Assembly: GCF_028867965.1 (NCBI RefSeq)
Contig: NZ_JAPQNT010000002.1
Coordinates: 310,001-374,000, forward strand
Direction: 5' to 3'
Length of the DNA: 64,000 nucleotides
Source of the DNA: Flavobacterium sp. SUN046
GTDB lineage: Bacteria; Bacteroidota; Bacteroidia; Flavobacteriales; Flavobacteriaceae
Translations under genes and position numbers: made by a program
Notes under the pieces: generated by a model
The model's input: the letters and a program-made list of their open reading frames with translations, nothing else
Told to the model about the DNA's origin: nothing
Database searches by the model: none
Shown: piece after piece, positions 1-64,000 of the stretch
Layout of the letters: the number at the start of each line of letters is the position of its first letter
Position numbering within the stretch: the stretch's first letter is position 1

Positions 1-918
1 TTTTCGCTCAACATTTAAAATATCTATTTTACTTTGCAATGAATTGATTTTTGGATGGTTCTCAATTGATGGATTTTCTTGTAATAATTCGTTGGTTTTT
101 AACGTTTCTTGAATGGTTAATTCTAATTTATCTTCTGGAATTATGTCATCTTGTAATTCCATTGGAATGGTGTTTTCTAACCAAAGAAAATTAGAAAGTT
201 CAAGTTTGGCTTTAATTAATTTTAACTTAGAATCTTCTAAACTCAGTTCACGATTGCGCACATTTATGCCAGCTTCAACCGAGTCTATTGCTGGTTTATC
301 GCCATTTGCAATCAAACTTTGAATTCCTTTAAATCGAATGGAAGCATTGTTGAAATAGTTTTCATATAATTTCACTTCGCTGTAATTTCGTTTCCAGTTA
401 AAATAGGCTACCGATGCATCGTACACTACTTGAATGGCTTGTAATTTTTGTTCAGCTCGACTTAATTTAATTTGTATTTTGGCTTTTCTAACGTCTGCCA
501 TTCTTTGATTTATTAGTAATCCTTGTCCTAATGGAACAGTTATTCCCAAAGAAGTTAATCCTTTATTTGGCAACGTGTTTTCTGGATTAATATAAATTCC
601 TTCGCTGTTGTCAAAACCAGCTTTTACTTCGATTCCGTACCAAGTTGGGATTTTGAAACTACTGTTTAAAATAGAATAATATTCTTTGTCTTTGAATTGT
701 TTTTTGTCAAAATCGACTTCAATTTTTGGATCAAATCCGCCACGAGCCATCATTAAATTAGCTTGAGCACTACTTATTTCTAAATTAGCGCTTTTCACCA
801 TTGGATGAAACTTTTTTACATAACCCAAATACTCATTGAATGTAAGTTCTTTGTTCGTATTGGTTTGTGCTGAAATGATGCACGTAAATAGTAAAAGTAA
901 AATTGGTATTGATTTCAT
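1..918 (-). CDS. TolC-family outer membrane efflux protein (3' end cut by window edge)
   Basis: The ATG at 916-918 opens a reading frame that runs without a stop to base 1, so the C-terminal part lies outside the window. The protein begins with a signal peptide (MKSIPILLLLFTCIISAQ) followed by the mixed polar helical sequence typical of TolC/OEP proteins, with segments such as FNEYLGYVKKFHPMVKSAN and VTVPLG-type strand edges. In the TolC family this forms the outer-membrane and periplasmic tunnel of a tripartite exporter. It is the last gene of a minus-strand run with a TetR regulator, an ABC exporter and an HlyD adaptor, which supports that role. The exported substrate cannot be told from sequence. 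Confidence 0.85.
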   Translation of the reverse strand, partial: MKSIPILLLLFTCIISAQTNTNKELTFNEYLGYVKKFHPMVKSANLEISSAQANLMMARGGFDPKIEVDFDKKQFKDKEYYSILNSSFKIPTWYGIEVKAGFDNSEGIYINPENTLPNKGLTSLGITVPLGQGLLINQRMADVRKAKIQIKLSRAEQKLQAIQVVYDASVAYFNWKRNYSEVKLYENYFNNASIRFKGIQSLIANGDKPAIDSVEAGINVRNRELSLEDSKLKLIKAKLELSNFLWLENTIPMELQDDIIPEDKLELTIQETLKTNELLQENPSIENHPKINSLQSKIDILNVERK

Positions 919-962
919 TTTTTTTGTGCCTTTAGTTTGAGTTTTAACCCTGATTTAAGGGA

Positions 963-987
963 AAAGCCTCGCTTCTTTAGCGAGCTT
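963..987 (-). terminator. Weak hairpin between HlyD and TolC genes
   Basis: Reading the minus strand, an AGCTCGCT/AGCGAGGCT stem of about 8-9 bp with a bulge and an AAAGA loop is followed by CTTTTCCC. It lies between two genes that probably share a transcript, so it may be a partial terminator that lowers tolC expression rather than an operon end. Confidence 0.35.
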
Positions 988-1037
988 TGGAAAGAAAGCA
1001 GGAACATGGATTGTTGAAATGCCCAAGCCATTCGTTC

Positions 1038-2384
1038 CTACTTTTTATCTTTAGTTGTTTTGGCTTTTTGTTGATAATAATTTGGAGGAAATCCGTTTAG
1101 CGTTCGCCAGATTTCAAACCAAACCGGAACGTTATCCAACAACGCAAGTGTTTGCGCTCCAGAACCCATACTGACTTGTTTTGGCCATTTTGCTTCGGTC
1201 TCATCGGGTGCAATTAGCACTCTAAATTTGCCATTTTCGCTAATAAAATTTTCAACAGCGACTATTTTACCACCAAAAGTTCCGTAACTCATGTTAGGCC
1301 AGCCAGAAAATACAATTGTTGGCCAACCATCGAACCAAACGCGCACTTTTTCACCTTTGTGAACCAGCGGTAAATCATTCGGATTGACATAAGTTTCAAC
1401 AGCAATATCATATTTAGATGGCATGATACCAACAATTTGAGTTCCTTCTTTGATAGTTTCTCCAATTCCAGATTGTAAAGCACGGTTTATATAGCCACTT
1501 TGAGGTGCTTTTATGTAATACATTCCGTTTCGTATTTTGTAATTGCTGTATTGATTTTCTAACTTATTTACTTGAGCTTTAGTGTCATATTGATTGCTCA
1601 AAGCAGTATATTGATCACTTCTTGCTTTAGAATCTTTCTCGGCATATTCTGCAGAAATTCTATTTACTTCTACTTTAGCATTTATTAATTCGTTTTGACT
1701 TGAGATGTATTTATTTTCTTGAGTTATAATTTTAGCTTCAACATCTTGTAATTTTAATTTTTTTTCTTCTACATCAGTCAATGGTTTTAAACCTTCTTTG
1801 TTTAAAGTAATTGCACGATTGAATTGTGTTGTGGCGATTTTAACTTGGGTTCTAACGGCAATTAAATCGATGCTATCACTTTTTACTTTTAAAATGGCTT
1901 GTCGAATTTTGTTTTTTGCCTGTTGTAATTTCAAATTCTTTTCGTTTTCAATTGCTGTAATTTGTGCCGAAAGCGAAGTTACTTTTCCGCCATAGGATTC
2001 TTGAGCTAATTTTTTAGCATCAACTTGATTTTTTGTATTGGTAACTAAATTCGGGTCGAGATAATCTTCTTTAACTTCAGAAATGAATAAAATGGTATCA
2101 CCTTTTTTAACATAATCTCCTTCTTTTACATACCATTTTTCAATTCGACCAGCGATTGCAGAATGAATAGTTTGTGGTCTTTGATCAGGTTTTAAAGTAG
2201 TTACAGCTCCAGAACCAGAAATACTTTGTGTCCAAGGCAGAAATAAGATAATGATTCCGATAATAGATACTCCAAGAATTATTTTGTTTAAAATTTTGTA
2301 ATGTGGTCGATTACTCAAATTTTTTACAGCACTAAATTGTTCTATATTTTCGGTAATCGGATTTTTTTTCGATATATTAAGCAT
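1038..2384 (-). CDS. HlyD-family periplasmic adaptor of ABC exporter
   Basis: The 448-residue protein has a short cytoplasmic N-terminus, one membrane anchor at about residues 34-50, and a biotinyl/lipoyl-like half-motif (AGRIEKWYVKEGDYVKKGD, about 79-97). A long coiled-coil hairpin spans roughly residues 115-290, the second lipoyl half is near YIKAPQSGYI, and a beta-barrel/membrane-proximal C-terminus follows. This is the layout of HlyD/MFP adaptors that link an inner-membrane pump to TolC. The gene starts 5 bp after the ABC transporter gene, so the two are almost certainly co-transcribed, and a TolC gene follows. Substrate unknown. Confidence 0.88.
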   Translation of the reverse strand: MLNISKKNPITENIEQFSAVKNLSNRPHYKILNKIILGVSIIGIIILFLPWTQSISGSGAVTTLKPDQRPQTIHSAIAGRIEKWYVKEGDYVKKGDTILFISEVKEDYLDPNLVTNTKNQVDAKKLAQESYGGKVTSLSAQITAIENEKNLKLQQAKNKIRQAILKVKSDSIDLIAVRTQVKIATTQFNRAITLNKEGLKPLTDVEEKKLKLQDVEAKIITQENKYISSQNELINAKVEVNRISAEYAEKDSKARSDQYTALSNQYDTKAQVNKLENQYSNYKIRNGMYYIKAPQSGYINRALQSGIGETIKEGTQIVGIMPSKYDIAVETYVNPNDLPLVHKGEKVRVWFDGWPTIVFSGWPNMSYGTFGGKIVAVENFISENGKFRVLIAPDETEAKWPKQVSMGSGAQTLALLDNVPVWFEIWRTLNGFPPNYYQQKAKTTKDKK

Positions 2385-2389
2385 AGCAA

Positions 2390-4054
2390 TTAGTTTTTAG
2401 AATCTGAAATTAATGTACCCTCTTTTAGTGTTATAATTCGGGTACTTTTTTGTTTCCAATAGTCATTTTTAGAAGACACAATAACGGTCCATTTATTATT
2501 TGGATTCATAATAAAATCTATAATTTCTTTGGAAGCTTCTTCATCCATTTTATCAAGTGGATCTTCATAAAATAAAATTTTAGGTTTGTTGATGATGCTT
2601 CGTGCTAAAACTATTTTTTGTGCATTAGATGATGATAATTGTCTGCCTTCTGGAAATATTTTGGTATCCAATCCGTTTGGTAAAGATTTAATGAATGAGC
2701 CTAAGTTGACACTATCAATTGCCCATTTCAAATCTTCGTGATTTACATGCTGATTATTGAATGTAATGTTTTCTAAAATAGTTCCTTCAAATGGCATTTC
2801 TCCTTGAATTATTGTGCCAATGTGTGAACGATATTGATTCAAATCTATTTTTCGATACGTATCATCATTAATAAAAAAGGAACCCGAAGTTGGATCAAGT
2901 AAACCTGATAAAATGCGCATTAATGTAGTTTTACCCGAACCATTTGATCCATTTAGAACAATTTTTTCTGAAGGTTCAATTTTCAAATTTATTTTTTCGA
3001 GTATGTTATCTGTGGCATCTGGAAATTTGAATTTTATATTTTCAGTTTCTAAACTTATATTGGTGAAGCAATATGTTGCCTCGGCTGATGTAGTTTCTTC
3101 GGTTTTTAAATCGGTAATTAATCCAATTTTTTCAATTGAAGTTAATACATCGTAAAAGGTTTCTAAACCTACAATTATTTTTTCTACAGAATTGATTACT
3201 AATAATATAATGATTTCTGCGGCTACGAATTGTCCGATGTTCATTTGCTGATTTAAGACTAAAAATCCACCTATTAATAACAAACTAGTTGTAATTATTA
3301 CTTTAAAAACTATTAATTGAATGAATTGTCTTTTTATGATACTAAAATGCTTTTCTCTGTTTTCTAAATACCCATTTACCAAATCATTATTTTTAGATAA
3401 AGCAAATTCAAAATTTTCTTTTTTGCGAAAACTCATATTATTTCTTGCCATTTCTTGAAGCCAGCTCACCACTTTGTATTTGTATTTCGATTCTTTTAAG
3501 CTTGTAGCTAATCCTGAATTGTAAGAAAATCTGAAGATTGAATACAACAAAATCAACAATAAGATTCCGAAAACTATAAAAAATGGATGGTATAATGACA
3601 GTAATAGAATTCCGAAAATTATCTGTAATAATGCTGTTGAAAAATCTACTAGCAATTTAGAAGTTCCTTTTTGGATAGTTAATGTGTCAAAAAATCGATT
3701 GGCTAATTCAGGTGGATATTGGTTGTACAATTCTTCAAATTTAATTTTTGGTAGACGATAACTAAATTCAAATGAGGAACGAACAAATATCTTTTGTTGT
3801 AAGTTTTCTGTAATTCGCAATTGCATTAAAGATAATATTCCAACTAAAGCAACTCCAATAACTACAACCACAACGAGAACAATCCAAGAAACACTGACTC
3901 TTCCAGATTGAATTAAATTGATAATTGCTTGAATTCCTAACGGTAATGATAGACTTACTAAACCTGCAAAAATGGCATAGAAAAAAATTTGAGAAATATC
4001 TTTTCTATCTAGTTTTAATAAATTGTAAAAGCGTTGTAATGGCGTTTGATTCAT
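2390..4054 (-). CDS. ABC exporter, fused membrane and ATPase domains, with degenerate ATPase motifs
   Basis: The 554-residue protein has a six-helix ABC type-1 exporter domain in residues 20-310 (hydrophobic stretches near 22-45, 56-78, 140-175 and 250-295) and an ATPase domain from about 335. Walker A is intact (GSNGSGKTT, 369-377) and the Q-loop glutamine is near 417. The other motifs deviate: the signature reads LSSSN instead of LSGGQ (473-477), the Walker B end reads YEDP with the D and E order reversed (496-499), and the switch histidine position is K529. Related exporters pair with HlyD and TolC, as here. Such a domain may hydrolyse ATP poorly or use an altered cycle. No peptidase domain is present. 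Confidence 0.85.
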   Translation of the reverse strand: MNQTPLQRFYNLLKLDRKDISQIFFYAIFAGLVSLSLPLGIQAIINLIQSGRVSVSWIVLVVVVVIGVALVGILSLMQLRITENLQQKIFVRSSFEFSYRLPKIKFEELYNQYPPELANRFFDTLTIQKGTSKLLVDFSTALLQIIFGILLLSLYHPFFIVFGILLLILLYSIFRFSYNSGLATSLKESKYKYKVVSWLQEMARNNMSFRKKENFEFALSKNNDLVNGYLENREKHFSIIKRQFIQLIVFKVIITTSLLLIGGFLVLNQQMNIGQFVAAEIIILLVINSVEKIIVGLETFYDVLTSIEKIGLITDLKTEETTSAEATYCFTNISLETENIKFKFPDATDNILEKINLKIEPSEKIVLNGSNGSGKTTLMRILSGLLDPTSGSFFINDDTYRKIDLNQYRSHIGTIIQGEMPFEGTILENITFNNQHVNHEDLKWAIDSVNLGSFIKSLPNGLDTKIFPEGRQLSSSNAQKIVLARSIINKPKILFYEDPLDKMDEEASKEIIDFIMNPNNKWTVIVSSKNDYWKQKSTRIITLKEGTLISDSKN

Positions 4055-4061
4055 AATTTAT

Positions 4062-4754
4062 TTAGTTTAGTATTTTTTCAATCATATTGATGTAAAAATC
4101 AGATGGAGAATTATTTTCATTACAATTAGTAATTGTTTTTAAATGATTTTTTAGAAAATGTTGGTGTAAAGCTCCTTCAACAATTGATGATGCAAGACTT
4201 TTTGCAAATGCATAATCAGGATTTACTTCATTTATAATGGCTATTATTCTATTAATTACTCGTTTATAGACTAAGAAATAACCAATTTTATTTTCTTCAT
4301 CAACTTCTTTAGTATGCAAGGTTTTAGTAAATTCAGAAACTATAATTTTGTATAAAATGGCTTCATTAACGTGTAAAGTATCTGAATCGTCAATAACTTC
4401 TTCTGTAACTAATTTTATTGCAATTTTAAGTTTTTCAAGAGGATTTGTAATGTTATTAGTATCAAAAACAAGTCGGTATTCCATCCAACCCCAATACCAT
4501 GAAGATAAGTATAAAAGTAATTTATGTTTACTTTCAAAATACCTGTATAATGAACTTTCATTTGAACCAATACGTTCACCTAATTTTTTGAAAGTAAAAT
4601 TCTCAAAACCAATAGCGTCAATTAAGAGAATACTGTTTTCAATAATTTTTTTTCCTAATTCAGAGGATTCAGGATTCTTAACGTAAAGTTTTTCGTTAAC
4701 AGGAATGATTATATTAGAAAGTATATTTTGCATAAGTAATAATATTTTATGCAA
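4062..4754 (-). CDS. TetR/AcrR-family transcriptional regulator
   Basis: The 230-residue protein has a TetR-type helix-turn-helix at about residues 35-80 (FTFKKLGERIGSNESSLYRY, then FESK), followed by an all-helical ligand or dimer domain. The ORF opens at 4754, but a second methionine at 4733 (MQNILSN) is an equally good start. The stop is 7 bp before the ABC exporter start, so the regulator probably heads and represses its own export operon in the usual TetR manner. Ligand unknown. The upstream region (4755-4878) is very AT-rich with no clear operator that I could pick out. Confidence 0.82.
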   Translation of the reverse strand: MHKILLLMQNILSNIIIPVNEKLYVKNPESSELGKKIIENSILLIDAIGFENFTFKKLGERIGSNESSLYRYFESKHKLLLYLSSWYWGWMEYRLVFDTNNITNPLEKLKIAIKLVTEEVIDDSDTLHVNEAILYKIIVSEFTKTLHTKEVDEENKIGYFLVYKRVINRIIAIINEVNPDYAFAKSLASSIVEGALHQHFLKNHLKTITNCNENNSPSDFYINMIEKILN

Positions 4755-4878
4755 ATATAATAGTAATACTATTAATTATGAAATTTTAACTTTTATTTAT
4801 GATGTTTAAAATCATAAGTAAAAACCAATAAATTATAGTAAATTATTGATTAATAGTGTTTTGTTTTAAAAAAAAAAG

Positions 4879-5448
4879 TCAATGTCTAGTCTTGATGTTT
4901 TGTTCACAAAGGCGAATGATTTCTGCAATTCTACTAGTTCTTGTTTCCTCACGTTTGGCTTGATTTAACCAATACAAATAGCTTTTTCTATAATGAAAAC
5001 TGAATTTTTGGTAGTTCTCGAATGCCATTTTATTAGTTTCAAACTGGATTTGTAAATCAGTTGGAATTTCTAGATTTTCAACATTATCAAGCAATTCCCA
5101 AGAACCATTTTGTTTAGCAATTTCTATACTTCGCAAACCACTTTGGTGCATTAAATTAGTCGCAATTAAAGTGTCTATATAGTTCTTGTTTATTTTACTC
5201 CAACCACTTTTTTCTTTTCTTGGACCAAACATCTGCTTGCGGCGTTCATCATCTACTTTTCTAACTGTTGAATCAATCCATCCGTAACACAAAGCTACTC
5301 GAACAGCTTCTTCCCAACGCATACTTTCAAAACCACTATTTACTCGATAAAAAATTAAATATATGCCTTTGGACGAATTGTGATTTTCATGCAACCATTC
5401 TCGCCATTCTTGATCATTTTTAAAATATAAATGTAGTTTTTCTTCCAT
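4879..5448 (-). CDS. YdeI/OmpD-associated family protein
   Basis: I prefer the methionine at 5448 (MEEKLHLYFKNDQEW) over the upstream one at 5466. The 189-residue product matches the YdeI/OmpD-associated family: an N-terminal block with EWREWLHENH, then WEEAVRVALCYGWIDSTVRK, a charged GPRKEKSGWSKINK loop, and a C-terminal YRKSYLYWLNQAKREETR that is the usual family ending. The biochemical role is poorly known; some members are linked to stress or antimicrobial peptide tolerance. It appears monocistronic. Confidence 0.75.
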   Translation of the reverse strand: MEEKLHLYFKNDQEWREWLHENHNSSKGIYLIFYRVNSGFESMRWEEAVRVALCYGWIDSTVRKVDDERRKQMFGPRKEKSGWSKINKNYIDTLIATNLMHQSGLRSIEIAKQNGSWELLDNVENLEIPTDLQIQFETNKMAFENYQKFSFHYRKSYLYWLNQAKREETRTSRIAEIIRLCEQNIKTRH

Positions 5449-5519
5449 ATTAAATACAAAAAACACAAAAACAAGTTAATTAAACAAATTTTTGTGTCTT
5501 AAATTATGATTTAAAAAAT

Positions 5520-6044
5520 CTATTTTATTATTGCTGAACACGCAACTCTTCCGCCTGCATTTCCGGTTGGTTGTGTTGTATAATCATCTGGATTTGCATG
5601 AACAATTAATCCTTTTCCAAGAATATCTTTGTTTACATCACCACAACCAATGCACCATTCATCGGTTTTTAAAGTTACCGTTGCATTTCCATCGGTATCG
5701 GCTGTAAAGTTTCCGATATCACCTTTATGATGTTCTGCATCCGACCATTTTCCGTGTTTTACATGTGTAGGATTCCAATGTCCACCAGCAGAAGCAGCGT
5801 CTGCGGCTGAGCAATCTGATTTTTCATGAATATGAATTCCGTGAACACCAGGTTTTAATCCTGATAATTTAGCTTCAAATGAAACAACACCATTTTTCTC
5901 TTTAAAAGTTGCGGTTCCAGTTACATTACTACCACTTTTTGGTTCTAAATTAATAGTTAAAACATTTGTTTTAGAATCAGTTCCCGATTTGCATGCAACA
6001 ACAATTGCTAAAACTAATGTAGATAAAATTATTGTTTTTTTCAT
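5520..6044 (-). CDS. sodC: Cu/Zn superoxide dismutase lipoprotein
   Basis: The start at 6044 gives a 174-residue protein with a lipoprotein signal (MKKTIILSTLVLAIVVAC). The Cu/Zn SOD core follows: HGIHIHEKSDC carries copper ligands and the disulphide cysteine, GGHWNPTHVKHG and HHKGDIGN carry the bridging and zinc ligands, and GNAGGRVACSAI near the end holds the second disulphide cysteine. The enzyme dismutates superoxide in the periplasm or on the outer-membrane surface. One unusual insertion, DEWCIGCGDVNKD, adds two cysteines close to the active-site side of the barrel. The upstream ATG at 6086 would extend past the signal peptide and is less likely. Confidence 0.9.
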   Translation of the reverse strand: MKKTIILSTLVLAIVVACKSGTDSKTNVLTINLEPKSGSNVTGTATFKEKNGVVSFEAKLSGLKPGVHGIHIHEKSDCSAADAASAGGHWNPTHVKHGKWSDAEHHKGDIGNFTADTDGNATVTLKTDEWCIGCGDVNKDILGKGLIVHANPDDYTTQPTGNAGGRVACSAIIK

Positions 6045-6111
6045 AAATTTTCTTTTTATCAAAGTTAATAAGATTTGTAACGACAAGCGTTAAATTTAGC
6101 TTAAAGATTGA

Positions 6112-6600
6112 TTAATTATTTAAAATTTTCTTGATGTTATTGTATTTTAATTTTTTTGGATTATAAATATGTATTGATTGCCCGACTAATTTCCATTGAT
6201 TATTTATTTTTTCAAGTAGTCTTATTTCATACGAAAAAGTTTTAACTCCTAAATTATCTGTTGAAAGTTCTTCGTGGCTTACCCATGCATCATTTTTATT
6301 AATTTTAAAATTGAAATTGGTTTGTGTTGCATTTCCGCCATTTCCCATTTTAGTTTTTGGATCTGTCATTGCTGTTGGTGGAACATCAATTGTTGTACCA
6401 TCAGCTAGAGAGACTATTATTTTACTGTATGGTTGAATTTGCCAGCAGTCTGAATGACCTTTAAAATTTCCGTTTCGCCATGTTTGTGCTTCTTTTTTCA
6501 GTAATTCTTTAATTGCATTCTCTTCTTGTTTTTTAGATTGGCAACTTATTAAAGTCAATCCAACGACTAAAATTAATAAAAAAATTGATTTTTTTTTCAT
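6112..6600 (-). CDS. Small lipoprotein, SnoaL/NTF2-like
   Basis: The 162-residue protein has a lipoprotein signal (MKKKSIFLLILVVGLTLISC) and then EENAIKELLKKEAQTWRNGN, a helix pattern common at the start of SnoaL/DUF4440 NTF2-like folds. The rest alternates strands (SYEIRLLEKINNQWKLVGQS) as expected for that fold. No catalytic residues can be assigned. It may be a periplasmic ligand-binding protein. It is probably a single gene, followed by the terminator-flanked beta-oxidation operon. Confidence 0.65.
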   Translation of the reverse strand: MKKKSIFLLILVVGLTLISCQSKKQEENAIKELLKKEAQTWRNGNFKGHSDCWQIQPYSKIIVSLADGTTIDVPPTAMTDPKTKMGNGGNATQTNFNFKINKNDAWVSHEELSTDNLGVKTFSYEIRLLEKINNQWKLVGQSIHIYNPKKLKYNNIKKILNN

Positions 6601-6640
6601 TTCAAATTATTTTATTGCTAATGTATTAAATATAATCAAT

Positions 6641-6670
6641 AAAAAAACCATCCGAATTAACGAATGGCTT
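6641..6670 (-). terminator. Rho-independent terminator of the beta-oxidation operon
   Basis: On the minus strand, CCATTCG and CGGATGG form a 7-bp stem (one GU pair) around TTAATT, followed by a run of seven T. It lies just after the stop of the acyl-CoA dehydrogenase gene. Confidence 0.75.
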
Positions 6671-6695
6671 TCCTAACATTTAACTTAACTAAAAA

Positions 6696-8486
6696 TTAAA
6701 AACAATAACTATTTTCAGCAACTAACTTACTTGTGATAGTTTCTCTTAAACCAACAATATTAGGCATGTTGGTGTATTTTGTAAAACGGCGTAAACCCAT
6801 TAACATCATGCGTTGTTCATCGCCTTCTGCGAATGAAATAATACTTTCTTTTCCTCTAGCAGCAACGATATCAACAGCTTTATATAGGTATAATTTTGCC
6901 ATTGCAATTTGCTCTTGAACTTTGGCTTCGCCTTCTTTTTTGGCTAATTTCTCAGTTCTTAAAATGGTGCTTTCTGCCATGTATATTTCAATTAACATAT
7001 CAGCTGCAGCCATTAATAATTGTTGGTGTGCGTCTAAATCCATTCCGAATTTTTGAACTGCTGCACCAGCAACCATTAAGAATGCTTTTTTCAATTTGCC
7101 AACCATTTCTTTTTCTTCTGAAAATAATTCAGAATAATCAGGTGTGTCAAATGATGGAATTCCCATTAAATCTTCTTGTACTTTCATTGCTGGCCCAAGT
7201 AAATCAACGTGACCTTTCATCGCTTTTTTGATTAACATTCCAACCGATAACATTCTGTTTATTTCGTTTGTACCTTCATAAATACGAGCAATACGAGCAT
7301 CACGCCAAGCACTTTCCATTGGAGTATCTTCTGAAAATCCCATTCCGCCATAAATTTGAATTCCTTCATCGGCACAATTTTGAACATCTTCTGAAACAGC
7401 AACTTTCAAAATTGAACATTCAATCGCAAATTCTTCAACACCTTTTAATTCGGCTTCTTGATGACTTGCACCTTCGGCTTCACGCGCTTTGATTCTATCT
7501 TCGATATCTTTTGCTGCACGATACGTAGCACTTTCACCTGCATAAGTTGAAGTTGCCATTTCGGCTAATTTATAACGAATTGCTCCAAAAGATGAAATTG
7601 GTGTGTTGAACTGAACTCTTTCGTTAGCATAATTTACTGCATTTGAAGTAACACGACGTTGTGCGTCCAAACAAGCAGCAGCCAATTTGATACGACCAAC
7701 ATTTAGTGAATTCATTGCAATTTTAAATCCGTTTCCTCTTTCAGACAACATATTTCCTACTGGAACTTTGGTTTCATTAAAGAAAACTTGACGTGTAGAA
7801 GAAGCACGAATTCCTAATTTATGCTCTTCTTCATTCATTGAAATTCCGTTGCTTGGATCATTTTCGACAATAAATCCTGTGATATTTTTATCATCTTCAA
7901 TTCGAGCAAAAACTATGAATACCGAACAAAAACCGGCGTTTGAAATCCACATTTTTTGTCCTGTAATTTTATAATGCGTTCCATCTTCTGAAAGAACGGC
8001 TTTTGTTTTTCCTGAATTAGCATCTGAACCTGCGCCTGGTTCTGTTAAGCAATACGCACCAAACCATTCGCCAGAAGCTAATTTTGGAACGTATTTTTGT
8101 TTTTGTTCTTCAGTTCCGTACAATGTAATTGGCATTGTTCCAATTCCGGTATGCGCTCCAAAAGCTGTTGAAAACGAACCTGTTGCACCCGAAATATAAT
8201 CGCAAACTAGACAAGTATCTACAAATCCCATTCCCATTCCGCCATAATTTTCAGGAACGGCAACGCTCAGAAAGCCCATTTCACCTGCTTTGCGCATTGT
8301 TTCTTCTGTGAAAGCATAATCTTTACTTTCAAAACGGTTTTTGTTTGGCCATATTTCTTTGTCGACGAATTCTTTTACAGAATCTCGCATCATTAATTGC
8401 TCTTCTGAGAAATCTTCGGGTGTAAAGACATTTTCACATTTGGTTTCTTTAACGAGGAATTGTCCTCCTCTGGTTATATCGCTCAT
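6696..8486 (-). CDS. Acyl-CoA dehydrogenase (long-chain, FadE-like)
   Basis: The 596-residue flavoprotein belongs to the acyl-CoA dehydrogenase family and carries out the first oxidation step of fatty-acid beta-oxidation. The N-terminal helical domain contains EEQLMMRDSVKEFVDKEIWP. The flavin-binding middle domain has CLTEPGAGSDANSGKT and KMWISNAGFC. The C-terminal helical domain ends its catalytic stretch with YGGMGFSEDTPMESAWRD and RIYEGTNEINR. A further 150-residue C-terminal extension is typical of the VLCAD-like long form. It is the third gene after MarR, hydratase/dehydrogenase and thiolase genes on the same strand, completing one beta-oxidation operon. Confidence 0.93.
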   Translation of the reverse strand: MSDITRGGQFLVKETKCENVFTPEDFSEEQLMMRDSVKEFVDKEIWPNKNRFESKDYAFTEETMRKAGEMGFLSVAVPENYGGMGMGFVDTCLVCDYISGATGSFSTAFGAHTGIGTMPITLYGTEEQKQKYVPKLASGEWFGAYCLTEPGAGSDANSGKTKAVLSEDGTHYKITGQKMWISNAGFCSVFIVFARIEDDKNITGFIVENDPSNGISMNEEEHKLGIRASSTRQVFFNETKVPVGNMLSERGNGFKIAMNSLNVGRIKLAAACLDAQRRVTSNAVNYANERVQFNTPISSFGAIRYKLAEMATSTYAGESATYRAAKDIEDRIKAREAEGASHQEAELKGVEEFAIECSILKVAVSEDVQNCADEGIQIYGGMGFSEDTPMESAWRDARIARIYEGTNEINRMLSVGMLIKKAMKGHVDLLGPAMKVQEDLMGIPSFDTPDYSELFSEEKEMVGKLKKAFLMVAGAAVQKFGMDLDAHQQLLMAAADMLIEIYMAESTILRTEKLAKKEGEAKVQEQIAMAKLYLYKAVDIVAARGKESIISFAEGDEQRMMLMGLRRFTKYTNMPNIVGLRETITSKLVAENSYCF

Positions 8487-8512
8487 TTCTTTATTTTTTT
8501 ATAGTTGGTTGA

Positions 8513-9694
8513 TTATAGTAATTCATATATTCCCGCGGAACCTTGACCTGTTCCAACACACATACTTACAATACCGTATTTAGATTTTCTCAATCGCATT
8601 TCGTCAAATAATTGTACCGATAATTTTGCTCCTGTACAACCTAGTGGATGGCCAAGTGCAATCGCACCACCATTTACGTTTACGATATCTGGATTCAATC
8701 CCAATTCTCTAGTAACTGCTAATGCTTGAGAGGCAAAAGCTTCGTTTAATTCAATTAAATCAATATCATTTAAAGTTAAACCTGCTTGTTTTAATGCTTT
8801 CGGAATGGCTTTTACTGGACCAATTCCCATGATTCTTGGTTCAACTCCAGCTGATGCAAAATTTACCAATCGTGCAATAGGAGTTACACCTAGTTCTTTT
8901 ACCAATTCTTCACTCATAATTAGTACAAATGCTGCACCATCACTCATTTGAGAAGAATTTCCTGCAGTAACCGAACCATCGGCAGCAAAAACTGGTTTCA
9001 ATTTTCCTAAAGCTGCGATATTAGTATCTGCTCTTGGACCTTCATCTTTAGAAACAGTATAAGATTTAGTTTCTTTTTTACCATTTTCATTGATAAAAGT
9101 TTGCTCAACAGTAATCGGAACTATTTGTTTGTCAAATTTACCTTCGGCTTGTGCTTTCAATGCTTTTTGATGTGAATTGTAAGCAAACTCATCTTGATCT
9201 TCACGAGAAACGTTGAATTGTTTGGCAACTGCTTCTGCTGTTAAACCCATTCCCCAATAGTAATCTTCGTTTCCTTCTTTTGCGACAGCGTAATCTGGAG
9301 TTGGTTTATAGCCACCCATTGGTATAAAACTCATGCTTTCTGCACCACCGGCAATGATACAATCTGCCATTCCGCTTTGAATTTTGGCTGTTGCCATTCC
9401 GATTGTTTCTAATCCTGATGCGCAATATCTATTCACGGTTACACCTGGAACGTCGGTTACTTTTAATCCCATTAAGGAAATTAAACGTCCAACGTTTAAT
9501 CCTTGTTCGGCTTCTGGCATTGCGTTTCCAACCATTACGTCGTCGATACGTTTTTTGTCAAAATCAGGAAACTGAGCCATCATGTGTTCGATGGTTTCTG
9601 CTGCTAATTCGTCAGGACGTTTGAAACGGAAAACTCCTTTTGGCGCTTTTCCAACGGCTGTTCTGAAGCCTGATACTATATATGCTGTTTTCAT
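8513..9694 (-). CDS. Acetyl-CoA C-acyltransferase (thiolase)
   Basis: The frame opens at 9847, but the real start is the ATG at 9694 ([20 protein letters not shown]), which matches the thiolase N-terminus; the extra upstream codons overlap the end of the preceding gene. The 393-residue enzyme has the nucleophilic cysteine in [11 protein letters not shown] (C91), the [15 protein letters not shown] block with the catalytic histidine, and the second cysteine in [11 protein letters not shown]. It cleaves 3-ketoacyl-CoA to acetyl-CoA in the last step of beta-oxidation. It sits between the multifunctional enzyme and acyl-CoA dehydrogenase genes, 26 bp from the latter. Confidence 0.94.
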
Positions 9695-9777
9695 TTTTTT
9701 ATAGATAATAGAGGAAAGAAGAAGGAGAAAAGACTTAAAAATCTTGCTTCTTGCTTCTTGCCTCTTGGTTCTTTTTT

Positions 9778-12168
9778 CTAATTTCTCAACGGTTTTCCTT
9801 TGGTCAACATAAACTGAATTCTCTCCAACGTTTTTCTTTCTGTACAAAGTGATAAGAAAGCCTCACGTTCGATGTCTAATAAATATTGTTCACTTACTAA
9901 CGTTGGTTCTGATAAATCGCCACCTGCCATTACAAAAGCCAATTTATTTGCAATTTTTAAATCGTGTTCTGAGATGTATTTTCCTGCTACCATTTGGTTT
10001 GTTCCTACTAAGAACATTCCAAGAGCTTGTTTTCCAAGAACTTTAATATCCGTTCGTTTTACTGGTTGTGTGTAGCCTTGATCTGCCATTTGTAACGCCA
10101 CTTGTTTAGCAACAGCTATTTGTCTGTCTCTGTTTACCACAACAATGTCTTTTCCTTTTTGTAAAATTCCTAAATCGAAAGCTTCATAAGCAGATGTTGC
10201 TACTTTTGCCATTCCTATTGTTAGGAAGTTTTCTTGAAGTACGTTTAATTCTACGTCATTTTTACGGAATAAATCGGCTGCACGAACCGCCATTTCTTTA
10301 GAACCACCGCCACCTGGAATTACACCAACTCCAAATTCTACTAAACCAATATAGGTTTCTGCGGCAGCAACAACTCTGTCGGCGTGCATACTCATTTCGC
10401 ATCCGCCACCAAGTGTCATACCGTGTGGCGCGACAATTACTGGAATAGAAGAGTAGCGCACACGCATCATTGTGTCTTGGAACATTTTGATTGCCATATT
10501 CAATTCGTCGTATTCTTGCTCGACTGCCATCATGAAAATCATTCCGATATTAGCTCCAACAGAGAAATTCGTTCCTTGATTTCCAATTACTAATCCTTTG
10601 TATTCTTTTTCGGCTAAATCGATTGCTTTATTGATTGCGGTTAATACGCCACCACCAATGGTATTCATTTTGGAATGGAATTCTAAATTTATAATTCCGT
10701 CACCTAAATCGATAATTGACGCATCAGAATTACCCCAAACTTTATGACTTTCTCTAATATTATCTAAAATAATAAACGCATCTTGACCTGGTTTTTCGTC
10801 TTGCGATTTTGATGGAATGTTGTAAAAACACGTTTTACCATTTTTAACGGAATAAAACGATTTGTTTCCTGAAATTAACATATCGGTTACCCATGCTGCT
10901 GGTTTGTAGCCTTCAGCTTCCATCATTGCGATGGCTTTTTCTACACCAATAGCATCCCAAATTTCAAACGGACCATTTTCCCAACCGAAACCTGCTTTCA
11001 TTGCGTCGTCGATTTTGTAAAATTCGCTTGTGATTTCTGGAACTCTATTAGAACAATAAGCAAACATCGCCGAGAAATTTTTTCTATAAAAATCACCTGC
11101 TTTGTCTTTTCCTTTAACTAAAACTTTAAATCTATCGATTGGTTTATCAATGGTTTTGGTTAATTCTAAAGTTGCAAATGATGCTTTTTTTGCTGCTCTA
11201 TATTCTAAAGTATTTAAATCTAATGATAAGATTTCTTTACCTTCTTTTTTGTAAAATCCTTGCCCGGTTTTGCTTCCCAACCATTTGTTTTCCATCATTT
11301 TGTTGATGAAAGTTGGTAGTTTGAACAATTCATGTGCTTCGTCATTTGGACAATTGTCGTAAATTCCGTTTGCTACGTGAACTAAAGTATCTAAACCAAC
11401 TACGTCAACAGTTCTGAAAGTAGCCGATTTTGGACGACCGATAACTGGACCTGTTAATTTATCAACTTCTTCAATAGTCAATCCCATTTCTTTTACTTGG
11501 TGGAATAGGCTTTGGATTCCGAAGATTCCGATTCTGTTTCCAATAAAAGCTGGAGTATCTTTAGCTACAACCGAAGTTTTCCCTAAGAATTTTGAACCAT
11601 AATCAAATAGGAAATCCAATACTTCTTGCGATGTTTTTGGTCCCGGAATGATTTCGAATAATTTCAAATAGCGCGCAGGATTGAAGAAATGCGTTCCGCA
11701 GAAATGTGCTTGAAAATCATCGCTTCTTCCTTCACTCATAAAGTTAATTGGAATACCTGAGGTATTAGAAGTTACCAAAGTTCCGGGTTTACGGAATTTG
11801 TCGATTTGTTCAAAAACCAATTTCTTGATGTCTAAACGTTCTACTACAACTTCTATAATCCAATCGCAAGTTGCAATTTTAGACATGTCGTCAGTGGTGT
11901 TTCCAGTTGTAATTCGGCTAGCAAATTTCTGACTGTAAATAGGCGATGGATTACTTTTTAGAGCATTTGCCAAATGATCATTTACAATTCGGTTGCGAAC
12001 GATTTTACTTTCGAGAGTTAATCCTTTTTTACTTTCGATTTCGGTAAGTTCGTTTGGAGCAATATCCAATAGCAAAACTTCTAATCCGATGTTAGCAAAA
12101 TGACAAGCAATTCCAGAACCCATAATTCCAGATCCTACTACAGCCACTTTTTTGATTATTCTTTTCAT
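9778..12168 (-). CDS. 3-hydroxyacyl-CoA dehydrogenase / enoyl-CoA hydratase bifunctional enzyme
   Basis: The 796-residue protein starts with an NAD-binding fold (VAVVGSGIMGSGIACHFA). The hydroxyacyl-CoA dehydrogenase follows, with FCGTHFFNPARYLKLFEII and the helical GIFGIQSLFHQV region, then a second dehydrogenase C-domain. A crotonase domain from about residue 480 has NFSVGANIGMIFM and GMTLGGGCEMSMHAD. This dehydrogenase-then-hydratase order is the reverse of E. coli FadB and matches the FadN-type enzymes of Bacillus. It performs steps two and three of beta-oxidation. The 83-bp gap to the thiolase gene contains a CTTGCTTCTTGC-type simple repeat. Confidence 0.93.
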   Translation of the reverse strand: MKRIIKKVAVVGSGIMGSGIACHFANIGLEVLLLDIAPNELTEIESKKGLTLESKIVRNRIVNDHLANALKSNPSPIYSQKFASRITTGNTTDDMSKIATCDWIIEVVVERLDIKKLVFEQIDKFRKPGTLVTSNTSGIPINFMSEGRSDDFQAHFCGTHFFNPARYLKLFEIIPGPKTSQEVLDFLFDYGSKFLGKTSVVAKDTPAFIGNRIGIFGIQSLFHQVKEMGLTIEEVDKLTGPVIGRPKSATFRTVDVVGLDTLVHVANGIYDNCPNDEAHELFKLPTFINKMMENKWLGSKTGQGFYKKEGKEILSLDLNTLEYRAAKKASFATLELTKTIDKPIDRFKVLVKGKDKAGDFYRKNFSAMFAYCSNRVPEITSEFYKIDDAMKAGFGWENGPFEIWDAIGVEKAIAMMEAEGYKPAAWVTDMLISGNKSFYSVKNGKTCFYNIPSKSQDEKPGQDAFIILDNIRESHKVWGNSDASIIDLGDGIINLEFHSKMNTIGGGVLTAINKAIDLAEKEYKGLVIGNQGTNFSVGANIGMIFMMAVEQEYDELNMAIKMFQDTMMRVRYSSIPVIVAPHGMTLGGGCEMSMHADRVVAAAETYIGLVEFGVGVIPGGGGSKEMAVRAADLFRKNDVELNVLQENFLTIGMAKVATSAYEAFDLGILQKGKDIVVVNRDRQIAVAKQVALQMADQGYTQPVKRTDIKVLGKQALGMFLVGTNQMVAGKYISEHDLKIANKLAFVMAGGDLSEPTLVSEQYLLDIEREAFLSLCTERKTLERIQFMLTKGKPLRN

Positions 12169-12180
12169 TTTTTTTTAATA

Positions 12181-12250
12181 ATTATGTCAGTCTAAGCCTG
12201 TTGAAGACCTTTTTAGTGTGAAAGCACTTCGACAAGCTCAGTGTGACAAT
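12181..12250. repeat. Dispersed intergenic repeat (CTTCGACAAGCTCAG family)
   Basis: The sequence contains GCACTTCGACAAGCTCAG and is flanked by TGTCA and TGTGACA ends that can pair. The 15-mer at 12227-12241 occurs exactly, in the opposite orientation, inside purL at 35494-35508. The 13-mer AGCACTTCGACAA recurs inverted at 14831-14843. This is a dispersed palindromic repeat family of the genome. Confidence 0.65.
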
Positions 12251-12271
12251 TGTTTATTTAATTGTATTTAT

Positions 12272-12703
12272 TTAAAATATTTTTTTCTCTGTTATCAAAT
12301 CATTTATTACATCGGCTACTTCCATAAAAACTGCAATTTTTTCTTGTGATATATTTTTATGAACGGATTCATTAAATTTTAATACGGTTTCTTTTGATTG
12401 CGCGCGCATTTCTTTACCAAAATCGGTTAGGTAAATTAAAACACCACGACCATCTTCGGGATTTTTTTTTCGGGTAATTAGTCCTTTTTCTTCTAAAGTT
12501 TTTAATGTTCGTGTTAATGAAGTTGGTTCCATTCCCATTCGATTACTTATGTATGTTGATGGTGTTCCATCTTCTTTATCAATACTTAATAATGCAAATC
12601 CTATAGCCATAGATCCGTCAAACTTTGAAGCTTCTTCATTATACATTCTTGAAACTGCCTGCCAAGTTGCACGTAGAACATAATCTATAGTTTTGTCTTT
12701 CAT
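12272..12703 (-). CDS. MarR-family transcriptional regulator
   Basis: The 143-residue protein has a MarR winged-helix core: the recognition helix lies in NRMGMEPTSLTRTLKTLEEK and the wing in KNPEDGRGVLIYLTDFGKEM. A C-terminal dimer helix follows. It lies directly upstream of the fatty-acid oxidation genes on the same strand, with about 100 bp that hold a dispersed repeat in between. It most likely controls that operon in response to acyl-CoA or fatty acids, although the ligand is an inference from context only. Confidence 0.85.
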   Translation of the reverse strand: MKDKTIDYVLRATWQAVSRMYNEEASKFDGSMAIGFALLSIDKEDGTPSTYISNRMGMEPTSLTRTLKTLEEKGLITRKKNPEDGRGVLIYLTDFGKEMRAQSKETVLKFNESVHKNISQEKIAVFMEVADVINDLITEKKIF

Positions 12704-12860
12704 ATAGTAGATAATTTATATTTGTATATAAATTTTTTTAAATAATTTCGCTATAACGTTTTAGTTGCGATTACAAATATAATAAAATTTTATTATGCAC
12801 GCATAGTATTTTTATTTTTTTTCAAATTTAGTGTTAAATCCAGTATCAATGTTTTTCAAA

Positions 12861-12893
12861 TAAAAAAAGCGACCTTAAGTTAAAGTCGCTTTA
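12861..12893 (-). terminator. Rho-independent terminator after the SDR gene
   Basis: Minus-strand stem AAAGCGAC/GTCGCTTT with an 11-nt AT-rich loop, followed by a T run. It is placed 22 bp after the SDR stop. Confidence 0.75.
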
Positions 12894-12914
12894 GTAATTA
12901 TTTTTGTTAAAGAT

Positions 12915-13682
12915 TTAAATACGAAAACCTCCAGAAACTTCTATTCTTTGCGCATTAATCCACTTTGAATCATCCGAACATAAAAAGGCAACAACAGTAC
13001 CGATATCGTCTGGTAAACCAACTCTTCCTAAAGAAGTTTGCGAAGAAATCATAGTGTTATAATCTGCATTATCACGAACTGCACCACCACCAAAATCAGT
13101 TTCAATTGCGCCTGGAGCAACCGAGTTTACTCTGATTTTTCTGTTTCCTAATTCTAATGCTTGGTATCTTGTTAACGAATCAATTGCAGCTTTCATGGCG
13201 CCATAGGCCGAATATCCTGCAAATGAAAAACGCGCTAATCCAGATGAAGTATTTACGATACTACTTCCATCATTTAAAATCGATAGTAATTTTTGAGTTA
13301 AGAAAAACGGACCTTTAAAATGTATGTTTGTCATAGCATCCAGAATTTCTTCAGATGTTTCTTCAAACGATGCGTTCATTCCGATTCCTGCGTTATTAAC
13401 CAATGCATCTAGTTTTCTACCATTAAAATTCACCTCTAAAATAGAAATTACTTCATTTTTAAAAGTTTCAAATCCGCTGGTTGAAGTAATGTCTAATTGT
13501 AGTGCGAATGCTTTTTGACCAAGTGTATTGATTTCGGCAACAACTTGTTCGGCATCTTCTTTTTTAGATTGATACGTAATGATTAAATCGAATCCTTTTT
13601 TTGCTAATTGTAAAGCCGAATCTTTACCAAGACCACGACTTCCGCCTGTTATTAAGGCAATTTTGTTTGAATTATTTGACAT
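12915..13682 (-). CDS. SDR-family oxidoreductase
   Basis: The start is placed at 13682 (MSNNSNKIALITGGSRGLGK); the upstream codons to 13718 lack family similarity. The 255-residue product has the TGGSRGLG cofactor loop, NNAGIGM, the catalytic YGAMK (YxxxK), and the VNSVAPGAIETDF loop after the active site. It is a classical NAD(P)-dependent short-chain dehydrogenase, probably acting on a small ketone or alcohol. An AraC-type regulator gene lies 93 bp upstream on the same strand and may control it. Confidence 0.85.
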   Translation of the reverse strand: MSNNSNKIALITGGSRGLGKDSALQLAKKGFDLIITYQSKKEDAEQVVAEINTLGQKAFALQLDITSTSGFETFKNEVISILEVNFNGRKLDALVNNAGIGMNASFEETSEEILDAMTNIHFKGPFFLTQKLLSILNDGSSIVNTSSGLARFSFAGYSAYGAMKAAIDSLTRYQALELGNRKIRVNSVAPGAIETDFGGGAVRDNADYNTMISSQTSLGRVGLPDDIGTVVAFLCSDDSKWINAQRIEVSGGFRI

Positions 13683-13775
13683 TGTTATGAGTTTTAAAAT
13701 TACAATGCAAAGTTGCAATGAGTTTCAGTAAATACAGTTGCAATAATCAAATCAATACTTGCGAAAATCAAATAA

Positions 13776-14705
13776 CTACTCTCTAAATACCAAAGGCGAT
13801 TGATTGGTATGCTTTTTAAAGAAATTAGAAAAATGCGCTACTTCTTCAAAGCCAAGTGAATAAGCAATCTCCGAGACGTTCCAATTGGTTTGCTTGAGTA
13901 ATATTTTGGCTTCTTGATTGATTCTACTGGCAACAATTTCACTTGTAGTTCTGCCAATAGTTTCTTTCAAAACTTTGTTCAAATGATTAACGTGCACATT
14001 CAACGCATCTGCGTAATCTTTAGGCGTTTTTAATAGTAAAAGTTGTGTGATATTCTCAATTGGAAATTGTCGTTCAAGTAATTCAATAAACAACGATGTG
14101 ATTCGTGAAGCTGCAGTTTTGCCAGTTTCTGTTGGAATTATGGGCTTTAATTTTTGTCCGTAATGAATAAGTTCCATTAAATAATTACGGATTAAATCGT
14201 ATTTGAATTCATAATCGGAATCAATTTCAAGGTGCATTTTTTCAAAAACCGAATTAATTTCGTGGTATTGATTTTCAGATATTTGATAAATAAAATCACT
14301 CTGATTCGAGAAAATAGGCAAACTATCAATATCAAAACCTGTTTTAGAAAACGGTACAAAATCTTTAGTGAAAACACAAAAATGTCCAGCTTGTTCAGTT
14401 GTAATAGGCGTATAGCGGTACGGAATTTTTGGTGTTGCAAACAAAACTCCATACTCTTTTATTTCAATGGTTCTATCGGCATATTCCACATGATTTTCGC
14501 CTGCAATCAAACTTACTTTGTAATAAGTACGTTTGTTGTAAGGCATTTCGGGTTTTGTTTTGCAATTGCCATACATATTTTTGATATTGAACACATTAAA
14601 GTGACCAATATTTTTATGAATGTTATCGCTTAAAAGTTGTTCTAGATCGGGACAAGAACCACCAAAAGTGTCTTGGTAAAATTCTTTTATTGTTATTGTA
14701 TCCAT
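13776..14705 (-). CDS. AraC-family transcriptional regulator
   Basis: The 309-residue protein has an N-terminal cupin-like sensing domain (about 20-150) and a C-terminal double helix-turn-helix of the AraC type (residues about 205-309). The latter includes DYADALNVHVNHLNKVLKE and ILLKQTNWNVSEIAYSLGF, then the family signature EEVAHFSNFFKKHTNQSPL. It precedes an SDR oxidoreductase gene on the same strand, which may be its target. The inducer cannot be predicted. Confidence 0.85.
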   Translation of the reverse strand: MDTITIKEFYQDTFGGSCPDLEQLLSDNIHKNIGHFNVFNIKNMYGNCKTKPEMPYNKRTYYKVSLIAGENHVEYADRTIEIKEYGVLFATPKIPYRYTPITTEQAGHFCVFTKDFVPFSKTGFDIDSLPIFSNQSDFIYQISENQYHEINSVFEKMHLEIDSDYEFKYDLIRNYLMELIHYGQKLKPIIPTETGKTAASRITSLFIELLERQFPIENITQLLLLKTPKDYADALNVHVNHLNKVLKETIGRTTSEIVASRINQEAKILLKQTNWNVSEIAYSLGFEEVAHFSNFFKKHTNQSPLVFRE

Positions 14706-14830
14706 AAGTTTGTAAAATTCAAATATAGGAATACTTTATTTGCAAACAAGAAATTATATTGATTTGTGATTTGGTAGTAGATTAATTTTAATCTAGATTG
14801 ATTACTAGCTCGTTCGATAAAAGGTCTATT

Positions 14831-14921
14831 TTGTCGAAGTGCTTGCGAACCAACTACGAACAAAACCCCTATAAAATAGCTGTGAACCATTCAAAAGGTT
14901 TCATTTGATATCAAAACCTTT
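14831..14921. repeat. Dispersed repeat fragment and small inverted repeat
   Basis: The 294-bp gap between the AraC and DUF1963 genes holds a copy of TTGTCGAAGTGCT (14831-14843, shared with 12223-12235) and an AAAGGTTT...AAACCTTT inverted repeat (14894-14921). Part of the latter is then duplicated as TCAAAACCTT. The hairpin could end DUF1963 transcription, but it has no clear T run. I see no gene here. Confidence 0.45.
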
Positions 14922-14999
14922 CAAAACCTTTCAAATTTTTTATAGCTTATTTCAATTGTTTTTAGTGTTTGATTAAGTTTTAGATGTGTTAACAAGCAG

Positions 15000-15794
15000 C
15001 TATGAACAAGCCCATCCAAAAGCTAATTCTTCGTCATTATCTGGACTTTGGGTTAGATGACCTATTCCTGCATCGCCAAACATATACGGTATAAATTCAC
15101 TTTCGCCAAGTTGGTAAAACAACTCCATTTGAGCTTCTGTTTTGCGATCGTATGGATATTCTTCGGATTGAATCCAATAAGGCCAGCCAAATAATTTATC
15201 TGCCGAAATAGTTAGTCCGTAATCTCGTTCTTCCAAGAGTTCATAAACGTCATGTGCTTGGTCATCAATTCCAAGTAAAGCATATTCTTCAAAATGCGGA
15301 TAATCGTCTTTTGGAATCCAATCTGTTATTAATCGCTCTTCAAAAATTTCTAAAGCATTGGGCTGAATTTCTGCCGAAGGTTTTTCAATTTCAATTTTTC
15401 GACAAGCAGATGCTTTTGAAAAAGGGAAAAAAGATTCCAATTCGCCTTCACAATCCTCATTATGATTAGTACAATAAAAAAGTTGAATTAATCCGTTATC
15501 TTTTTTTGTAGGTAATTCATTTAAGTTTAATTGCAAAAATAAAGGCATATGTTTTTTACAATTTTCACATACTGGCCAATCGTTTTCATTTCTTAAATAA
15601 GGATAGCCACCATATTTTGAATGGGTTGAAAATGATTTAGCAACATCTTTTAAAACAGGCAAATAAGCTGTTCTTTTATGTTTTTCTAATTCTGCTATAA
15701 CTTCCTTATATATTTGTTCTAAATTTAGTGGTGCTGCTTCTTCTTTAGAAGTTTTATCTTCTTTTTTATTTGAAAACCAATTGAAAAATCCCAT
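15000..15794 (-). CDS. DUF1963 (YwqG-like) protein
   Basis: The 264-residue protein matches the YwqG/DUF1963 family. After a charged N-terminus (MGFFNWFSNKKEDK) it has SKYGGYPYLRNENDWPVCENC, a CxxC pair and LFLQLNLNELP, then QLFYCTNHNEDCEGE. The family ending follows: a GWPYWIQ block, FYQLGESEF and GDAGIGHLTQSP. The function of the family is not known; proteins of this type often appear in sets of accessory cytoplasmic genes. No membrane segment is present. Confidence 0.75.
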   Translation of the reverse strand: MGFFNWFSNKKEDKTSKEEAAPLNLEQIYKEVIAELEKHKRTAYLPVLKDVAKSFSTHSKYGGYPYLRNENDWPVCENCKKHMPLFLQLNLNELPTKKDNGLIQLFYCTNHNEDCEGELESFFPFSKASACRKIEIEKPSAEIQPNALEIFEERLITDWIPKDDYPHFEEYALLGIDDQAHDVYELLEERDYGLTISADKLFGWPYWIQSEEYPYDRKTEAQMELFYQLGESEFIPYMFGDAGIGHLTQSPDNDEELAFGWACS

Positions 15795-15846
15795 AATTAT
15801 GCAGTTTTAGGTTTTGATTTAGCTAATATAAACAAATAGTATTGTA

Positions 15847-16878
15847 TTATTCTTTTTGTTGCAATTTTACATTGTATCGCTCCAAACTCTTTTCCAAAAT
15901 TCCTTTCATTCGGTTGCGCAAATTTTCCGGGCTTATTACTTCTAAGCCATTTCCGAAACCCAATAGCAGTCGTTCCATTTCATAATTTACAATTAGTAGA
16001 AGATGGATGATGACGCTACCATCGTCGTTGGTTTTTATTAAGCGTTGGGTTTGATGCAACGGTTTTGTAAGTACATAAGGTGCGTTAGTTCGGTCTATCC
16101 AAAGTTCTATTTTTCTTGGTTGTAAACCTGAATTCACAGTTACACCAACTACGTTTTTATAGAACTTTTCGGCATCAAAATCTTCTTCAATGTAAGGTGT
16201 TTGAAAATCATAATCTAGCGCAATAATTCGGTCTAATGCTAAATTGGAAATAGGTGCCGTTTTGCGTTTTCTTCCAACCAAAAACCAACGATTATTGAAT
16301 TCTTTTAAAATAAATGCGTGAAACAAAAACGTGTTTTCATCACGTGAAGTGAACGATTTGTAAGTGATTTTTAATACTACTTTCTTGAAAATCGCTTGAT
16401 ACAATTGGTCTAAGAAATGCAATCCTTTTAAATTTTCGTTTTTATCCAAATGAATAACTGGTTGTGTATGAGATTTTTCGGCATAGATTTTATCTTCCAA
16501 ACGTTGTAAAATATCGGAAACATCATTGAATAAAGAAAAATCTTTGAATTGCTTCAACATCGAGACAGTTTCTGTCAAAACATTGATATCGGTTTCTGTT
16601 AGTGGAATGTCAGTTATAGTAAACTCTTCATCTTCATAACGATAATATTTTTTATCGTAAACTTCAATTGGCGCATTGTAACCCAATTTTTCACTGCGCA
16701 TCATTTGAATGTCCATTTGAATCGTACGCTTGCTAATAGACGTTTCGCGTCCTTCAAACTCATACAATGCATCCGAACACATTTCTATTAAATCGTCCAA
16801 AGTCCAAGCTCGGTAACGATTTTGCAAACATTTGTCGATTGTTTTGTATCGAATTAAAGCGTTTTTGTTTTGAGACAT
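15847..16878 (-). CDS. WYL-domain transcriptional regulator, divergent from rtcB
   Basis: The 343-residue protein starts with a winged-helix DNA-binding domain (YRAWTLDDLIEMCSDALYEF; TSISKRTIQMDIQMM). The WYL sensor domain follows around residues 150-240, ending FNNRWFLVGRKRKTAPISNL, and a WCX-type C-terminus includes LLLIVNYEMERLLLGFGNGL. WYL regulators are often tied to nucleic-acid stress and defence loci. This gene is transcribed away from rtcB across a 196-bp region holding a palindromic candidate operator that recurs at 24254, so I infer it controls both sites. Effector unknown; RNA ends or nucleotides are plausible. Confidence 0.85.
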   Translation of the reverse strand: MSQNKNALIRYKTIDKCLQNRYRAWTLDDLIEMCSDALYEFEGRETSISKRTIQMDIQMMRSEKLGYNAPIEVYDKKYYRYEDEEFTITDIPLTETDINVLTETVSMLKQFKDFSLFNDVSDILQRLEDKIYAEKSHTQPVIHLDKNENLKGLHFLDQLYQAIFKKVVLKITYKSFTSRDENTFLFHAFILKEFNNRWFLVGRKRKTAPISNLALDRIIALDYDFQTPYIEEDFDAEKFYKNVVGVTVNSGLQPRKIELWIDRTNAPYVLTKPLHQTQRLIKTNDDGSVIIHLLLIVNYEMERLLLGFGNGLEVISPENLRNRMKGILEKSLERYNVKLQQKE

Positions 16879-16968
16879 TTTTTAAAGTTGTTTCACAATG
16901 TTTCACAAAGGCACACTATGAGTACTGATTAATTTTCTATAATTAAATCAAAAATAGATTTTATTTTT

Positions 16969-17008
16969 TACTACGCAAAATAATTGCGCACTAGATAATC
17001 AATCTTTG
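16969..17008 (+). promoter_or_regulatory. Candidate WYL operator and rtcB promoter
   Basis: TACTACGCAAAATAATTGCG at 16969 is an imperfect inverted repeat (ACTACGCA / TGCGCACT, 6 of 8 paired, 7-bp spacer). It is followed by AATCTTTG at 17001-17008, which resembles the Bacteroidota -7 box TAnnTTTG. The same motif, with the same 32-bp offset to AATCTTTG, is found at 24254-24293 before the second tRNA-like array. This suggests one regulator acting on both. Confidence 0.65.
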
Positions 17009-17023
17009 TACATCAAAATAATC

Positions 17024-17056
17024 AACCTGATGTAATCATCGGAATTGCATCAGGTT
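17024..17056 (+). promoter_or_regulatory. 13-bp hairpin in the rtcB leader
   Basis: AACCTGATGTAAT (17024-17036) pairs with ATTGCATCAGGTT (17044-17056): twelve Watson-Crick pairs and one GU pair around a 7-nt CATCGGA loop. It lies between the promoter and the rtcB start codon. No T run follows, so it is not a terminator. It could control translation or stability, or be a processing site. Confidence 0.55.
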
Positions 17057-17074
17057 CACAAAAGAAAAAATGTT

Positions 17075-18496
17075 ATGAACACACCAATCAATGGAAACGA
17101 TTTAGTCGCAATAGGTTATGCTCAAGGCAAAATTATCGGAATTGCTTTAAAAATTAACAGAAGAAGAATTGGTTTCAATCGCGACCAAATGATGACTTTT
17201 TTTAAACAAGTTCTGGAATCACCTGAATTGTATATCGACCATATTATCTTTAGTACTCTTGCTATTGCTTTAATCGAAAAAGCCAACGAAAAACCAGAAG
17301 ATTTTATTCAATTAAATCCCAATCCAGACGCTTTTTCGGCTTACGGAATCGAACATATTGAAGATGGTGCAAAAAAACAAATGGAAGTTGCCATGCAATT
17401 ACCAGTAACGGTTGCCGGCGCTTTAATGCCAGATGCGCATCAAGGTTACGGATTGCCAATTGGTGGTGTTTTGGCTACCAAAAATGCTATCATTCCGTAT
17501 GGTGTTGGTGTAGATATTGGTTGTCGAATGGCATTATCGGTTTATGACATTACGGAGGATTTTTATTATGCCAACGAAAATAAATTCAAGCGAGAATTAA
17601 TTGCACATACCAAATTTGGTGCAGGTCACGGATTTACAGGTCAGTACAAGTCAAATCACGCCGTTTTGGATAGTCCTGTTTTTGAATCGAATGCTTTTAT
17701 CAAGAATTTGAAAGACAAAGCTTGGTCGCAATTGGGTTCGTCTGGTGGTGGAAATCACTTTGTAGAATTCGGAATTATGGAATTTGAAAAAGCCGATGCT
17801 GTTTTAGGAATTCCGAAAGGAAAGTATGTGGCTTTATTGACGCATTCGGGTTCGCGTGGTTTTGGTGCAACGGCTGCAGGTTATTACACTAAAATGGCGA
17901 AAGAAGTTTGCAAGTTACCCGAAATTGCTAGAAACTTGGCGTATTTAGATATGAATACCGAATTGGGTCACGATTATTGGGTGGCAATGAATTTGGCTGG
18001 CGATTATGCTTCGGCGTGTCACGAAGTGATTCACGATAAAATGGAAAAAGCATTGGGCGCAACGATTTTGGCGAAAGTAGAAAACCACCACAACTTTGCT
18101 TGGAAAGAAGTTTGGAATGGCGAAGAAGTTATTGTACACCGAAAAGGCGCAACGCCAGCAGGAAAAGGCGTAATGGGAATTATTCCAGGAAGTATGACCG
18201 CACCAGGATTTTTAGTTCGTGGAAAAGGTGAAGAGAACGCAATCAACTCGGCATCACACGGAGCAGGACGACAAATGAGTAGAACGCAAGCCATCAAAAG
18301 CATTACCAAAACCGAAATGCAAACCATCTTAAAAGACCACGGCGTTACGTTGATTGGCGCAGGTTTAGACGAAGCTCCAATGGCGTACAAAGATATTAAT
18401 TTGGTGATGAAAGCCCAAGAAGAATTGGTTGATGTTGTGGCAAAGTTCACGCCCAAAATGGTTCGAATGGCTGATGATGGTAGTCGTGAGGATTAG
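17075..18496 (+). CDS. rtcB: RtcB-family RNA ligase
   Basis: The start at 17075 (MNTPINGNDLVAIGYAQGK) gives 473 residues; the ATG at 17045 lies in the leader hairpin. The RtcB core is complete: PDAHQGYGLPIGGV, GVDIGCRMALS with the metal-binding cysteine, GGGNHFVEFG, LLTHSGSRGFG, ENHHNFAWKE with metal histidines, and SHGAGRQMSRTQA with the histidine that is guanylylated. RtcB joins 2',3'-cyclic phosphate or 3'-phosphate ends to 5'-OH ends with GTP and Mn2+, repairing tRNAs cut by anticodon nucleases. The divergent WYL regulator and the tRNA-like arrays downstream point to an inducible RNA-repair locus. Confidence 0.95.
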   Translation: MNTPINGNDLVAIGYAQGKIIGIALKINRRRIGFNRDQMMTFFKQVLESPELYIDHIIFSTLAIALIEKANEKPEDFIQLNPNPDAFSAYGIEHIEDGAKKQMEVAMQLPVTVAGALMPDAHQGYGLPIGGVLATKNAIIPYGVGVDIGCRMALSVYDITEDFYYANENKFKRELIAHTKFGAGHGFTGQYKSNHAVLDSPVFESNAFIKNLKDKAWSQLGSSGGGNHFVEFGIMEFEKADAVLGIPKGKYVALLTHSGSRGFGATAAGYYTKMAKEVCKLPEIARNLAYLDMNTELGHDYWVAMNLAGDYASACHEVIHDKMEKALGATILAKVENHHNFAWKEVWNGEEVIVHRKGATPAGKGVMGIIPGSMTAPGFLVRGKGEENAINSASHGAGRQMSRTQAIKSITKTEMQTILKDHGVTLIGAGLDEAPMAYKDINLVMKAQEELVDVVAKFTPKMVRMADDGSRED

Positions 18497-18560
18497 GGTT
18501 TAGTTTTCAGTCTCAGTTTTCAGTTTCAGTTTTCAGTGGGTTGTTGGAAAGTTATGTAAT

Positions 18561-18593
18561 TCGGAAGTCGCAGGTTCAAATCATGCTACGCAA
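18561..18593 (+). ncRNA. tRNA 3'-half-like fragment downstream of rtcB
   Basis: GCAGG-TTCAAAT-CATGC (18570-18586) is a T-arm with the conserved TTCAA loop and one stem mismatch. It is followed by a 7-nt stretch (TACGCAA) in the position of a 3' acceptor strand. No matching 5' half is visible. It lies 65 bp after the rtcB stop, after an AGTTTTCAG simple repeat (18501-18536). Confidence 0.45.
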
Positions 18594-18601
18594 ACAAAGT
18601 A

Positions 18602-18640
18602 AGTCGTATAGTTTAGTTGGGAAAACAGCAGGATATTTTA
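18602..18640 (+). ncRNA. tRNA 5'-half-like fragment downstream of rtcB
   Basis: AGTCGTA-TA-GTTT-AGTTGGGA-AAAC follows the layout of an acceptor strand, positions 8-9, and a D-arm with a 4-bp stem and the conserved GG in the loop. A GCAGG stretch then stands where the anticodon stem would begin, but no partner follows. It looks like the start of a degenerate tRNA-like element cut short. Confidence 0.4.
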
Positions 18641-18666
18641 GAAACTATTTGATTGAAAATACATTT

Positions 18667-18694
18667 CCTGACAGGTTTTTTTTAACCTGTTAGG
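18667..18694 (+). terminator. Inverted repeat with T6 loop after rtcB
   Basis: CCTGACAGGTT / AACCTGTTAGG form an 11-bp stem (one GU pair) around TTTTTT. The stem is strong but there is no T run after it, so termination is uncertain; it may be a mobile-repeat remnant. From here to 18910 the sequence is AT-rich and I see no gene. Confidence 0.4.
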
Positions 18695-18910
18695 TATTTG
18701 TAGTTAATAAAAAATTATAATCACGTAGTTTTACGTGTATCGCTTTAAGAAATTATTTGTTAAATTTGAGAAATGTTAATTACAGCATTCCTAACTTACG
18801 AATTTTTGCATAAGTTGGTGTTTTATCATTAAAAGGCTAGTGGTTTGTGAATTGGAGAGAAAATTGCAAATGAATTGGATGGGTTTTTATTAATTTGATT
18901 AGATAAAGAT

Positions 18911-19594
18911 ATGAAAGGTTATAACATAGTTGAAAATTATAAAATTGACACAAACATAACTTTTATAAGAATAGATCCAACAGATATAAAACTTACTCTA
19001 AAAGAAGTGTTTCAATCATTATCGGATTTAAGTTGGTTAAGTAAATTCGATGGGAGTTATATTTTAGAAAGTTTTAATGAAAGAGCAAACAGTACTATAA
19101 AACATATAGCAGATAATATAATTAAATCAAATGACAGTAGCATTACGAGTAGCTCAGCTGAATATGTTGTTTCTGAATTGGCACGTAAAGCCATCGTAAA
19201 TGAACTTAAATATTTAGATATTCCTTTAGCCGAATTGATAAAGAAGCAAAAAATTGGAAATCCTGGATTTGATTTTTACTCAGAAAATCTTTCAAATATT
19301 CTTCTTTTTGGAGAAGCTAAATTTTTAACGAGTAAAAATGCATATGGCAAAGCATTTGAGCAAATAATTAAATTTGAAAAAAATAAAAGTGATATAGAAG
19401 ATTTAATTGACTTTGACAGATTTTGTAGTAAAGATTCATTGGAAAAGTTTAATAAAAAAGAAAAAGGATTTATTGCGGCTTTCTCTTCAAAAAGCACAAA
19501 AACAGATGTCTTGTTAAAAAATATATCTAAGAATTTACACTTTATAGAAATGAAAAAATTTAGTGAAATAATTTGCATTGCGGTAAATTTATGA
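18911..19594 (+). CDS. hamA: Hachiman-like HamA nuclease (DUF1837)
   Basis: The 227-residue protein has a PD-(D/E)xK nuclease core: GFDF supplies the first acidic residue and LLFGEAKF the ExK pair, 15 residues apart, after an N-terminal helical part. Its stop overlaps the ATG of a large superfamily-2 helicase (ATGA overlap). This is the layout of the two-gene Hachiman anti-phage system, in which HamA (DUF1837) is the effector and HamB the sensor helicase. It is somewhat short for HamA. Codons are visibly more AT-rich than in rtcB, consistent with acquisition. The family call rests on motif and pair arrangement, not on a search. Confidence 0.75.
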   Translation: MKGYNIVENYKIDTNITFIRIDPTDIKLTLKEVFQSLSDLSWLSKFDGSYILESFNERANSTIKHIADNIIKSNDSSITSSSAEYVVSELARKAIVNELKYLDIPLAELIKKQKIGNPGFDFYSENLSNILLFGEAKFLTSKNAYGKAFEQIIKFEKNKSDIEDLIDFDRFCSKDSLEKFNKKEKGFIAAFSSKSTKTDVLLKNISKNLHFIEMKKFSEIICIAVNL

Positions 19595-21888
19595 AAGATG
19601 TTATTAAAAATATTATTGCAAGTAAAAACGTTGAAAAAATTTTTTCATATGTTTTGGATAGACTTTTTAAAAATGGCCCAGTAAGTATTACAGATATGGA
19701 AATATTGTCATATTTGTTTATTTATCAAAGAGATAAGTTTGAATTGCATAAAAATTCGATATTAAACTTCATGAGCGTTTTTTACAAAAATGTACCTAGA
19801 GAAACTTTGAGAGAGGCTGTTTTTGGTCAATATAAAAGATTTTTACATGATAAGTATCAAAAATACCTTAATGATAATGAATACTTAACACCGGTACAGG
19901 CAGATATTTTGAAAGGTATAGATAGTAATAATTGCTTCAGCTTTTCAGCTCCGACGAGTACAGGAAAATCATTTGTATTTATGAAAAAAATTATTGAATG
20001 CAAAAATGATGTTGTCGTTGTTGTTCCGTCTAGAGCACTAATTAACGAATATTATATAAAATTATGTAATAGTATTGAAGACAAAACAATAAATATCTTA
20101 ACATTTATTGATAAAATAAATACGAAGAGGTCAAAAAAAAATGTTTTTATCGTTACGCCAGAAAGGTGCAGGGAATTATTTAAATATAAAGATAAGGAAG
20201 AATTCGTGATAGATTTATTTCTTTTCGATGAAGCTCAATTAAGTAACCAAAATGATAAAAGGGGATTATATTATGATAGTATAGTTAGAAGAGCATATAA
20301 AAAATATCCAGATGCGAAATTTGTATTTGCACATCCATTTGTTTCAAATCCAGAATCGCAAATAATAAAAAATAAATTAGATAGAAATAAGTCTGATGAT
20401 AGGCCATATGAACAAAAAAATGTTGGGCAAATTTTTATTATAAAACAAGGAAATGATTTTTTCCATTTTGGAATTGACAAAGACATAATGGGAACTAGTA
20501 AGGTGAAATGTGAATTTCACCCAATAAAAAAAGTTTTAAAAGAAGGAGGAAGTGTTTTATTTTATGTTCCTAAGCAAAAAATTTATGATAGAAGAATAAT
20601 TACTGATTTTAAAGAATATATTGATTCTTGTAAGGAAATTGAAAGCGAAAGGATTGATTATTATATTGACGAACTAATAAAAATTACTGGTGGAAATACT
20701 GTAGAAGGTGAAAATTATTATTCACAAATGATTTCACTTTTGAAAAAAGGTATCGTAATACATCATGGATCTATGCCATTGCAGACCAGAATATTAATTG
20801 AAGAATTTACAAAAGAAGGACTTTGTAAAATATGTTTTGCTACATCTACTCTTGAGCAAGGGATTAATATGCCTTTTGATATTGTATTTGTTGATAGATT
20901 AGAAGTAAAAGAATCGCTAGCTTTAAAAAACTTAATTGGTAGAGCTGGAAGATCATCAATTGATAATAAGTTTGATTACGGTACTGTTATTATTAGAACG
21001 AACATGAGTGGCTTTAGAAAAGTTATGTTGACTTCAAACGTATTAGATGAGGTATCCAGTTTAGATAAAATTGAAGATAAAGATGATGATTATAATGATT
21101 TCAAAGAATCAATAATTGATGGAAGTTTTGATGATGAATATAATTTGACACCAAAGGAAATTGAAAACATAAATAAACCTAATACTCAAAATATTATTAT
21201 AAAAATATTAAACTCAGTATTTTTAAACAATGAATTAATTCCATTGGATAAAATTAGTAATGATATTGATTTTAAACTAGAACTATATTCAAATTTCAGG
21301 AAGTTGTATGAAACATTTCTGGATAGAAATTTAAGTGACGCTGAAGCGGATGTTTTAAATACGGCAATAAAAATTATGTTATGGAGAGTTTATGGTAAAA
21401 CTTTCAAACAGATTTGTTGGTATAGATATTCTCATGCTATTAATTCTCATTCAAGAAGCAATGAAAATTCTGCTGCAAATTACACAACTGGATTTCACGA
21501 AATTCCTAATAAGAATTTAAGGCGGTTTCCTTTATATGGAGCTTATAACTTAGCAAAAGATGTTGATTACGATAGAATAATATTTGATACATATGACTAT
21601 ATTGATAAATTAATAGGATTTAAACTAAATGATAAATTTTATGCTTCATTTATAAAATATTATGAAAGTTCTAGTGATCAAAAAGCAATAAAGCTAGCAA
21701 ATTATATAAAGTTTGGAACTGATAATAAAAAAGAAATTTGGATGCTAAGATATGGCTTAACATTTGAAGATATTGAAATTTTAAATGATTACATTGAAAA
21801 AATAGACTCTGAAGAAATTATTTTTAAAAAGACAATAACTAATGTTCCTGAGATGTATAGACAATCTATAAATCGTTTTATTGACTAA
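19591..21888 (+). CDS. hamB: Hachiman-like HamB superfamily-2 helicase
   Basis: The start at 19591 (MKDVIKNIIASKN) overlaps the hamA stop and gives 765 residues; an upstream ATG at 19573 is inside hamA. Helicase motifs are in order: SAPTSTGKS (Walker A, about 119-127), LFDEAQLS (motif II, DEAQ, about 212-219), and in the second RecA domain IHHGSMPLQTR, FATSTLEQGINMPFD and LIGRAGRSS (motif VI). The 300-residue C-terminus is unlike standard repair helicases. With the adjoining PD-(D/E)xK gene this fits HamB, which senses phage DNA or its intermediates and controls HamA. It is AT-rich like hamA and lies inside the RNA-repair island. Confidence 0.78.
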   Translation: MKDVIKNIIASKNVEKIFSYVLDRLFKNGPVSITDMEILSYLFIYQRDKFELHKNSILNFMSVFYKNVPRETLREAVFGQYKRFLHDKYQKYLNDNEYLTPVQADILKGIDSNNCFSFSAPTSTGKSFVFMKKIIECKNDVVVVVPSRALINEYYIKLCNSIEDKTINILTFIDKINTKRSKKNVFIVTPERCRELFKYKDKEEFVIDLFLFDEAQLSNQNDKRGLYYDSIVRRAYKKYPDAKFVFAHPFVSNPESQIIKNKLDRNKSDDRPYEQKNVGQIFIIKQGNDFFHFGIDKDIMGTSKVKCEFHPIKKVLKEGGSVLFYVPKQKIYDRRIITDFKEYIDSCKEIESERIDYYIDELIKITGGNTVEGENYYSQMISLLKKGIVIHHGSMPLQTRILIEEFTKEGLCKICFATSTLEQGINMPFDIVFVDRLEVKESLALKNLIGRAGRSSIDNKFDYGTVIIRTNMSGFRKVMLTSNVLDEVSSLDKIEDKDDDYNDFKESIIDGSFDDEYNLTPKEIENINKPNTQNIIIKILNSVFLNNELIPLDKISNDIDFKLELYSNFRKLYETFLDRNLSDAEADVLNTAIKIMLWRVYGKTFKQICWYRYSHAINSHSRSNENSAANYTTGFHEIPNKNLRRFPLYGAYNLAKDVDYDRIIFDTYDYIDKLIGFKLNDKFYASFIKYYESSSDQKAIKLANYIKFGTDNKKEIWMLRYGLTFEDIEILNDYIEKIDSEEIIFKKTITNVPEMYRQSINRFID

Positions 21889-22051
21889 TGACCATCAGAC
21901 CTTAAAATCCCAAAACCTAATCATATTCAAAGTAATCTCAGGAAGTAAATCCTTTGGGATAGACATTCCAAAGGCTTCCTTACCAGAAACTCCAAATATT
22001 GAAAAGGTATTGAAAGTATTGATTGAAACCACCCAAAACTTGCCCATTTAA
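21888..22051 (+). pseudogene. Decayed polymerase-beta-like nucleotidyltransferase remnant
   Basis: An ATG overlapping the hamB stop opens MTIRP and stops at once. In the next frame an open stretch reads LKSQNLIIFKVISGSKSFGI and continues with DIPKASLPETPNIEKVLKVL. The ISGSKSFG piece resembles the GS-x-x-(Y/F)G nucleotide-binding motif at the start of YcgL/COG3541-type nucleotidyltransferases, and the second half resembles a C-terminus, so most of the middle appears deleted. Such nucleotidyltransferases have been reported near RtcB genes; here only a stump is left, possibly from the event that brought in the Hachiman pair. Confidence 0.5.
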
Positions 22052-22069
22052 AAAAATAAACTACTTTTG
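22040..22069 (+). promoter_or_regulatory. Putative promoter before tRNA-like/mini-ORF unit
   Basis: TACTTTTG (22062-22069) matches the Bacteroidota -7 consensus TAnnTTTG exactly. A TTGC lies 18 bp upstream at the -33 position. The transcript would cover 22076-22259 and stop at the hairpin there. Confidence 0.5.
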
Positions 22070-22077
22070 CCCACGAA

Positions 22078-22194
22078 ATGAAAAACATACAAAAACATAC
22101 ACGCGTACTATTAATTCAAGCTAATGATTGTTCACTAGGAAATTTTCCTGTGGCGCAATTAGGACGTGGTGTGTATTTTGGTAAGTTGAATTGA
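22078..22194 (+). CDS. Possible 38-residue mini-protein (doubtful)
   Basis: An ATG nine bases after a -7 box opens 38 codons beginning MKNIQKHTRVLLIQANDC. It overlaps a tRNA-like stretch from 22146, and GNFPVAQLGRGV is what a tRNA 5' region looks like when translated. I therefore doubt it is a real protein. No family is recognised. It is listed because it begins MKN like the other mini-ORF at 22647. Confidence 0.2.
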   Translation: MKNIQKHTRVLLIQANDCSLGNFPVAQLGRGVYFGKLN

Positions 22195-22208
22195 TGGGTT
22201 AGAATCAA
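22146..22208 (+). ncRNA. Degenerate tRNA-like element
   Basis: CCTGTGGCGCAATTAGGACG resembles a tRNA acceptor and D-arm. At 22191-22208 TTGAT-GGGTTAGA-ATCAA forms a T-arm-like hairpin whose GGTTAGAATC differs by one base from the conserved GGTTCGAATC. The anticodon arm cannot be resolved. It is followed 25 bp later by a terminator, so it probably ends its own short transcript. Confidence 0.35.
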
Positions 22209-22233
22209 ACAAACGATATAAAATATACAAAAG

Positions 22234-22259
22234 CGTCCTCCAAAAGAGGACGTTTTTTT
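22234..22259 (+). terminator. Rho-independent terminator
   Basis: CGTCCTC/GAGGACG, 7 bp around CAAAA, followed by seven T. It ends the short unit that starts near 22076 and isolates it from the array downstream. Confidence 0.8.
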
Positions 22260-22309
22260 GTTTTAAAAGATAATTATAACAGTAAAAATGAAAGAAATAA
22301 TTAAAAATG

Positions 22310-22332
22310 AGATGCTGAAACAAGTTCAGCAT
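22310..22332. repeat. Dispersed palindromic repeat (TGCTGAA...TTCAGCA)
   Basis: GATGCTGAAACAAGTTCAGC plus AT forms a 7-bp palindrome around ACAAG. This wording recurs widely in Bacteroidota intergenic regions and commonly gives false mini-ORFs with a MLKQVQH core, as it does here from 22288. The rest of 22260-22515 is AT-rich with no gene. Confidence 0.5.
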
Positions 22333-22515
22333 AAAAAAAAATAAAAAAATGTTTGATGCAATTTAAAAATATAACAAAATAAAGCTTGAAAAGTAACCAA
22401 ATGAGAGACAGTCATTTGACACTGAAAAGAAATCTACAGCATTAGTGGACAGGATTTTCTATGACTAAAAATAATTATAAGTAATTGATAATCAATAAAA
22501 TAAATTAAAAATAAA

Positions 22516-22548
22516 TTTGGAAGTTCCTTTTTTTTGACTTTATCTTTG
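22516..22548 (+). promoter_or_regulatory. Promoter of the first tRNA-like array
   Basis: TTTG (22516-22519), a 21-bp spacer and TATCTTTG (22541-22548) fit the Bacteroidota -33/-7 consensus. There is no copy of the TACTACGCA operator here, so this array may have a separate control. Downstream the leader has two copies of TTTCAGGTTTTAG (22571-22583 and 22592-22604). Confidence 0.6.
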
Positions 22549-22646
22549 CATCGGAAAATTAGAAAGCAGGTTTCAGGTTTTAGAATTCAGATTTCAGGTT
22601 TTAGTTTTAAGAAAAAAAATATACATATACAATAAAAAAAATAAAA

Positions 22647-22745
22647 ATGAAAAATCGCTTACAAAATATACTACTTAATCAAACTCCGAGTGTAGACTTT
22701 GGGTTTAAAAATAAGATGGTGCAAAAATACAGGCAAGTGGAGTAG
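22647..22745 (+). CDS. Possible 32-residue leader peptide before the array
   Basis: ATG at 22647 with an A-rich upstream stretch opens 32 codons (MKNRLQNILLN..., ending KYRQVE) and stops 25 bp before a terminator-like hairpin. Its place between a promoter and a hairpin that precedes the tRNA-like array is what a leader peptide of an attenuator would look like. There is no evidence of conservation, and chance is possible. Confidence 0.3.
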   Translation: MKNRLQNILLNQTPSVDFGFKNKMVQKYRQVE

Positions 22746-22770
22746 TAGTATTCCGATGTTATGATATGAA

Positions 22771-22797
22771 GCACCTTTAACGAGGTGTTTTTTTTTG
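22771..22797 (+). terminator. Terminator-like hairpin ahead of the tRNA-like array
   Basis: GCACCT and AGGTGT form a 6-bp stem (one GU pair) around TTAACG, followed by eight or nine T. It stands between the promoter at 22516 and the first tRNA-like element at 22809, so read-through or a separate start is needed to transcribe the array. Confidence 0.5.
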
Positions 22798-22808
22798 CTT
22801 ATAAATTT

Positions 22809-22881
22809 GATTCCATAGCTCAATTGGATAGAGCAATTGCCTACGAAGCACTAGATAAAGGTTCGAGTCCTTTTGGGATCA
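22809..22881 (+). tRNA. tRNA-like, Arg(ACG)
   Basis: A full cloverleaf folds. The acceptor is GATTCCA/TGGGATC, followed by TA. The D-arm is GCTC/GAGC with GG in the loop. The anticodon arm is ATTGC/GCACT with one mismatch and the loop CTACGAA (anticodon ACG at 34-36). The variable loop has only 4 nt, and the T-arm AAAGG-TTCGAGT-CCTTT is perfect. The stem mismatch and short variable loop set it apart from a normal housekeeping Arg tRNA. It is the first member of the array. Confidence 0.6.
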
Positions 22882-22886
22882 CAAAA

Positions 22887-22958
22887 GATTTTGTAGCTCA
22901 ACAGTAGAGCGGTGGTTTGTTAAGCCAAAGGTTGAAGGTTCGAATCCTTCCAGAATCG
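22887..22958 (+). tRNA. tRNA-like, Asn(GTT)
   Basis: The acceptor GATTTTG/CAGAATC is fully paired, as are the D-stem GCTC/GAGC and the T-arm GAAGG-TTCGAAT-CCTTC. The anticodon arm GTGGT/GCCAA has one mismatch and one GU pair around TTGTTAA (anticodon GTT). The D-loop AACAGTA lacks the conserved GG pair, which would weaken the normal D-T loop contact. It begins 5 nt after the Arg-like element. Confidence 0.58.
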
Positions 22959-22970
22959 CAGGTTTTAGAA

Positions 22971-23045
22971 AGGAACCTAACTCAAAGAATGGTAGTTGTT
23001 TTTGACTGTCTCTCAAATTACAATACCAACTACTTTGAGTTACCT
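22971..23045 (+). ncRNA. Long hairpin with Asp(GTC)-like anticodon loop
   Basis: The outer stem AGG...TAACTCAAAG pairs with CTTTGAGTTA...CCT (10+3 bp, AACC bulge). An inner stem TAGTTG/CAACTA (22993-22998 with 23027-23032) follows, then TTTGA-CTGTCTC-TCAAA, a 5-bp stem with a 7-nt loop reading GTC at the anticodon positions after T33. There is no D- or T-arm. It fills exactly the gap between the Asn-like and Pro-like elements, so it seems to be an array member reduced to an extended anticodon arm. Confidence 0.5.
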
Positions 23046-23117
23046 CTGAGAAGATAACGGTGGTTGTTTACTCGCCTTGGACGCGAGAGGTCGCAAGTTC
23101 GAATCTTGCTTCTCAGA
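23046..23117 (+). tRNA. tRNA-like, Pro(TGG)
   Basis: Acceptor CTGAGAA/TTCTCAG, anticodon arm CTCGC/GCGAG and T-arm GCAAG-TTCGAAT-CTTGC are all perfectly paired. The loop CTTGGAC gives anticodon TGG (Pro), although C38 is unusual. Positions 8-9 are GA instead of TA, and the D-stem has only three pairs (AAC/GTT). It starts directly after the preceding hairpin. Confidence 0.55.
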
Positions 23118-23127
23118 CAAATAATTT

Positions 23128-23209
23128 GGAAGTACGTCAACGTTGGAGAGTTGAGGCAGACTGTAAATCTGTTGCTTTTGCTGAGTAGGCTCGAATCCTA
23201 CTACTTCCA
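23128..23209 (+). tRNA. tRNA-like, Tyr(GTA)
   Basis: The acceptor GGAAGTA/TACTTCC, the D-arm TCAA/TTGA, the anticodon arm GCAGA/TCTGT with loop CTGTAAA (anticodon GTA), a 12-nt class II variable region and the T-arm GTAGG-CTCGAAT-CCTAC all fold. Deviations are CG at positions 8-9 and C in place of the nearly universal T54 in the T-loop. It is close to a real tRNA-Tyr. Confidence 0.6.
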
Positions 23210-23215
23210 CTAAAT

Positions 23216-23288
23216 TGATTTATGATGTAATTGGTTAGCATAAGAGTCTTTGAAGCTCTCTGTTCAGGTTCGAGTCCTGATGAATCAA
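23216..23288 (+). tRNA. tRNA-like, Gln(TTG)
   Basis: The acceptor TGATTTA/TGAATCA (one GU pair), D-arm ATGT/GCAT with GG in the loop, anticodon arm AGAGT/GCTCT with loop CTTTGAA (anticodon TTG), a 4-nt variable loop and the T-arm TCAGG-TTCGAGT-CCTGA all fold. This is the best-formed member of the array. Positions 8-9 are TG. Confidence 0.6.
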
Positions 23289-23293
23289 CAACA

Positions 23294-23369
23294 AATGCAG
23301 GAATGGCGGAATGGTATACGCGTCAGATTTAGAATCTGAATTTTGAAGGTTCGAAATGCTTTGCATTCG
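23294..23369 (+). ncRNA. tRNA-like, Leu(TAG), altered 3' half
   Basis: TGGCGGAATGG...CGCG and the anticodon arm TCAGA-TTTAGAA-TCTGA (anticodon TAG) are clearly those of a tRNA-Leu. The long variable arm is missing and the T-arm is broken (GAAGG-TTCGAAA with no partner). The usual acceptor partner is absent, but AATGCAG (23294-23300) can pair with TTGCATT (23361-23367), a different acceptor. The 3' end TTGCATTCG recurs in the Leu(CAA)-like element at 24616-24624. Confidence 0.5.
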
Positions 23370-23463
23370 TGAACACATTTAAAAAACAATCAAAAAGGAT
23401 GTGAACAATCCTTCTTTCTGTACAAAAAACGAAAATAGTAAATAACTTTTAAAAACAAAAAAC

Positions 23464-24249
23464 ATGTTAGTATATAACAGAATCGCGTTAGTTGGTATTG
23501 AATTAGATGAGTATCAAGTTATAAAATCGAATTATAATGGTCACATTATTTGGCATCAATCTATTCCTAAGATTGTTGTAAAAGATGGCGTTTTATTTAT
23601 GGAAAAGGAAAACGGAATCGGTATGCTTCCTGTTGACAAAGTTATCTATTATGGTATTTATGATGCTGATTTTGATTTCATTACTGGTTTAGCTTTGTGG
23701 AATGGACCTTGTTTTCCTAATCCAATTGGCATGATGGATTGTCGATTAAAAATTCCGTGTTTGGTTAAGGCGTTACAATTTACCAATTTTGGTTCTGCAA
23801 GAGGATTTATTTCGGCAGATGCGGAAATGAATGTTCAAAATGATACTGTAGCAAAATGGGGTAATTGGCATTGTGGTGAAAACAAACACCGTTTTACTGG
23901 TAATTGGAAAAGTGAATTTGCAGCTACAATTGAACCTTATTTTCAAGGTGAAGCTGTTCGTATTATGATTATTGGCAATCACATTTGGCAAATAAAATTA
24001 GAAGGTACAACTTGGTTGAAGTCAATACATCCCGATTCAGCTTGTTTTATGGAAGTCGATCAAGATTTATTGAAAGATACTCAACATATAATGAAGCATA
24101 TGAACATGGACATGATTGGAACAGATTATATTGTTTGTAGTGATGGTTCGAAACAACTTTTAGAAGTTAATCACATACCAAATGTTACACGTTTTGAAGA
24201 AATTAGATTGGCTTATCTAGAAACTATAATTAAGTGGATTTCTGAATAA
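23464..24249 (+). CDS. ATP-grasp-like protein of the RNA-repair island
   Basis: The 261-residue protein has no signal or membrane segment. Its C-terminal half reads like the end of an ATP-grasp fold: an EAVRIMIIGNHIWQIKLEG strand pair with a conserved-looking Arg, then TDYIVCSDGSKQLLEVNHIP. The latter matches the D-x-(n)-G-x-x-x-LEVN-x-x-P metal- and ATP-binding pattern of RimK/D-Ala ligase-type enzymes. The N-terminal half (GIELDEYQV, ENGIGMLPVDKV, LWNGPCFPNPIGMMD) is unfamiliar. ATP-grasp enzymes form amide or related bonds from acyl phosphates; here the substrate may be RNA or tRNA-linked, judging from two flanking tRNA-like arrays. That role is an inference. Confidence 0.55.
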   Translation: MLVYNRIALVGIELDEYQVIKSNYNGHIIWHQSIPKIVVKDGVLFMEKENGIGMLPVDKVIYYGIYDADFDFITGLALWNGPCFPNPIGMMDCRLKIPCLVKALQFTNFGSARGFISADAEMNVQNDTVAKWGNWHCGENKHRFTGNWKSEFAATIEPYFQGEAVRIMIIGNHIWQIKLEGTTWLKSIHPDSACFMEVDQDLLKDTQHIMKHMNMDMIGTDYIVCSDGSKQLLEVNHIPNVTRFEEIRLAYLETIIKWISE

Positions 24250-24253
24250 TAGT

Positions 24254-24293
24254 TACTACGCAGAATAATTGCGTAGTGGTTTTGAAATCTTTG
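24254..24293 (+). promoter_or_regulatory. Second candidate WYL operator and promoter
   Basis: TACTACGCAGAATAATTGCG starts at 24254 and forms a perfect 8-bp inverted repeat (ACTACGCA/TGCGTAGT, 7-bp spacer). AATCTTTG lies at 24286-24293. Both the motif and its 32-bp offset match the rtcB promoter region. It would drive the second tRNA-like array and probably the SPFH gene. Confidence 0.65.
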
Positions 24294-24445
24294 TTCAAGA
24301 AATAAAAACGTTCATTGATTTATAATAATATCAAACGAGTCTTGTTGGGTGTTTCTGTATAGCACTATTGTAGTATTCTTTTCGCTTTGGCGAATGATGT
24401 GGTACTGTTCAACTTGATTTGGAGGTTTTGATTGTTTTCCAAAAA

Positions 24446-24488
24446 ATGATCTCCACTATGGGTCGTGGGTTCGAATCCCACTTTCGAG
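24446..24488 (+). ncRNA. tRNA 3'-half-like, Trp(CCA)-like loop
   Basis: The T-arm GTGGG-TTCGAAT-CCCAC (24465-24481) is perfect. Upstream, CTCCACT has T33 and CCA at anticodon positions, but the stem is weak (two or three pairs). No D-arm or matching 5' acceptor is found; instead 24418-24443 forms a TTTGGA/TCCAAA hairpin. It looks like the remaining half of a Trp-type element. Confidence 0.4.
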
Positions 24489-24490
24489 TA

Positions 24491-24558
24491 ATCGGAATAG
24501 TTCAGTTAGGTTAGAACAATAGTAATTTGGATACGTAGGTTCGAATCCTACTCGCAAT
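24491..24558 (+). ncRNA. tRNA-like element, possible Gln(TTG), degenerate
   Basis: The D-arm GTTC/GAAC with AGTTAGGTTA loop and the T-arm GTAGG-TTCGAAT-CCTAC are perfect. Between them the anticodon region is shortened: GTA-ATTTGGA-TAC gives a 3-bp stem with TTG at the anticodon positions and no variable loop. The acceptor ATCGGAA/TCGCAAT has only four of seven pairs. Confidence 0.42.
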
Positions 24559-24559
24559 T

Positions 24560-24624
24560 CGATGCGATTGACAGCGGTTGTCACCTTTTTAGACTCAAAA
24601 TCTAAAACGCCAGAGTTGCATTCG
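24560..24624 (+). ncRNA. tRNA-like element, Leu(CAA)-like anticodon arm
   Basis: TTTTAGA-CTCAAAA-TCTAAAA is a 7-bp stem with a 7-nt loop reading CAA (Leu). It is preceded by TGACA-GCGGT-TGTCA, a D-arm-like hairpin. The ends CGATGC and GCATTCG can pair with one bulge. No T-arm is present. The terminal TTGCATTCG is shared with the Leu(TAG)-like element of the first array. Confidence 0.42.
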
Positions 24625-24655
24625 CTCTTAAAATGAATGTACCAAAAAAAAGAAA

Positions 24656-24720
24656 CAGGTTTGTCTTTGTCGGCAAAGGAGAAAAAAAGTGTTCAAATGA
24701 TGCACTCAAGATACGACCTG
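24656..24720 (+). ncRNA. Possible three-way structured RNA
   Basis: CAGGT (24656-24660) pairs with ACCTG (24716-24720), enclosing CTTTG-TCGG-CAAAG and a weaker AGTG...CACT arm. The layout recalls a small cloverleaf. The same stretch lies inside a 41-codon open frame (24633-24758) that I do not recognise. Downstream to 25032 is A-rich sequence with no clear gene. Confidence 0.25.
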
Positions 24721-24990
24721 AAAATGAAATGGTTTTATTGGAATTTATATTGCTTTAAGATTTGATTACAAATAAAGATTGCGTACAGTTTTGAATTTGT
24801 AAAATAGAATGGCAAACCAACGTAAAGGAAGAACAAACACTTTGTTTTCCGTCGGTATCTGAGGATGAGGACAAACAGGTTTTCTTATAATAAAAGAAAA
24901 TAGAGTAAAGAGTAAAGAAAAAAGAGAAAGGATAGATTAAAGATTAGAACCTTATGCTATCAAATTAATAATACATGACGAAACTAAAAC

Positions 24991-25020
24991 CCTTTGTGGC
25001 TTAGTGTCTTAGTGGCTAAA
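24991..25020. repeat. Dispersed CTTTGTGGCTTAGTG-type repeat
   Basis: CCTTTGTGGCTTAGTGTCTT followed by AGTGGC is a low-complexity repeat seen in many flavobacterial intergenic regions. It lies just before the SPFH start codon, so the longer reading frame that starts in it (24994) is not a likely N-terminus. Confidence 0.45.
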
Positions 25021-25032
25021 CAAATAGAAATA

Positions 25033-26130
25033 ATGATTAAAAAAATTAAAATTAATGCCTACCAAGTGGGTTTGGTATTTGAGAACAGAAAATTAGTGCA
25101 AGTGTTGCAAGAAGGTGCTTTTTGGATTTTTGGTGATAAAAACATAATGATTTATGAAATGAATCAGTCGTTTGTAGCACCAATTGAGTTGAATATTTTA
25201 TTACAAAATGAGCAGTTGGCTTCGATGTTGGAAGTAGTTGAGGTTGCCGATAACGAAATTGTTTTGTTCACTAGCAACGGCATTTTTAAAGAAATCTTGT
25301 CTACTGGAAGATTTGCTTTTTGGAAAAACTACAACAAAAATGAATTTGTAAAAGTAGATTTATCTAAAGTGAATATCACCGAGCAAATTCCGGTAACTTT
25401 ATTAGAAAATATGAAGTTGCGTACTTTTGTGAGAAAATTTCAAGTAGCAAACTTTGAAAAAGGTTTATTGTTTGTAAACGGAGTTTTTGTAAAAGAATTA
25501 ATTGCCGGAACTTACTACTTTTGGAACAACGCCATTTTGGTTGAGGTTAAAAATGTAGATATCAGACAGCAACAAATGGAAATTTCAGGTCAAGAATTGT
25601 TGACTAAAGACAAAGCGGCTTTGCGTATCAATTTTTATATGAGATACCAAGTGGTTGATGCCTTGAAAGCTTTGGTAAACAACAAAGATTTTGAAAAACA
25701 AGTGTATGTTGTGATGCAATTGGCTTTAAGAGCTTTTGTTGGAAACTATACTTTGGACGAATTGTTGAGCAGAAAAGAAACTATTTCAAAAGAAATTTTG
25801 GAACAAGTAGCGGATAAAATCAACGATTTGGGATTGGCAGTTTCTGATGCTGGTATTAGAGATGTAATTTTGCCTGGTGATATGAAAGAAATCATGAATC
25901 AGGTTTTGGTTGCCGAGAAAAAAGCGCAAGCCAACAGCATAATGAGACGTGAGGAAACTGCCGCAATGCGAAGCATGTTGAACACTGCCAAATTGATGGA
26001 AGAAAACGAAATGTTGTGGAAATTGAAAGAGATGGAATACGTTGAAAAAATCGCAGATAAAATTGGTGAAATCACCATTTCAGGAAGCGGAAACGTCATC
26101 GGTCAATTGAAAGAGATTTTCGTAAAATAA
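25033..26130 (+). CDS. SPFH/band-7 (slipin-like) protein
   Basis: The start at 25033 (MIKKIKINAYQVGLVFENRK) gives 365 residues. The N-terminal region holds two similar GLVFENRKLVQVLQEG / GLLFVNGVFVKELIAG beta units. The band-7 core follows: VDIRQQQMEISGQELLTKDK, then FYMRYQVVDALKALVNN, and a predicted helix SRKETISKEILEQVADKIND. DAGIRDVILPGDMKEIMNQV and a coiled-coil tail with EKKAQANSIMRREETAAMR come last. Unlike membrane slipins it has no N-terminal transmembrane helix. Band-7 genes occur in bacterial RNA-repair operons with RtcB, which this context repeats; a scaffold or ring role is plausible. Confidence 0.85.
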   Translation: MIKKIKINAYQVGLVFENRKLVQVLQEGAFWIFGDKNIMIYEMNQSFVAPIELNILLQNEQLASMLEVVEVADNEIVLFTSNGIFKEILSTGRFAFWKNYNKNEFVKVDLSKVNITEQIPVTLLENMKLRTFVRKFQVANFEKGLLFVNGVFVKELIAGTYYFWNNAILVEVKNVDIRQQQMEISGQELLTKDKAALRINFYMRYQVVDALKALVNNKDFEKQVYVVMQLALRAFVGNYTLDELLSRKETISKEILEQVADKINDLGLAVSDAGIRDVILPGDMKEIMNQVLVAEKKAQANSIMRREETAAMRSMLNTAKLMEENEMLWKLKEMEYVEKIADKIGEITISGSGNVIGQLKEIFVK

Positions 26131-26133
26131 AGA

Positions 26134-26163
26134 AAAACCGCGAGTTATTGCTCGTGGTTTTTG
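26134..26163 (+). terminator. Rho-independent terminator after the SPFH gene
   Basis: AAAACCGCGAG/CTCGTGGTTTT, an 11-bp stem (one GU pair) around TTATTG ending in T-rich sequence, 4 bp after the stop. It closes the RNA-repair island. The 270 bp from here to 26430 are AT-rich and hold no gene I can support. Confidence 0.8.
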
Positions 26164-26430
26164 TGTTTAATAAAATAATTATTTTGATTTTAAGTTTATT
26201 TTTTTGAAGTAAAATTACTTTATAAATGGAATACTATTAATTTTCTAGTTCTTTGTATTCTAATTTTTTTACATTTTAAAAATACGCTTGAATTGGATTA
26301 TTGTTTTCAATTACAACTATTTTAATTATAAATTATTCGCACTAAATAAGGATTGTAATTATAAGTTAGTAGCATTTAAATTTTAATTACTATTTTTGAA
26401 ATATTCGTCTAGAATACTATCAAATAAACT

Positions 26431-27798
26431 ATGAGTTTTATAAATTGTTATCAATATTTAAAGAAGTTAAGTCCTCAATCACTATCGCAATTGGATTCGG
26501 AAACGATAGTGCGATATGAAAAGTTATTGAAGACCGAAGTGCGTATTGATAACTCCAAATTCAACACCAACGATGTTGAGCGTTTTCTAGAAGCACTGCG
26601 AAATAATAGTCCAATATTACAGTTTTTGCCAGCCAATGAAGAATTGTATTCGTTGCTTTTTGAACGTTTTGATTTCTTCAAAAATTATGGTATTCCAAAT
26701 TTTGATAATTACGATTATAGCGTTTTAAAACAAGAAATATCGGTTAATTTATCTAATGAAATAAATCAATTTATAATCACTCGATTAGAACAACAAGACT
26801 TTACAGCGCTGAAAGTATTGTTGAAATACAAAGAAATTCTTCCCAATGAAGTTTTAGATTTATTAACCTATCGATTAGAATTTAAATTGGATGGCTACAT
26901 AAATCAAATGACTAGTATTGGAAAATTGAAAAATGAAGGCGAGTATAAAAAAGTCGCTGAATTGGTTAGTCTTTTTCCGGTTGAAGTTTTGGTTAAAAAA
27001 GAAGCTAAAGTAAAAAGCTTGATAGCTCAAGAAATGTTGGAATTGATTAATCATATTGACAAGCCAGGAATTGTGTTATTTTTTGAAACCATGTTTAAGG
27101 GTTTGCACTATATGTTTTATATTCCAAATGATCCTTATGAATTGAAGATTCGGAATAGGGTTATGGGTGATTTTAAATTTATGTTAGGTCTTTTGGGTAT
27201 TGTTATTTTGGTAATTGCAGTCGGAATTATGTATTTTAAAAAAGAGGAACCTTCTAATCAATCGGATTTTAAGTCTAACGGATTTTACGAAAGTTTTTCA
27301 AACCCATTGCAAAATAATATCAAGTTCATTGGTAATTATTCAGATACTTTGAAGACAGGTTTTGATTTTATAAGTGCTACGTATATAAATGCTAAATCTA
27401 AGGAAGTCGTGACCATTGAAAACAAAACAGATTATGATTTAATAGTTTTCTCCGATTTTGAAATTGTAAAAGAATACACGAAGCAATTTAGGAATAATAA
27501 TTATGAAGGTCGTTATTTTTATATTAAAAGCAAAGAGTCATTCACTTTTGACCAGGTTTTTTATCCTATGCATTTTTATTTTGGTCAAACTTTGTTTAGT
27601 ACAAAAACTCCGTTTCAACATCCAACAAATTTGCCACGTTTTTTTCATGCTCATGCTAACACTGCTAATTTGATTGAAAAAGCATTTGAATTGAAAAATT
27701 CTAAAATTACTTTTGAAGGCGATAGAACATTAATTACTTTACATTCAGATAAGACTATATTCGTAAACGGTATATCAACAACTTATATTAAATTATAG
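26431..27798 (+). CDS. Single-span membrane protein of unknown function
   Basis: The 455-residue protein is not recognised. The N-terminal 245 residues are soluble and mostly helical. One transmembrane helix at about 249-268 (FMLGLLGIVILVIAVGIMYF) is followed by a C-terminal 185-residue domain rich in beta strands. There is no signal peptide, so the N-terminal half is probably cytoplasmic and the rest periplasmic. It lies after the terminator of the SPFH gene and before a shared bidirectional terminator, so it is probably a separate unit. Confidence 0.6.
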   Translation: MSFINCYQYLKKLSPQSLSQLDSETIVRYEKLLKTEVRIDNSKFNTNDVERFLEALRNNSPILQFLPANEELYSLLFERFDFFKNYGIPNFDNYDYSVLKQEISVNLSNEINQFIITRLEQQDFTALKVLLKYKEILPNEVLDLLTYRLEFKLDGYINQMTSIGKLKNEGEYKKVAELVSLFPVEVLVKKEAKVKSLIAQEMLELINHIDKPGIVLFFETMFKGLHYMFYIPNDPYELKIRNRVMGDFKFMLGLLGIVILVIAVGIMYFKKEEPSNQSDFKSNGFYESFSNPLQNNIKFIGNYSDTLKTGFDFISATYINAKSKEVVTIENKTDYDLIVFSDFEIVKEYTKQFRNNNYEGRYFYIKSKESFTFDQVFYPMHFYFGQTLFSTKTPFQHPTNLPRFFHAHANTANLIEKAFELKNSKITFEGDRTLITLHSDKTIFVNGISTTYIKL

Positions 27799-27824
27799 CA
27801 TTGTAATACAAGTCATTATTTAGT

Positions 27825-27853
27825 AAAAAAAGCACCTTCAAAAAAGGTGCTTT
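27825..27853. terminator. Bidirectional terminator
   Basis: AAAGCACCTT/AAGGTGCTTT, a 10-bp stem with flanking A and T runs. It lies between the convergent membrane-protein and acyl-CoA ligase genes. Confidence 0.8.
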
Positions 27854-27857
27854 CGTG

Positions 27858-29636
27858 TTAAACTGTATCGTATATTTTATGAAACAAATTAATGTATTTT
27901 TCCATAACTACTTTTCGTTTGAGTTTCATGGTTGGTGTTAAATGTCCGGCTGGAATTGTCCATAAATCTGGAGTTAATTCAAACTTTTTAATTTTTTCCC
28001 AGTTGCCAAATTTCTCGTTTAGTGTGTCAACTTCTTGTTGAATTCTATCAATTACTTGTTGGTTTGTAATAATTTCTTCGTTTGTTGTTCCAATAGTTAT
28101 ATTGTGAATTTTTGCCCATTCTTTTACAAATTCAAAATTAGGCTGAATGAAGGCTGCAGGCATTTTTTGATCGGCACCAATAACCATAATTTGCTCAATA
28201 AAACGCGATTGTTTCATTGTGTTTTCTATAAGTTGTGGTGCAATGTATTTTCCGCCACTGGTTTTGAACATTTCTTTTTTCCTATCGGTAATTTTCAAGA
28301 ATCCATCAGCATCAACTTCGCCAATATCACCAGTATGAAAATAGCCGTCAACAATAGCTTCTTTGGTCAAAACTTCGTCTTTGTAATAACCCATCATTAC
28401 GTTTGGACCTTTGCAAAGAATTTCGCCATCGGCAGCAATTTTAACTTCTACATTATCAATTATTCGTCCAGCAGTTCCAATTTTAAAACCATGATTTCGT
28501 TGATCATTTACAGATATTACTGGCGATGTTTCCGATAAACCGTAACCTTCCATCACAGGAATTTCTGCAGCTGCAAATATTCGTGCTAATCTTGGTTGTA
28601 AAGCTGCGCTTCCGTTAACAATTAGGTCTAATTTTCCACCTAAACCAGCTTTCCATTTGCTAAAAATTAGCTTTCTTGCAATTTTTAATTGAAAATCATA
28701 CCAAAAACCGTTGGAATTGTCTGGTTCATATTTTAATCCGATTTCTACTGCCCAAAAGAATAATTTCTTTTTTATTCCTGTTAATTCGGAACCTTTTGCA
28801 ATAATTTTTTCATACACTTTTTCAATAAGTCGTGGCACGCCAGTCATTACATTAGGTTGCACTTCTTTTACATTATCAGAAATTTTTTCGATTGATTCGC
28901 CAAAATAAATTGAAACTCCATAATATTGATAAATGTAAGTTACCATTCGTTCGTAAATATGGCAAATTGGCAAGAAACTCAAGGCACGACTTTTTCCTGC
29001 ATCAAACGGAATTCTATTTGCAGAATCCAACACATTAGATACAATATTATTATGCGAAAGCATAACACCTTTAGGCTTTCCAGTAGTTCCAGATGTGTAA
29101 ATTATAGTAGCAAGTTCAAGAGATTTTACATTGTTTTTTCTTTCTTCAACTTCATTTTGATTGCTGTTGTCTTTTCCTAATTCGAGTAATTCTTTCCAGT
29201 TTTTACAACCTTCGATTTCATTAAATGAATAGACTTCTTTTAGGTTTGGAACATTACTTTTTATAACATTTACTTTATGTAAAACTTCTTCATCCGAGAC
29301 AAAGCAGTACATTGCTTCAGAATGATTTAAAATATATTCGTAGTCAGTTTCAGATATTGTTGGATAAATTGGCACTGTTTGCGCACCAGTTTGTAAGGTT
29401 CCAATATCCATAATATGCCATTCGGTTCTATTATTAGAAGAAATTATAGCAATTTTATCATTTTTTTGAATGCCTAAACGCAACAATGCTCTAGAAATAG
29501 TATTGGCTTTATCAATATATTCTTGGGTTGAAGTTTTAATCCATTGTCCGTTTTGCTTGGTTACTAATGCATCCGGAATATTATATTTATCTAATTGATG
29601 GTAAGGAAAATCAAATAGTCTAGTAATTGAGGTCAT
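27858..29636 (-). CDS. Long-chain fatty acid-CoA ligase
   Basis: The 592-residue enzyme is of the AMP-forming acyl-CoA synthetase family. The phosphate-binding loop is IIYTSGTTGKPKGVMLSHNN, the second core motif is EGYGLSETSPV, the hinge and ATP site include DGYFHTGDIGEVDADGFLKI, and TDRKKEMFKTSGGKYIAPQ follows. It activates long-chain fatty acids for beta-oxidation or lipid synthesis and probably serves the operon at 6.7-12.7 kb. It is monocistronic, with a terminator 5 bp after the stop. Confidence 0.93.
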   Translation of the reverse strand: MTSITRLFDFPYHQLDKYNIPDALVTKQNGQWIKTSTQEYIDKANTISRALLRLGIQKNDKIAIISSNNRTEWHIMDIGTLQTGAQTVPIYPTISETDYEYILNHSEAMYCFVSDEEVLHKVNVIKSNVPNLKEVYSFNEIEGCKNWKELLELGKDNSNQNEVEERKNNVKSLELATIIYTSGTTGKPKGVMLSHNNIVSNVLDSANRIPFDAGKSRALSFLPICHIYERMVTYIYQYYGVSIYFGESIEKISDNVKEVQPNVMTGVPRLIEKVYEKIIAKGSELTGIKKKLFFWAVEIGLKYEPDNSNGFWYDFQLKIARKLIFSKWKAGLGGKLDLIVNGSAALQPRLARIFAAAEIPVMEGYGLSETSPVISVNDQRNHGFKIGTAGRIIDNVEVKIAADGEILCKGPNVMMGYYKDEVLTKEAIVDGYFHTGDIGEVDADGFLKITDRKKEMFKTSGGKYIAPQLIENTMKQSRFIEQIMVIGADQKMPAAFIQPNFEFVKEWAKIHNITIGTTNEEIITNQQVIDRIQQEVDTLNEKFGNWEKIKKFELTPDLWTIPAGHLTPTMKLKRKVVMEKYINLFHKIYDTV

Positions 29637-29753
29637 TGTGGTTAAATTTGATGCAAATTAATTAATAATATAATCATTCACAATATTTATTTAAAATTTA
29701 TAATAGTGACTACTAAATATGTAATTTTGTAACACAATAAAAGCAAATTCTCA

Positions 29754-31673
29754 ATGAAGTATTTTCCGAGATTAAACGAGTATAAAATTCTGATATATAG
29801 AATTATAATAGCTTACGTGTTTTATTTTATTGCAAGATTATTGTTTTTTATTTATAATTTCAAATTAGTAAAAATCGAATCAATAGCTGATTTTGTGTCA
29901 TTATCTTATCACGGATTGGCATTTGATACCACAACTTTAATTTATTGCAATTCATTATTTATAGTTTTATCGTTGCTTCCGTTGGTAATTAATACTAAAA
30001 AAGCCTTTCAAAAAGTCTTATTTTATTTATATTTTAGTACCAATTTATTTTTTTACGCAACCAACTTTATTGATTTTATTTATTACCGATATACTTTTAA
30101 TAGAAGTACACGAGCATCGCTAGATACTTTAGAAAATGAAAGTAATAAAAGTGCTTTGTTTTTTAATTTTATTTTAGAATATTGGCACGTATTTTTACTG
30201 TTTTTTCTTTGTGCATTTCTTTGGATTTATCTTTACAAAAAAATACAATATAGTTCTGTTGAACAAAAACCATCTGTTTACTATTTTGGTTCTTCTATTT
30301 TATTTTTCCTATTATTCGCCACACTATCTATTGGCGGAATTCGAGGCGATTTCAAGAAAAGTACGCGACCAATTAATTTACTAGATGCAAGCCGATTTGT
30401 AACTGATGCTTCTCAAGCTGATTTTGTATTGAATACACCATTTGCTATAATAAGAACTTGGAATACCAACACATTTAAAAAGGTAAATTTAGTTGATAAA
30501 GCCACAATAGATTCGTTGTTAGTTCCTGTAAAAGAGTACCATAACAACCCAAAAACAAAACCCAATATTGTAATTTTAATTTTAGAAAGTTACGGTAGAG
30601 AATACATAAGTTCGTTCAATAAAGGCATTAAAGATCCTAAATACAGAGGTTATTCTCCGTTTGTAGATTCGCTAGCACAACACAGTTTGATTTTTACAAA
30701 TGCGTATGCCAACGGATATAAATCCATACACGGAATGTCGTCTGTAATTGCAGGAATACCATCGTTTAAGGATGCTTTTACATCATCACCTTATCCAAAA
30801 CAAAAAATACAATCATTGGTTTCTATTTTAAAAAGCCAAGGTTATGATACTTCTTTTTTTCATGGCGCACCCAATGGTTCAATGGGCTTTTTGGGCTTCG
30901 GAAATATCTTAGGATTTGATCATTATTACGGCAAAAACGAATACAATAACGATGCTGATTTTGATGGTTCTTGGGGAATTTGGGACGAGCCTTTCATGCA
31001 GTATTTCAACAAGACGCTTACGCAAAAGAAAACGCCTTTTATGGCAACATTATTTTCGGTTTCTTCACATGAACCTTATGTTGTGCCTGATAAATACAAA
31101 GGTAAGTTTCCTAAAGGTGACAATCCTATTCATCAATGTATTGGCTATACCGATTATTCATTAAAACAATTTTTTAAAGCCGCTAAAAAGCAATCTTGGT
31201 ACAATAATACTATTTTTGTATTGGTTGCCGATCATGATAATTTAATCTATTATGATGATTATTATAAAGATCAAAATTTGCATACGGTTCCGATTTTATT
31301 TTACACACCAAATGAAAAATATGTTGGAGTTAACAATGATTGGGCACAACAAATAGACATTTATCCAACACTTTTAGACATGATTGGTTACGAAAAACCG
31401 TTTAGAAGTTGGGGTAGAAGTTTGATTAGTAAAGATAAAGTTACTCCTTTTGTAATGCGTTATTCATCTGATAAGTATCAAATTATGAGTGGCAATTATA
31501 TTTGTACCTTTGACGGAGAAAAAGCAGTTGGATTTTACTATAAAGAAGACAAAGATTTAAAAATCAATTTAATTGGTCAACGAAATGCCGAAATGAATCT
31601 GTTAGAAAAACGTTGCAAAGCCTTTTTACAAGATTATATGGAGCGAATTATTGATAAAAAACTAGATAAATAA
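29754..31673 (+). CDS. LTA-synthase-family sulfatase-fold membrane protein
   Basis: The 639-residue protein has four or five transmembrane helices in residues 1-200 (including IIIAYVFYFIARLLFFIYNF and FNFILEYWHVFLLFFLCAFL). An extracytoplasmic sulfatase/alkaline-phosphatase-fold domain begins at PNIVILILESYGREY. Metal and catalytic positions include E of LESYG, the serine in NGYKSIHGMSS where Thr or Ser is the nucleophile, and VADHDN near the end. LtaS and OpgB/MdoB relatives transfer phospho-alcohol groups; a Gram-negative host argues for lipid A, glycan or lipid decoration rather than lipoteichoic acid. TAATTTTG at 29722 may be its -7 box. A phosphatase gene follows after 1 bp. Confidence 0.85.
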   Translation: MKYFPRLNEYKILIYRIIIAYVFYFIARLLFFIYNFKLVKIESIADFVSLSYHGLAFDTTTLIYCNSLFIVLSLLPLVINTKKAFQKVLFYLYFSTNLFFYATNFIDFIYYRYTFNRSTRASLDTLENESNKSALFFNFILEYWHVFLLFFLCAFLWIYLYKKIQYSSVEQKPSVYYFGSSILFFLLFATLSIGGIRGDFKKSTRPINLLDASRFVTDASQADFVLNTPFAIIRTWNTNTFKKVNLVDKATIDSLLVPVKEYHNNPKTKPNIVILILESYGREYISSFNKGIKDPKYRGYSPFVDSLAQHSLIFTNAYANGYKSIHGMSSVIAGIPSFKDAFTSSPYPKQKIQSLVSILKSQGYDTSFFHGAPNGSMGFLGFGNILGFDHYYGKNEYNNDADFDGSWGIWDEPFMQYFNKTLTQKKTPFMATLFSVSSHEPYVVPDKYKGKFPKGDNPIHQCIGYTDYSLKQFFKAAKKQSWYNNTIFVLVADHDNLIYYDDYYKDQNLHTVPILFYTPNEKYVGVNNDWAQQIDIYPTLLDMIGYEKPFRSWGRSLISKDKVTPFVMRYSSDKYQIMSGNYICTFDGEKAVGFYYKEDKDLKINLIGQRNAEMNLLEKRCKAFLQDYMERIIDKKLDK

Positions 31674-31674
31674 G

Positions 31675-32262
31675 ATGAGTTTAAAAAAGAAAATTTTAGT
31701 TGTTGTACTTGTTCTAGTGTTAGGAGTAACAGGAAAGTACATTTATGACCGACACATCAATCACAATTTTATGACTATTACTGATGGTAAAGTTTATAAA
31801 AGTGGCGTAATTCCGCCAGATGAAATTGCCGATTATGTAAAAAAATATCATATTAAATCAATTGTAGATTTGCGTTTTCCTGGAACTGGAGATGATGTTA
31901 ACAATCCAGAAATTCCGGCTGAATTGACTGCTGAAAAAGATGCCGTTGCTAAAATTCCAGGTGTGAATTATTTTAACAATGGTTCAGATCAAGTTCCAAA
32001 ACAAGAAAATTTGAATTCTTTTTTCAAAATCATGGATAACAAAGCCAATTATCCTGTTTTAATACATTGTTATCACGGAATTGGAAGAGCGCAAATGTAT
32101 TCAGCTATTTATCGAATTGAATATGAAGGATTTTCAAATGAAGATGCGCGTCATCAAGCAGCATTTCCTTTCATGTTCAGCTCTTTTGACGATGGAAAGC
32201 CTAAAGGTGAATATTTAAAAGCTTATAAAAGTAGAAAGCAAATTGCTACCGAAAAGAAATAA
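31675..32262 (+). CDS. Dual-specificity/tyrosine-type phosphatase, membrane-anchored
   Basis: The 195-residue protein has an N-terminal anchor (KILVVVLVLVLGVTGKYIY) and a periplasmic DSP fold. It contains VYKSGVIPPDEI, IKSIVDLRFPGTGDD and the P-loop HCYHGIGRAQ, which fits HCx5R with catalytic Cys and Arg. It starts 1 bp after the LTA-synthase-like gene, so the two are translated together. Related periplasmic phosphatases dephosphorylate lipid or glycan intermediates, and I infer a linked role in envelope modification. Confidence 0.8.
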   Translation: MSLKKKILVVVLVLVLGVTGKYIYDRHINHNFMTITDGKVYKSGVIPPDEIADYVKKYHIKSIVDLRFPGTGDDVNNPEIPAELTAEKDAVAKIPGVNYFNNGSDQVPKQENLNSFFKIMDNKANYPVLIHCYHGIGRAQMYSAIYRIEYEGFSNEDARHQAAFPFMFSSFDDGKPKGEYLKAYKSRKQIATEKK

Positions 32263-32286
32263 AATAAAAATTTACAACTATTAACA

Positions 32287-32317
32287 AAAAAAGCACTTTG
32301 AATAAAAGTGCTTTTTT
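32287..32317 (+). terminator. Rho-independent terminator
   Basis: AAAAGCACTTT/AAAGTGCTTTT stem with a 6-nt loop and trailing T run. It ends the sulfatase-phosphatase operon. Confidence 0.8.
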
Positions 32318-32416
32318 TAATTTTTAAAATAATTTAACACTACGATTTTTTTCTTTAAATAAAATTTTTTACCTTTTATTTTTTAGTTCAATTTATTGAA
32401 ATTGAATACTTTACTA

Positions 32417-32845
32417 TTATTTTTCTTCTTTGTATAGTTTTAATCGTTCTCCTTGAATATACATTTTCATGCTTTTAAAATGTACTGATAACTCTACAGA
32501 AATCCATTCAACATTTTCGTCATCTGTATATTTATACCATAAAGTATAAGCAGAATAGTCAAAACCTTTTATAAATTTAGGACCGCCACTTTCAGAACAT
32601 TCAACTCCCCAAACAATTGGCCTTTTTAATTGGTCGTGTAATTGATAATATCCTGTTCCATTTTCAAGTAATTCTACAATTGGTTCGGCTCCTTTAAATT
32701 GATATAACCCAGTTATGGGGTAACCTATTACATTGCAAATAAAATGATTGGTTTCTTTTGCAGTAATTTCTGTAATAGTAATTTGCGCAAATCCACTTGA
32801 TACAAACAATAAAATAATTAGTAAAGCGACTTTCTTAAAATTCAT
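32417..32845 (-). CDS. Small secreted protein of unknown function
   Basis: The 142-residue protein has a signal peptide (MNFKKVALLIILLFVSSGFA) and a compact, beta-rich mature part with two cysteines (HFICNV and VECSESGG) that could form a disulphide. No family is recognised. It starts just upstream of the 3' end of purL with 3 bp between stop codon regions. It may have its own promoter or share the purL transcript. Confidence 0.55.
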   Translation of the reverse strand: MNFKKVALLIILLFVSSGFAQITITEITAKETNHFICNVIGYPITGLYQFKGAEPIVELLENGTGYYQLHDQLKRPIVWGVECSESGGPKFIKGFDYSAYTLWYKYTDDENVEWISVELSVHFKSMKMYIQGERLKLYKEEK

Positions 32846-32848
32846 TTT

Positions 32849-35800
32849 TTATTTTTTTAGATCTTCAATCCATAATCGTGCATTCACAAAAGCCTCAATC
32901 CAAGGCGAAACGTCATCTTTCCTATGATTTGGATAATACGCCCAATTCCAAGGAAAAGTAGAACGTTCAATATGTGGCATCATAACTAAATGGCGTCCGG
33001 TTTTATCACAAAGCATCGCTGTGTTATAGTCGGAACCATTCGGATTTGCAGGATAACCTTCGTATGCATATTTTGCAACAATATTGTACTGATTTTCTAC
33101 ATTAGGCAAGTTGAATTTTCCTTCGCCATGCGAAACCCAAACTCCCAAAGTTGCACCAGCTAATGTGTTTAACATTACTGAATGATTTTCCTGAACCGTT
33201 ACCGATGTAAAAATACTTTCGTGTTTTTTAGAATCGTTGTGTAGCATTTTACCGTGAATTTCGTGTTCCGGATTGATTAGTTCCAATTCCATAAACAACT
33301 GACAACCATTACAAATTCCAACAGAAAGTGTGTCTTCTCTTTCAAAGAATTTTTTCAATGCAATGTTTGCTTTTTCGTTGTATTTAAAGGCTCCAGCCCA
33401 ACCTTTAGCCGAACCCAAAACATCCGAATTTGAGAATCCACCAACAGCACCTATAAACTGAATATCTTCAAGAGTTTCTCTTCCCGAAATCAAATCGGTC
33501 ATGTGAACGTCTTTTACATCAAATCCTGCTAAATACATTGCATTCGCCATTTCACGCTCTGAATTACTTCCTTTTTCACGAATAATGGCTGCTTTAGGTC
33601 TGTCATTGCGAGGCATTTTCGCCGAAGCACTCTCTTCAATTACTGGTTTTAATCCTGTAAATTGTTTTGGAAATTTATATTCCAAAACTTGCTTACCTAA
33701 ATTATCAAAACGCTCTTGTGCTTTATTATTTTTGGTTTGTTTTTGATCTAATAAATAAGAGGTTTCAAACCATTTTTTTCTGAAACTTGAAACTTGAAAT
33801 TTTAAACTATCAATTTCTAAATAATCAGAATTTTCAACAGTTCCAATTTTGAAAATTTCTAATCCTTCAAATGCTTTTTCAAATATCTTATCATCTTTGG
33901 CTTGAAGTACAATTCCAATATTTTCAGAAAATAAAATCTTAACTAAATCTTTTTCTGCGAAAGCATCAAACGAAATTTTAGCACCCAAATTCACATCAGC
34001 AAAACACATTTCCAATAAAGTTGTAATTAATCCACCACTTCCAATGTCATGACCAGCAACAATTTGTCTGTCTTTTATTAAATTTTGAATAGCATTAAAT
34101 GCTTTTTTGAAAAATTTAGAATTTTTAATGGTTGGTGTTTCCGAACCAATTTTATTTAAGGTTTGAGCAAACGAACTTCCGCCTAATTTAAAATCGTCTT
34201 GCGATAAATTGATGTAGTAAATAGAACCAACTGTCGTTCCATCGCTATGGAATCTCAAAACAGGTTCCACTACTTTGGTAATATTCGAACAATTTCCAGC
34301 CGCCGAAATAATAACAGTTCCAGGTGCAATCACTTCATCATTTGGATATTTTTGCTTCATAGAAAGCGAATCTTTTCCTGTTGGAATATTGATTCCCAAT
34401 TCGATGGCAAATTCTGAACAGGCTTCAACGGCTTCATACAATCGAGCATCTTCACCTTCATTTTTACAAGCCCACATCCAATTGGCAGAAAGTGAAACCG
34501 ATTTCAAATTATCTTTTAAAGGTGCAAAAACGATATTCGATAACGCTTCACCAATAGCATTTCTAGTTCCAGCTTTTGGGTCAATCAATGCCGAAATCGG
34601 TGAGTGCCCAATTGAAGTTGCAATTCCTTCTTTTCCGTTATAATCTAATGCCATTACACCAACATTATTCAATGGTAATTGTAATGGTCCAACACATTGT
34701 TGTTTGGCAACTTTTCCACCAACACAACGGTCGACTTTATTGGTTAGCCAGTCTTTACAAGCGACAGCTTCAAGTTGAAATAATTGCTCGATATACATCG
34801 GAATTTTATCTTGAGAATATTCTAAATCACTATAATTTCTAGCAATAGTTTTGTCGGTCATGATGCTCTTTGGCGAACTTCCAAAAAAATCTTCCAAGGC
34901 ATAATCCATTGGTTTTGCTCCAGTAGTTTTTGACTCAAAAGTAAATCTGTGGTCGTTAGTAACATCTCCAACTTGATACATTGGCGAACGTTCTCTGTCT
35001 GCAATTTTTTGAAGAATGTCGATGTCTTTTTCACCAATAACTAATCCCATTCGTTCTTGTGATTCGTTACCGATAATTTCTTTAGCAGAAAGCGTTGGAT
35101 CGCCAATTGGTAACTTATCTAAATCTATTAATCCGCCAGTTTCTTCTACAAGTTCCGAAAGACAATTCAAATGTCCACCAGCACCATGATCGTGAATAGA
35201 AACTATAGGATTGTTGTCACTTTCTACCAATCCACGAATGGCATTGGCAGCGCGTTTTTGCATTTCAGGATTGGAACGTTGGATTGCGTTTAATTCAATT
35301 CCAGAGCCAAAAGCTCCGGTATCAGCAGACGAAACTGCAGCGCCACCCATTCCGATTCTATAATTTTCACCACCAAGAATTACAATTTTATCGCCTTCTT
35401 GTGGTTTCTTTTTTATGGCTTGATTTAATTTTCCGTAGCCAATTCCGCCAGCTTGCATGATGACTTTATCATAGCCTAACTTTCTTGCTTGCGCTGAGCT
35501 TGTCGAAGCGTCGAAGTGCTCGTTATGTTCAAAAGTCAAAACCGAACCAGTAATTAGTGGTTGTCCAAATTTATTTCCAAAATCGGATGCTCCGTTGGAT
35601 GCTTTTATCAAAATATCCATTGGTGTTTGGTACAACCACGGACGTTCAGCCATTGCTTCTTCATATTTTCGATTATCAGTTAATCTTGAATACGAAGTCA
35701 TGTAAACCGCAGTTCCAGCTAATGGCAACGAACCTTGTCCACCAGCTAATCTATCTCTAATTTCTCCACCCGAACCAGTTGCTGCTCCATTAAATGGTTC

Positions 35801-36565
35801 AACTGTTGTTGGAAAATTGTGGGTTTCTGCTTTTAATGATAGTACGGATTCAAATTCTTTTTCTTCGTAAAAGTCAGGTTTGTCAGCACTTTTTGGAGCA
35901 AACTGCGTTACTTTAGGACCTTTTACAAAAGCCACATTATCTTTATAAGCGGAAATAATATCGTTCGGATTTTCAGAAGATGTTTTCTTAATTAATTTGA
36001 AAAGCGAAGTTTCTTTTTCAACGCCATCAATAATAAATGTTCCATTAAATATTTTATGACGGCAATGTTCAGAATTGGCTTGAGAAAATGCAAAGATTTC
36101 TGAATCTGTTAGTTTTCGGTTTATTTTTTTAGCTAAATTGTTTAAGTAGTCAACTTCTTCGTCGTTTAGTGCTAAACCTTCTTGTTTGTTGTAAGCCGCA
36201 ATAGCATCAATTTCAAGAATTGGTTCGGGTTGGATATTTATTGTGAAAATTTCTTGATTTAGTTCCGTATATTTTTGCGAAAGCATTGGGTCAAAATCTG
36301 AAAATGATTCAGAAACTATTTGAAATTCTTCAATTCTGATGACGCCTTCGATTCCCATATTTTGAGTAATTTCTACAGCATTCGTACTCCAAGGCGTAAC
36401 CATTGCGGCACGTGGTCCAACAAAAAAATCCGCGAGAACGGATTTATTTATTTTATGAGCGTCGCCAAAAAGCCAGTTTAATTTTGAGATAGTTTCTGCC
36501 GACAATTCGTTGTGTGATTGCACAGCAAATACAGTAGTAGTTTCGTTTCCGAAAAAATGAATCAT
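32849..36565 (-). CDS. purL: Phosphoribosylformylglycinamidine synthase
   Basis: The 1238-residue single-chain PurL converts FGAR to FGAM with glutamine and ATP in purine synthesis. The N-terminal domain, linker helix with SEHCRHKIFNG, duplicated PurM-like ATPase domain (including ETHNFPTTVEPFNGAATGSG and DHGAGGHLNCLSEL) and C-terminal class I glutaminase (GICNGCQLFMEL with the nucleophile, and MMPHIERS) are all present. Near residues 350-365 the sequence HFDASTSSAQARK is encoded by a dispersed repeat inserted in frame at 35491-35520, a small insertion in an otherwise normal enzyme. Confidence 0.96.
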   Translation of the reverse strand: MIHFFGNETTTVFAVQSHNELSAETISKLNWLFGDAHKINKSVLADFFVGPRAAMVTPWSTNAVEITQNMGIEGVIRIEEFQIVSESFSDFDPMLSQKYTELNQEIFTINIQPEPILEIDAIAAYNKQEGLALNDEEVDYLNNLAKKINRKLTDSEIFAFSQANSEHCRHKIFNGTFIIDGVEKETSLFKLIKKTSSENPNDIISAYKDNVAFVKGPKVTQFAPKSADKPDFYEEKEFESVLSLKAETHNFPTTVEPFNGAATGSGGEIRDRLAGGQGSLPLAGTAVYMTSYSRLTDNRKYEEAMAERPWLYQTPMDILIKASNGASDFGNKFGQPLITGSVLTFEHNEHFDASTSSAQARKLGYDKVIMQAGGIGYGKLNQAIKKKPQEGDKIVILGGENYRIGMGGAAVSSADTGAFGSGIELNAIQRSNPEMQKRAANAIRGLVESDNNPIVSIHDHGAGGHLNCLSELVEETGGLIDLDKLPIGDPTLSAKEIIGNESQERMGLVIGEKDIDILQKIADRERSPMYQVGDVTNDHRFTFESKTTGAKPMDYALEDFFGSSPKSIMTDKTIARNYSDLEYSQDKIPMYIEQLFQLEAVACKDWLTNKVDRCVGGKVAKQQCVGPLQLPLNNVGVMALDYNGKEGIATSIGHSPISALIDPKAGTRNAIGEALSNIVFAPLKDNLKSVSLSANWMWACKNEGEDARLYEAVEACSEFAIELGINIPTGKDSLSMKQKYPNDEVIAPGTVIISAAGNCSNITKVVEPVLRFHSDGTTVGSIYYINLSQDDFKLGGSSFAQTLNKIGSETPTIKNSKFFKKAFNAIQNLIKDRQIVAGHDIGSGGLITTLLEMCFADVNLGAKISFDAFAEKDLVKILFSENIGIVLQAKDDKIFEKAFEGLEIFKIGTVENSDYLEIDSLKFQVSSFRKKWFETSYLLDQKQTKNNKAQERFDNLGKQVLEYKFPKQFTGLKPVIEESASAKMPRNDRPKAAIIREKGSNSEREMANAMYLAGFDVKDVHMTDLISGRETLEDIQFIGAVGGFSNSDVLGSAKGWAGAFKYNEKANIALKKFFEREDTLSVGICNGCQLFMELELINPEHEIHGKMLHNDSKKHESIFTSVTVQENHSVMLNTLAGATLGVWVSHGEGKFNLPNVENQYNIVAKYAYEGYPANPNGSDYNTAMLCDKTGRHLVMMPHIERSTFPWNWAYYPNHRKDDVSPWIEAFVNARLWIEDLKK
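35491..35520 (-). repeat. Dispersed repeat inside purL
   Basis: CTGAGCTTGTCGAAG (35494-35508) is the exact reverse complement of the intergenic repeat at 12227-12241. It is followed by a second CGTCGAAGTGC piece. It is translated in frame as ASTSSAQA and adjoining residues. Confidence 0.7.
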
Positions 36566-36664
36566 TGTGTTGTGTTTTGTAGTTGTGCAAATTTAGTTTA
36601 AAAAGCGCAACTGACAAAATGAGTTTTCAATAGTTTTTAACGAGTTTTTGACAATATTATTTTA

Positions 36665-36699
36665 TAAAAAAGGTTTCAATTAGTATAACTGAAACCTTT
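36665..36699 (-). terminator. Terminator of the beta-helix lipoprotein gene
   Basis: The minus strand has AAAGGTTTCA paired with TGAAACCTTT around an AT-rich loop, followed by a T run, 21 bp after the stop at 36720. Confidence 0.75.
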
Positions 36700-36719
36700 C
36701 CTATTTAAAATTAAAGTTT

Positions 36720-38333
36720 TTAAGGAACAAATTGGTAAGCACCCAAAGCAACTGTTCCTGTAGCTCTTGAATTACCAACAATATCATTAAAATTGCTATA
36801 AGTAGCATCATTTGTCATTGCAACATTCCAAGCTTCGTTCAACCAAAGTTTGTTAGCATTTACATTCTTAAATTTTGGATTAAAAACTGTAGAACTTGTT
36901 GCAACATAAGGCGAATCATAATTCGAACCTGCACTTGTATCGGTGAAATTATACAATCCGGTATTTGCTAAAGAGGTGCTATTAAATTTAATCAAACAAT
37001 GGTTGAATTTATAATTAAATGCCGCATTACCTTCTGTTTTTTTATCTAATAATAATTCGGTTTGATTGCTTCCATAAATAATACAATTATTGAAATTTGT
37101 GGTGGTCAAATCACTGACATAAATAGCAGTATCAGTTTCTAAATAATTACTCAATAAAACTGCAACCTGTTTAGAACTGTTCCAATTGTTATTAAAAGTA
37201 CAATGTGCAAAGTTATAAGTTCCGCCAAAAGTTCCAGCAAAACTAGCTTGACCACAAGCATTAATTACTAAATTTTGTCCTGAAACAATTGCTTTTCTAG
37301 CCAGAATTCCAACATTTGAACAATTATAAATTTGAGAATTAGTAATAGTAACTTGAGGTTTATCAGTATCTGTTAACAGGGCTAAATTTTGCATTAACAA
37401 TCCAACAGTTGCATTTTTAAGAGTTAAATGATTTAAAGTATTATCTGTTCTTGTTGAATAAAATAAAATCGTTCCCCATTGTCCTGGAACTTCTGAAAAA
37501 CTTGGTTCCAATCGGTCGCCTTCAAAAACAACTTCGTTAGTACTATTTTCAGGATTGTTGTCGGTAGGCGCGATTCCGTTAATTTTTAAAGTAGCATTTT
37601 TAGCTACAATCAAACCTGAATTTGCATGAAAATGAACTCGTGCGCCAGCATCAACAATTAGCGTTTCATTATTTGGAACCAACGCATAACCATAAACTAC
37701 ATAAGGTTTTAAATTACTCCAATGGTATTCGTCACCATTGTTAGGATGACTATGATCTAAAGTATGACCAACGGTTACAACTTGTTGATTGGTATCATCA
37801 ACACCAAGATTAATTTCTTCATAGTTGTAGACGTTTGGCGTAACTTCAGTTCTATTCGGACGAATAAAATAGGCATCTTGAATCAAAGTAACCAATTCTA
37901 CTGTTTGCGGTGCACCAGAAACATTAGAAAACTGAATTTGGTCAGTGTACAGAAAATCAGTTGGATTGGCACTTGCAACGTCACTGGTTACTTCAATAAA
38001 AATGAACAAACTATCTTTAGCTAAAAGTTCTACATTACTAAATATTTTTCCTTGTGCGCCTGCATCGCCTGTCATTCCGTCAACTGTAATTCGGTATTTT
38101 GAGCTAGTTCCTTTGCCCAATTGAACTTTCGGAATAGAAATGTCTTTATTACTTCTGTTGTAAACTTTCAATCGGTACGTACTTGAACCAATATTGGTAA
38201 AAACAGTATCTAAATAAACTGTGTCTTTTGAAAATTCTAAACCGCCTGTACTTGGCTCAAAAGAAAAATCGTTTCTACAAGAAGTTAATGTTATGGCAAT
38301 TCCAGCTAGTAATAAAAATAGTAATTTACGCAT
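36720..38333 (-). CDS. Surface lipoprotein with parallel beta-helix region
   Basis: The 537-residue protein starts with a lipoprotein signal (MRKLLFLLLAGIAITLTSC). After an immunoglobulin-like N-terminal part (FSKDTVYLDTVFTNIGSSTY) comes a repeating strand-turn pattern (DAGARVHFHANSGLIVAKNA, HLTLKNATVGLLMQNLA, NSQIYNCSNVGILARKA) of a right-handed beta-helix. It ends VALGAYQFVP, a common ending of this flavobacterial family. It probably lies on the outer membrane and may bind or process polysaccharide; no catalytic residues are evident. Single gene. Confidence 0.75.
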   Translation of the reverse strand: MRKLLFLLLAGIAITLTSCRNDFSFEPSTGGLEFSKDTVYLDTVFTNIGSSTYRLKVYNRSNKDISIPKVQLGKGTSSKYRITVDGMTGDAGAQGKIFSNVELLAKDSLFIFIEVTSDVASANPTDFLYTDQIQFSNVSGAPQTVELVTLIQDAYFIRPNRTEVTPNVYNYEEINLGVDDTNQQVVTVGHTLDHSHPNNGDEYHWSNLKPYVVYGYALVPNNETLIVDAGARVHFHANSGLIVAKNATLKINGIAPTDNNPENSTNEVVFEGDRLEPSFSEVPGQWGTILFYSTRTDNTLNHLTLKNATVGLLMQNLALLTDTDKPQVTITNSQIYNCSNVGILARKAIVSGQNLVINACGQASFAGTFGGTYNFAHCTFNNNWNSSKQVAVLLSNYLETDTAIYVSDLTTTNFNNCIIYGSNQTELLLDKKTEGNAAFNYKFNHCLIKFNSTSLANTGLYNFTDTSAGSNYDSPYVATSSTVFNPKFKNVNANKLWLNEAWNVAMTNDATYSNFNDIVGNSRATGTVALGAYQFVP

Positions 38334-38492
38334 TGTTGAATCTAATTTTTGTAAATATAAGTATTAATTTGAAAATTCAAAAGTAGGATTTATTCAAAAA
38401 CAGATAACGTAAAAAAAATCTTTTTAGTCTGTATAAATTATCAACCAGCCAATTTCAACTAAAATATTCACTAATTTTGTAAAAAAAAAGTT

Positions 38493-38921
38493 ATGTCTTT
38501 CGATAAAGAAAAAATGCTGAAATTGTGTAACGAGTGGTCTAAAAACACATTAATGGAGACGCTCGAAATTGAATATACTGATGCTGGAGAAGATTTTTTG
38601 GTTGCAACAATGCCAGTAAATTCAAGAGTTCATCAACCAATGGGATTACTTCACGGCGGTGCATCGGTAGCTTTAGCCGAAAGTGTTGGCAGTGCCGCAT
38701 CAATAATGTTTGTTAATCCAGAAAAACAAGAAGTTCGTGGTATTGAAATTTCGGCAAACCATGTAAGAAGCAAACGTGAAGGAATAGTAACTGCAACTGC
38801 CAAAATCATTCATAAAGGTGCAAGCATTCATTTATGGGAAATTAAAATTGTTGATGAAAATGAAAAGTTGATTTCGTTATGCAAATTGACCAATATGATT
38901 TTACCAAGCAAAGGACGATGA
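38493..38921 (+). CDS. Hotdog-fold thioesterase (PaaI/MenI type)
   Basis: The 142-residue protein has the hotdog acyl-CoA thioesterase pattern: VHQPMGLLHGGASVALAESV, which provides the HGG catalytic region with its acid in ALAES, and GIEISANHVRSKREG. It overlaps the isochorismate synthase start by an ATGA junction, so it is probably the DHNA-CoA thioesterase of menaquinone synthesis. That specific substrate is inferred from the neighbour. Confidence 0.85.
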   Translation: MSFDKEKMLKLCNEWSKNTLMETLEIEYTDAGEDFLVATMPVNSRVHQPMGLLHGGASVALAESVGSAASIMFVNPEKQEVRGIEISANHVRSKREGIVTATAKIIHKGASIHLWEIKIVDENEKLISLCKLTNMILPSKGR

Positions 38922-39976
38922 GTATTTTATTTGATACACTAAAAGTACATTTTAAAAAACAACTTCCGTTTGTGTGTTATTGCAAGCCTAATTCTGAAAA
39001 AATTATAGCTTTATTTCAAAAGAATGATAAATTATTTGAATTAAATAATGCTGATTCTGGTTTTGCTTTTGTTTCTTTTGATAATGAAAAAAGGTTTTTA
39101 ATCCCAGAGTCGCAATCGGATATTTATTTTGAAAATGTTGAAACATACGATTTTGTTTTTTCAAATGATAAACAATTTCCAACAGATTTAGTTGCTAAAA
39201 CGAATCACGAAAAACTTGTTGAAAAAGCTGTTCAAGAAATCGAAAACGGAACTTTTCAAAAAGTAGTTTTGTCACGAACCGAAACTATTGATGTTGTAGA
39301 TTTCGATTTAGAAGTAGTTTTCAATAAATTGATTTTTCAGTACCAAAACGCTTTTAAATATGTTTTTTTCCATCCAAAAGTAGGTTTGTGGATGGGAGCA
39401 ACGCCAGAACAATTTTTGAAAATAGATAAAAATAAAATTCAAACTGTTTCTTTAGCTGGAACTATATTAAATACTGGTTCAGAAATGGTTATGTGGTCTA
39501 ATAAAGAAATTAATGAACAACAGATTGTTACAGATTACATTGTTGAATATTTAAAAAAATATGCCAAAAATGTTTCTTTTTCAAAACCGTACGATTTTAA
39601 AGCAGGTTCCTTAATTCATATAAAAACAGACATTGAAGCTACATTTGAAAACCAATCTGATTTAGAAAATAGCATTCAACTTTTGCATCCAACTCCAGCA
39701 GTTTGTGGATTTCCAAAAGATGCAGCAAAAGAATTTATATTGAAAAATGAAGCGTATAATAGAGAATTTTACGCAGGGTTTTTAGGCGAATGGAATAAAG
39801 ATTTTTTGACTTATAAAGAAAATTGTTCCGATTTATTTGTGAATTTACGCTGTATGAAAATAGAAAATGAGCAAGCTCGATTGTATGTTGGTGGCGGAAT
39901 TAATAAAGGTAGTAATCCTGAGAAAGAATATATTGAAACGGTTAACAAATCGCAAACAATGAAAAAGGTTTTATAA
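38918..39976 (+). CDS. menF: Isochorismate synthase (chorismate-binding)
   Basis: The start at 38918 (MSILFDTLKVHFKKQLPFVC) overlaps the thioesterase stop. The 352-residue enzyme has the chorismate-binding core: EKAVQEIENGTFQKVVLSRT, LWMGATPEQFL, LLHPTPAVCGFPKDAAKEF and YAGFLGEW, then the C-terminal VGGGINKGSNPEKEY that carries Mg-binding residues. It converts chorismate to isochorismate, the first step to menaquinone. It is somewhat shorter than E. coli MenF because of a reduced N-terminus. An anthranilate-type synthase is the main alternative, but the thioesterase pairing favours menaquinone. Confidence 0.82.
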   Translation: MSILFDTLKVHFKKQLPFVCYCKPNSEKIIALFQKNDKLFELNNADSGFAFVSFDNEKRFLIPESQSDIYFENVETYDFVFSNDKQFPTDLVAKTNHEKLVEKAVQEIENGTFQKVVLSRTETIDVVDFDLEVVFNKLIFQYQNAFKYVFFHPKVGLWMGATPEQFLKIDKNKIQTVSLAGTILNTGSEMVMWSNKEINEQQIVTDYIVEYLKKYAKNVSFSKPYDFKAGSLIHIKTDIEATFENQSDLENSIQLLHPTPAVCGFPKDAAKEFILKNEAYNREFYAGFLGEWNKDFLTYKENCSDLFVNLRCMKIENEQARLYVGGGINKGSNPEKEYIETVNKSQTMKKVL

Positions 39977-40155
39977 ACAAGTTTGATACTGATTTTTAGT
40001 ATTTCAATGAAGTATTAGAGAATCTCAGATTGAAAATGTAGTTATAATTGAAATTAGTTTTTATTCAAAAATGTGCTTTTAATGTATTTTAGTTAATTGC
40101 AATTATTAGTTTTAATACATTAATTAATAATAACTTTACAAAATAAATTAGAAAT

Positions 40156-40872
40156 ATGAAATTAAATATATTAGCATTTGGTGCACATCCAGACGATGTT
40201 GAATTGGGTTGTGGCGGAACGCTTGCAAAAGAAATAAGCTTGGGTAAAAAAGTTGGAATTATTGATTTAACTCGTGGCGAATTGGGAACTCGCGGTTCGG
40301 TTGAAATTCGAAATGCAGAATCGGAGAAAGCATCTAAAATTTTGGGTGTAACCGTGAGAGAAAATTTGGATATGCGCGATGGTTTTTTTGTCAATGATGA
40401 AGCACATCAAATGAAAATTATTCAAATGATACGAAAATACCAACCAGAAATTGTGCTTTGCAATGCTGTTGATGACCGACATATTGATCATGGAAAAGGA
40501 AGTAAATTAGTTTCTGATGCTTGTTTTTTATCAGGTTTAAGAATGATTGAAACTAATTTGAATGGAGAAAATCAAGTAGCTTGGCGTCCAAAAGTGGTTT
40601 ATCATTACATTCAATGGAAGAATTTAGAACCTGATTTTGTGGTTGATATATCTGAATTTATTGATGTTAAAACTGAAGCCATTTTAGCCTATAGCTCTCA
40701 GTTTTATGACCCGAATTCTAAAGAACCTGAATCGCCAATTAGTTCAAAAAACTTTTTGGATAGTGTAAAATATAGAGCACAAGACTTAGGCAGAATCACA
40801 GGAACGAGTTACGCTGAAGGATTTACTGCAGAAAGATATTTGGCAGTCAATAGTTTAGAAAATTTGATATAA
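40156..40872 (+). CDS. bshB1: Bacillithiol biosynthesis deacetylase BshB1
   Basis: The 238-residue protein is a LmbE-like zinc deacetylase. It has GAHPDDVELGCGGTLAKEIS (AHPDD zinc motif), DLTRGELGTRGSVEIRNAES, then DDRHIDHGKGSKL with another zinc histidine. A C-terminal SPISSKNFLDSVKYRAQDLG follows, as in BshB1 of Firmicutes and Bacteroidota. It removes acetyl from GlcNAc-malate to yield GlcN-malate in bacillithiol synthesis. Single gene, preceded by 180 bp of AT-rich sequence. Confidence 0.9.
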   Translation: MKLNILAFGAHPDDVELGCGGTLAKEISLGKKVGIIDLTRGELGTRGSVEIRNAESEKASKILGVTVRENLDMRDGFFVNDEAHQMKIIQMIRKYQPEIVLCNAVDDRHIDHGKGSKLVSDACFLSGLRMIETNLNGENQVAWRPKVVYHYIQWKNLEPDFVVDISEFIDVKTEAILAYSSQFYDPNSKEPESPISSKNFLDSVKYRAQDLGRITGTSYAEGFTAERYLAVNSLENLI

Positions 40873-40932
40873 TTTTTTCAAATTTTCTTTGTGAGAATAA
40901 AAGTTTTGCAATATATTTGCACTCGTTAAAAT

Positions 40933-41007
40933 GGTGGTTGTAGCTCAGCTGGTTAGAGCGCTGGTTTGTGGTGCCGGAAGTCGCCGGTTCGAACCCGGTC
41001 ATCCACC
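40933..41007 (+). tRNA. tRNA-His(GTG)
   Basis: A normal cloverleaf with G-1 (40933), acceptor GTGGTTG/CATCCAC (one T-T mismatch), D-arm GCTC/GAGC, anticodon loop with GTG, and T-arm GCCGG-TTCGAAC-CCGGT. No CCA is encoded, as for tRNA-Ser in this window, so missing CCA does not by itself mark the tRNA-like elements as odd. Confidence 0.95.
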
Positions 41008-41014
41008 CTTAATT

Positions 41015-41047
41015 AAAAAGCCTTGAAGAAATTCAAGGCTTTTTTTG
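41015..41047 (+). terminator. Terminator after tRNA-His
   Basis: AAAAGCCTTGAA/TTCAAGGCTTTT, a 12-bp stem around GAAA with T run, ends the tRNA-His transcript. It may also serve lpxD from the other strand, since A runs flank it. Confidence 0.85.
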
Positions 41048-41067
41048 TTTTTATAGATTTTGAATAG

Positions 41068-42057
41068 TTATTCAGTTGCCATTCTCTTAAGAATTGCCCA
41101 TTGTTTTAATGCAGTTCTAGCTTCAACTGCTGGATAACCTAACATTGTTTTTCCAGCTGGTACATCAGCAGCTACGCCTGAACCAGCTCCAATCATGGCG
41201 CCGTCACCAAGTGTTAAATGGTCTTTTATAGAAGCGCTTCCGCCAATGATTACTCCGTTTCCTAGTGTAACTGAACCAGCTAATCCGCTATTTCCAGCCA
41301 TTATACAAAACTTTCCTAGTTTACTATTGTGTCCAATTTGTACTAAATTATCTATTTTGCAACCATCACCTAATACAGTTGAACTAAATTTTCCTCTATC
41401 AACTGATGAATTGGCACCAATTTCTACATTATTTCCTATGATTACATTTCCGATTTGAGGAATTTTTGCCAATCCGCGTTCTGGACAAGGTCGAAATCCG
41501 AATCCGTCGGCACCAATAGTACAATTTGGATGTAAAATGCAATATGCACCTACATGACAACGTTCACGAACGACTGCACCTGACCAAATCGTGGTATTTT
41601 TACCAATTATACATTCGTCTAGTATTGTTACATTTGGATATAATGTTACATTTTCGCCTAAAACTACGTTTGGACCAACATAACAATTTGCGCCAATTCG
41701 AGTTCCATTTCCGATTTTTGCAGTTGTATCAATAACGGCAGTTGGATGAATTTCATGACTGAATTGTGGTGGAGCAGGAGCGAAGAGTTCTAGTACTTGC
41801 GACATTGCTAAATCGGCATTTTTAACTTTGATGAATACTTTATTTTCGCCTGGTTCGATTGAAATATCTTCATTTACTATAGCTGCGCATGCTTTTGATG
41901 ATTCCCATAGTTTTTCATATTTTCTGCTTCCTATAAAAGAGATTTCAGTTTCAGAAGCGATTTCTAATTGCTCTGGAGCTGATACAGAATGTGAAGTGGT
42001 TCCGACAATTTCACCATTTAATACAGCATTAATTTCTTGGATGGTTAAATTTTTCAT
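41068..42057 (-). CDS. lpxD: UDP-3-O-acylglucosamine N-acyltransferase
   Basis: The 329-residue protein has the LpxD N-terminal uridine-binding domain (ISFIGSRKYEKLW) and a left-handed beta-helix of hexapeptide repeats (GNGTRIGANCYVGPNVVLGE, and IVQIGHNSKLGKFCIMAG with the catalytic histidine region). A C-terminal helix (ARTALKQWAILKRM) follows. It adds the second 3-hydroxyacyl chain in lipid A synthesis. It stands alone, not in the usual lpx cluster, which suggests a second copy or a separate locus. Confidence 0.92.
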   Translation of the reverse strand: MKNLTIQEINAVLNGEIVGTTSHSVSAPEQLEIASETEISFIGSRKYEKLWESSKACAAIVNEDISIEPGENKVFIKVKNADLAMSQVLELFAPAPPQFSHEIHPTAVIDTTAKIGNGTRIGANCYVGPNVVLGENVTLYPNVTILDECIIGKNTTIWSGAVVRERCHVGAYCILHPNCTIGADGFGFRPCPERGLAKIPQIGNVIIGNNVEIGANSSVDRGKFSSTVLGDGCKIDNLVQIGHNSKLGKFCIMAGNSGLAGSVTLGNGVIIGGSASIKDHLTLGDGAMIGAGSGVAADVPAGKTMLGYPAVEARTALKQWAILKRMATE

Positions 42058-42175
42058 TAATTTGGTTTGTTAATAGTTCTCAAATTAAGTAAATAGTTTT
42101 CGTTTTTGCTAATTTTTGGTTAAATCCATTGTCAATTTTAATTTATTCTTAATTTTGTTTTATTATTTTGATGTA

Positions 42176-42637
42176 ATGAAAAAACTTTTGTTTTTATTTT
42201 TATTTCCTATTTTGGTTCAAGCTCAATTTGAAAAATCAATCAAATTGAAAGTTGCAGTAATGCAAAATTTTGTAAAAATGGGCGAACAAGGCGAAACTGC
42301 TTTTTGGCAAACTAAAGGTAAAATCACTTATGGAATCGTTAACTACACTGAAGAACAGAATCCTATATTTAAAGAATTATTTATCAATCAATACAAAGAA
42401 TTATTGGTATTATTTAATAAAATGAATGCAACCGAAGATGAAAAGGATACGGCTTTGTATATTAAAACGTTGATTCGTCAAGAAGACGACTACAGAAATT
42501 TACTAACCAAAACCCAATTAAAGTTGTATTTAGATAAATTAGCCGATTTTGAAAAAAACAACCAGCAGGCTAATGAATCGTATTCTTCCTTATTCTTCTC
42601 TGAAAAGTTGTTGGAGGAATATAAGAAGCGGTTTTAG
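42176..42637 (+). CDS. Small secreted protein of unknown function
   Basis: The start at 42176 (MKKLLFLFLFPILVQAQ) is preferred over the longer frame because it supplies a clean signal peptide. The 136-residue mature part is helical and charged (IKLKVAVMQNFVKMGEQGET, LLTKTQLKLYLDKLADFEKN). No family is recognised. Probably periplasmic. Confidence 0.55.
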   Translation: MKKLLFLFLFPILVQAQFEKSIKLKVAVMQNFVKMGEQGETAFWQTKGKITYGIVNYTEEQNPIFKELFINQYKELLVLFNKMNATEDEKDTALYIKTLIRQEDDYRNLLTKTQLKLYLDKLADFEKNNQQANESYSSLFFSEKLLEEYKKRF

Positions 42638-42674
42638 ATTAGAAGTTCGTAAATTTATAAGTTAGCAGCAATTT

Positions 42675-43274
42675 ATGAAAAACAAAATCATAATATCATT
42701 TTTATTAATTCTCATGATTTCTAAAATTGGATTTTCACAAGAGAATAAAATATATTTAGGAAATATTATTTGCGATTCAACTTCTATTCAAAATGAAGAA
42801 AAGAATGTATGGAGAAATCATTTTTCTTCAATATTTGAATCTAAAAATAAAATTGAAATTAGAATTTTCATTATGAGATCTAAGCAGTATATATCACTTT
42901 CATATGACAGCTCATGGAAACTTACAAAATACAAATACAATGAGCAAAATGAAAAATATGATGTTTTAAAAATAACCGATTCAGTAAAACTTGATAAAAT
43001 TTTCAAAACTTTAGTCAATAATAATATTTTTTCTTTGCCTGATAGTCAAAAAGTAGAATTAGGAAAATACTATTATGATTTAGATTTAAACGAAATATCA
43101 GGTGCAGGAATAGGATATAGTCATCCTTTTGAGGACTCTATAGAATTTAAAGTTGGTGAAAAATATAGATGTTACTCATATTATGAAACTAAAGAAGTAA
43201 GTGACTTTTATCCACAAAATATAGAATTTAAGCAATTTTTAAATATTCTTAACTGCTTAAACGAAATAGATTAA
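42675..43274 (+). CDS. Secreted protein of unknown function
   Basis: The 199-residue protein has an N-terminal signal (IIISFLLILMISKIGFSQ) and a mature part with alternating strands, for example YISLSYDSSWKLTKYKYNEQ, and two cysteines. No family is recognised. It is followed within 5 bp by an attC-like palindromic repeat, so it may be a cassette-type gene or a chance neighbour of one. Confidence 0.5.
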   Translation: MKNKIIISFLLILMISKIGFSQENKIYLGNIICDSTSIQNEEKNVWRNHFSSIFESKNKIEIRIFIMRSKQYISLSYDSSWKLTKYKYNEQNEKYDVLKITDSVKLDKIFKTLVNNNIFSLPDSQKVELGKYYYDLDLNEISGAGIGYSHPFEDSIEFKVGEKYRCYSYYETKEVSDFYPQNIEFKQFLNILNCLNEID

Positions 43275-43278
43275 ACTT

Positions 43279-43412
43279 CTGCTAACACAGGTTTCACGAG
43301 ATTGCGGGTAAATTGCTAAAAATTATGTTTATCTTTCGCAAGAAATTTAGTAGTAACAGAAAATACTCGGTTCCGAAGTCCGCAACCTCGTGAAGCCTGG
43401 AAACGTTAACAG
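43279..43412 (+). repeat. attC-like palindromic repeat
   Basis: CTGCTAAC (43279-43286) and GTTAACAG (43405-43412) pair as outer ends with one mismatch. CAGGTTTCACGAGATTGCGG (43288-43307) pairs with 43380-43399 over 20 positions with one mismatch and one GU pair. The loop is about 72 nt. AAC...GTT ends with an imperfect inner palindrome are the layout of integron attC sites, and 134 bp is within their size range. Confidence 0.55.
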
Positions 43413-43429
43413 CTATTGTAGCTCAGAAA

Positions 43430-43723
43430 ATGCTAAAAATGAATAAAATTAAGGTAACTCCATTATTTTTAGTTTTAGTTCCTTTGGAAATAATTCTAAT
43501 ATTTTGCACACTATATTATTTATTAATTGACAATAAAGGAGGAATGGCTCTTGCTGGTTTGATTTCCTTAATTGCAGCAATATTTAATGGAACCTTAATT
43601 GTAATTGAACGTTTGGTTATTAACGTTAAAGGAATGAATAACAAATGGATTTGGACAATCGAATTGATCATAATCGCTTGTGCAATAATTTTTATAATCC
43701 AAAATGGTATTTCTTTTGGTTAA
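43430..43723 (+). CDS. Small membrane protein in a cassette-like unit
   Basis: The 97-residue protein has three predicted membrane helices (TPLFLVLVPLEIILIFCTLYY, MALAGLISLIAAIFNGTLIV and IWTIELIIIACAIIFII). It starts 18 bp after the attC-like repeat and ends 13 bp before a second copy of GTTAACAGCT at 43736. The unit between the two copies is 331 bp and holds only this gene, as in a mobile cassette. Function unknown. Confidence 0.55.
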   Translation: MLKMNKIKVTPLFLVLVPLEIILIFCTLYYLLIDNKGGMALAGLISLIAAIFNGTLIVIERLVINVKGMNNKWIWTIELIIIACAIIFIIQNGISFG

Positions 43724-43735
43724 AAAACAACAGAT

Positions 43736-43820
43736 GTTAACAGCTGCTTTATGCTATTGCGAGAAAAGTGCAAAATTCACGTTTATCTTTCGCAAGAAGT
43801 TGTATTTTAGCTGAAAACAC
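43736..43820 (+). repeat. Partial second attC-like repeat
   Basis: GTTAACAGCT repeats 43405-43414. CTTTATGCTATTGCGAG resembles the left arm of the first palindrome, and GTTTATCTTTCGCAAGAA (43781-43798) is identical to 43327-43344 in the first loop. The right arm is missing. Confidence 0.55.
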
Positions 43821-43884
43821 ATAATCTCTTATCTGTCAATAAAATAAGGGAGAAACATATCATGCAAAATTAAATATAAAAACC

Positions 43885-44919
43885 TTATTTCCCATCTTTA
43901 TCAACCACAATTCTAGCATCACGGTTAGCTATTTCCCAAGCAATTGAAAATCCTAATTGCGCTCTTTTAGTTAAAGCATCAAATTCAATTTTATCAACTT
44001 CATCACTTGCTTTGTGGTAATCGGCGTGAACTCCGTTGAATAAAAATACTACTGGGATTCCGTGTTTTGCAAAATTATAATGATCTGAACGGTAATAAAA
44101 TCGGTTTGGATCTTTTCTATCATTAAATTTATAATCAATGTTTAAGTGTGTGTATTTCGTATTAACTGCTTCACAAATATTAAATAAGTCAGTTGAAAGA
44201 TAATCTGAGCCAATTAAATAAATGTAATTATTACTGTCTTTATGCGCATCATCACGGCGACCAATCATGTCAATATTTACATCGGCAACCGTATTTTTTA
44301 ATGGAAATAGTGGATTTTGAGAATAATAACTCGAACCATATAAGCCATGCTCTTCACCAGTCATGTGCAAAATTAAAATGGAACGTTTTGGACCGTGTCC
44401 TTCTTTCTTAGCTTTTTCGAATGCTTGAGCGATTTCTAAAAGTGCTACGGTTCCAGAACCATCATCATCGGCACCATTATAAACTTCTCCATTTTTCATC
44501 CCAACATGATCGTAATGTGCTGAAACTACTACAATTTCTTCAGGTTTTTCTGTTCCTTCAATAAATGCCCAGATGTTTTCTGAATCAGGTAAGTTTTCAT
44601 TGTATTGTTTGTTCATGAAAGCTGCAGGAACAGTTTGATAATAACTTGTAGCGCCTTTTGGAAAAGGAATTCCAGCTTTTTTATATTGTTCGATTAAGTA
44701 ACGTCCGGCTTTTTTTTGACCTTCACTTCCTGTTTCTCGACCTTGCATTTCATCGGATGCAACTATGTCTAAATGTGTTTTTAATTCGCTTGAAGTAATA
44801 GTATTAATGTAGCTGTTTACATCAATTGGAGTGTTTACTTTATTGACTGTTGTGGGTTGGCTTCCTGAACAACCAATTATTAGTAATGATAAGGTCCCAA
44901 ATGAGAGTATTTTTTTCAT
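43885..44919 (-). CDS. M28-family zinc aminopeptidase lipoprotein
   Basis: The 344-residue protein has a lipoprotein signal (MKKILSFGTLSLLIIGC). The M28 metal centre is built from SAHYDHVGMKNGEVYNGADD (first His, bridging Asp), MTGEEHGLYGS (catalytic and ligand Glu), NIDMIGR (Asp) and YRSDHYNFAKHGIP (last His). It releases N-terminal residues from peptides in the periplasm or at the cell surface. It lies 3 bp after the DUF3667 gene on the same strand, a likely shared transcript. Confidence 0.9.
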   Translation of the reverse strand: MKKILSFGTLSLLIIGCSGSQPTTVNKVNTPIDVNSYINTITSSELKTHLDIVASDEMQGRETGSEGQKKAGRYLIEQYKKAGIPFPKGATSYYQTVPAAFMNKQYNENLPDSENIWAFIEGTEKPEEIVVVSAHYDHVGMKNGEVYNGADDDGSGTVALLEIAQAFEKAKKEGHGPKRSILILHMTGEEHGLYGSSYYSQNPLFPLKNTVADVNIDMIGRRDDAHKDSNNYIYLIGSDYLSTDLFNICEAVNTKYTHLNIDYKFNDRKDPNRFYYRSDHYNFAKHGIPVVFLFNGVHADYHKASDEVDKIEFDALTKRAQLGFSIAWEIANRDARIVVDKDGK

Positions 44920-44921
44920 GA

Positions 44922-46067
44922 TTAGTGTATGTTTATAAAAGTGTAAACTACAAAAAGTAGTAATACGATTGATATTAATATGATATTTATTAATAGTAAT
45001 CCCATGCTCTTAAAGAAAGATATCGTTCTACTTTCTCCATAAAAGCGATGATGCGCAGGAAAGAAGTAGTAAAACATCCAAAGATATCCCACAAAATTTA
45101 TTAAAGATTTCACTACTTTGATAACTATAAAGTGATCGAAATAGCCAAGCAATTTATTTGTCAAAAATAGAATTAAAACTACTAACAATAAAAACGAGAA
45201 ATAATGTAAAGTAAAAATGCCATGGTCAAAATAATACCACCTCTTTTTGTTGTGAAATAACCATAACACAAATGCAAATAGCGGCATGTAAATAAATAGT
45301 GTTTTCGGAAAATTATGCTTTGCTTCTTCTGTAAATTTTTCCCAAAGTTCACTATTAGTGTATTTATCATTTAACGGAATAGTTTTTTTTGCCAACCAAT
45401 ATTCTATATCATCAATTTCATCGGGATTTACTTTTCTAATAGAGTCCATTTGAGCAATCGACTTATATCCTGAATTGAAAAGACTATTTGCTTTTTCAAT
45501 ATCTTTATCTTTTTTGGCTAATTGAATAAACTTCTTCAACGAGTCGGCTTCAACAGGTTTTAGAATTCCCTTGTTTTTTAACTCTTCAATTTTTAACTCT
45601 TCACTACTTGGTTTAGATTTATGAATGGAATCTAAAGCCAATGAATCTTTAATTTCTTCTTGTTTTACTTCATCTTCATAATTGTAATATTCATTTTTTG
45701 CTTTTCCATTTGATTTATCGTTGATTTGTATAAAGTCAGATTTTTTGTCATTTGGAAAGATAGCAATTAAAAGAAAGGTAACGAAACTAATAAAAATATA
45801 CAATCGAACAGGAGCCAAATAGGAAAGTCTCTTTCCAGATAAATACTCTTTTGTAAGCGATGCAGGACGTAATAATAGATTTTTTATTGTTTTCCAAAAA
45901 GCATTTTCATAATGCGTTAAATCTTCAAAAAAATGGACAAATAAATGAAAAAAAGTTTTTCTAGTATCTGAATTCTCTTGACCACAATTAGAACAAAAAC
46001 GATTTTCTACTACATAATTGCAGTTCAAACAAGTTTTGTCTTTGCGTAACTGATTTTTGTGTGCCAT
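44922..46067 (-). CDS. DUF3667 membrane protein with zinc ribbon
   Basis: The 381-residue protein begins with a CxxC...CxxC zinc ribbon (CLNCNYVV and FCSNCGQ), then the DUF3667 signature HYENAFWKTIKNLLLRPASL followed by YLSGKRLSYLAPVRLYIFIS. Three to five membrane helices lie in the C-terminal half (FIYMPLFAFVLWLF, FSFLLLVVLILFLTNKLL). Between these a polar, coiled insert (residues about 120-240) separates the first membrane pair from the rest. Function unknown; common in Bacteroidota. Only 2 bp separate it from the M28 peptidase gene. Confidence 0.82.
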   Translation of the reverse strand: MAHKNQLRKDKTCLNCNYVVENRFCSNCGQENSDTRKTFFHLFVHFFEDLTHYENAFWKTIKNLLLRPASLTKEYLSGKRLSYLAPVRLYIFISFVTFLLIAIFPNDKKSDFIQINDKSNGKAKNEYYNYEDEVKQEEIKDSLALDSIHKSKPSSEELKIEELKNKGILKPVEADSLKKFIQLAKKDKDIEKANSLFNSGYKSIAQMDSIRKVNPDEIDDIEYWLAKKTIPLNDKYTNSELWEKFTEEAKHNFPKTLFIYMPLFAFVLWLFHNKKRWYYFDHGIFTLHYFSFLLLVVLILFLTNKLLGYFDHFIVIKVVKSLINFVGYLWMFYYFFPAHHRFYGESRTISFFKSMGLLLINIILISIVLLLFVVYTFINIH

Positions 46068-46180
46068 ATATAATTATCAAAAAATATTCGAATGTAAATC
46101 TATTAAAAATATTTATTATTACTTTTATTTACTTCAATTAGTGACTAAATTTTATATTTGTTACAAATTAACTCCAACTT

Positions 46181-46636
46181 ATGCAATCTAAAGCTACAAC
46201 ACCCGATCAATACATAGACGAATTACCTGAAGATAGAAAAGCAGCAATGCAAAAACTTCGTGATGTTGTCAATCGAAATCTGCCTAAAGGATTAGAAGAA
46301 GTTATGAGTTATGGCATGTTGGGTTATGTTGTACCACATTCAATTTATCCGAAAGGATATCATTGTGATCCTAAATTGCCATTAGGTTTTTTTAATATTG
46401 CTTCTCAAAAGAATTCTATTAATATTTATCACATGGTTCTTTATGCCAACAAAAATCTTCATGATTGGTTTGTTGCAGAATATCCTAAACATTGCAAATC
46501 TAAATTAGATATGGGAAAAAGTTGTGTTCGATTTAAAAAATTAGACGATATTCCTTATGATTTAATTGGCGAATTGATGACAAAAGTAAGTGTTGAAAAA
46601 TATATTGAAATGTATGAAAAACTATTAGAAAAATAA
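46181..46636 (+). CDS. DUF1801-family protein
   Basis: The 151-residue protein matches the DUF1801/YdhG-like fold: TTPDQYIDELPEDRKAAMQK, then EEVMSYGMLGYVVPHS, LGFFNIASQKNSINIYHM and SCVRFKKLDDIPYDLIGELM. Members bind small ligands, with role unclear. The next gene starts immediately after its stop codon, indicating co-translation. Confidence 0.8.
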   Translation: MQSKATTPDQYIDELPEDRKAAMQKLRDVVNRNLPKGLEEVMSYGMLGYVVPHSIYPKGYHCDPKLPLGFFNIASQKNSINIYHMVLYANKNLHDWFVAEYPKHCKSKLDMGKSCVRFKKLDDIPYDLIGELMTKVSVEKYIEMYEKLLEK

Positions 46637-47440
46637 ATGGAAGTCAATCATATTATTGGAAATATACTTGCTGTTTTTGTTGGAATTACTTTAGGGCTAA
46701 TTGGTAGTGGTGGTTCAATTCTATCAGTTCCTATTTTAGTTTATGTCATGAGTGTTGAGCCGACTTTGGCAACTGCCTATTCGCTTTTTATCGTTGGAAC
46801 CACGGCATTATTTGGTGGAATTCAAAAGGCAAATCAAAAATTAGTTGATTTTAAAAAAGTAATTTTATTTGGTATTCCAACAATTTTGGCTGTATTTATT
46901 ACTCGCAAAGTTATTGTGCCAAATATTCCTGATGTTATATTTTCGACTTCATCATTTACATTGAATAAATCGGTTTTAATTATGATTGTATTTGCAATTG
47001 TAATGATTTCAGCATCAATAAGAATGATAAAACCTGTGAAAGAGAATAATGTTATTGATGATTTTAAACTTAATTATTTTGCCATTTTTATTCAAGGATT
47101 ATTTATAGGTTTAGTAGCAGGATTTGTTGGTTCAGGTGGCGGATTTCTTATTATTCCGGCGTTGTTATTTTTAGCTAAAACTCCAATGAAAATGGCTGTT
47201 GGAACTTCACTTTTTATTGTTTCAGCACAATCATTAATAGGATTTATTGGTGACATTCGTCCAGATCAAAGCATTGATTGGAATTTAATTTTAATATTCA
47301 CTGCTTGTTCAATAGTTGGTGTTTTTATTGGTAATTATTTTTCTAAAAAATTTTTGGGCGAAAAATTAAAAGTTGGTTTTGGTTGGTTTGTTCTAGCTAT
47401 GGGAATTTATATTATTATTAAAGAACTTTTTCTTACTTAA
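46637..47440 (+). CDS. TauE/SafE-family sulfur-compound permease
   Basis: The 267-residue protein has about eight membrane helices in two similar halves, each with a glycine-rich motif: GLIGSGGSILSVPILVYVM and VGSGGGFLIIPALLFLA. This family moves sulfite, sulfonates or other sulfur compounds across the inner membrane. A persulfide dioxygenase-rhodanese gene follows 150 bp on the same strand, which supports a sulfur role. Confidence 0.85.
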   Translation: MEVNHIIGNILAVFVGITLGLIGSGGSILSVPILVYVMSVEPTLATAYSLFIVGTTALFGGIQKANQKLVDFKKVILFGIPTILAVFITRKVIVPNIPDVIFSTSSFTLNKSVLIMIVFAIVMISASIRMIKPVKENNVIDDFKLNYFAIFIQGLFIGLVAGFVGSGGGFLIIPALLFLAKTPMKMAVGTSLFIVSAQSLIGFIGDIRPDQSIDWNLILIFTACSIVGVFIGNYFSKKFLGEKLKVGFGWFVLAMGIYIIIKELFLT

Positions 47441-47589
47441 TATTGAATAATTAAAACTTTTTAATATGTTCCAATGAATTCATTTTTCATTTAATTAATA
47501 GATTTGAATAGTATTATTTTGTTAAATTTGTAACAAAGGTTATTTCAAATTATAAGGAACGTAGTAATTTTACATAATTAATTTTAGGT

Positions 47590-49011
47590 ATGAAAATCGA
47601 ACAAATATATACAGGTTGTTTAGCACAAGGCGCTTATTACATTGAAAGTAATGGTGAAGTTGCTATTATCGACCCATTAAGAGAAGTGCAACAATATATT
47701 GACAAAGCAAATACTGCTAATGCAAAAATTAAATTCATTTTTGAAACTCATTTTCATGCTGATTTTGTTAGTGGTCATGTAACTTTAGCCCAAAAAACTG
47801 GAGCTCCTATTATTTATGGTCCAAAAGCAAATCCGAGTTTTGAAGCACATATAGCCAAAGATGGAGAAGTTTTTCAGTTAGGCGAAATTACAATCACTTG
47901 TCTGCACACGCCTGGACATACTATGGAAAGTTCGTGTTATTTATTGAAAGATAAAACCGGTCAAGATTATGCCTTATTTAGCGGAGACACTTTGTTTTTG
48001 GGCGATGTTGGTCGACCAGATTTAGCGCAAAAAGCAGCTGATATTACTCAAGAACAATTAGCAGAAATTTTATATGATAGTTTACGTTCTAAAGTTATGA
48101 CATTGGCAGATAATGTGATTGTTTATCCGGCTCACGGTGCTGGAAGTGCTTGTGGTAAAAATTTAAGTAAAGAAACTATCGGAAGTATTGGCGACCAAAA
48201 AGCAACCAATTATGCGTTGCGAGCCGATATGACAAAAGCAGAATTTGTTACTGAGGTTACCGACGGATTATTGCCGCCACCAGCATATTTTCCTATGAAT
48301 GTGAAGTTGAATAAAGAAGGTTATGATGATGTTCAAAATGTAATTAATAGCGTTAAATCATTTGATGCTAAAACTTTTGAAGCTGTAGCAAATGAAACGA
48401 ATGCTTTAATTTTAGATGTTCGTCATGAAAGTGATTTTGAAAAAGGACACATTCCAAATTCAATTTTTATTGGTATTCACGGACAATTTGCGCCTTGGGT
48501 TGGAGCTTTAATACTAGATAATAAGCAACCAATTCTTTTAGTTACACCTTATGGTAAAGAAGAAGAAACTATAAAACGTTTGGCTAGAGTAGGCTATGAC
48601 GCTACTTTAGGATATTTGAACGGCGGATTTGAAAGTTGGATAAATGCTGGATATGAATTTGATACCGTAACATCAGTTACCGCTCAAGATTTAGAAACTA
48701 TCGTTAACGAAAAAACTGATGATAAAAATGTTTTAATTTTTGATGTAAGAAAACCCGGTGAATATGCAGCAGAACACATTTTAGATGTTCCTTCAACACC
48801 ATTAGATTTCTTAAATGAGCATTTATCAGAATTTCCAAAAGAAGAAAATTTCTATTTGCATTGCGCAGGCGGTTATCGTTCAATGATTGCAGCGTCAATT
48901 TTAAAATCTCGTGGTTATCATAATGTTATAAATGTATTAGGTGGATTTTCTGCAATTAAAAACACCGAAATTAAAACATCAAGTTATGTTTGTCCATCAA
49001 CTTTAAAATAA
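47590..49011 (+). CDS. MBL-fold persulfide dioxygenase-like protein with two rhodanese domains
   Basis: The 473-residue protein starts with an ETHE1-like metallo-beta-lactamase domain: ETHFHADFVSGH, HTPGHTMESSCYLL and FSGDTLFLGDVGRPDL hold the metal ligands. Two rhodanese domains follow. The first (about 260-355, LILDVRHESDFEKGHIPNS) lacks the cysteine in its loop (LLVTPYGKEEE). The second (about 375-470) keeps it in YLHCAGGYRSM. ETHE1 enzymes oxidise glutathione persulfide to sulfite, and the rhodanese moves the sulfane sulfur. With bacillithiol likely in this organism, bacillithiol persulfide is a plausible substrate. It fits with the TauE permease and the Cys-containing small protein beside it. 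Confidence 0.88.
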   Translation: MKIEQIYTGCLAQGAYYIESNGEVAIIDPLREVQQYIDKANTANAKIKFIFETHFHADFVSGHVTLAQKTGAPIIYGPKANPSFEAHIAKDGEVFQLGEITITCLHTPGHTMESSCYLLKDKTGQDYALFSGDTLFLGDVGRPDLAQKAADITQEQLAEILYDSLRSKVMTLADNVIVYPAHGAGSACGKNLSKETIGSIGDQKATNYALRADMTKAEFVTEVTDGLLPPPAYFPMNVKLNKEGYDDVQNVINSVKSFDAKTFEAVANETNALILDVRHESDFEKGHIPNSIFIGIHGQFAPWVGALILDNKQPILLVTPYGKEEETIKRLARVGYDATLGYLNGGFESWINAGYEFDTVTSVTAQDLETIVNEKTDDKNVLIFDVRKPGEYAAEHILDVPSTPLDFLNEHLSEFPKEENFYLHCAGGYRSMIAASILKSRGYHNVINVLGGFSAIKNTEIKTSSYVCPSTLK

Positions 49012-49102
49012 ATACAATTAAGATAAAATTAAGAGCTAAAAATAAATAAATTTATATATTTGAATTATATATTAAAATTAAATAATTAAAAACAATAAAA
49101 AA

Positions 49103-49279
49103 ATGAAAAAAGTAGTTTCAATGTTAGCAGTAGTTGCATTCTTATTTTCAATGAATGTAAATGCACAAGAAGTGGCAAAAGACAAAAAAGATAAAAAAGC
49201 AAAAACAGAAAAAACCTGTTCTAAAGATAAAAAAGGTTCTTGTTGTGCAGGAAAAAAAATGGAAGAGAAAAAATCTTAA
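49103..49279 (+). CDS. Small secreted Lys/Cys-rich protein
   Basis: The 58-residue protein begins with a signal peptide (MKKVVSMLAVVAFLFSMNVN-AQ) and continues with a lysine-rich stretch and a CSKDKKGSCCAGKK motif with three cysteines. Thus the mature peptide is only about 36 residues. Three cysteines with lysines might bind metal or reactive sulfur. It lies 90 bp after the persulfide dioxygenase gene on the same strand and is closed by a strong terminator. Function unknown. Confidence 0.65.
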   Translation: MKKVVSMLAVVAFLFSMNVNAQEVAKDKKDKKAKTEKTCSKDKKGSCCAGKKMEEKKS

Positions 49280-49300
49280 TTTTGATTTAAGTTTTATAAT

Positions 49301-49334
49301 TAAAAAGTGTTTGAGAAATCAAACACTTTTTTTA
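49301..49334 (+). terminator. Rho-independent terminator
   Basis: AAAAGTGTTTGA/TCAAACACTTTT, a 12-bp stem around GAAA with T run, after the small secreted protein gene. Confidence 0.85.
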
Positions 49335-49345
49335 ATTTAAAATAC

Positions 49346-49383
49346 TAAAAAACCCTTCTCAAGAAATTGAGAAGGGTTTTTTA
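49346..49383 (-). terminator. Terminator of the M4 protease gene
   Basis: AAAACCCTTCTC/GAGAAGGGTTTT stem with A and T runs on both sides. It can act in both directions and ends the M4 protease transcript. Confidence 0.85.
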
Positions 49384-49401
49384 GTAAACAGAATATAACA
49401 A

Positions 49402-52311
49402 CTATTCAATAATAATTTTTTTGGTTGAAGTTTTACCGTCAGAAGAAATATTTAATAAATAAACTCCTTTTTGAAGTGAACCAAAATCAACTTCTTGATT
49501 AAATATTGGATTTGAATTTTTATAGATGTTAGAAAAACATTTTCGACCTCTAATATCAAATAAATCCATTTTAACATCATCTGAACTAGACAATTGAACT
49601 GTAATTAATCCATTACTTGGGTTTGGTGAGATGTTAAATAAACTAAATGCATTTTGTTGATTAGATAAAACAAATGATCCAGTTACTACAAAGTTATCAA
49701 TAAGAACTCCTTCATTTTGAACTCCAGGATCAGAATTAAAATTAAATCTAAAAACAATATTAGATTGTGGTGTAGTTCCACCATAACCAAAGTCGGGCAT
49801 ACTCCACATGTACTGTGTTTTTGTAGCATTTGTTCCTGTCCATTGTGCACCAACACAACTTTCACAGTTAGTAGCATTTGGTACATTAGCACTATTGTAC
49901 CATGTTGTTGTGGTACTAGAATTACCTAAAATATTCCATGTTGTTCCTCCATTTGTAGTATATTCTACATTAATGTAATCATAGTCTGCTTCTAGATCAT
50001 AAGCCATATCAAATTTTATAATCGGATTTTGATATTGAGATAAATCATAACATTGTGAAACTAAATAAGATGTAGTACTATCGGGATATAAACCTGAAAG
50101 ATTTGTGCCGTAAACTTTAGAATTTCCAGCAGCAACATTGTCTAAAATTGTTCCAGCTGCATTTCCTCTTTGCCACAGTAAATTAGTGTTACTTTTTTCA
50201 ATAGAAATTAAATTATCAGAAGTTGCTTCAAAGGTATTGATTGTATTTACAACTCCGTTATCATTTACCAATAGCAAACTAGTTTTGGTATTGTTAGCAC
50301 TATTACCATCACTTGTAGTATTTATGTTGAATGTAATTGTATGCGTTCCTCTTGAAAGCGCTCCAATAGTGAGCGGATAATCAAATGTTTGACATGCACT
50401 AATATTTCCTGTCCAATTAAAGTTTGTTGCAGCACCACCATCAATACTATAAGAAATTGTAGCTGAAGTAATAGCATTAGTACCAGTATTTTCTAGAGTA
50501 AGTGTTGGATTATTAGAAGCTCCACAGGCTACAATCATTGGTTGAATAACTTTTTTCAAAGCAATATCGGTAGCGTATCCAACATATTGATTTCCAACAT
50601 TAACGGCATACCAGGCGTTAGTGACAGCAATAACTTCGGCACTTGAACCACAATACAAGCTATTGGCTACTTCAAGAGTTGCATTTCTCATATCTAAATA
50701 AGTTGCATTTGGAGTTAGATAATCTCTTTCAGCATAATAAGTAATTTGTGCCGATTTGGTCATTCCAATTCCAGTAACCGAATAAGTATATGGAGTTGGT
50801 GCATTGTTAGTTCCTGATTTTCCGACTGTAAGAATGTAAAACCAATGATTTAAAACACCACTATTATTGTGAACTCCACATTGATCGTTAGTAGAAGACG
50901 GAGTACATGTACCTTCGTCACCAGTTGTTGTCCAGTAAGTTCCTAAATAAGTATCTGGATTTCCATAAGTATTAGGACTACTCATACTTCTAAAAGGTGA
51001 ACTTCCTAAATCTTCAGCAATTTTCCACACTCCAGTTCCAAACGTACCAGTTAATGAACCGGTTCGTCCGTAATGCTCTATACAAGCACCCCAAACATCT
51101 GAAAGGCCTTCATTTATTGCTCCTGATTGATTTTGATAAGCTAGATTTGCAGTTGTAGAACAAATTCCATGACCAATTTCGTGACCACAAACATCAATTG
51201 ATGTTAAAATTGATACTGAAGTATTTCCGTCTCCATACGACATTACAGATCCATTCCAAAAAGCATTGACCAAGCTTGTATTTGCAACTTTACGGTAGTG
51301 AACATAACTTTTTAAAGCACTTCCATTACCATCGTAACTATCTCTATTGAAATTGTTTTTCCAAAAATCATAAGTCATTTCAGCACCCCAATGAGCATCT
51401 AAAGCTCCAATATCTTTGTTAGCATTATTAAATTCTGCAGTTGTCCAATTGTTATCAATATCTGAAAAATTTGTTGTTGGATAACCAGTAGTTCTAGCAC
51501 TATTAAAAGTCTGAACACCACCACCACGAGTATCATCTTGTAATACATATTTACCAGTAGTAGTTAACAAAGTGGTTTTTATTGGACGAACACCACTGTA
51601 TTTTGTTGTATTTGCTGAACCAGTAACTGATGCTGCAACTACAACCGCTTGTGTAGTTTCATTAGTATTCGAGACTCTATCGTTGGCATGCTTTATAATA
51701 GGATTACTATAAATAATTGCTCCAGAATGTGCATCAACATATATTTCATCTCTTGCTAATGGTTCTGTAGTATATATATCAAACTTGTATGCTAATTTTA
51801 CTTCTCCAGTTTTTACTAAGGGTAAAATAACCAATTCACCTGTAGGTTTTTCATAATTTAATGCTGCTGCATCTTCTTTAGAATCCCAAAGATATGTAGC
51901 TCCATTTTTAGAATTTAAAATAACATTTAATGCTTGATTATTAGTTAAAGTTGGAGCGATAGACAAACCATTTGTGTTATATGCTTCTCCATTAATCATG
52001 TACACTTCATTATTTTGACTGTGTGTTATGATTACACCAAACTCTACTTTTAATCCTTTATAAAATTGTTGCAGGTGTTGGTGCGTTCTACCTGATTCAT
52101 CGGTATTGGAATAAGTAGGAGCATAGTTAGTTGCTTTTTCTAATTTATTTTTAGATTTAAATTTTGCTATAGCTTCCGATGTAGATAAAGGAAATTCAAA
52201 TCGAACTACAGTTTGTATAGGTTCTTTATCATTTATTTTTTTGTTAGTTTGACCAACAACTGGTTGTAAAAATAATAAAGAAAAACAAGCAGAAAGTGTA
52301 GTAATTCTCAT
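49402..52311 (-). CDS. Secreted M4 metalloprotease with type IX secretion signal
   Basis: The 969-residue protein has a signal peptide, an FTP-type propeptide (about 50-200), and a thermolysin-like M4 domain with CGHEIGHGI (HExxH) and GAINEGLSDVWGA (third zinc ligand Glu). A middle part with CARDB-like and jelly-roll-type repeats follows, then a C-terminal type IX sorting domain that starts NISPNPSNGLITVQ and ends KTSTKKIIIE. It is exported to the surface or medium and degrades protein. The C-terminal domain is cut on export. Confidence 0.95.
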   Translation of the reverse strand: MRITTLSACFSLLFLQPVVGQTNKKINDKEPIQTVVRFEFPLSTSEAIAKFKSKNKLEKATNYAPTYSNTDESGRTHQHLQQFYKGLKVEFGVIITHSQNNEVYMINGEAYNTNGLSIAPTLTNNQALNVILNSKNGATYLWDSKEDAAALNYEKPTGELVILPLVKTGEVKLAYKFDIYTTEPLARDEIYVDAHSGAIIYSNPIIKHANDRVSNTNETTQAVVVAASVTGSANTTKYSGVRPIKTTLLTTTGKYVLQDDTRGGGVQTFNSARTTGYPTTNFSDIDNNWTTAEFNNANKDIGALDAHWGAEMTYDFWKNNFNRDSYDGNGSALKSYVHYRKVANTSLVNAFWNGSVMSYGDGNTSVSILTSIDVCGHEIGHGICSTTANLAYQNQSGAINEGLSDVWGACIEHYGRTGSLTGTFGTGVWKIAEDLGSSPFRSMSSPNTYGNPDTYLGTYWTTTGDEGTCTPSSTNDQCGVHNNSGVLNHWFYILTVGKSGTNNAPTPYTYSVTGIGMTKSAQITYYAERDYLTPNATYLDMRNATLEVANSLYCGSSAEVIAVTNAWYAVNVGNQYVGYATDIALKKVIQPMIVACGASNNPTLTLENTGTNAITSATISYSIDGGAATNFNWTGNISACQTFDYPLTIGALSRGTHTITFNINTTSDGNSANNTKTSLLLVNDNGVVNTINTFEATSDNLISIEKSNTNLLWQRGNAAGTILDNVAAGNSKVYGTNLSGLYPDSTTSYLVSQCYDLSQYQNPIIKFDMAYDLEADYDYINVEYTTNGGTTWNILGNSSTTTTWYNSANVPNATNCESCVGAQWTGTNATKTQYMWSMPDFGYGGTTPQSNIVFRFNFNSDPGVQNEGVLIDNFVVTGSFVLSNQQNAFSLFNISPNPSNGLITVQLSSSDDVKMDLFDIRGRKCFSNIYKNSNPIFNQEVDFGSLQKGVYLLNISSDGKTSTKKIIIE

Positions 52312-52421
52312 AATAGGTATTTTTTGGTTTATTAAGCAAATATAAACAAATTAGAATGTTCTCAAAATAGATGGTATTATTTTAAGAATTATTTGCAATA
52401 TTACGTAAGGTTATAGTAAGT

Positions 52422-53033
52422 TTAAATTTGTTTTTTCTTAAAATCTTCAATTTTTTTTAATTGATGTTTATAGACTACAACAGTGTTTCCTGAAAAGTCA
52501 GAAATACTTCTTTTTCTGGAATTTGTTAGAAAAAGTATCAGACTTGTGAATAAAAAAATGTAGGTTAAACCCAATTGACTGTAAAACATTTTCGGATTCA
52601 GACTGCTAATATAATTAGATTGTTCCATAAATTTTGCGCTATTATAAAAATCTGCATCTGCACGAGTAACAGCAATTACATTAGTAACTAAAGCAGTTAA
52701 AGCTAGAACTAATGAAGGCAAATTTCTTAAAAATGCATCTTTATAATTAATTGCTGTTCCGTCAATTTTGAGTATTTGCATATTCATTAGTAATTTTCCT
52801 GGAGTTGCACCATATTTTACAGGTAAATAAATGTAATAAAACAATGAAATTAAGTTAGTTAAAGGAAGTGTTATGTAAAAATTAGTGAGATTGACACTAT
52901 TTAATATTGCTGAAATCACTATCAAAGGTGTTAAGAATAATCCGTCTAGGAGTAGTGCGGCAAAGCGATGGCCAAAGCTTCCATAAAGGTTTTTAAAAGA
53001 TTCGTTAAATGGTGTTGGTAAAGGTTCGTTCAT
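52422..53033 (-). CDS. RDD-family membrane protein
   Basis: The 203-residue protein has the RDD signature: RFAALLLDGLFLTPLIVISA (R and D in the first helix), then YYIYLPVKYGATPGKLLMNM and DAFLRNLPSLVLALTALVTN. It has four or five membrane helices. Role unknown; often found with stress or envelope genes. It follows the small secreted gene at 53041 by 7 bp, so the two are probably co-transcribed. Confidence 0.82.
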   Translation of the reverse strand: MNEPLPTPFNESFKNLYGSFGHRFAALLLDGLFLTPLIVISAILNSVNLTNFYITLPLTNLISLFYYIYLPVKYGATPGKLLMNMQILKIDGTAINYKDAFLRNLPSLVLALTALVTNVIAVTRADADFYNSAKFMEQSNYISSLNPKMFYSQLGLTYIFLFTSLILFLTNSRKRSISDFSGNTVVVYKHQLKKIEDFKKKQI

Positions 53034-53040
53034 TTTGGTT

Positions 53041-53394
53041 TTAATTTATTATTGTAATGTCTTTTTCTCGTTTAATTATGAATTCTGGTTTTCCTTTGTA
53101 CATTTTTACAGTTGCAGTTACACAAATTGTTTTTCCGAGTAGAAACTGCATTGGATTGTAACTAAAATTTTTCAAATGTTTTTCTTTAATTATAATAGTA
53201 AATTTATTATCAGGATACGCTTTTTCACCAAAATTTAAAAATGTAATATAGTTGTGGTGCGATTTGAATGTTGTAGTAACTCTTTCACAAATGGTTATTT
53301 CTTGTCCTTCATATTTTGCTATACTGTCAAGAATTATTTTTTCTTGCGAGTAGGTTAGTGGTGATAATAACAGAAATAAAAACCATTTTTTCAT
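53041..53394 (-). CDS. Small secreted protein, paralogue A
   Basis: The 117-residue protein has a signal peptide (MKKWFLFLLLSPLTYS) and the repeated wording YEGQEITICERVTTTF, FLNFGEKAYPDNKFTIIIKE and GKTICVTATVKMYKGKPEFI. This five-strand pattern suggests an OB-like fold. It is clearly a paralogue of the protein at 54796-55149. The alcohol dehydrogenase gene lies between the two copies. Function unknown. Confidence 0.6.
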   Translation of the reverse strand: MKKWFLFLLLSPLTYSQEKIILDSIAKYEGQEITICERVTTTFKSHHNYITFLNFGEKAYPDNKFTIIIKEKHLKNFSYNPMQFLLGKTICVTATVKMYKGKPEFIIKREKDITIIN

Positions 53395-53504
53395 TTAGTA
53401 AAGTTATTAAACTTATTTGTAAAATCAAGACTTTAGAAATTTTCATCTAATTTTTAATGGTTGTATATTATTGATACTCAAATTTATTGTTTTATTAATT
53501 AGAA

Positions 53505-53546
53505 TTAAAAAAATAAACCACATAAAACTATGTAATATGTGGTTTA
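53505..53546 (-). terminator. Terminator after alcohol dehydrogenase
   Basis: On the minus strand AAACCACATA pairs with TATGTGGTTT (10 bp) and is followed by a T-rich stretch, 40 bp after the stop of the dehydrogenase gene. Confidence 0.75.
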
Positions 53547-53585
53547 AAATTAGCTATTTATTAAAATTAACTTAGAATAACTTTT

Positions 53586-54638
53586 TTATAAAGTAGTCAT
53601 GTCAATTACAAAACGGTATTTAACATCGCTGTTTATCATTCGTTCATACGCTTCGTTAATATCTTGCATTTTGATGATTTCAATTTCAGATACAATATTG
53701 TTTGCACCACAAAAATCTAACATTTCTTGGGTTTCTGCAATTCCGCCAATTAATGATCCAGCAACTGATTTTCTGCCTAGAATCATAGGAACAGAATTTA
53801 AAAACGGATCTAACGGACCTAAATAACCAACTAAAACTAATGTTCCGCTAACTGCTAATGCAGCTACATACGGATTAATGTCATGAATAGTTGGAACGGT
53901 ATCAATGATTAAATCAAATTTTCCTGAAACGGTTGCCATTTGGTTTTCGTCTGTTGAAATAATTACAGTATCTGCACCTAAATCTTTAGCATCTTGAACT
54001 TTATCTAAAGTTCTAGAAAACAAAGTTACTTCGGCACCCAACCCTTTAGCTAGTTTTATAGCCATGTGTCCTAAACCACCCAAACCTACAACGGCAACTT
54101 TACTGCCTTTTCCAACATTCCAATGTTTTAATGGCGACCAAGTTGTTATTCCGGCACAAAGTAACGGAGCAACAGCAGCTAAATTTAAATTAGTTGGTAT
54201 TGTTAACACAAAATGTTCGTCAACAACAATTTTTTCAGAATAACCTCCAAATGTGTGACCACCTATATATTGATCGGCACCATTATAGGTTCCAACCCAA
54301 CCATTAGAACAATATTGCTCTAAATCGTTCTTGCAACTGTCGCAAGTGCTGCATGAGCCAACCAAGCACCCAACACCAGCTAAATCACCAACTTTTAGTT
54401 TGGTTACTTCGCTTCCTATTTTGGTAACTCTTCCTACAATTTCATGACCAGGCACAGATGGATATAATGTTCCGCCCCAATCATTGCGTGCAGTATGCAA
54501 ATCAGAATGACAAACGCCACAATACAAAATTTCAATTTCAATATCGGTTGCAGTAACTTCACGTCGGTTGATATTTAATTCTTTTAAATCGGCAGTAGCT
54601 GCTTCTGTGCCGAATGCTTTCACTAGAGTTGTGTTCAT
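53586..54638 (-). CDS. NAD(P)-dependent zinc alcohol dehydrogenase (YahK/CAD type)
   Basis: The 350-residue enzyme has the catalytic zinc ligands in CGVCHSDLHTARNDW and VPGHEIVGRV. The structural zinc lobe is GSCSTCDSCKNDLEQYC, and the GLGGLGHMAIKLAKG Rossmann motif follows. Length and motifs match the cinnamyl-alcohol/YahK group that reduces aldehydes with NADPH. Single gene with its own terminator. Confidence 0.9.
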   Translation of the reverse strand: MNTTLVKAFGTEAATADLKELNINRREVTATDIEIEILYCGVCHSDLHTARNDWGGTLYPSVPGHEIVGRVTKIGSEVTKLKVGDLAGVGCLVGSCSTCDSCKNDLEQYCSNGWVGTYNGADQYIGGHTFGGYSEKIVVDEHFVLTIPTNLNLAAVAPLLCAGITTWSPLKHWNVGKGSKVAVVGLGGLGHMAIKLAKGLGAEVTLFSRTLDKVQDAKDLGADTVIISTDENQMATVSGKFDLIIDTVPTIHDINPYVAALAVSGTLVLVGYLGPLDPFLNSVPMILGRKSVAGSLIGGIAETQEMLDFCGANNIVSEIEIIKMQDINEAYERMINSDVKYRFVIDMTTL

Positions 54639-54795
54639 AATTTGTTATTTTTCAGAGTATTAAATATTTTTTTTGAAAGTTTTAAAATAATTTTTAATCC
54701 TAAAACTGACGATATAAAGTTAATCAAAGATTGTTATTTGTTACCTAAGTTTAATTATTTAACTTTTATTTAATTTGACCGTACTTTTATGTTTA

Positions 54796-55149
54796 TTATT
54801 GTATCAAAATATCTTTTTCATCTTTTATTATAATTTCTGGCATTCCTTTATAAATAATGACTGTGCCAGTAACACAAACTGTTTTTCCTTTTAAAAAGAT
54901 ACTTGGTTCGTAACTAAAATTAACCAAATCTTTCTCGAAAATGGTAATTATAAATGTCTGATTCGGATAAGGTTTTCCAAAATTCAGCATAGTTGTTTTA
55001 CTGTTTTTTGATAAAAAAGTGCTTTGTACTTTCTCACAAATTGTAACAATTTTACCTTCATATTGATCAATTTTGTTTAAGCTTACTTTTTCTTGAGAAA
55101 AGCTTGATGTAAATGTAAAAAGTAGTAGTAAGAGATTGATTTTTTTCAT
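54796..55149 (-). CDS. Small secreted protein, paralogue B
   Basis: The 117-residue protein (signal MKKINLLLLLFTFTSSFS) shares with 53041-53394 the same length and the segments QYEGKIVTICEKVQSTF, LNFGKPYPNQTFIITIFEKD and GKTVCVTGTVIIYKGMPEII. A local duplication with a dehydrogenase gene between the copies is likely. Its role, perhaps ligand binding in an OB-like fold, is not known. Confidence 0.6.
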   Translation of the reverse strand: MKKINLLLLLFTFTSSFSQEKVSLNKIDQYEGKIVTICEKVQSTFLSKNSKTTMLNFGKPYPNQTFIITIFEKDLVNFSYEPSIFLKGKTVCVTGTVIIYKGMPEIIIKDEKDILIQ

Positions 55150-55258
55150 TTTAAAAAATTAATTAAAATTTTATTATGCAATTATTTAACAAAATTGAAT
55201 AGTATCAAATGTAAATATTTTTTATAATATAAATTTGAATCAAATGTTAATAATATTA

Positions 55259-55762
55259 TCATTCTTCTTCATCGTCATCCAAAAAATCGTCCATATCAAA
55301 ATCATCCATATCAAAATCATTGTATTCGCCTTCAATTGGTGGAACTGCTCCAATTGGATTAAATAGACCCCATTCATCCCAAATATGATTATTAGAATCA
55401 AAATTTGCAACCCAGTCAATAAACAACAATCTAAATGCATCTAATTCTTCACGAATGAGTTTTACATATTCTTGATCTTTGTAGTTCTTCTGAAAACGAA
55501 AACTTCCTACATGAACATACAAGTGCATTGCATGGTCACGTATTATTGCAGCATTTTGCATTCTAATACTGTATAAATCGCCACCTTCGGCTCCAGCTAT
55601 TTTGGCAGTAATTATCATAGCATCTTCAAGCATCAAATGTTTTGTACCTTGAATATATTCATCATCTTCGGGTAATGATGCTAACAAACTTTGAACTAGT
55701 TGAAAAATTAATTCAGCTTTTTTATAAATAGGCAGATTGTTTGTTTTATCTTTTCTTGGCAT
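55259..55762 (-). CDS. Helical protein with acidic tail, unknown function
   Basis: The 167-residue protein has a helical bundle (YKKAELIFQLVQSLLASLPE, MLEDAMIITAKIAGAEGGDL, NAAIIRDHAMHLYVHVGSF) that recalls the four-helix 'avd/S23-like' fold. It ends in a very acidic Asp/Glu tail (DFDMDDFLDDDEEE). No enzyme motif is visible. The tail suggests binding to a basic partner or nucleic-acid protein. Confidence 0.6.
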   Translation of the reverse strand: MPRKDKTNNLPIYKKAELIFQLVQSLLASLPEDDEYIQGTKHLMLEDAMIITAKIAGAEGGDLYSIRMQNAAIIRDHAMHLYVHVGSFRFQKNYKDQEYVKLIREELDAFRLLFIDWVANFDSNNHIWDEWGLFNPIGAVPPIEGEYNDFDMDDFDMDDFLDDDEEE

Positions 55763-55875
55763 AGTTAAGGTTTGATATTGATATGATTAATCAGAATTTT
55801 TAAGGTTTATTTTTAGATTAGTATTTTTATAAAAATAGATAAAAATAAATTAAATATCGAAAGTATTAAACAATA

Positions 55876-55903
55876 AAAAAACCGATTAGTTCCCTAATCG
55901 GTT
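55876..55903 (-). terminator. Terminator after tRNA-Ser
   Basis: AAACCGATTAG/CTAATCGGTTT, an 11-bp stem around TTCC with a T run on the minus strand. It lies 10 bp after the tRNA-Ser end. Confidence 0.85.
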
Positions 55904-55912
55904 TTAATTCAG

Positions 55913-55997
55913 CGGAGAAAGAGGGATTCGAACCCCCGGACCTGTTACAGTCAACAGTTTTCAAGACTGCCGCATTCGACCGCTCTGCCATTTCTCC
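55913..55997 (-). tRNA. tRNA-Ser(TGA)
   Basis: Minus-strand cloverleaf with acceptor GGAGAAA/TTTCTCC, anticodon loop CTTGAAA (TGA), a long class II variable arm, and T-arm with GGTTCGAATCC. This ordinary gene makes a good control for the tRNA-like elements elsewhere in the window. Confidence 0.95.
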
Positions 55998-56073
55998 AGT
56001 TTGAGCGTGCGCAATTCGTTATTGCGAGTGCAAATATAAGAACCTTTTTTAGTTTACCAAATAGATTTTAAAT

Positions 56074-56113
56074 AAAAAAACGATTAATTTTTAATATAAA
56101 AAGTAATCGTTTC
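56074..56113 (-). terminator. Terminator of the ribB gene
   Basis: On the minus strand AAACGATTA pairs with TAATCGTTT (9 bp) and the T run follows. It lies 42 bp after the stop of the gene at 56155. Confidence 0.7.
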
Positions 56114-56154
56114 ATTTTCTAGATATTAGGAGTTGAAAAATCAACTATTCTTTC

Positions 56155-57285
56155 TTAATATCTTACATATTCTGTGATTTCTAATCCATAGCCAATCATT
56201 CCAACTCGTTTGGTTTGCTCAGTATTGGATACTAATCTTATTTTAGAAATGTCAATGTCATGCAAAATTTGTGCACCAATTCCGAAATCTTTAGAATCGA
56301 TAATTATTTTTGGTGCCTTCATTACGCCTTGACTTTGTAATGATTTTAATTCGATAATTCGATTTAATAAACTCACCGATTGCATGTCTTGATTGATGAA
56401 AATTACCGCGCCTTTTCCTTCTTCGTTTATAACTTTAAACATGTCATCAAGCTGTTGGTCTGCATTGTTAGTTAATGTTCCCAATAAATCATTGTTTACT
56501 TGTGATGAATTTATTCGTGTTAAAATTGGTTCATCAGAATTCCAAGTTCCTTTAGTTAATGCAATATGCACTTGTTTGTTGGTTGTTTGAACGTAAGCTC
56601 TCAAGCGAAACGTTCCAAAACGCGTTTCTATGTCAAAATCTTCTTTCTTAACAATTAAGCTATCGTGTTGCATTCTGTAAGCAACTAAATCTTCAATAGA
56701 AACTAATTTCAAATCGAATTTTTTGGCAACATCAACAAGTTGAGGTAAACGCGCCATTGTACCATCTTCATTCATGATTTCCACAATTACACCAGCTGAT
56801 TTTAATCCGGCAAGTCTAGCAAAATCAATAGCAGCTTCGGTATGACCAGTTCGTCTTAAGACACCACCTTGTTTAGCAACTAACGGAAAAATGTGACCAG
56901 GACGCGCTAAATCATGTGGTTTGGTAGTTTCATCTACTAATGATAAAATGGTTTTGGCTCTATCGGCAGCAGAAATTCCTGTTGTGACTCCGTTTCCTTT
57001 TAAATCTACCGAAACCGTGAAAGCAGTTTCCATATGATCGGTATTATTGCTTACCATTGCATGAAGTCCTAATTCTTTGCAACGACTTTCGGTAAGTGGC
57101 GCGCATATTAATCCGCGTCCGTGAGTAGCCATGAAGTTAATCATTTCGGGAGTTACTTTTTCGGCAGCAGCCAAAAAATCGCCTTCATTTTCTCTATCTT
57201 CGTCATCAACTACTATAATTATTTTGCCTTGACGAATATCTTCAATGGCTTCTTCAATAGTGTTGAGTTGTATGTTATCTGACAT
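56155..57285 (-). CDS. ribB: 3,4-dihydroxy-2-butanone 4-phosphate synthase with degenerate GTP cyclohydrolase II half
   Basis: The 376-residue protein's N-terminal half is a complete Rib[33 protein letters not shown] and [16 protein letters not shown]. The C-terminal half (about 210-370) aligns in pattern with RibA, but the zinc and catalytic stretch that should hold three cysteines reads [17 protein letters not shown], without any Cys. So the second activity is probably lost and a separate ribA is expected elsewhere. The enzyme turns ribulose 5-phosphate into dihydroxybutanone phosphate for riboflavin. Confidence 0.9.
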
Positions 57286-57313
57286 CTGTAAAATGTTTTT
57301 GTAAAGTAGTTAT

Positions 57314-59107
57314 TTATTTAATATCAATTTCTTGAAGCACTTTTTTATTGTATAAGTAAATCAAAATATAAAAAGGAAAAGCAATTAATAGTGAAATTAG
57401 TAACCCCGGTTCAATATTTTTTCCAGTTTTTGCTGCAATTTCATCAATATTTTGTTGTGTTTTGTAAGTAAAATATAGAAAAAATAACAAACTAATTGCC
57501 GTAAAAGTTAGGATTAAATTAGTATGTAAAAATAGTAAAGTCAAACTTAAAAGTACTGTAATTCCGTAAAGCAATAATGTGATTTTAAGTTGTTTATGAT
57601 AATCAATAATATTTTCAATCGGATTTATATAGTCGTTTTTTTTCAATTCATCTGTAGTAATTGGTATAATTACTTCAGATTTTTTCACATTCAAAAGTTT
57701 TTTTATAGGCTCTAGTATAGCATCAAAACTTATCATTCCGCCAATATCATTTATAGCTCTGTAAGTTAGTAAAATGGCTAATGGCGTGAGTATCATCGAT
57801 GACATCCAAACGCCAAGAAATGCTGGCATTTGATTTTCTTGAGCAACTCTTTTTCCGAAAGTATTTATAAAGTGAAATACTATAAATATAGCTACAGCAA
57901 ATACGATTGGCATTCCTAATCCGCCTTTTCGTATGATTGAACCAAGAGGCGCTCCAATAAAAAACATTAAAAGACACGAAAAAGCAATCATGAATTTATC
58001 ATAAAGTGCTATCCAATGGCTATTGATGTTTTTTTCTTTCGATTCCATTTCAAATTTAGAACTATCAATTGAAAATCCAGTGTTTTCAATATTGTTTAAA
58101 GCAATTTTGAAAATTTCTTTTTTCTGACTTTCGTTCAAATTTTGTAATAAATCTAAACCTATAAATTTTTTTGTTGGAATTGCTGACGTTGAATTATAAA
58201 AAGTATTTGCAACACCAGTTCTTAGATAAATATTTTCGGCATACGACTTGATGTCTTTTTTATAATTTTTATTAAGTGAATCAATTGTAAATCGCAATTC
58301 ATTGATGTTTAGCATTGTAGTAGTATTAGATACATCAACATTTTGCATATTGTCTTGATTTAATTTCGATAAATCGATATTGATTACATCTCGTTTAAAT
58401 GTACCTTTTGCAAACGGAATTTTATTGCGTTCTTCATAACGCTTTGGGATAATGTCTTCGTAATAATTTCCGTTAGTTAGCACTAGTTTTAAAGTATTTG
58501 AAGATTCACTGCTAACTAATTCTCCTTTTTCAGCCTTGATTACAGTTGTGCTTCCTTCACCATTATCTAGTTTACGATGAATTGTTACACCTTTTAGTAA
58601 ATTTCCTTTTTCACCTAATTTCTTTTCAACTTTGATAGTGTAATTTCCAACTTCACTAAATTGTCCTTCGGCAATAGCCATTGCAGGCTTGACTTGTGCA
58701 ATATTTCGTCTAAAATTAATGAATTTATACTCGGCATACGGAATTACATTATTTGCAAAGAAAAATGATAAAATACTCAATAATAGAATAAATACCGTTA
58801 TACTTTGCATTGATCTTTGAAATGAAATTCCAGATGATTTCATCGCTGCAAATTCATAATTTTCTGCTAAGCTACCAAACGTCATGATTGAAGAAAGCAA
58901 TACCGAAAGCGGTAGTACTAAAGGAACTATTCGTGGCATTGAAAACAAAAGAAATTTTAATACCAATATAAAATCTAAATCTTTACCAGCAAGTTCCGAA
59001 ATGAATAACCAAACAGTTTGTAGTATGAATATAAAAAACAAGATTACAAATACCGTAGTAAATGTAATCAAGAATGTTTTTAATAAGTATTTATCGAGGA
59101 TTTTCAC
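57314..59107 (-). CDS. LptF/LptG-family permease
   Basis: The 597-residue protein has an LptF/G layout: N-terminal helices (KYLLKTFLITFTTVFVILFF), LVLPLSVLLSSIMTFGSLAE with the conserved acidic residue, and a periplasmic beta-jellyroll (EGQFSEVGNYTIKVEKKLG). C-terminal helices follow (APLGSIIRKGGLGMPIVFAV). It is longer than E. coli LptG (about 360), mainly by a C-terminal extension with added membrane segments. It is part of the LptBFG pump for lipopolysaccharide. It follows lolA by 6 bp. Confidence 0.88.
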   Translation of the reverse strand: MKILDKYLLKTFLITFTTVFVILFFIFILQTVWLFISELAGKDLDFILVLKFLLFSMPRIVPLVLPLSVLLSSIMTFGSLAENYEFAAMKSSGISFQRSMQSITVFILLLSILSFFFANNVIPYAEYKFINFRRNIAQVKPAMAIAEGQFSEVGNYTIKVEKKLGEKGNLLKGVTIHRKLDNGEGSTTVIKAEKGELVSSESSNTLKLVLTNGNYYEDIIPKRYEERNKIPFAKGTFKRDVINIDLSKLNQDNMQNVDVSNTTTMLNINELRFTIDSLNKNYKKDIKSYAENIYLRTGVANTFYNSTSAIPTKKFIGLDLLQNLNESQKKEIFKIALNNIENTGFSIDSSKFEMESKEKNINSHWIALYDKFMIAFSCLLMFFIGAPLGSIIRKGGLGMPIVFAVAIFIVFHFINTFGKRVAQENQMPAFLGVWMSSMILTPLAILLTYRAINDIGGMISFDAILEPIKKLLNVKKSEVIIPITTDELKKNDYINPIENIIDYHKQLKITLLLYGITVLLSLTLLFLHTNLILTFTAISLLFFLYFTYKTQQNIDEIAAKTGKNIEPGLLISLLIAFPFYILIYLYNKKVLQEIDIK

Positions 59108-59113
59108 TTCAAA

Positions 59114-59755
59114 TTAATCTAATTTATTGATGTAGTAGTTTGGATATTTACTAGCTACAAAGGTAAATTGATTTTTTGACAATGGCTGATTGGTTTTGAA
59201 AGAATTAACAGTCAAAGTTGTTTTTGTTCCGTTTTTTCCAATCTCGATTAAATTGTAAATAGTTTTTGTTTGCACATCAATTCCAAGAAGAATTTCTTTA
59301 CGTTGGTCTTTAGAATTTGTTGGAGTTAACTTAATGTACTGAATTTTACGACCTTTAATATCTTGAAGAATATCCCAAGTAAATTTGTAACCACTATTAA
59401 AAAAAGTCAACATTTTAGATGGTGTAATCGCTTTTTCATCTGAATCATTTACACTTGAAATGGTAACTTCTTCATCTTCGGGTACAATTGTGTAGGTTTT
59501 TTTACCATCATAAATTTTGGTAACACCCATAAAATTTAAAACATATTTATTTCCTTCAAGAACAACATTTCCTTTACTGTCTTGATTTATATTTTCTTTA
59601 GCGTTATTTAAAGTATATTTAAAATCAATAGTTATGTTTTTATAACTTTTAATTTTAGCAGTAACTTCGTCTAAAAGTACTTTTGCTTTTTTGTCTTGCG
59701 CATTAGTGGTTAAACCAATAAATAATAATAAGGCAATTGACAGAAATTTGTTCAT
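59114..59755 (-). CDS. lolA: Outer-membrane lipoprotein carrier LolA-type protein
   Basis: I start it at 59755 (MNKFLSIALLLFIGLTTNAQ), since the earlier ATG lies inside ftsK. The 213-residue protein has a signal peptide and the beta-sheet LolA fold (AKVLLDEVTAKIKSYKNITI, DFKYTLNNAKENINQDSKGN, KYVLNFMGVTKIYDGKKTY). It carries lipoproteins across the periplasm. Placement between ftsK and an LPS-transport permease is common in this phylum. Confidence 0.85.
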   Translation of the reverse strand: MNKFLSIALLLFIGLTTNAQDKKAKVLLDEVTAKIKSYKNITIDFKYTLNNAKENINQDSKGNVVLEGNKYVLNFMGVTKIYDGKKTYTIVPEDEEVTISSVNDSDEKAITPSKMLTFFNSGYKFTWDILQDIKGRKIQYIKLTPTNSKDQRKEILLGIDVQTKTIYNLIEIGKNGTKTTLTVNSFKTNQPLSKNQFTFVASKYPNYYINKLD

Positions 59756-59759
59756 TTTA

Positions 59760-62246
59760 CTATTTGTTTTGTTCATTACTTAAAAATTGATCGAGAGCAA
59801 CTAAATCAGAAATGTTTACACTTCTGGCTTTGCTGCCTTCAAATGGACCTACAATTCCTGCTGCTTCCAATTGATCAATCAATCTTCCTGCACGGTTGTA
59901 ACCCAGTTTTAGTTTTCTTTGCAATAATGATGCCGAACCTTGTTGTGCAGTAACAATTATTTCGGCAGCTTCTCTAAACATAACATCTCTTTCAGAAATA
60001 TCGATGTCTAATTTCACACTACTTTCTTCACCAACATATTCTGGCAACATGAATGCCGTTGCGTATGCTTTTTGTGAACCAATATAATCTACAATTTTTT
60101 CAACTTCGGGTGTGTCAACGAAGGCACATTGCACACGAACTAAGTCATTTCCGTTAGAAAAAAGTAAATCTCCACGACCAATTAATTGATCTGCACCGCC
60201 TGAATCTAAAATAGTTCTTGAATCGATTTTAGAAGTAACTCTAAAGGCAATACGCGCCGGAAAATTCGCTTTAATCATACCAGTAATTACGTTTACTGAC
60301 GGACGTTGTGTTGCAATAATCAAGTGAATTCCGATGGCACGGGCCAGTTGTGCTAAACGTGCGATTGGAATTTCAACTTCTTTTCCAGCGGTCATAATTA
60401 AATCGGCAAACTCATCAACAACCAAAACGATATAAGGTAGAAATTGGTGTCCGTGTTCAGGATTTAATTTACGTGCTTTAAATTTCTCGTTGTATTCTTT
60501 TATATTACGAACCATCGCATCTTTTAATAAAGAATAACGGTTGTCCATTTCGATACAAAGAGAATTTAATGTATTGATTACTTTACTGTTATCAGTGATG
60601 ATTGCATCTTCTGAATCAGGTAATTTTGCTAAATAATGTCTTTCGATTTTATTAAACAAAGTTAATTCTACTTTCTTTGGATCTACTAAAACAAACTTCA
60701 CTTCGGCAGGATGTTTTTTGTACAATAAAGAAGTTAAAACAGCATTCAATCCAACCGATTTTCCTTGTCCGGTTGCGCCAGCCATTAATAGGTGAGGCAT
60801 TTTGGCTAAATCGAATACAAAAGTTTCGTTCGAAATTGTTTTTCCTAATGCGATTGGTAATTCCATTTCGGCTTCTTGAAATTTAGCAGAAGAAATAACC
60901 GTTTTCATCGGAACCATTGTTGGGTTTTTATTCGGAACTTCAATACCAATAGTACCTTTTCCAGGAATTGGTGCAATAATACGAATTCCTAATGCCGAAA
61001 GTGAAAGCGCAATATCGTCTTCCAAACTTTTAATCTTAGAAATACGAATTCCAGCTTCGGGAACAATTTCATATAATGTTACCGATGGTCCAACAGTAGC
61101 TTTAATTTGTGCAATATCAATTTTGTAGTTGCGAAGTGTTTCTACAATTCGATTTTTATTTTCTTCTAATTCTTCTTGATTGATTGTGATTCCAACGCTT
61201 GCATATTCTTTTAACAAATCAATTGTCGGAAATTTGTAATTTGACAATTCTAAAGTTGGATCAAATAAACCAAAATCGGCTACAAGTCTTGCGGCTAAAT
61301 TATCTTCTACAATATCTTCATCTTGAGGTTTTTCGATGATAAATTCTTCTTCAACAGTTGAAACAACTTCTTGTGGTGTAATTTCTAAAGTTGGAGTAGG
61401 AGTAAGCGGAATATTTTTGGGTTCATTTTTTAAAGTTGGCTCCAATTCAATTTCAGAATAACTTGATATTGTTGGTTTTAACGCTTCTTTATTAACTTCA
61501 AATTGTGTAGTCGGTTTGATGTATGGTTCTTCAATAACAGCATCCAAGTTGTCTTTAGATTCTTCAACGGCATATTCTTCTAAATTATAAGCTCCAGAAT
61601 CGCCATCTGCAATTGAACCTTTCATTTCGGCTAATTCATCTGATGCTTCCTTGTGTTTCTTTTCAAAAAACGTTTTGATTGTATCTGGAGAAATTTTGAT
61701 TTTGAAAATTAAATAAATAATTACTCCAAAAACCAATACTAATAATGTGCCAATTTTACCTATGTAATCTTGAAAAAACAAGTTCATTTCATAGCCAATT
61801 ATTCCGCCAAGTTCAGGAATTGAATTAGCAAAAAATCCGAATAAAATGGATAAAATAATTATGGCAAATAAATCCCAAAACCAAGTTGATTTTAATTTTT
61901 TTAAAGGTAAATCTAAAACTAAAAAAGCACCAGTAACAAAAAATAATTTTACGAATAAAAATGATGCTGCTCCAAAACCTCTGTAAACAAAGAAATCAGC
62001 TAAATATGCACCAAATTTTCCTAACCAATTGTTGGTAGTTTCGTTTCTGTTTGCCAACGCATCAACAGCACTTTGATCTTCTTGACCGTGCATGAAGAAC
62101 GAAATAAATGCCGCCAACAACCCAACAGATAAAAGTACCAAAAGGCAACCCAAAATTACTTTGTATTGCCTTTTCATTTTCCAAGGAAGTTTTTCGCCTA
62201 ATTCCTCTGTTGATTTTTTAGTTTCTTTTTTTACTGTTTTTGCCAT
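59760..62246 (-). CDS. ftsK: DNA translocase FtsK
   Basis: The 828-residue protein has four N-terminal membrane helices (about 27-170) and a variable linker (200-330). The motor domain has GATGQGKSVGLNAVLTSLL (Walker A), YIVLVVDEFADLIMTAGKEV (Walker B) and RPSVNVITGMIKANFPARIA. A C-terminal gamma winged helix that reads KOPS-type DNA sites comes last (LLQRKLKLGYNRAGRLIDQL). It moves DNA through the septum and helps dif recombination at cell division. It stands directly upstream of lolA. Confidence 0.95.
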   Translation of the reverse strand: MAKTVKKETKKSTEELGEKLPWKMKRQYKVILGCLLVLLSVGLLAAFISFFMHGQEDQSAVDALANRNETTNNWLGKFGAYLADFFVYRGFGAASFLFVKLFFVTGAFLVLDLPLKKLKSTWFWDLFAIIILSILFGFFANSIPELGGIIGYEMNLFFQDYIGKIGTLLVLVFGVIIYLIFKIKISPDTIKTFFEKKHKEASDELAEMKGSIADGDSGAYNLEEYAVEESKDNLDAVIEEPYIKPTTQFEVNKEALKPTISSYSEIELEPTLKNEPKNIPLTPTPTLEITPQEVVSTVEEEFIIEKPQDEDIVEDNLAARLVADFGLFDPTLELSNYKFPTIDLLKEYASVGITINQEELEENKNRIVETLRNYKIDIAQIKATVGPSVTLYEIVPEAGIRISKIKSLEDDIALSLSALGIRIIAPIPGKGTIGIEVPNKNPTMVPMKTVISSAKFQEAEMELPIALGKTISNETFVFDLAKMPHLLMAGATGQGKSVGLNAVLTSLLYKKHPAEVKFVLVDPKKVELTLFNKIERHYLAKLPDSEDAIITDNSKVINTLNSLCIEMDNRYSLLKDAMVRNIKEYNEKFKARKLNPEHGHQFLPYIVLVVDEFADLIMTAGKEVEIPIARLAQLARAIGIHLIIATQRPSVNVITGMIKANFPARIAFRVTSKIDSRTILDSGGADQLIGRGDLLFSNGNDLVRVQCAFVDTPEVEKIVDYIGSQKAYATAFMLPEYVGEESSVKLDIDISERDVMFREAAEIIVTAQQGSASLLQRKLKLGYNRAGRLIDQLEAAGIVGPFEGSKARSVNISDLVALDQFLSNEQNK

Positions 62247-62287
62247 TCGAGATTAAATAGATGCTATAAAAATAGAAATTTTTAGTG

Positions 62288-62668
62288 TTATAAATTACAA
62301 ATATGTGGAATATAAATAATACATCCAATTGCAATTGCTGTCATTGCTGCAAAGAAAACGGCTCCTGCGGCAATATCTTTAATAAATCCGATGCGTTCGT
62401 GGTATTCTGGATGGATAAAATCGGCTACTTTTTCGACAGCGGTATTCAAACCTTCAATTCCAAGAACTAAGCCAATTGCGAGTGTTTGAACCAACCATTC
62501 TTCATGCGAAATATGGAAGTAAAAACCAGCAATTATCATTAAAATTCCAATACTACTTTGCACCATAACGCTGTGTTCGGTAGTGATGAGTTTGATAGCA
62601 CCTTTCAATGCAAATCCCATACTCTTGAAGCGTCCGGTTAAAAAAGTTTTATCTCTTTCGAATTCCAT
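62288..62668 (-). CDS. Diacylglycerol/undecaprenol kinase family protein
   Basis: The 126-residue protein matches the DgkA/UdpK fold: RFKSMGFALKGAIKLITTEH, IEGLNTAVEKVADFIHPEYH and IGFIKDIAAGAVFFAAMTAI hold the conserved Glu-rich active-site motif and lipid-facing helices. It phosphorylates diacylglycerol or undecaprenol in the inner membrane. It lies 10 bp downstream of tpx on the same strand and may share its transcript. Confidence 0.88.
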   Translation of the reverse strand: MEFERDKTFLTGRFKSMGFALKGAIKLITTEHSVMVQSSIGILMIIAGFYFHISHEEWLVQTLAIGLVLGIEGLNTAVEKVADFIHPEYHERIGFIKDIAAGAVFFAAMTAIAIGCIIYIPHICNL

Positions 62669-62678
62669 AAAAGGTATA

Positions 62679-63176
62679 TTATAGTGCTGCTAATGCCGCT
62701 TCGTAATTAGGTTCGTTAGCAATTTCTGCAACTTGTTCTTCATATTTTACAACGCCATTTTCATCCAAAACGATTACAACTCTTGAGTGTAAACCTGCAA
62801 ATGCGCTATCAACTAATTCTAAACCATAGTCTTTTCCGAAACTTCCTGTTTTAAAATCAGATAAACTGATTACATTTTCCAAACCTTCTGCACCACAAAA
62901 ACGATTTTGAGCAAATGGTAAATCTCTTGAAATACACAATACTTTAGTGTTTTCTAATGTACTTGCTTTTGCGTTAAATGCTCTTACAGACGCCGCGCAA
63001 GTTCCAGTATCAACACTTGGAAATATGTTCAAAACCAATTTGCTTCCAGCAAAATCTGCTAATGAAACCACTGATAAATCGGTTTTTACTAATTGAAATT
63101 GAGGTGCATTTGAACCTGTTTTTGGTAATTCACCATTTGTGTTTACTGGGTTTCCACCTAATGTTATTTGAGCCAT
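62679..63176 (-). CDS. tpx: Thiol peroxidase
   Basis: The 165-residue protein is an atypical two-Cys peroxiredoxin: PSVDTGTCAASVRAFN holds the peroxidatic cysteine and DLPFAQNRFCGAEGLENV the resolving one. It begins MAQITLGGNPVNTNGELP as is usual for Tpx. It reduces peroxides with thioredoxin or another thiol. Standard length. Confidence 0.94.
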   Translation of the reverse strand: MAQITLGGNPVNTNGELPKTGSNAPQFQLVKTDLSVVSLADFAGSKLVLNIFPSVDTGTCAASVRAFNAKASTLENTKVLCISRDLPFAQNRFCGAEGLENVISLSDFKTGSFGKDYGLELVDSAFAGLHSRVVIVLDENGVVKYEEQVAEIANEPNYEAALAAL

Positions 63177-63244
63177 TTTTTTTGATTTTTTAGAAGCTTC
63201 AAAAGTATGAAATTATTTCGGAATAGTGAAACTTATCCTTTGCA

Positions 63245-63700
63245 TTACTTTGAATTCGACTTTTTAGTTTTTTTGTAGGTTTTAATTTGATTAAAATCTT
63301 TTAAACTTGGATGATTTTTAGTTCCGATTTTTAAAATTGAATCGTTTAATTCAATAATGATTAAATCTAAATATTGTCCTTTAAAACGAACTTTTATTAT
63401 ATATTCCCATTCATTTTTCCCACTATTGTAATCATTTGTAATCTTGTATTTTGAAGTATTAATTTCTTTGAAACACTTGGTGCCAAAACTTGAGTAGGTT
63501 ATGTTTTTATAAATGCTGTCTTTGAATTGCAGCGTTTCTTTTTTTTCGCAATCTGCATAGTGTTCTAAATTGAGTTTGTTTTTTCCATCATAATAAAATT
63601 CATATAATTGCCAATCTCCAATAATTTTTTGGAAATCGTTTTTTGGAGTAGTTTTTATAAACGAAATCAATATCAGAAAATAAATCAAAGTAATTTTCAT
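63245..63700 (-). CDS. Small secreted protein, lipocalin-like pattern
   Basis: The 151-residue protein has a signal-like N-terminus (MKITLIYFLILISFI) and a beta-rich mature part (GDWQLYEFYYDGKNKLNLEH, KGQYLDLIIIELNDSILKIG). That pattern fits lipocalin-like domains of Bacteroidota. No clear family is recognised and no active site is visible. Single gene. Confidence 0.5.
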   Translation of the reverse strand: MKITLIYFLILISFIKTTPKNDFQKIIGDWQLYEFYYDGKNKLNLEHYADCEKKETLQFKDSIYKNITYSSFGTKCFKEINTSKYKITNDYNSGKNEWEYIIKVRFKGQYLDLIIIELNDSILKIGTKNHPSLKDFNQIKTYKKTKKSNSK

Positions 63701-63786
63701 AGCTCAGAAAATAAGTCAGTTTTAAAACATTTAAAATTAAATAATATTGTCTTTATAAATAAATTTGGATTGTATTATTATATTAT

Positions 63787-63802
63787 CGTAATATTGCAAT
63801 AT
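63787..63802 (+). promoter_or_regulatory. Candidate ArsR operator
   Basis: The palindrome ATATTGCAATAT (63791-63802) lies next to TCGTA, 19 bp before the ATG of an ArsR-type regulator. Family members bind such AT-rich inverted repeats in their own promoter. Confidence 0.4.
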
Positions 63803-63820
63803 AAAAATAACTATTACCAA

Positions 63821-64000
63821 ATGGGAGTTTCTAAAACAGAATCATTTTCGGATAAACACAACGAGTTATCAATACTTTTTAAAGCGCTTTCGCATCCGGC
63901 AAGAGTTGCTATAATTGAATATTTATTAAAAGTAGATAAATGTATTTGTGGTGATATTGTGAACGAATTACCATTGGCACAACCAACAATTTCACAGCAT
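63821..64000 (+). CDS. ArsR-family regulator (cut by window end)
   Basis: The first 60 residues are inside the window. SDKHNELSILFKALSHPARV, then AIIEYLLKVDKCICGDIVNE and LPLAQPTISQH, match the ArsR/SmtB winged helix up to the recognition helix. The CxC pair (KCICGD) is in the position of a metal-sensing motif in arsenic or related sensors, so metal control is likely. The C-terminus and any target genes lie past the window. Confidence 0.8.
   Translation, partial: MGVSKTESFSDKHNELSILFKALSHPARVAIIEYLLKVDKCICGDIVNELPLAQPTISQH

Follow-up and report, generated by a model that had tools for sequence, protein, structure and literature searches.

A WYL-RtcB-slipin locus of Flavobacterium with a tRNA array and a structured RNA: a candidate tRNA-damage or translation-stress island

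Why should a bacterium keep an RNA ligase, a putative transcription regulator, tRNA-like elements, an ATP-grasp-like protein and a band-7 (SPFH) protein side by side? The question is raised by a locus of Flavobacterium sp. SUN046 lying in a 64,000-nt stretch of contig NZ_JAPQNT010000002.1 (hereafter the window; all coordinates refer to it, and to its forward strand unless stated otherwise). We compared it with three sets of genomes or loci: a draw of 149 Flavobacteriaceae genomes (the family set); 20 of the 21 band-7 loci found outside the family (the class set; one locus, G474, left out); and 80 loci from 165 relatives (the collection set), the counts from which are not independent because most of these relatives belong to Flavobacterium.

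Gene order and the shared operator

At one end of the locus, a reverse-strand gene (15847-16878) encodes a 343-aa WYL-domain transcription regulator, with the Pfam domains WYL (34.9 bits) and WCX (48 bits) both above their cut-offs. Divergent from it lies the RNA ligase gene rtcB (17045-18496; Pfam RtcB, 277.5 bits), which codes for 483 aa when read from a TTG, an ATG near 17075 being, by eye, the more likely start. The far end is occupied by the band-7/SPFH (slipin) gene (24994-26130; Pfam Band_7, 95.1 bits), whose likely start at ATG 25033 gives a protein of 365 aa, the same length as in P0160. Upstream of the slipin gene is that of the accessory 261-aa protein (23464-24249). Its ATP-grasp matches in Pfam are all sub-threshold (TTL, 15.4 against 20.1 bits; RimK, 12.9 against 21), and a few among the 120 matches listed from its 781 relatives bear a RimK-type ATP-grasp name. 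The divergent WYL/rtcB pair, the ATP-grasp-like protein and the band-7 gene, all reported in a preliminary description of this DNA, are thus present, the second of them with the qualification just given. RtcA is absent from the nine window proteins scanned with Pfam.

Two features of the interval that follows rtcB had gone unnoticed before. T-arm and D-arm fragments of tRNA-like character, recognized by eye and with no tool score, lie directly 3' of rtcB (18569-18629) and are probably a remnant of the array. Between rtcB and the tRNA array sits a defence-like two-gene cassette (18911-21888), which consists of a 227-aa ORF with no match in PADLOC and a gene for a 771-aa HamB-type helicase (PADLOC HamB, 185.8 bits).

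What ties the two ends of the locus together is an operator-promoter module that occurs twice. The copy at rtcB (16968-17017) contains the operator TACGCA-N7-TGCGCA and the box ATCTTTG at 17002-17008, whereas in the second copy (24253-24302), which precedes the structured RNA described below, the palindrome reads TACGCA-N7-TGCGTA and the same box occupies 24287-24293; we take ATCTTTG to be a -7 box. The repetition had been pointed out previously and is fully borne out, as the two copies are 76% identical over 50 nt and the 21-bp core of the operator fits both sites without a mismatch (0.00 matches expected from window shuffles). Allowing up to three mismatches, the core has just these two matches in the whole 3.37-Mb genome; the reversed core pattern has one forward and one reverse match there. 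In 125 records (2.38 Mb), the palindrome with a spacer of 6-8 nt was found 117 times, with a spacer of exactly 7 nt in 116 cases, and the operator is present no more than 1.2 kb upstream of the band-7 gene in 62 of the 80 collection loci. These observations show a single palindromic operator ahead of two promoters, one serving rtcB and the other the RNA and slipin. The divergent WYL protein is probably the regulator acting on it.

A structured RNA with permuted tRNA modules

The preliminary description recognized two arrays of tRNA-like elements, of which only the first proved to be an array. The second is one structured RNA of about 570 nt (24318-24888) that holds two YrlA-type, circularly permuted tRNA modules. 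In the window, the RNA further includes a 5' domain (24331-24422), a hairpin (24430-24451), a long-range stem (24662/24873) and a terminal T-run. Module 1 (24455-24523) is supported by covarying helices 6-9, by a motif scan and by a sub-threshold match to Rfam YrlA (RF02553; 33.1 bits over 24457-24521, below the gathering threshold of 69), and is built of a closing stem, a T-arm (24465-24481), an acceptor hairpin (24482-24497) and a D-arm (24500-24517). Module 2 (24535-24606) has a covarying T-stem (helix 10), its remainder being assigned by eye; it comprises a T-arm (24535-24551), an acceptor hairpin (24552-24567), a D-like arm (24569-24583) and an anticodon-like arm (24588-24606), and was missed in the window by the strict motif scan. 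Second modules with full anticodon arms, likewise identified by eye, occur in relatives (Lys UUU in L018, Asn GUU in L191). Besides the YrlA match, Rfam 15 yields for this RNA a marginal tRNA match (24491-24559; 29.9 against 29 bits), which straddles both modules.

The proposed structure was evaluated on an alignment (A1) of 42 of the 92 RNAs recovered, selected for less than 84% identity and a length below 720 nt. The fraction of paired cells is 94.4%, compared with 77.3% after shuffling and at most 46.6% after sliding; the covariation score is 0.543 versus 0.219 in the shuffled alignment, and 55 of the 74 pairs change on both sides. Helices 6-9 are paired in 89.6-100% of cells, with two-sided changes in each of them. 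Folded on their own, the initial 323 nt of the window RNA do not outperform shuffled sequences (z -1.27). Across the 92 loci, the RNA is 504-685 nt long.

The long band-7 gene is preceded by the RNA in 79 of the 80 collection loci (the remaining one, L053, is truncated where its contig ends) and in 12 of 14 loci of the family set; the match in L030 is 55 nt only, and blastn found no RNA in L033. A scan for the permuted module returned 144 matches in 2.0 Mb versus none in one Markov shuffle per strand, with 109 of them falling within 1 kb upstream of band-7 genes, in 92 loci, and 35 lying away from band-7. Outside the family, the module is present in 18 of the 20 class loci (the motif scan found none in L190 and L195), and the model R1 gives weak matches only (E 0.0013-6.5), in the expected place in 12 of the 20; among 395 class genomes only five are positive with R1, and all five have the slipin. 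Taken together, these searches show that the RNA accompanies the slipin in Flavobacteriaceae and that the permuted module extends to other families of Bacteroidia.

Two readings of the modules were considered and abandoned, namely that they are tRNA genes and that they are precursors circularised by RtcB into working tRNAs: the acceptor hairpin loop has 4 nt in the window and there is no CCA in alignment A1. A third, which we hold to be rather doubtful, is that the whole RNA is not trans-acting and serves as a cis-acting leader (attenuator or sensor) of the slipin mRNA, in which the modules would sense tRNA-binding enzymes and the 3' terminator would gate slipin transcription. The RNA indeed lies directly upstream of slipin in nearly all loci, begins just past the operator-promoter and ends in the long-range stem and a T-run near the slipin start (105-144 nt ahead of the two possible starts of the window's gene and, in L051, about 30 nt ahead of the match). 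However, some 550 nt with several conserved domains would be large for a leader, and the modules match, albeit weakly in Rfam, the trans-acting RNA YrlA.

The tRNA array and its identity marks

The first array (22809-23369) is short and partly decayed. It is preceded by a conserved block (22333-22808), again not noticed earlier, with a promoter (TATCTTTG, 22541-22548), a leader of about 220 nt and a terminator hairpin (22769-22796), all described here without covariation support. Of 122 records searched, including 17 short rtcB stretches, 71 contain the core of this block, and a simple scan found a terminator in 62 of these 71; the array's own conserved promoter lacks the operator of rtcB and the RNA. 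Two candidate features of the leader were rejected. A small peptide (22647-22742) is conserved in sequence, but it is not called coding because of a stop in L043. For an anti-terminator, the AGGTGC/GCACCT match is in many loci no longer than expected from shuffles, and the nearly invariant sequence of the two motifs makes a covariation test impossible.

The array itself starts with elements resembling tRNA-Arg (ACG; 22809-22882; Rfam tRNA, 61.5 bits) and tRNA-Asn (GTT; 22887-22959; 67.1 bits), followed by a degenerate Asp-like hairpin (22979-23041) that keeps the anticodon stem-loop GACTGTCTCTC and was recognized by visual comparison with Asp elements in relatives, with no tool score. Next come elements like tRNA-Pro (TGG; 23046-23118; 35.9 bits), tRNA-Tyr (GTA; 23128-23208) and tRNA-Gln (TTG; 23216-23289; 58.2 bits), and finally a degenerate tRNA-Leu (TAG)-like element without a long variable arm (23301-23369; 31.1 bits; isotype assigned by eye). 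The best Rfam match of the fifth of these is tRNA-Sec (34.8 bits, below the gathering threshold of 47); we call it Tyr, by eye, from its anticodon loop and the Tyr elements of relatives. ARAGORN predicts four tRNAs in the window (Arg, Asn, Pro and Gln), and Rfam places five tRNA matches at or above gathering in the array, in addition to the marginal one in the structured RNA. With 36 tRNA matches elsewhere in the genome, the array is supernumerary. In the family set, such loci carry up to 18 tRNAs (L030), and ARAGORN tRNAs near band-7 number at least one in 59 and at least three in 45 of the 80 collection loci.

What are these tRNAs for? The preliminary description had listed decoys among the options, and one may imagine that the array tRNAs, together with the permuted modules, keep anticodon nucleases occupied, as baits or by competitive inhibition. 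The isotypes are skewed: among 390 ARAGORN elements near band-7 (near rtcB for L036 and L038), counting the four of the window, there are 56 Asp, 45 Arg, 43 Leu, 39 Pro, 31 Asn, 31 Tyr and 28 His elements, compared with one Ala, two Gly, three Val and no Thr. Some elements in the window, as seen by eye, keep the anticodon loop and lose the T or D arm, and a bait function has been published as an idea for YrlA, yet YrlA fragments were not detected in Salmonella (PMC7790460). A bait would, moreover, have no need of the marks of aminoacylation identity that these tRNAs retain. The cognate discriminator base 73 is kept in 331 of 361 elements, against a mean of 155 and a maximum of 188 in 2000 label shuffles, and C73 is kept in 26 of 28 His and C1 in 36 of 39 Pro elements. 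This test omitted those of the 390 elements that were shorter than 60 nt as parsed or had no listed cognate (Glu, Ile, unassigned); its reference was the tRNAs of the window genome, not each relative's own, in the form of a list of 28 (26 from other stretches and two in the window) against 44 Rfam matches in the genome. Base 73 differs from that of the window genome in six of 14 Gln and six of 27 Phe elements. The model R2 gave 484 matches, some of them housekeeping tRNAs. The retained discriminator bases favour spare, putatively functional tRNAs over decoys and weaken the decoy reading, which we regard as unlikely.

Distribution, possible role and relation to known systems

In the family set, rtcB (E<=1e-60) is found in 17 of the 149 genomes and the long band-7 gene (E 1e-99 or better) in 15; at the laxer E limit of 1e-15, other SPFH proteins raise the latter number to 41. 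The two genes co-occur in nine genomes (Fisher P 1e-6, with genomes treated as unrelated). The preliminary description held that finding the genes apart in relatives would speak against an island; in seven of the nine genomes they form one locus, in G096 they are about 86 kb apart, and in G079 they are on two small contigs, so their linkage there cannot be told. Six band-7 genomes lack this rtcB, two of which (L023 and L025) have a divergent RtcB (30-31%) beside band-7, and eight of the 17 rtcB genomes lack the long band-7; two of these eight, L036 and L038, carry a tRNA array close to rtcB but yielded neither a slipin nor, where it would be expected, the RNA. In the class set, a WYL homolog is near band-7 in 13 of 20 loci and rtcB also in 13 (one only 35% identical), and seven loci combine WYL, slipin and rtcB with no ARAGORN tRNA. 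Within the fetched flanks of the collection loci (up to 10 kb), RtcB was found in 25 and WYL in 15 of 80. The ATP-grasp gene occurs in 24 of 80 collection loci and, at E<=1e-10, in one of the 149 family genomes (the window's own); where present (25 loci, counting the window), it precedes band-7 by 651-1233 nt. The notion of an island of co-occurring parts therefore holds for those that recur together with a common operator, and not for the ATP-grasp gene, which is no core member. Sister loci also carry RlaP nucleotidyltransferases, an RLIG1-type RNA ligase and an RF-1-domain protein.

A chance association is, in our opinion, very improbable. It would have a mobile phage or plasmid array of the L-array kind land beside rtcB, the genes travelling with no joint job. 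The viral contig L202, with 36 tRNAs, an HNH gene, a slipin and a terminase gene, agrees with it, as do the variation and decay of arrays and the invasion of the locus by the defence cassette, but the fixed operator spacer, the covarying RNA and the neighbourhood recurring over many families do not. A phage origin as such was dismissed; the searches gave four viral contigs and, in the phage collection, one weak match.

On balance, we lean towards an inducible island for tRNA damage or translation stress, with a complex of slipin and RNA at its centre. The functions of its parts are inferred. The divergent WYL protein would bind the operator and respond to RNA damage or stalled translation; RtcB would rejoin tRNAs or rRNA whose cleavage has left 2',3'-cyclic-phosphate and 5'-OH ends; slipin and the RNA may form a ring or shell, in which the permuted modules of the RNA would dock tRNA-binding partners, much as the tRNA-like domain of YrlA docks PNPase beside Rsr; the array could provide substitutes for housekeeping tRNAs for as long as these are damaged; and the RimK-type enzyme would be an optional accessory. 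In this genome, the WYL, RtcB and slipin-RNA steps would matter most, because the array has partly decayed and the defence cassette separates it from rtcB. The island probably helps the cell to survive tRNA damage.

If this is true, a single compact locus unites the sensor with the ligase, the spare tRNAs and a large scaffold of RNA and protein, which makes the entire response accessible as one unit in laboratory strains; SPFH proteins encoded in RNA-repair loci gain a defined RNA partner with a covariation-supported structure, and slipins, Ro60 and Y-RNA-like modules are linked in one picture.

One system to compare is the vault, a particle made of MVP, vault RNA and TEP1 with its TROVE domain. 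The predicted slipin model resembles stomatin and vault-like beta modules in a fold comparison and may share with the vault protein beta modules plus an SPFH domain; among the 50 matches listed, only vault entries (seven of ten) reach back to model residue 16-17; it is a single model (pLDDT 78, pTM 0.55) barely tested outside residues 122-332. The slipin is, however, far smaller. A TROVE (Ro60-like; PF05731) gene follows band-7 in G079; TROVE was found in one of the 149 family genomes and not in the window genome. We offer, as a tentative and speculative extension, that a soluble Bacteroidia slipin shell and the large RNA organising it make up a small vault-like ribonucleoprotein, the closed, permuted modules of which would dock tRNA-handling enzymes and which a WYL sensor would switch on with RtcB; in some lineages, a Ro60-like protein and a near-complete set of spare tRNAs would be added to it, giving a tRNA repair-and-replace station.

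A search of a limited literature collection found no paper describing this locus. Burroughs and Aravind (NAR 2016) reportedly tied band-7/SPFH modules to a cognate novel tRNA-like RNA, which is probably the same association in outline. Santamaria-Gomez 2021 is said to be a further source on the Anabaena system discussed below.

In the proteobacterial rsr-yrlBA-rtcBA RNA-repair operon, an RNA with a tRNA-like module adjoins RtcB and the regulator, RtcR, is divergent from the ligase (PMC7790460, PMC8394870), both as here, and the rtc locus of P. aeruginosa contains an SPFH gene (PMC13086221). RtcR, however, has a CARF domain in place of WYL/WCX, and our RNA is much larger and coupled to slipin. 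YrlA shares with our modules the order of T-arm, closed acceptor hairpin, D-arm and a closing stem in the anticodon position, whereas the RNA here has two modules and extra domains, scores below gathering and belongs to a genome in which, as noted, no TROVE protein was found.

The closest known system is the translation-stress regulon of Anabaena, in which TrcR controls a tRNA array, rtcB, the slipin alr0740 and rimK, and the trn operon is a 26-tRNA L-array silent until translation is inhibited (PMC10272220; PMC9938897). The combination, announced in the preliminary description as not well described, is accordingly less unprecedented, since the same four functions stand there under one repressor (PMC10272220). 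The accessible text mentions no slipin-linked structured RNA such as the one present here. TrcR is of the RHH family, in contrast to the neighbouring WYL protein that is probably in control in Flavobacterium, and the Anabaena array belongs to the TrcR regulon, whereas here the array promoter lacks the operator, found instead at rtcB and at the RNA and slipin. Finally, the Anabaena parts are dispersed genome-wide, over chromosome and plasmid, whereas those of Flavobacterium are mostly gathered in one locus.

Composition and recurrence of the island

The region from 15847 to 26130, in a genome of 3.37 Mb, holds in order a WYL regulator gene (15847-16878, minus strand), rtcB (17045-18496, plus strand), a two-gene cassette that encodes a HamB-type helicase, a short run of tRNA-like elements (the array, 22809-23369), a gene for a RimK-type ATP-grasp-like protein, a structured RNA (24318-24888) and a band-7 (slipin) gene (24994-26130). 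Its earlier designation as an RNA-repair island is upheld as real and recurrent by gene co-occurrence in 149 genomes of the family (the relatives are Flavobacteriaceae) and in 20 band-7 loci of other families. Among the former, 17 have rtcB, 15 a long band-7 gene and nine both (Fisher P = 1e-6, relatedness not being corrected for), with the two genes sharing one locus in seven of those nine. Among the latter, WYL lies nearby in 13, rtcB in 13 and both in eight; ARAGORN finds a tRNA in the fetched stretch of ten, and seven loci combine WYL, band-7 and rtcB without an ARAGORN tRNA, so the array is optional. The ATP-grasp gene occurs in 24 of 80 collection loci, mostly Flavobacterium. In two loci (L036 and L038) an array lies near rtcB; slipin and the structured RNA were not found there.

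The operator-promoter module that the preliminary description had reported as repeated is a 50-nt sequence present twice, at 16968 and 24253. Its 21-bp core matches both sites without mismatch and nothing else in the whole genome at up to three mismatches; the reversed core pattern gives one forward and one reverse match at the same threshold. The palindrome T-N-CGCA-N(6-8)-TGCG-N-A occurs 117 times in 125 fetched records (2.38 Mb), 116 times with a 7-base spacer. In 62 of the 80 collection loci a copy is found no more than 1.2 kb upstream of band-7, and 14 of the 20 other-family loci have one; by eye, further palindromes precede rtcB or the WYL gene. From the position of the WYL gene, we infer that its protein binds the operator.

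The cassette (18911-21888) comprises the helicase, which has a PADLOC match, and a 227-aa partner, which has none; it looks like a defence cassette inserted in the repair island. T-arm and D-arm fragments are visible by eye immediately 3' of rtcB, which suggests that the array formerly lay directly behind rtcB and was later split by the cassette. One other locus (L119) carries a HamB piece, 67% identical. A 455-aa ORF 3' of the slipin gene (26431-27798) has no match in Pfam, PADLOC or NCBIfam.

Several relatives differ in gene content. Five loci (L020, L023, L025, L027, L036) have near the island a divergent RtcB that shares about 30% identity with that of the window, and in L023 and L025 it is the island's only RtcB. 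Sister loci (L058:6944-8002, L062:5465-6220, L100:7661-8230, L032:8561-9253) hold RlaP nucleotidyltransferases, an RLIG1-type RNA ligase and an RF-1-domain gene, which we take to be PrfH-like. A TROVE (Ro60-like) gene lies downstream of band-7, inside a tRNA array locus, at L030 180-1703; only one of the 149 family genomes (G079) has a TROVE match.

The structured RNA upstream of the slipin gene

What had been described as a second tRNA array is instead a single structured RNA, 504-685 nt long in 92 loci. In blastn searches with window 24251-24800 and the corresponding stretch of a relative (L018) it adjoins band-7 in 79 of the 80 collection loci, as it does in 12 of the 14 loci drawn from the family. 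The main alternative is that it is merely the leader of the slipin gene. In an alignment of 42 sequences, standard pairs fill 94.4% of the cells of its 13 helices (74 pairs in total), as against 77.3% after shuffling and no more than 46.6% after sliding. Of the 74 pairs, 55 change on both sides, and none of 500 shuffles attains any of the five observed values, in a test biased in favour of the structure, most of which RNAalifold had derived from that alignment. Taken by itself, the 5' part of the window RNA (its first 323 nt) shows no unusual stability (z = -1.27).

The first of the permuted tRNA modules in the RNA (24455-24523) has the order closing stem (added by hand, from the tRNA fold), T-arm, acceptor stem capped by a short loop, and D-arm. 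A motif scan of 105 family-level records for this order gave 144 matches, and a single Markov shuffle of each strand gave no match; 109 matches, spread over 92 loci, are no more than 1 kb upstream of band-7, and some of the 35 elsewhere may be neighbouring tRNAs. The same scan finds the module in 18 of the 20 other-family loci. A model of the 5' domain, under strict filters, is positive in five of 395 Bacteroidia genomes, all five with slipin, which occurs in 26 of the 395; in 12 of the 20 other-family loci it has a weak match (E 0.0013-6.5) where one is expected. Directly before the structured RNA of L018 (8035-8240), a tRNA-like element with an insert of about 130 nt in its anticodon arm was seen by eye.

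Array tRNAs and the block upstream

The 390 array elements in 73 loci, the window included, are skewed towards Asp, Arg, Leu, Pro, Asn, Tyr, His and Phe; a model built from such elements gives 484 matches in 94 sources, some being housekeeping tRNAs. By isotype, the elements average 62-76% identity to their cognates in the genome of the window, and the cognate is the nearest tRNA for only 70 of 361 elements; they were therefore not copied recently from that genome's tRNAs. Nevertheless, base 73 agrees with the cognate in 331 of the 361 (261 of 290 unique sequences), against a mean of 155 and a maximum of 188 after shuffling, which points to selection for charging; we thus read the elements, from their sequences, as putative working spare tRNAs that would be decaying in Flavobacterium. 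Most Leu elements have no long variable arm (39 of 43 measure 72-75 nt; housekeeping Leu, 81-87 nt).

The block upstream (22333-22808) consists of a promoter, a leader of about 220 nt and a terminator (AAGCACCT..AGGTGCTT) directly before the first tRNA. It is about 69-85% conserved upstream of arrays in many Flavobacterium loci, its core being present in 71 of 122 records, and is possibly an attenuator or a small RNA.

Proposed role and comparison with known systems

The island most likely encodes a response that is induced when tRNAs are damaged or translation is under stress. In this scheme, each functional step of which we infer, RtcB would carry out ligation, slipin and the structured RNA would form a scaffold, and the array would offer optional tRNA replacement.

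A viral contig (L202) carries, between 2908 and 9104, 36 tRNA genes, an HNH endonuclease and, after the tRNAs, slipin, with a terminase gene further along (14651-16324); the array-slipin link therefore reaches past the bacterial genomes searched. The tRNA-like domain of YrlA, an RNA described as tethering PNPase to Rsr (PMC8394870), has the same order of arms as our permuted module, which scores 33.1 bits with the Rfam YrlA model, below the gathering threshold of 69. In Anabaena, as described in PMC10272220, TrcR represses an operon of 26 tRNAs, also controls rtcB, slipin and rimK, and has its control lifted under translation stress. In a second data set the L-array, rtcB and slipin shift together, with the authors' warning that erythromycin is a possible cause (PMC9938897).
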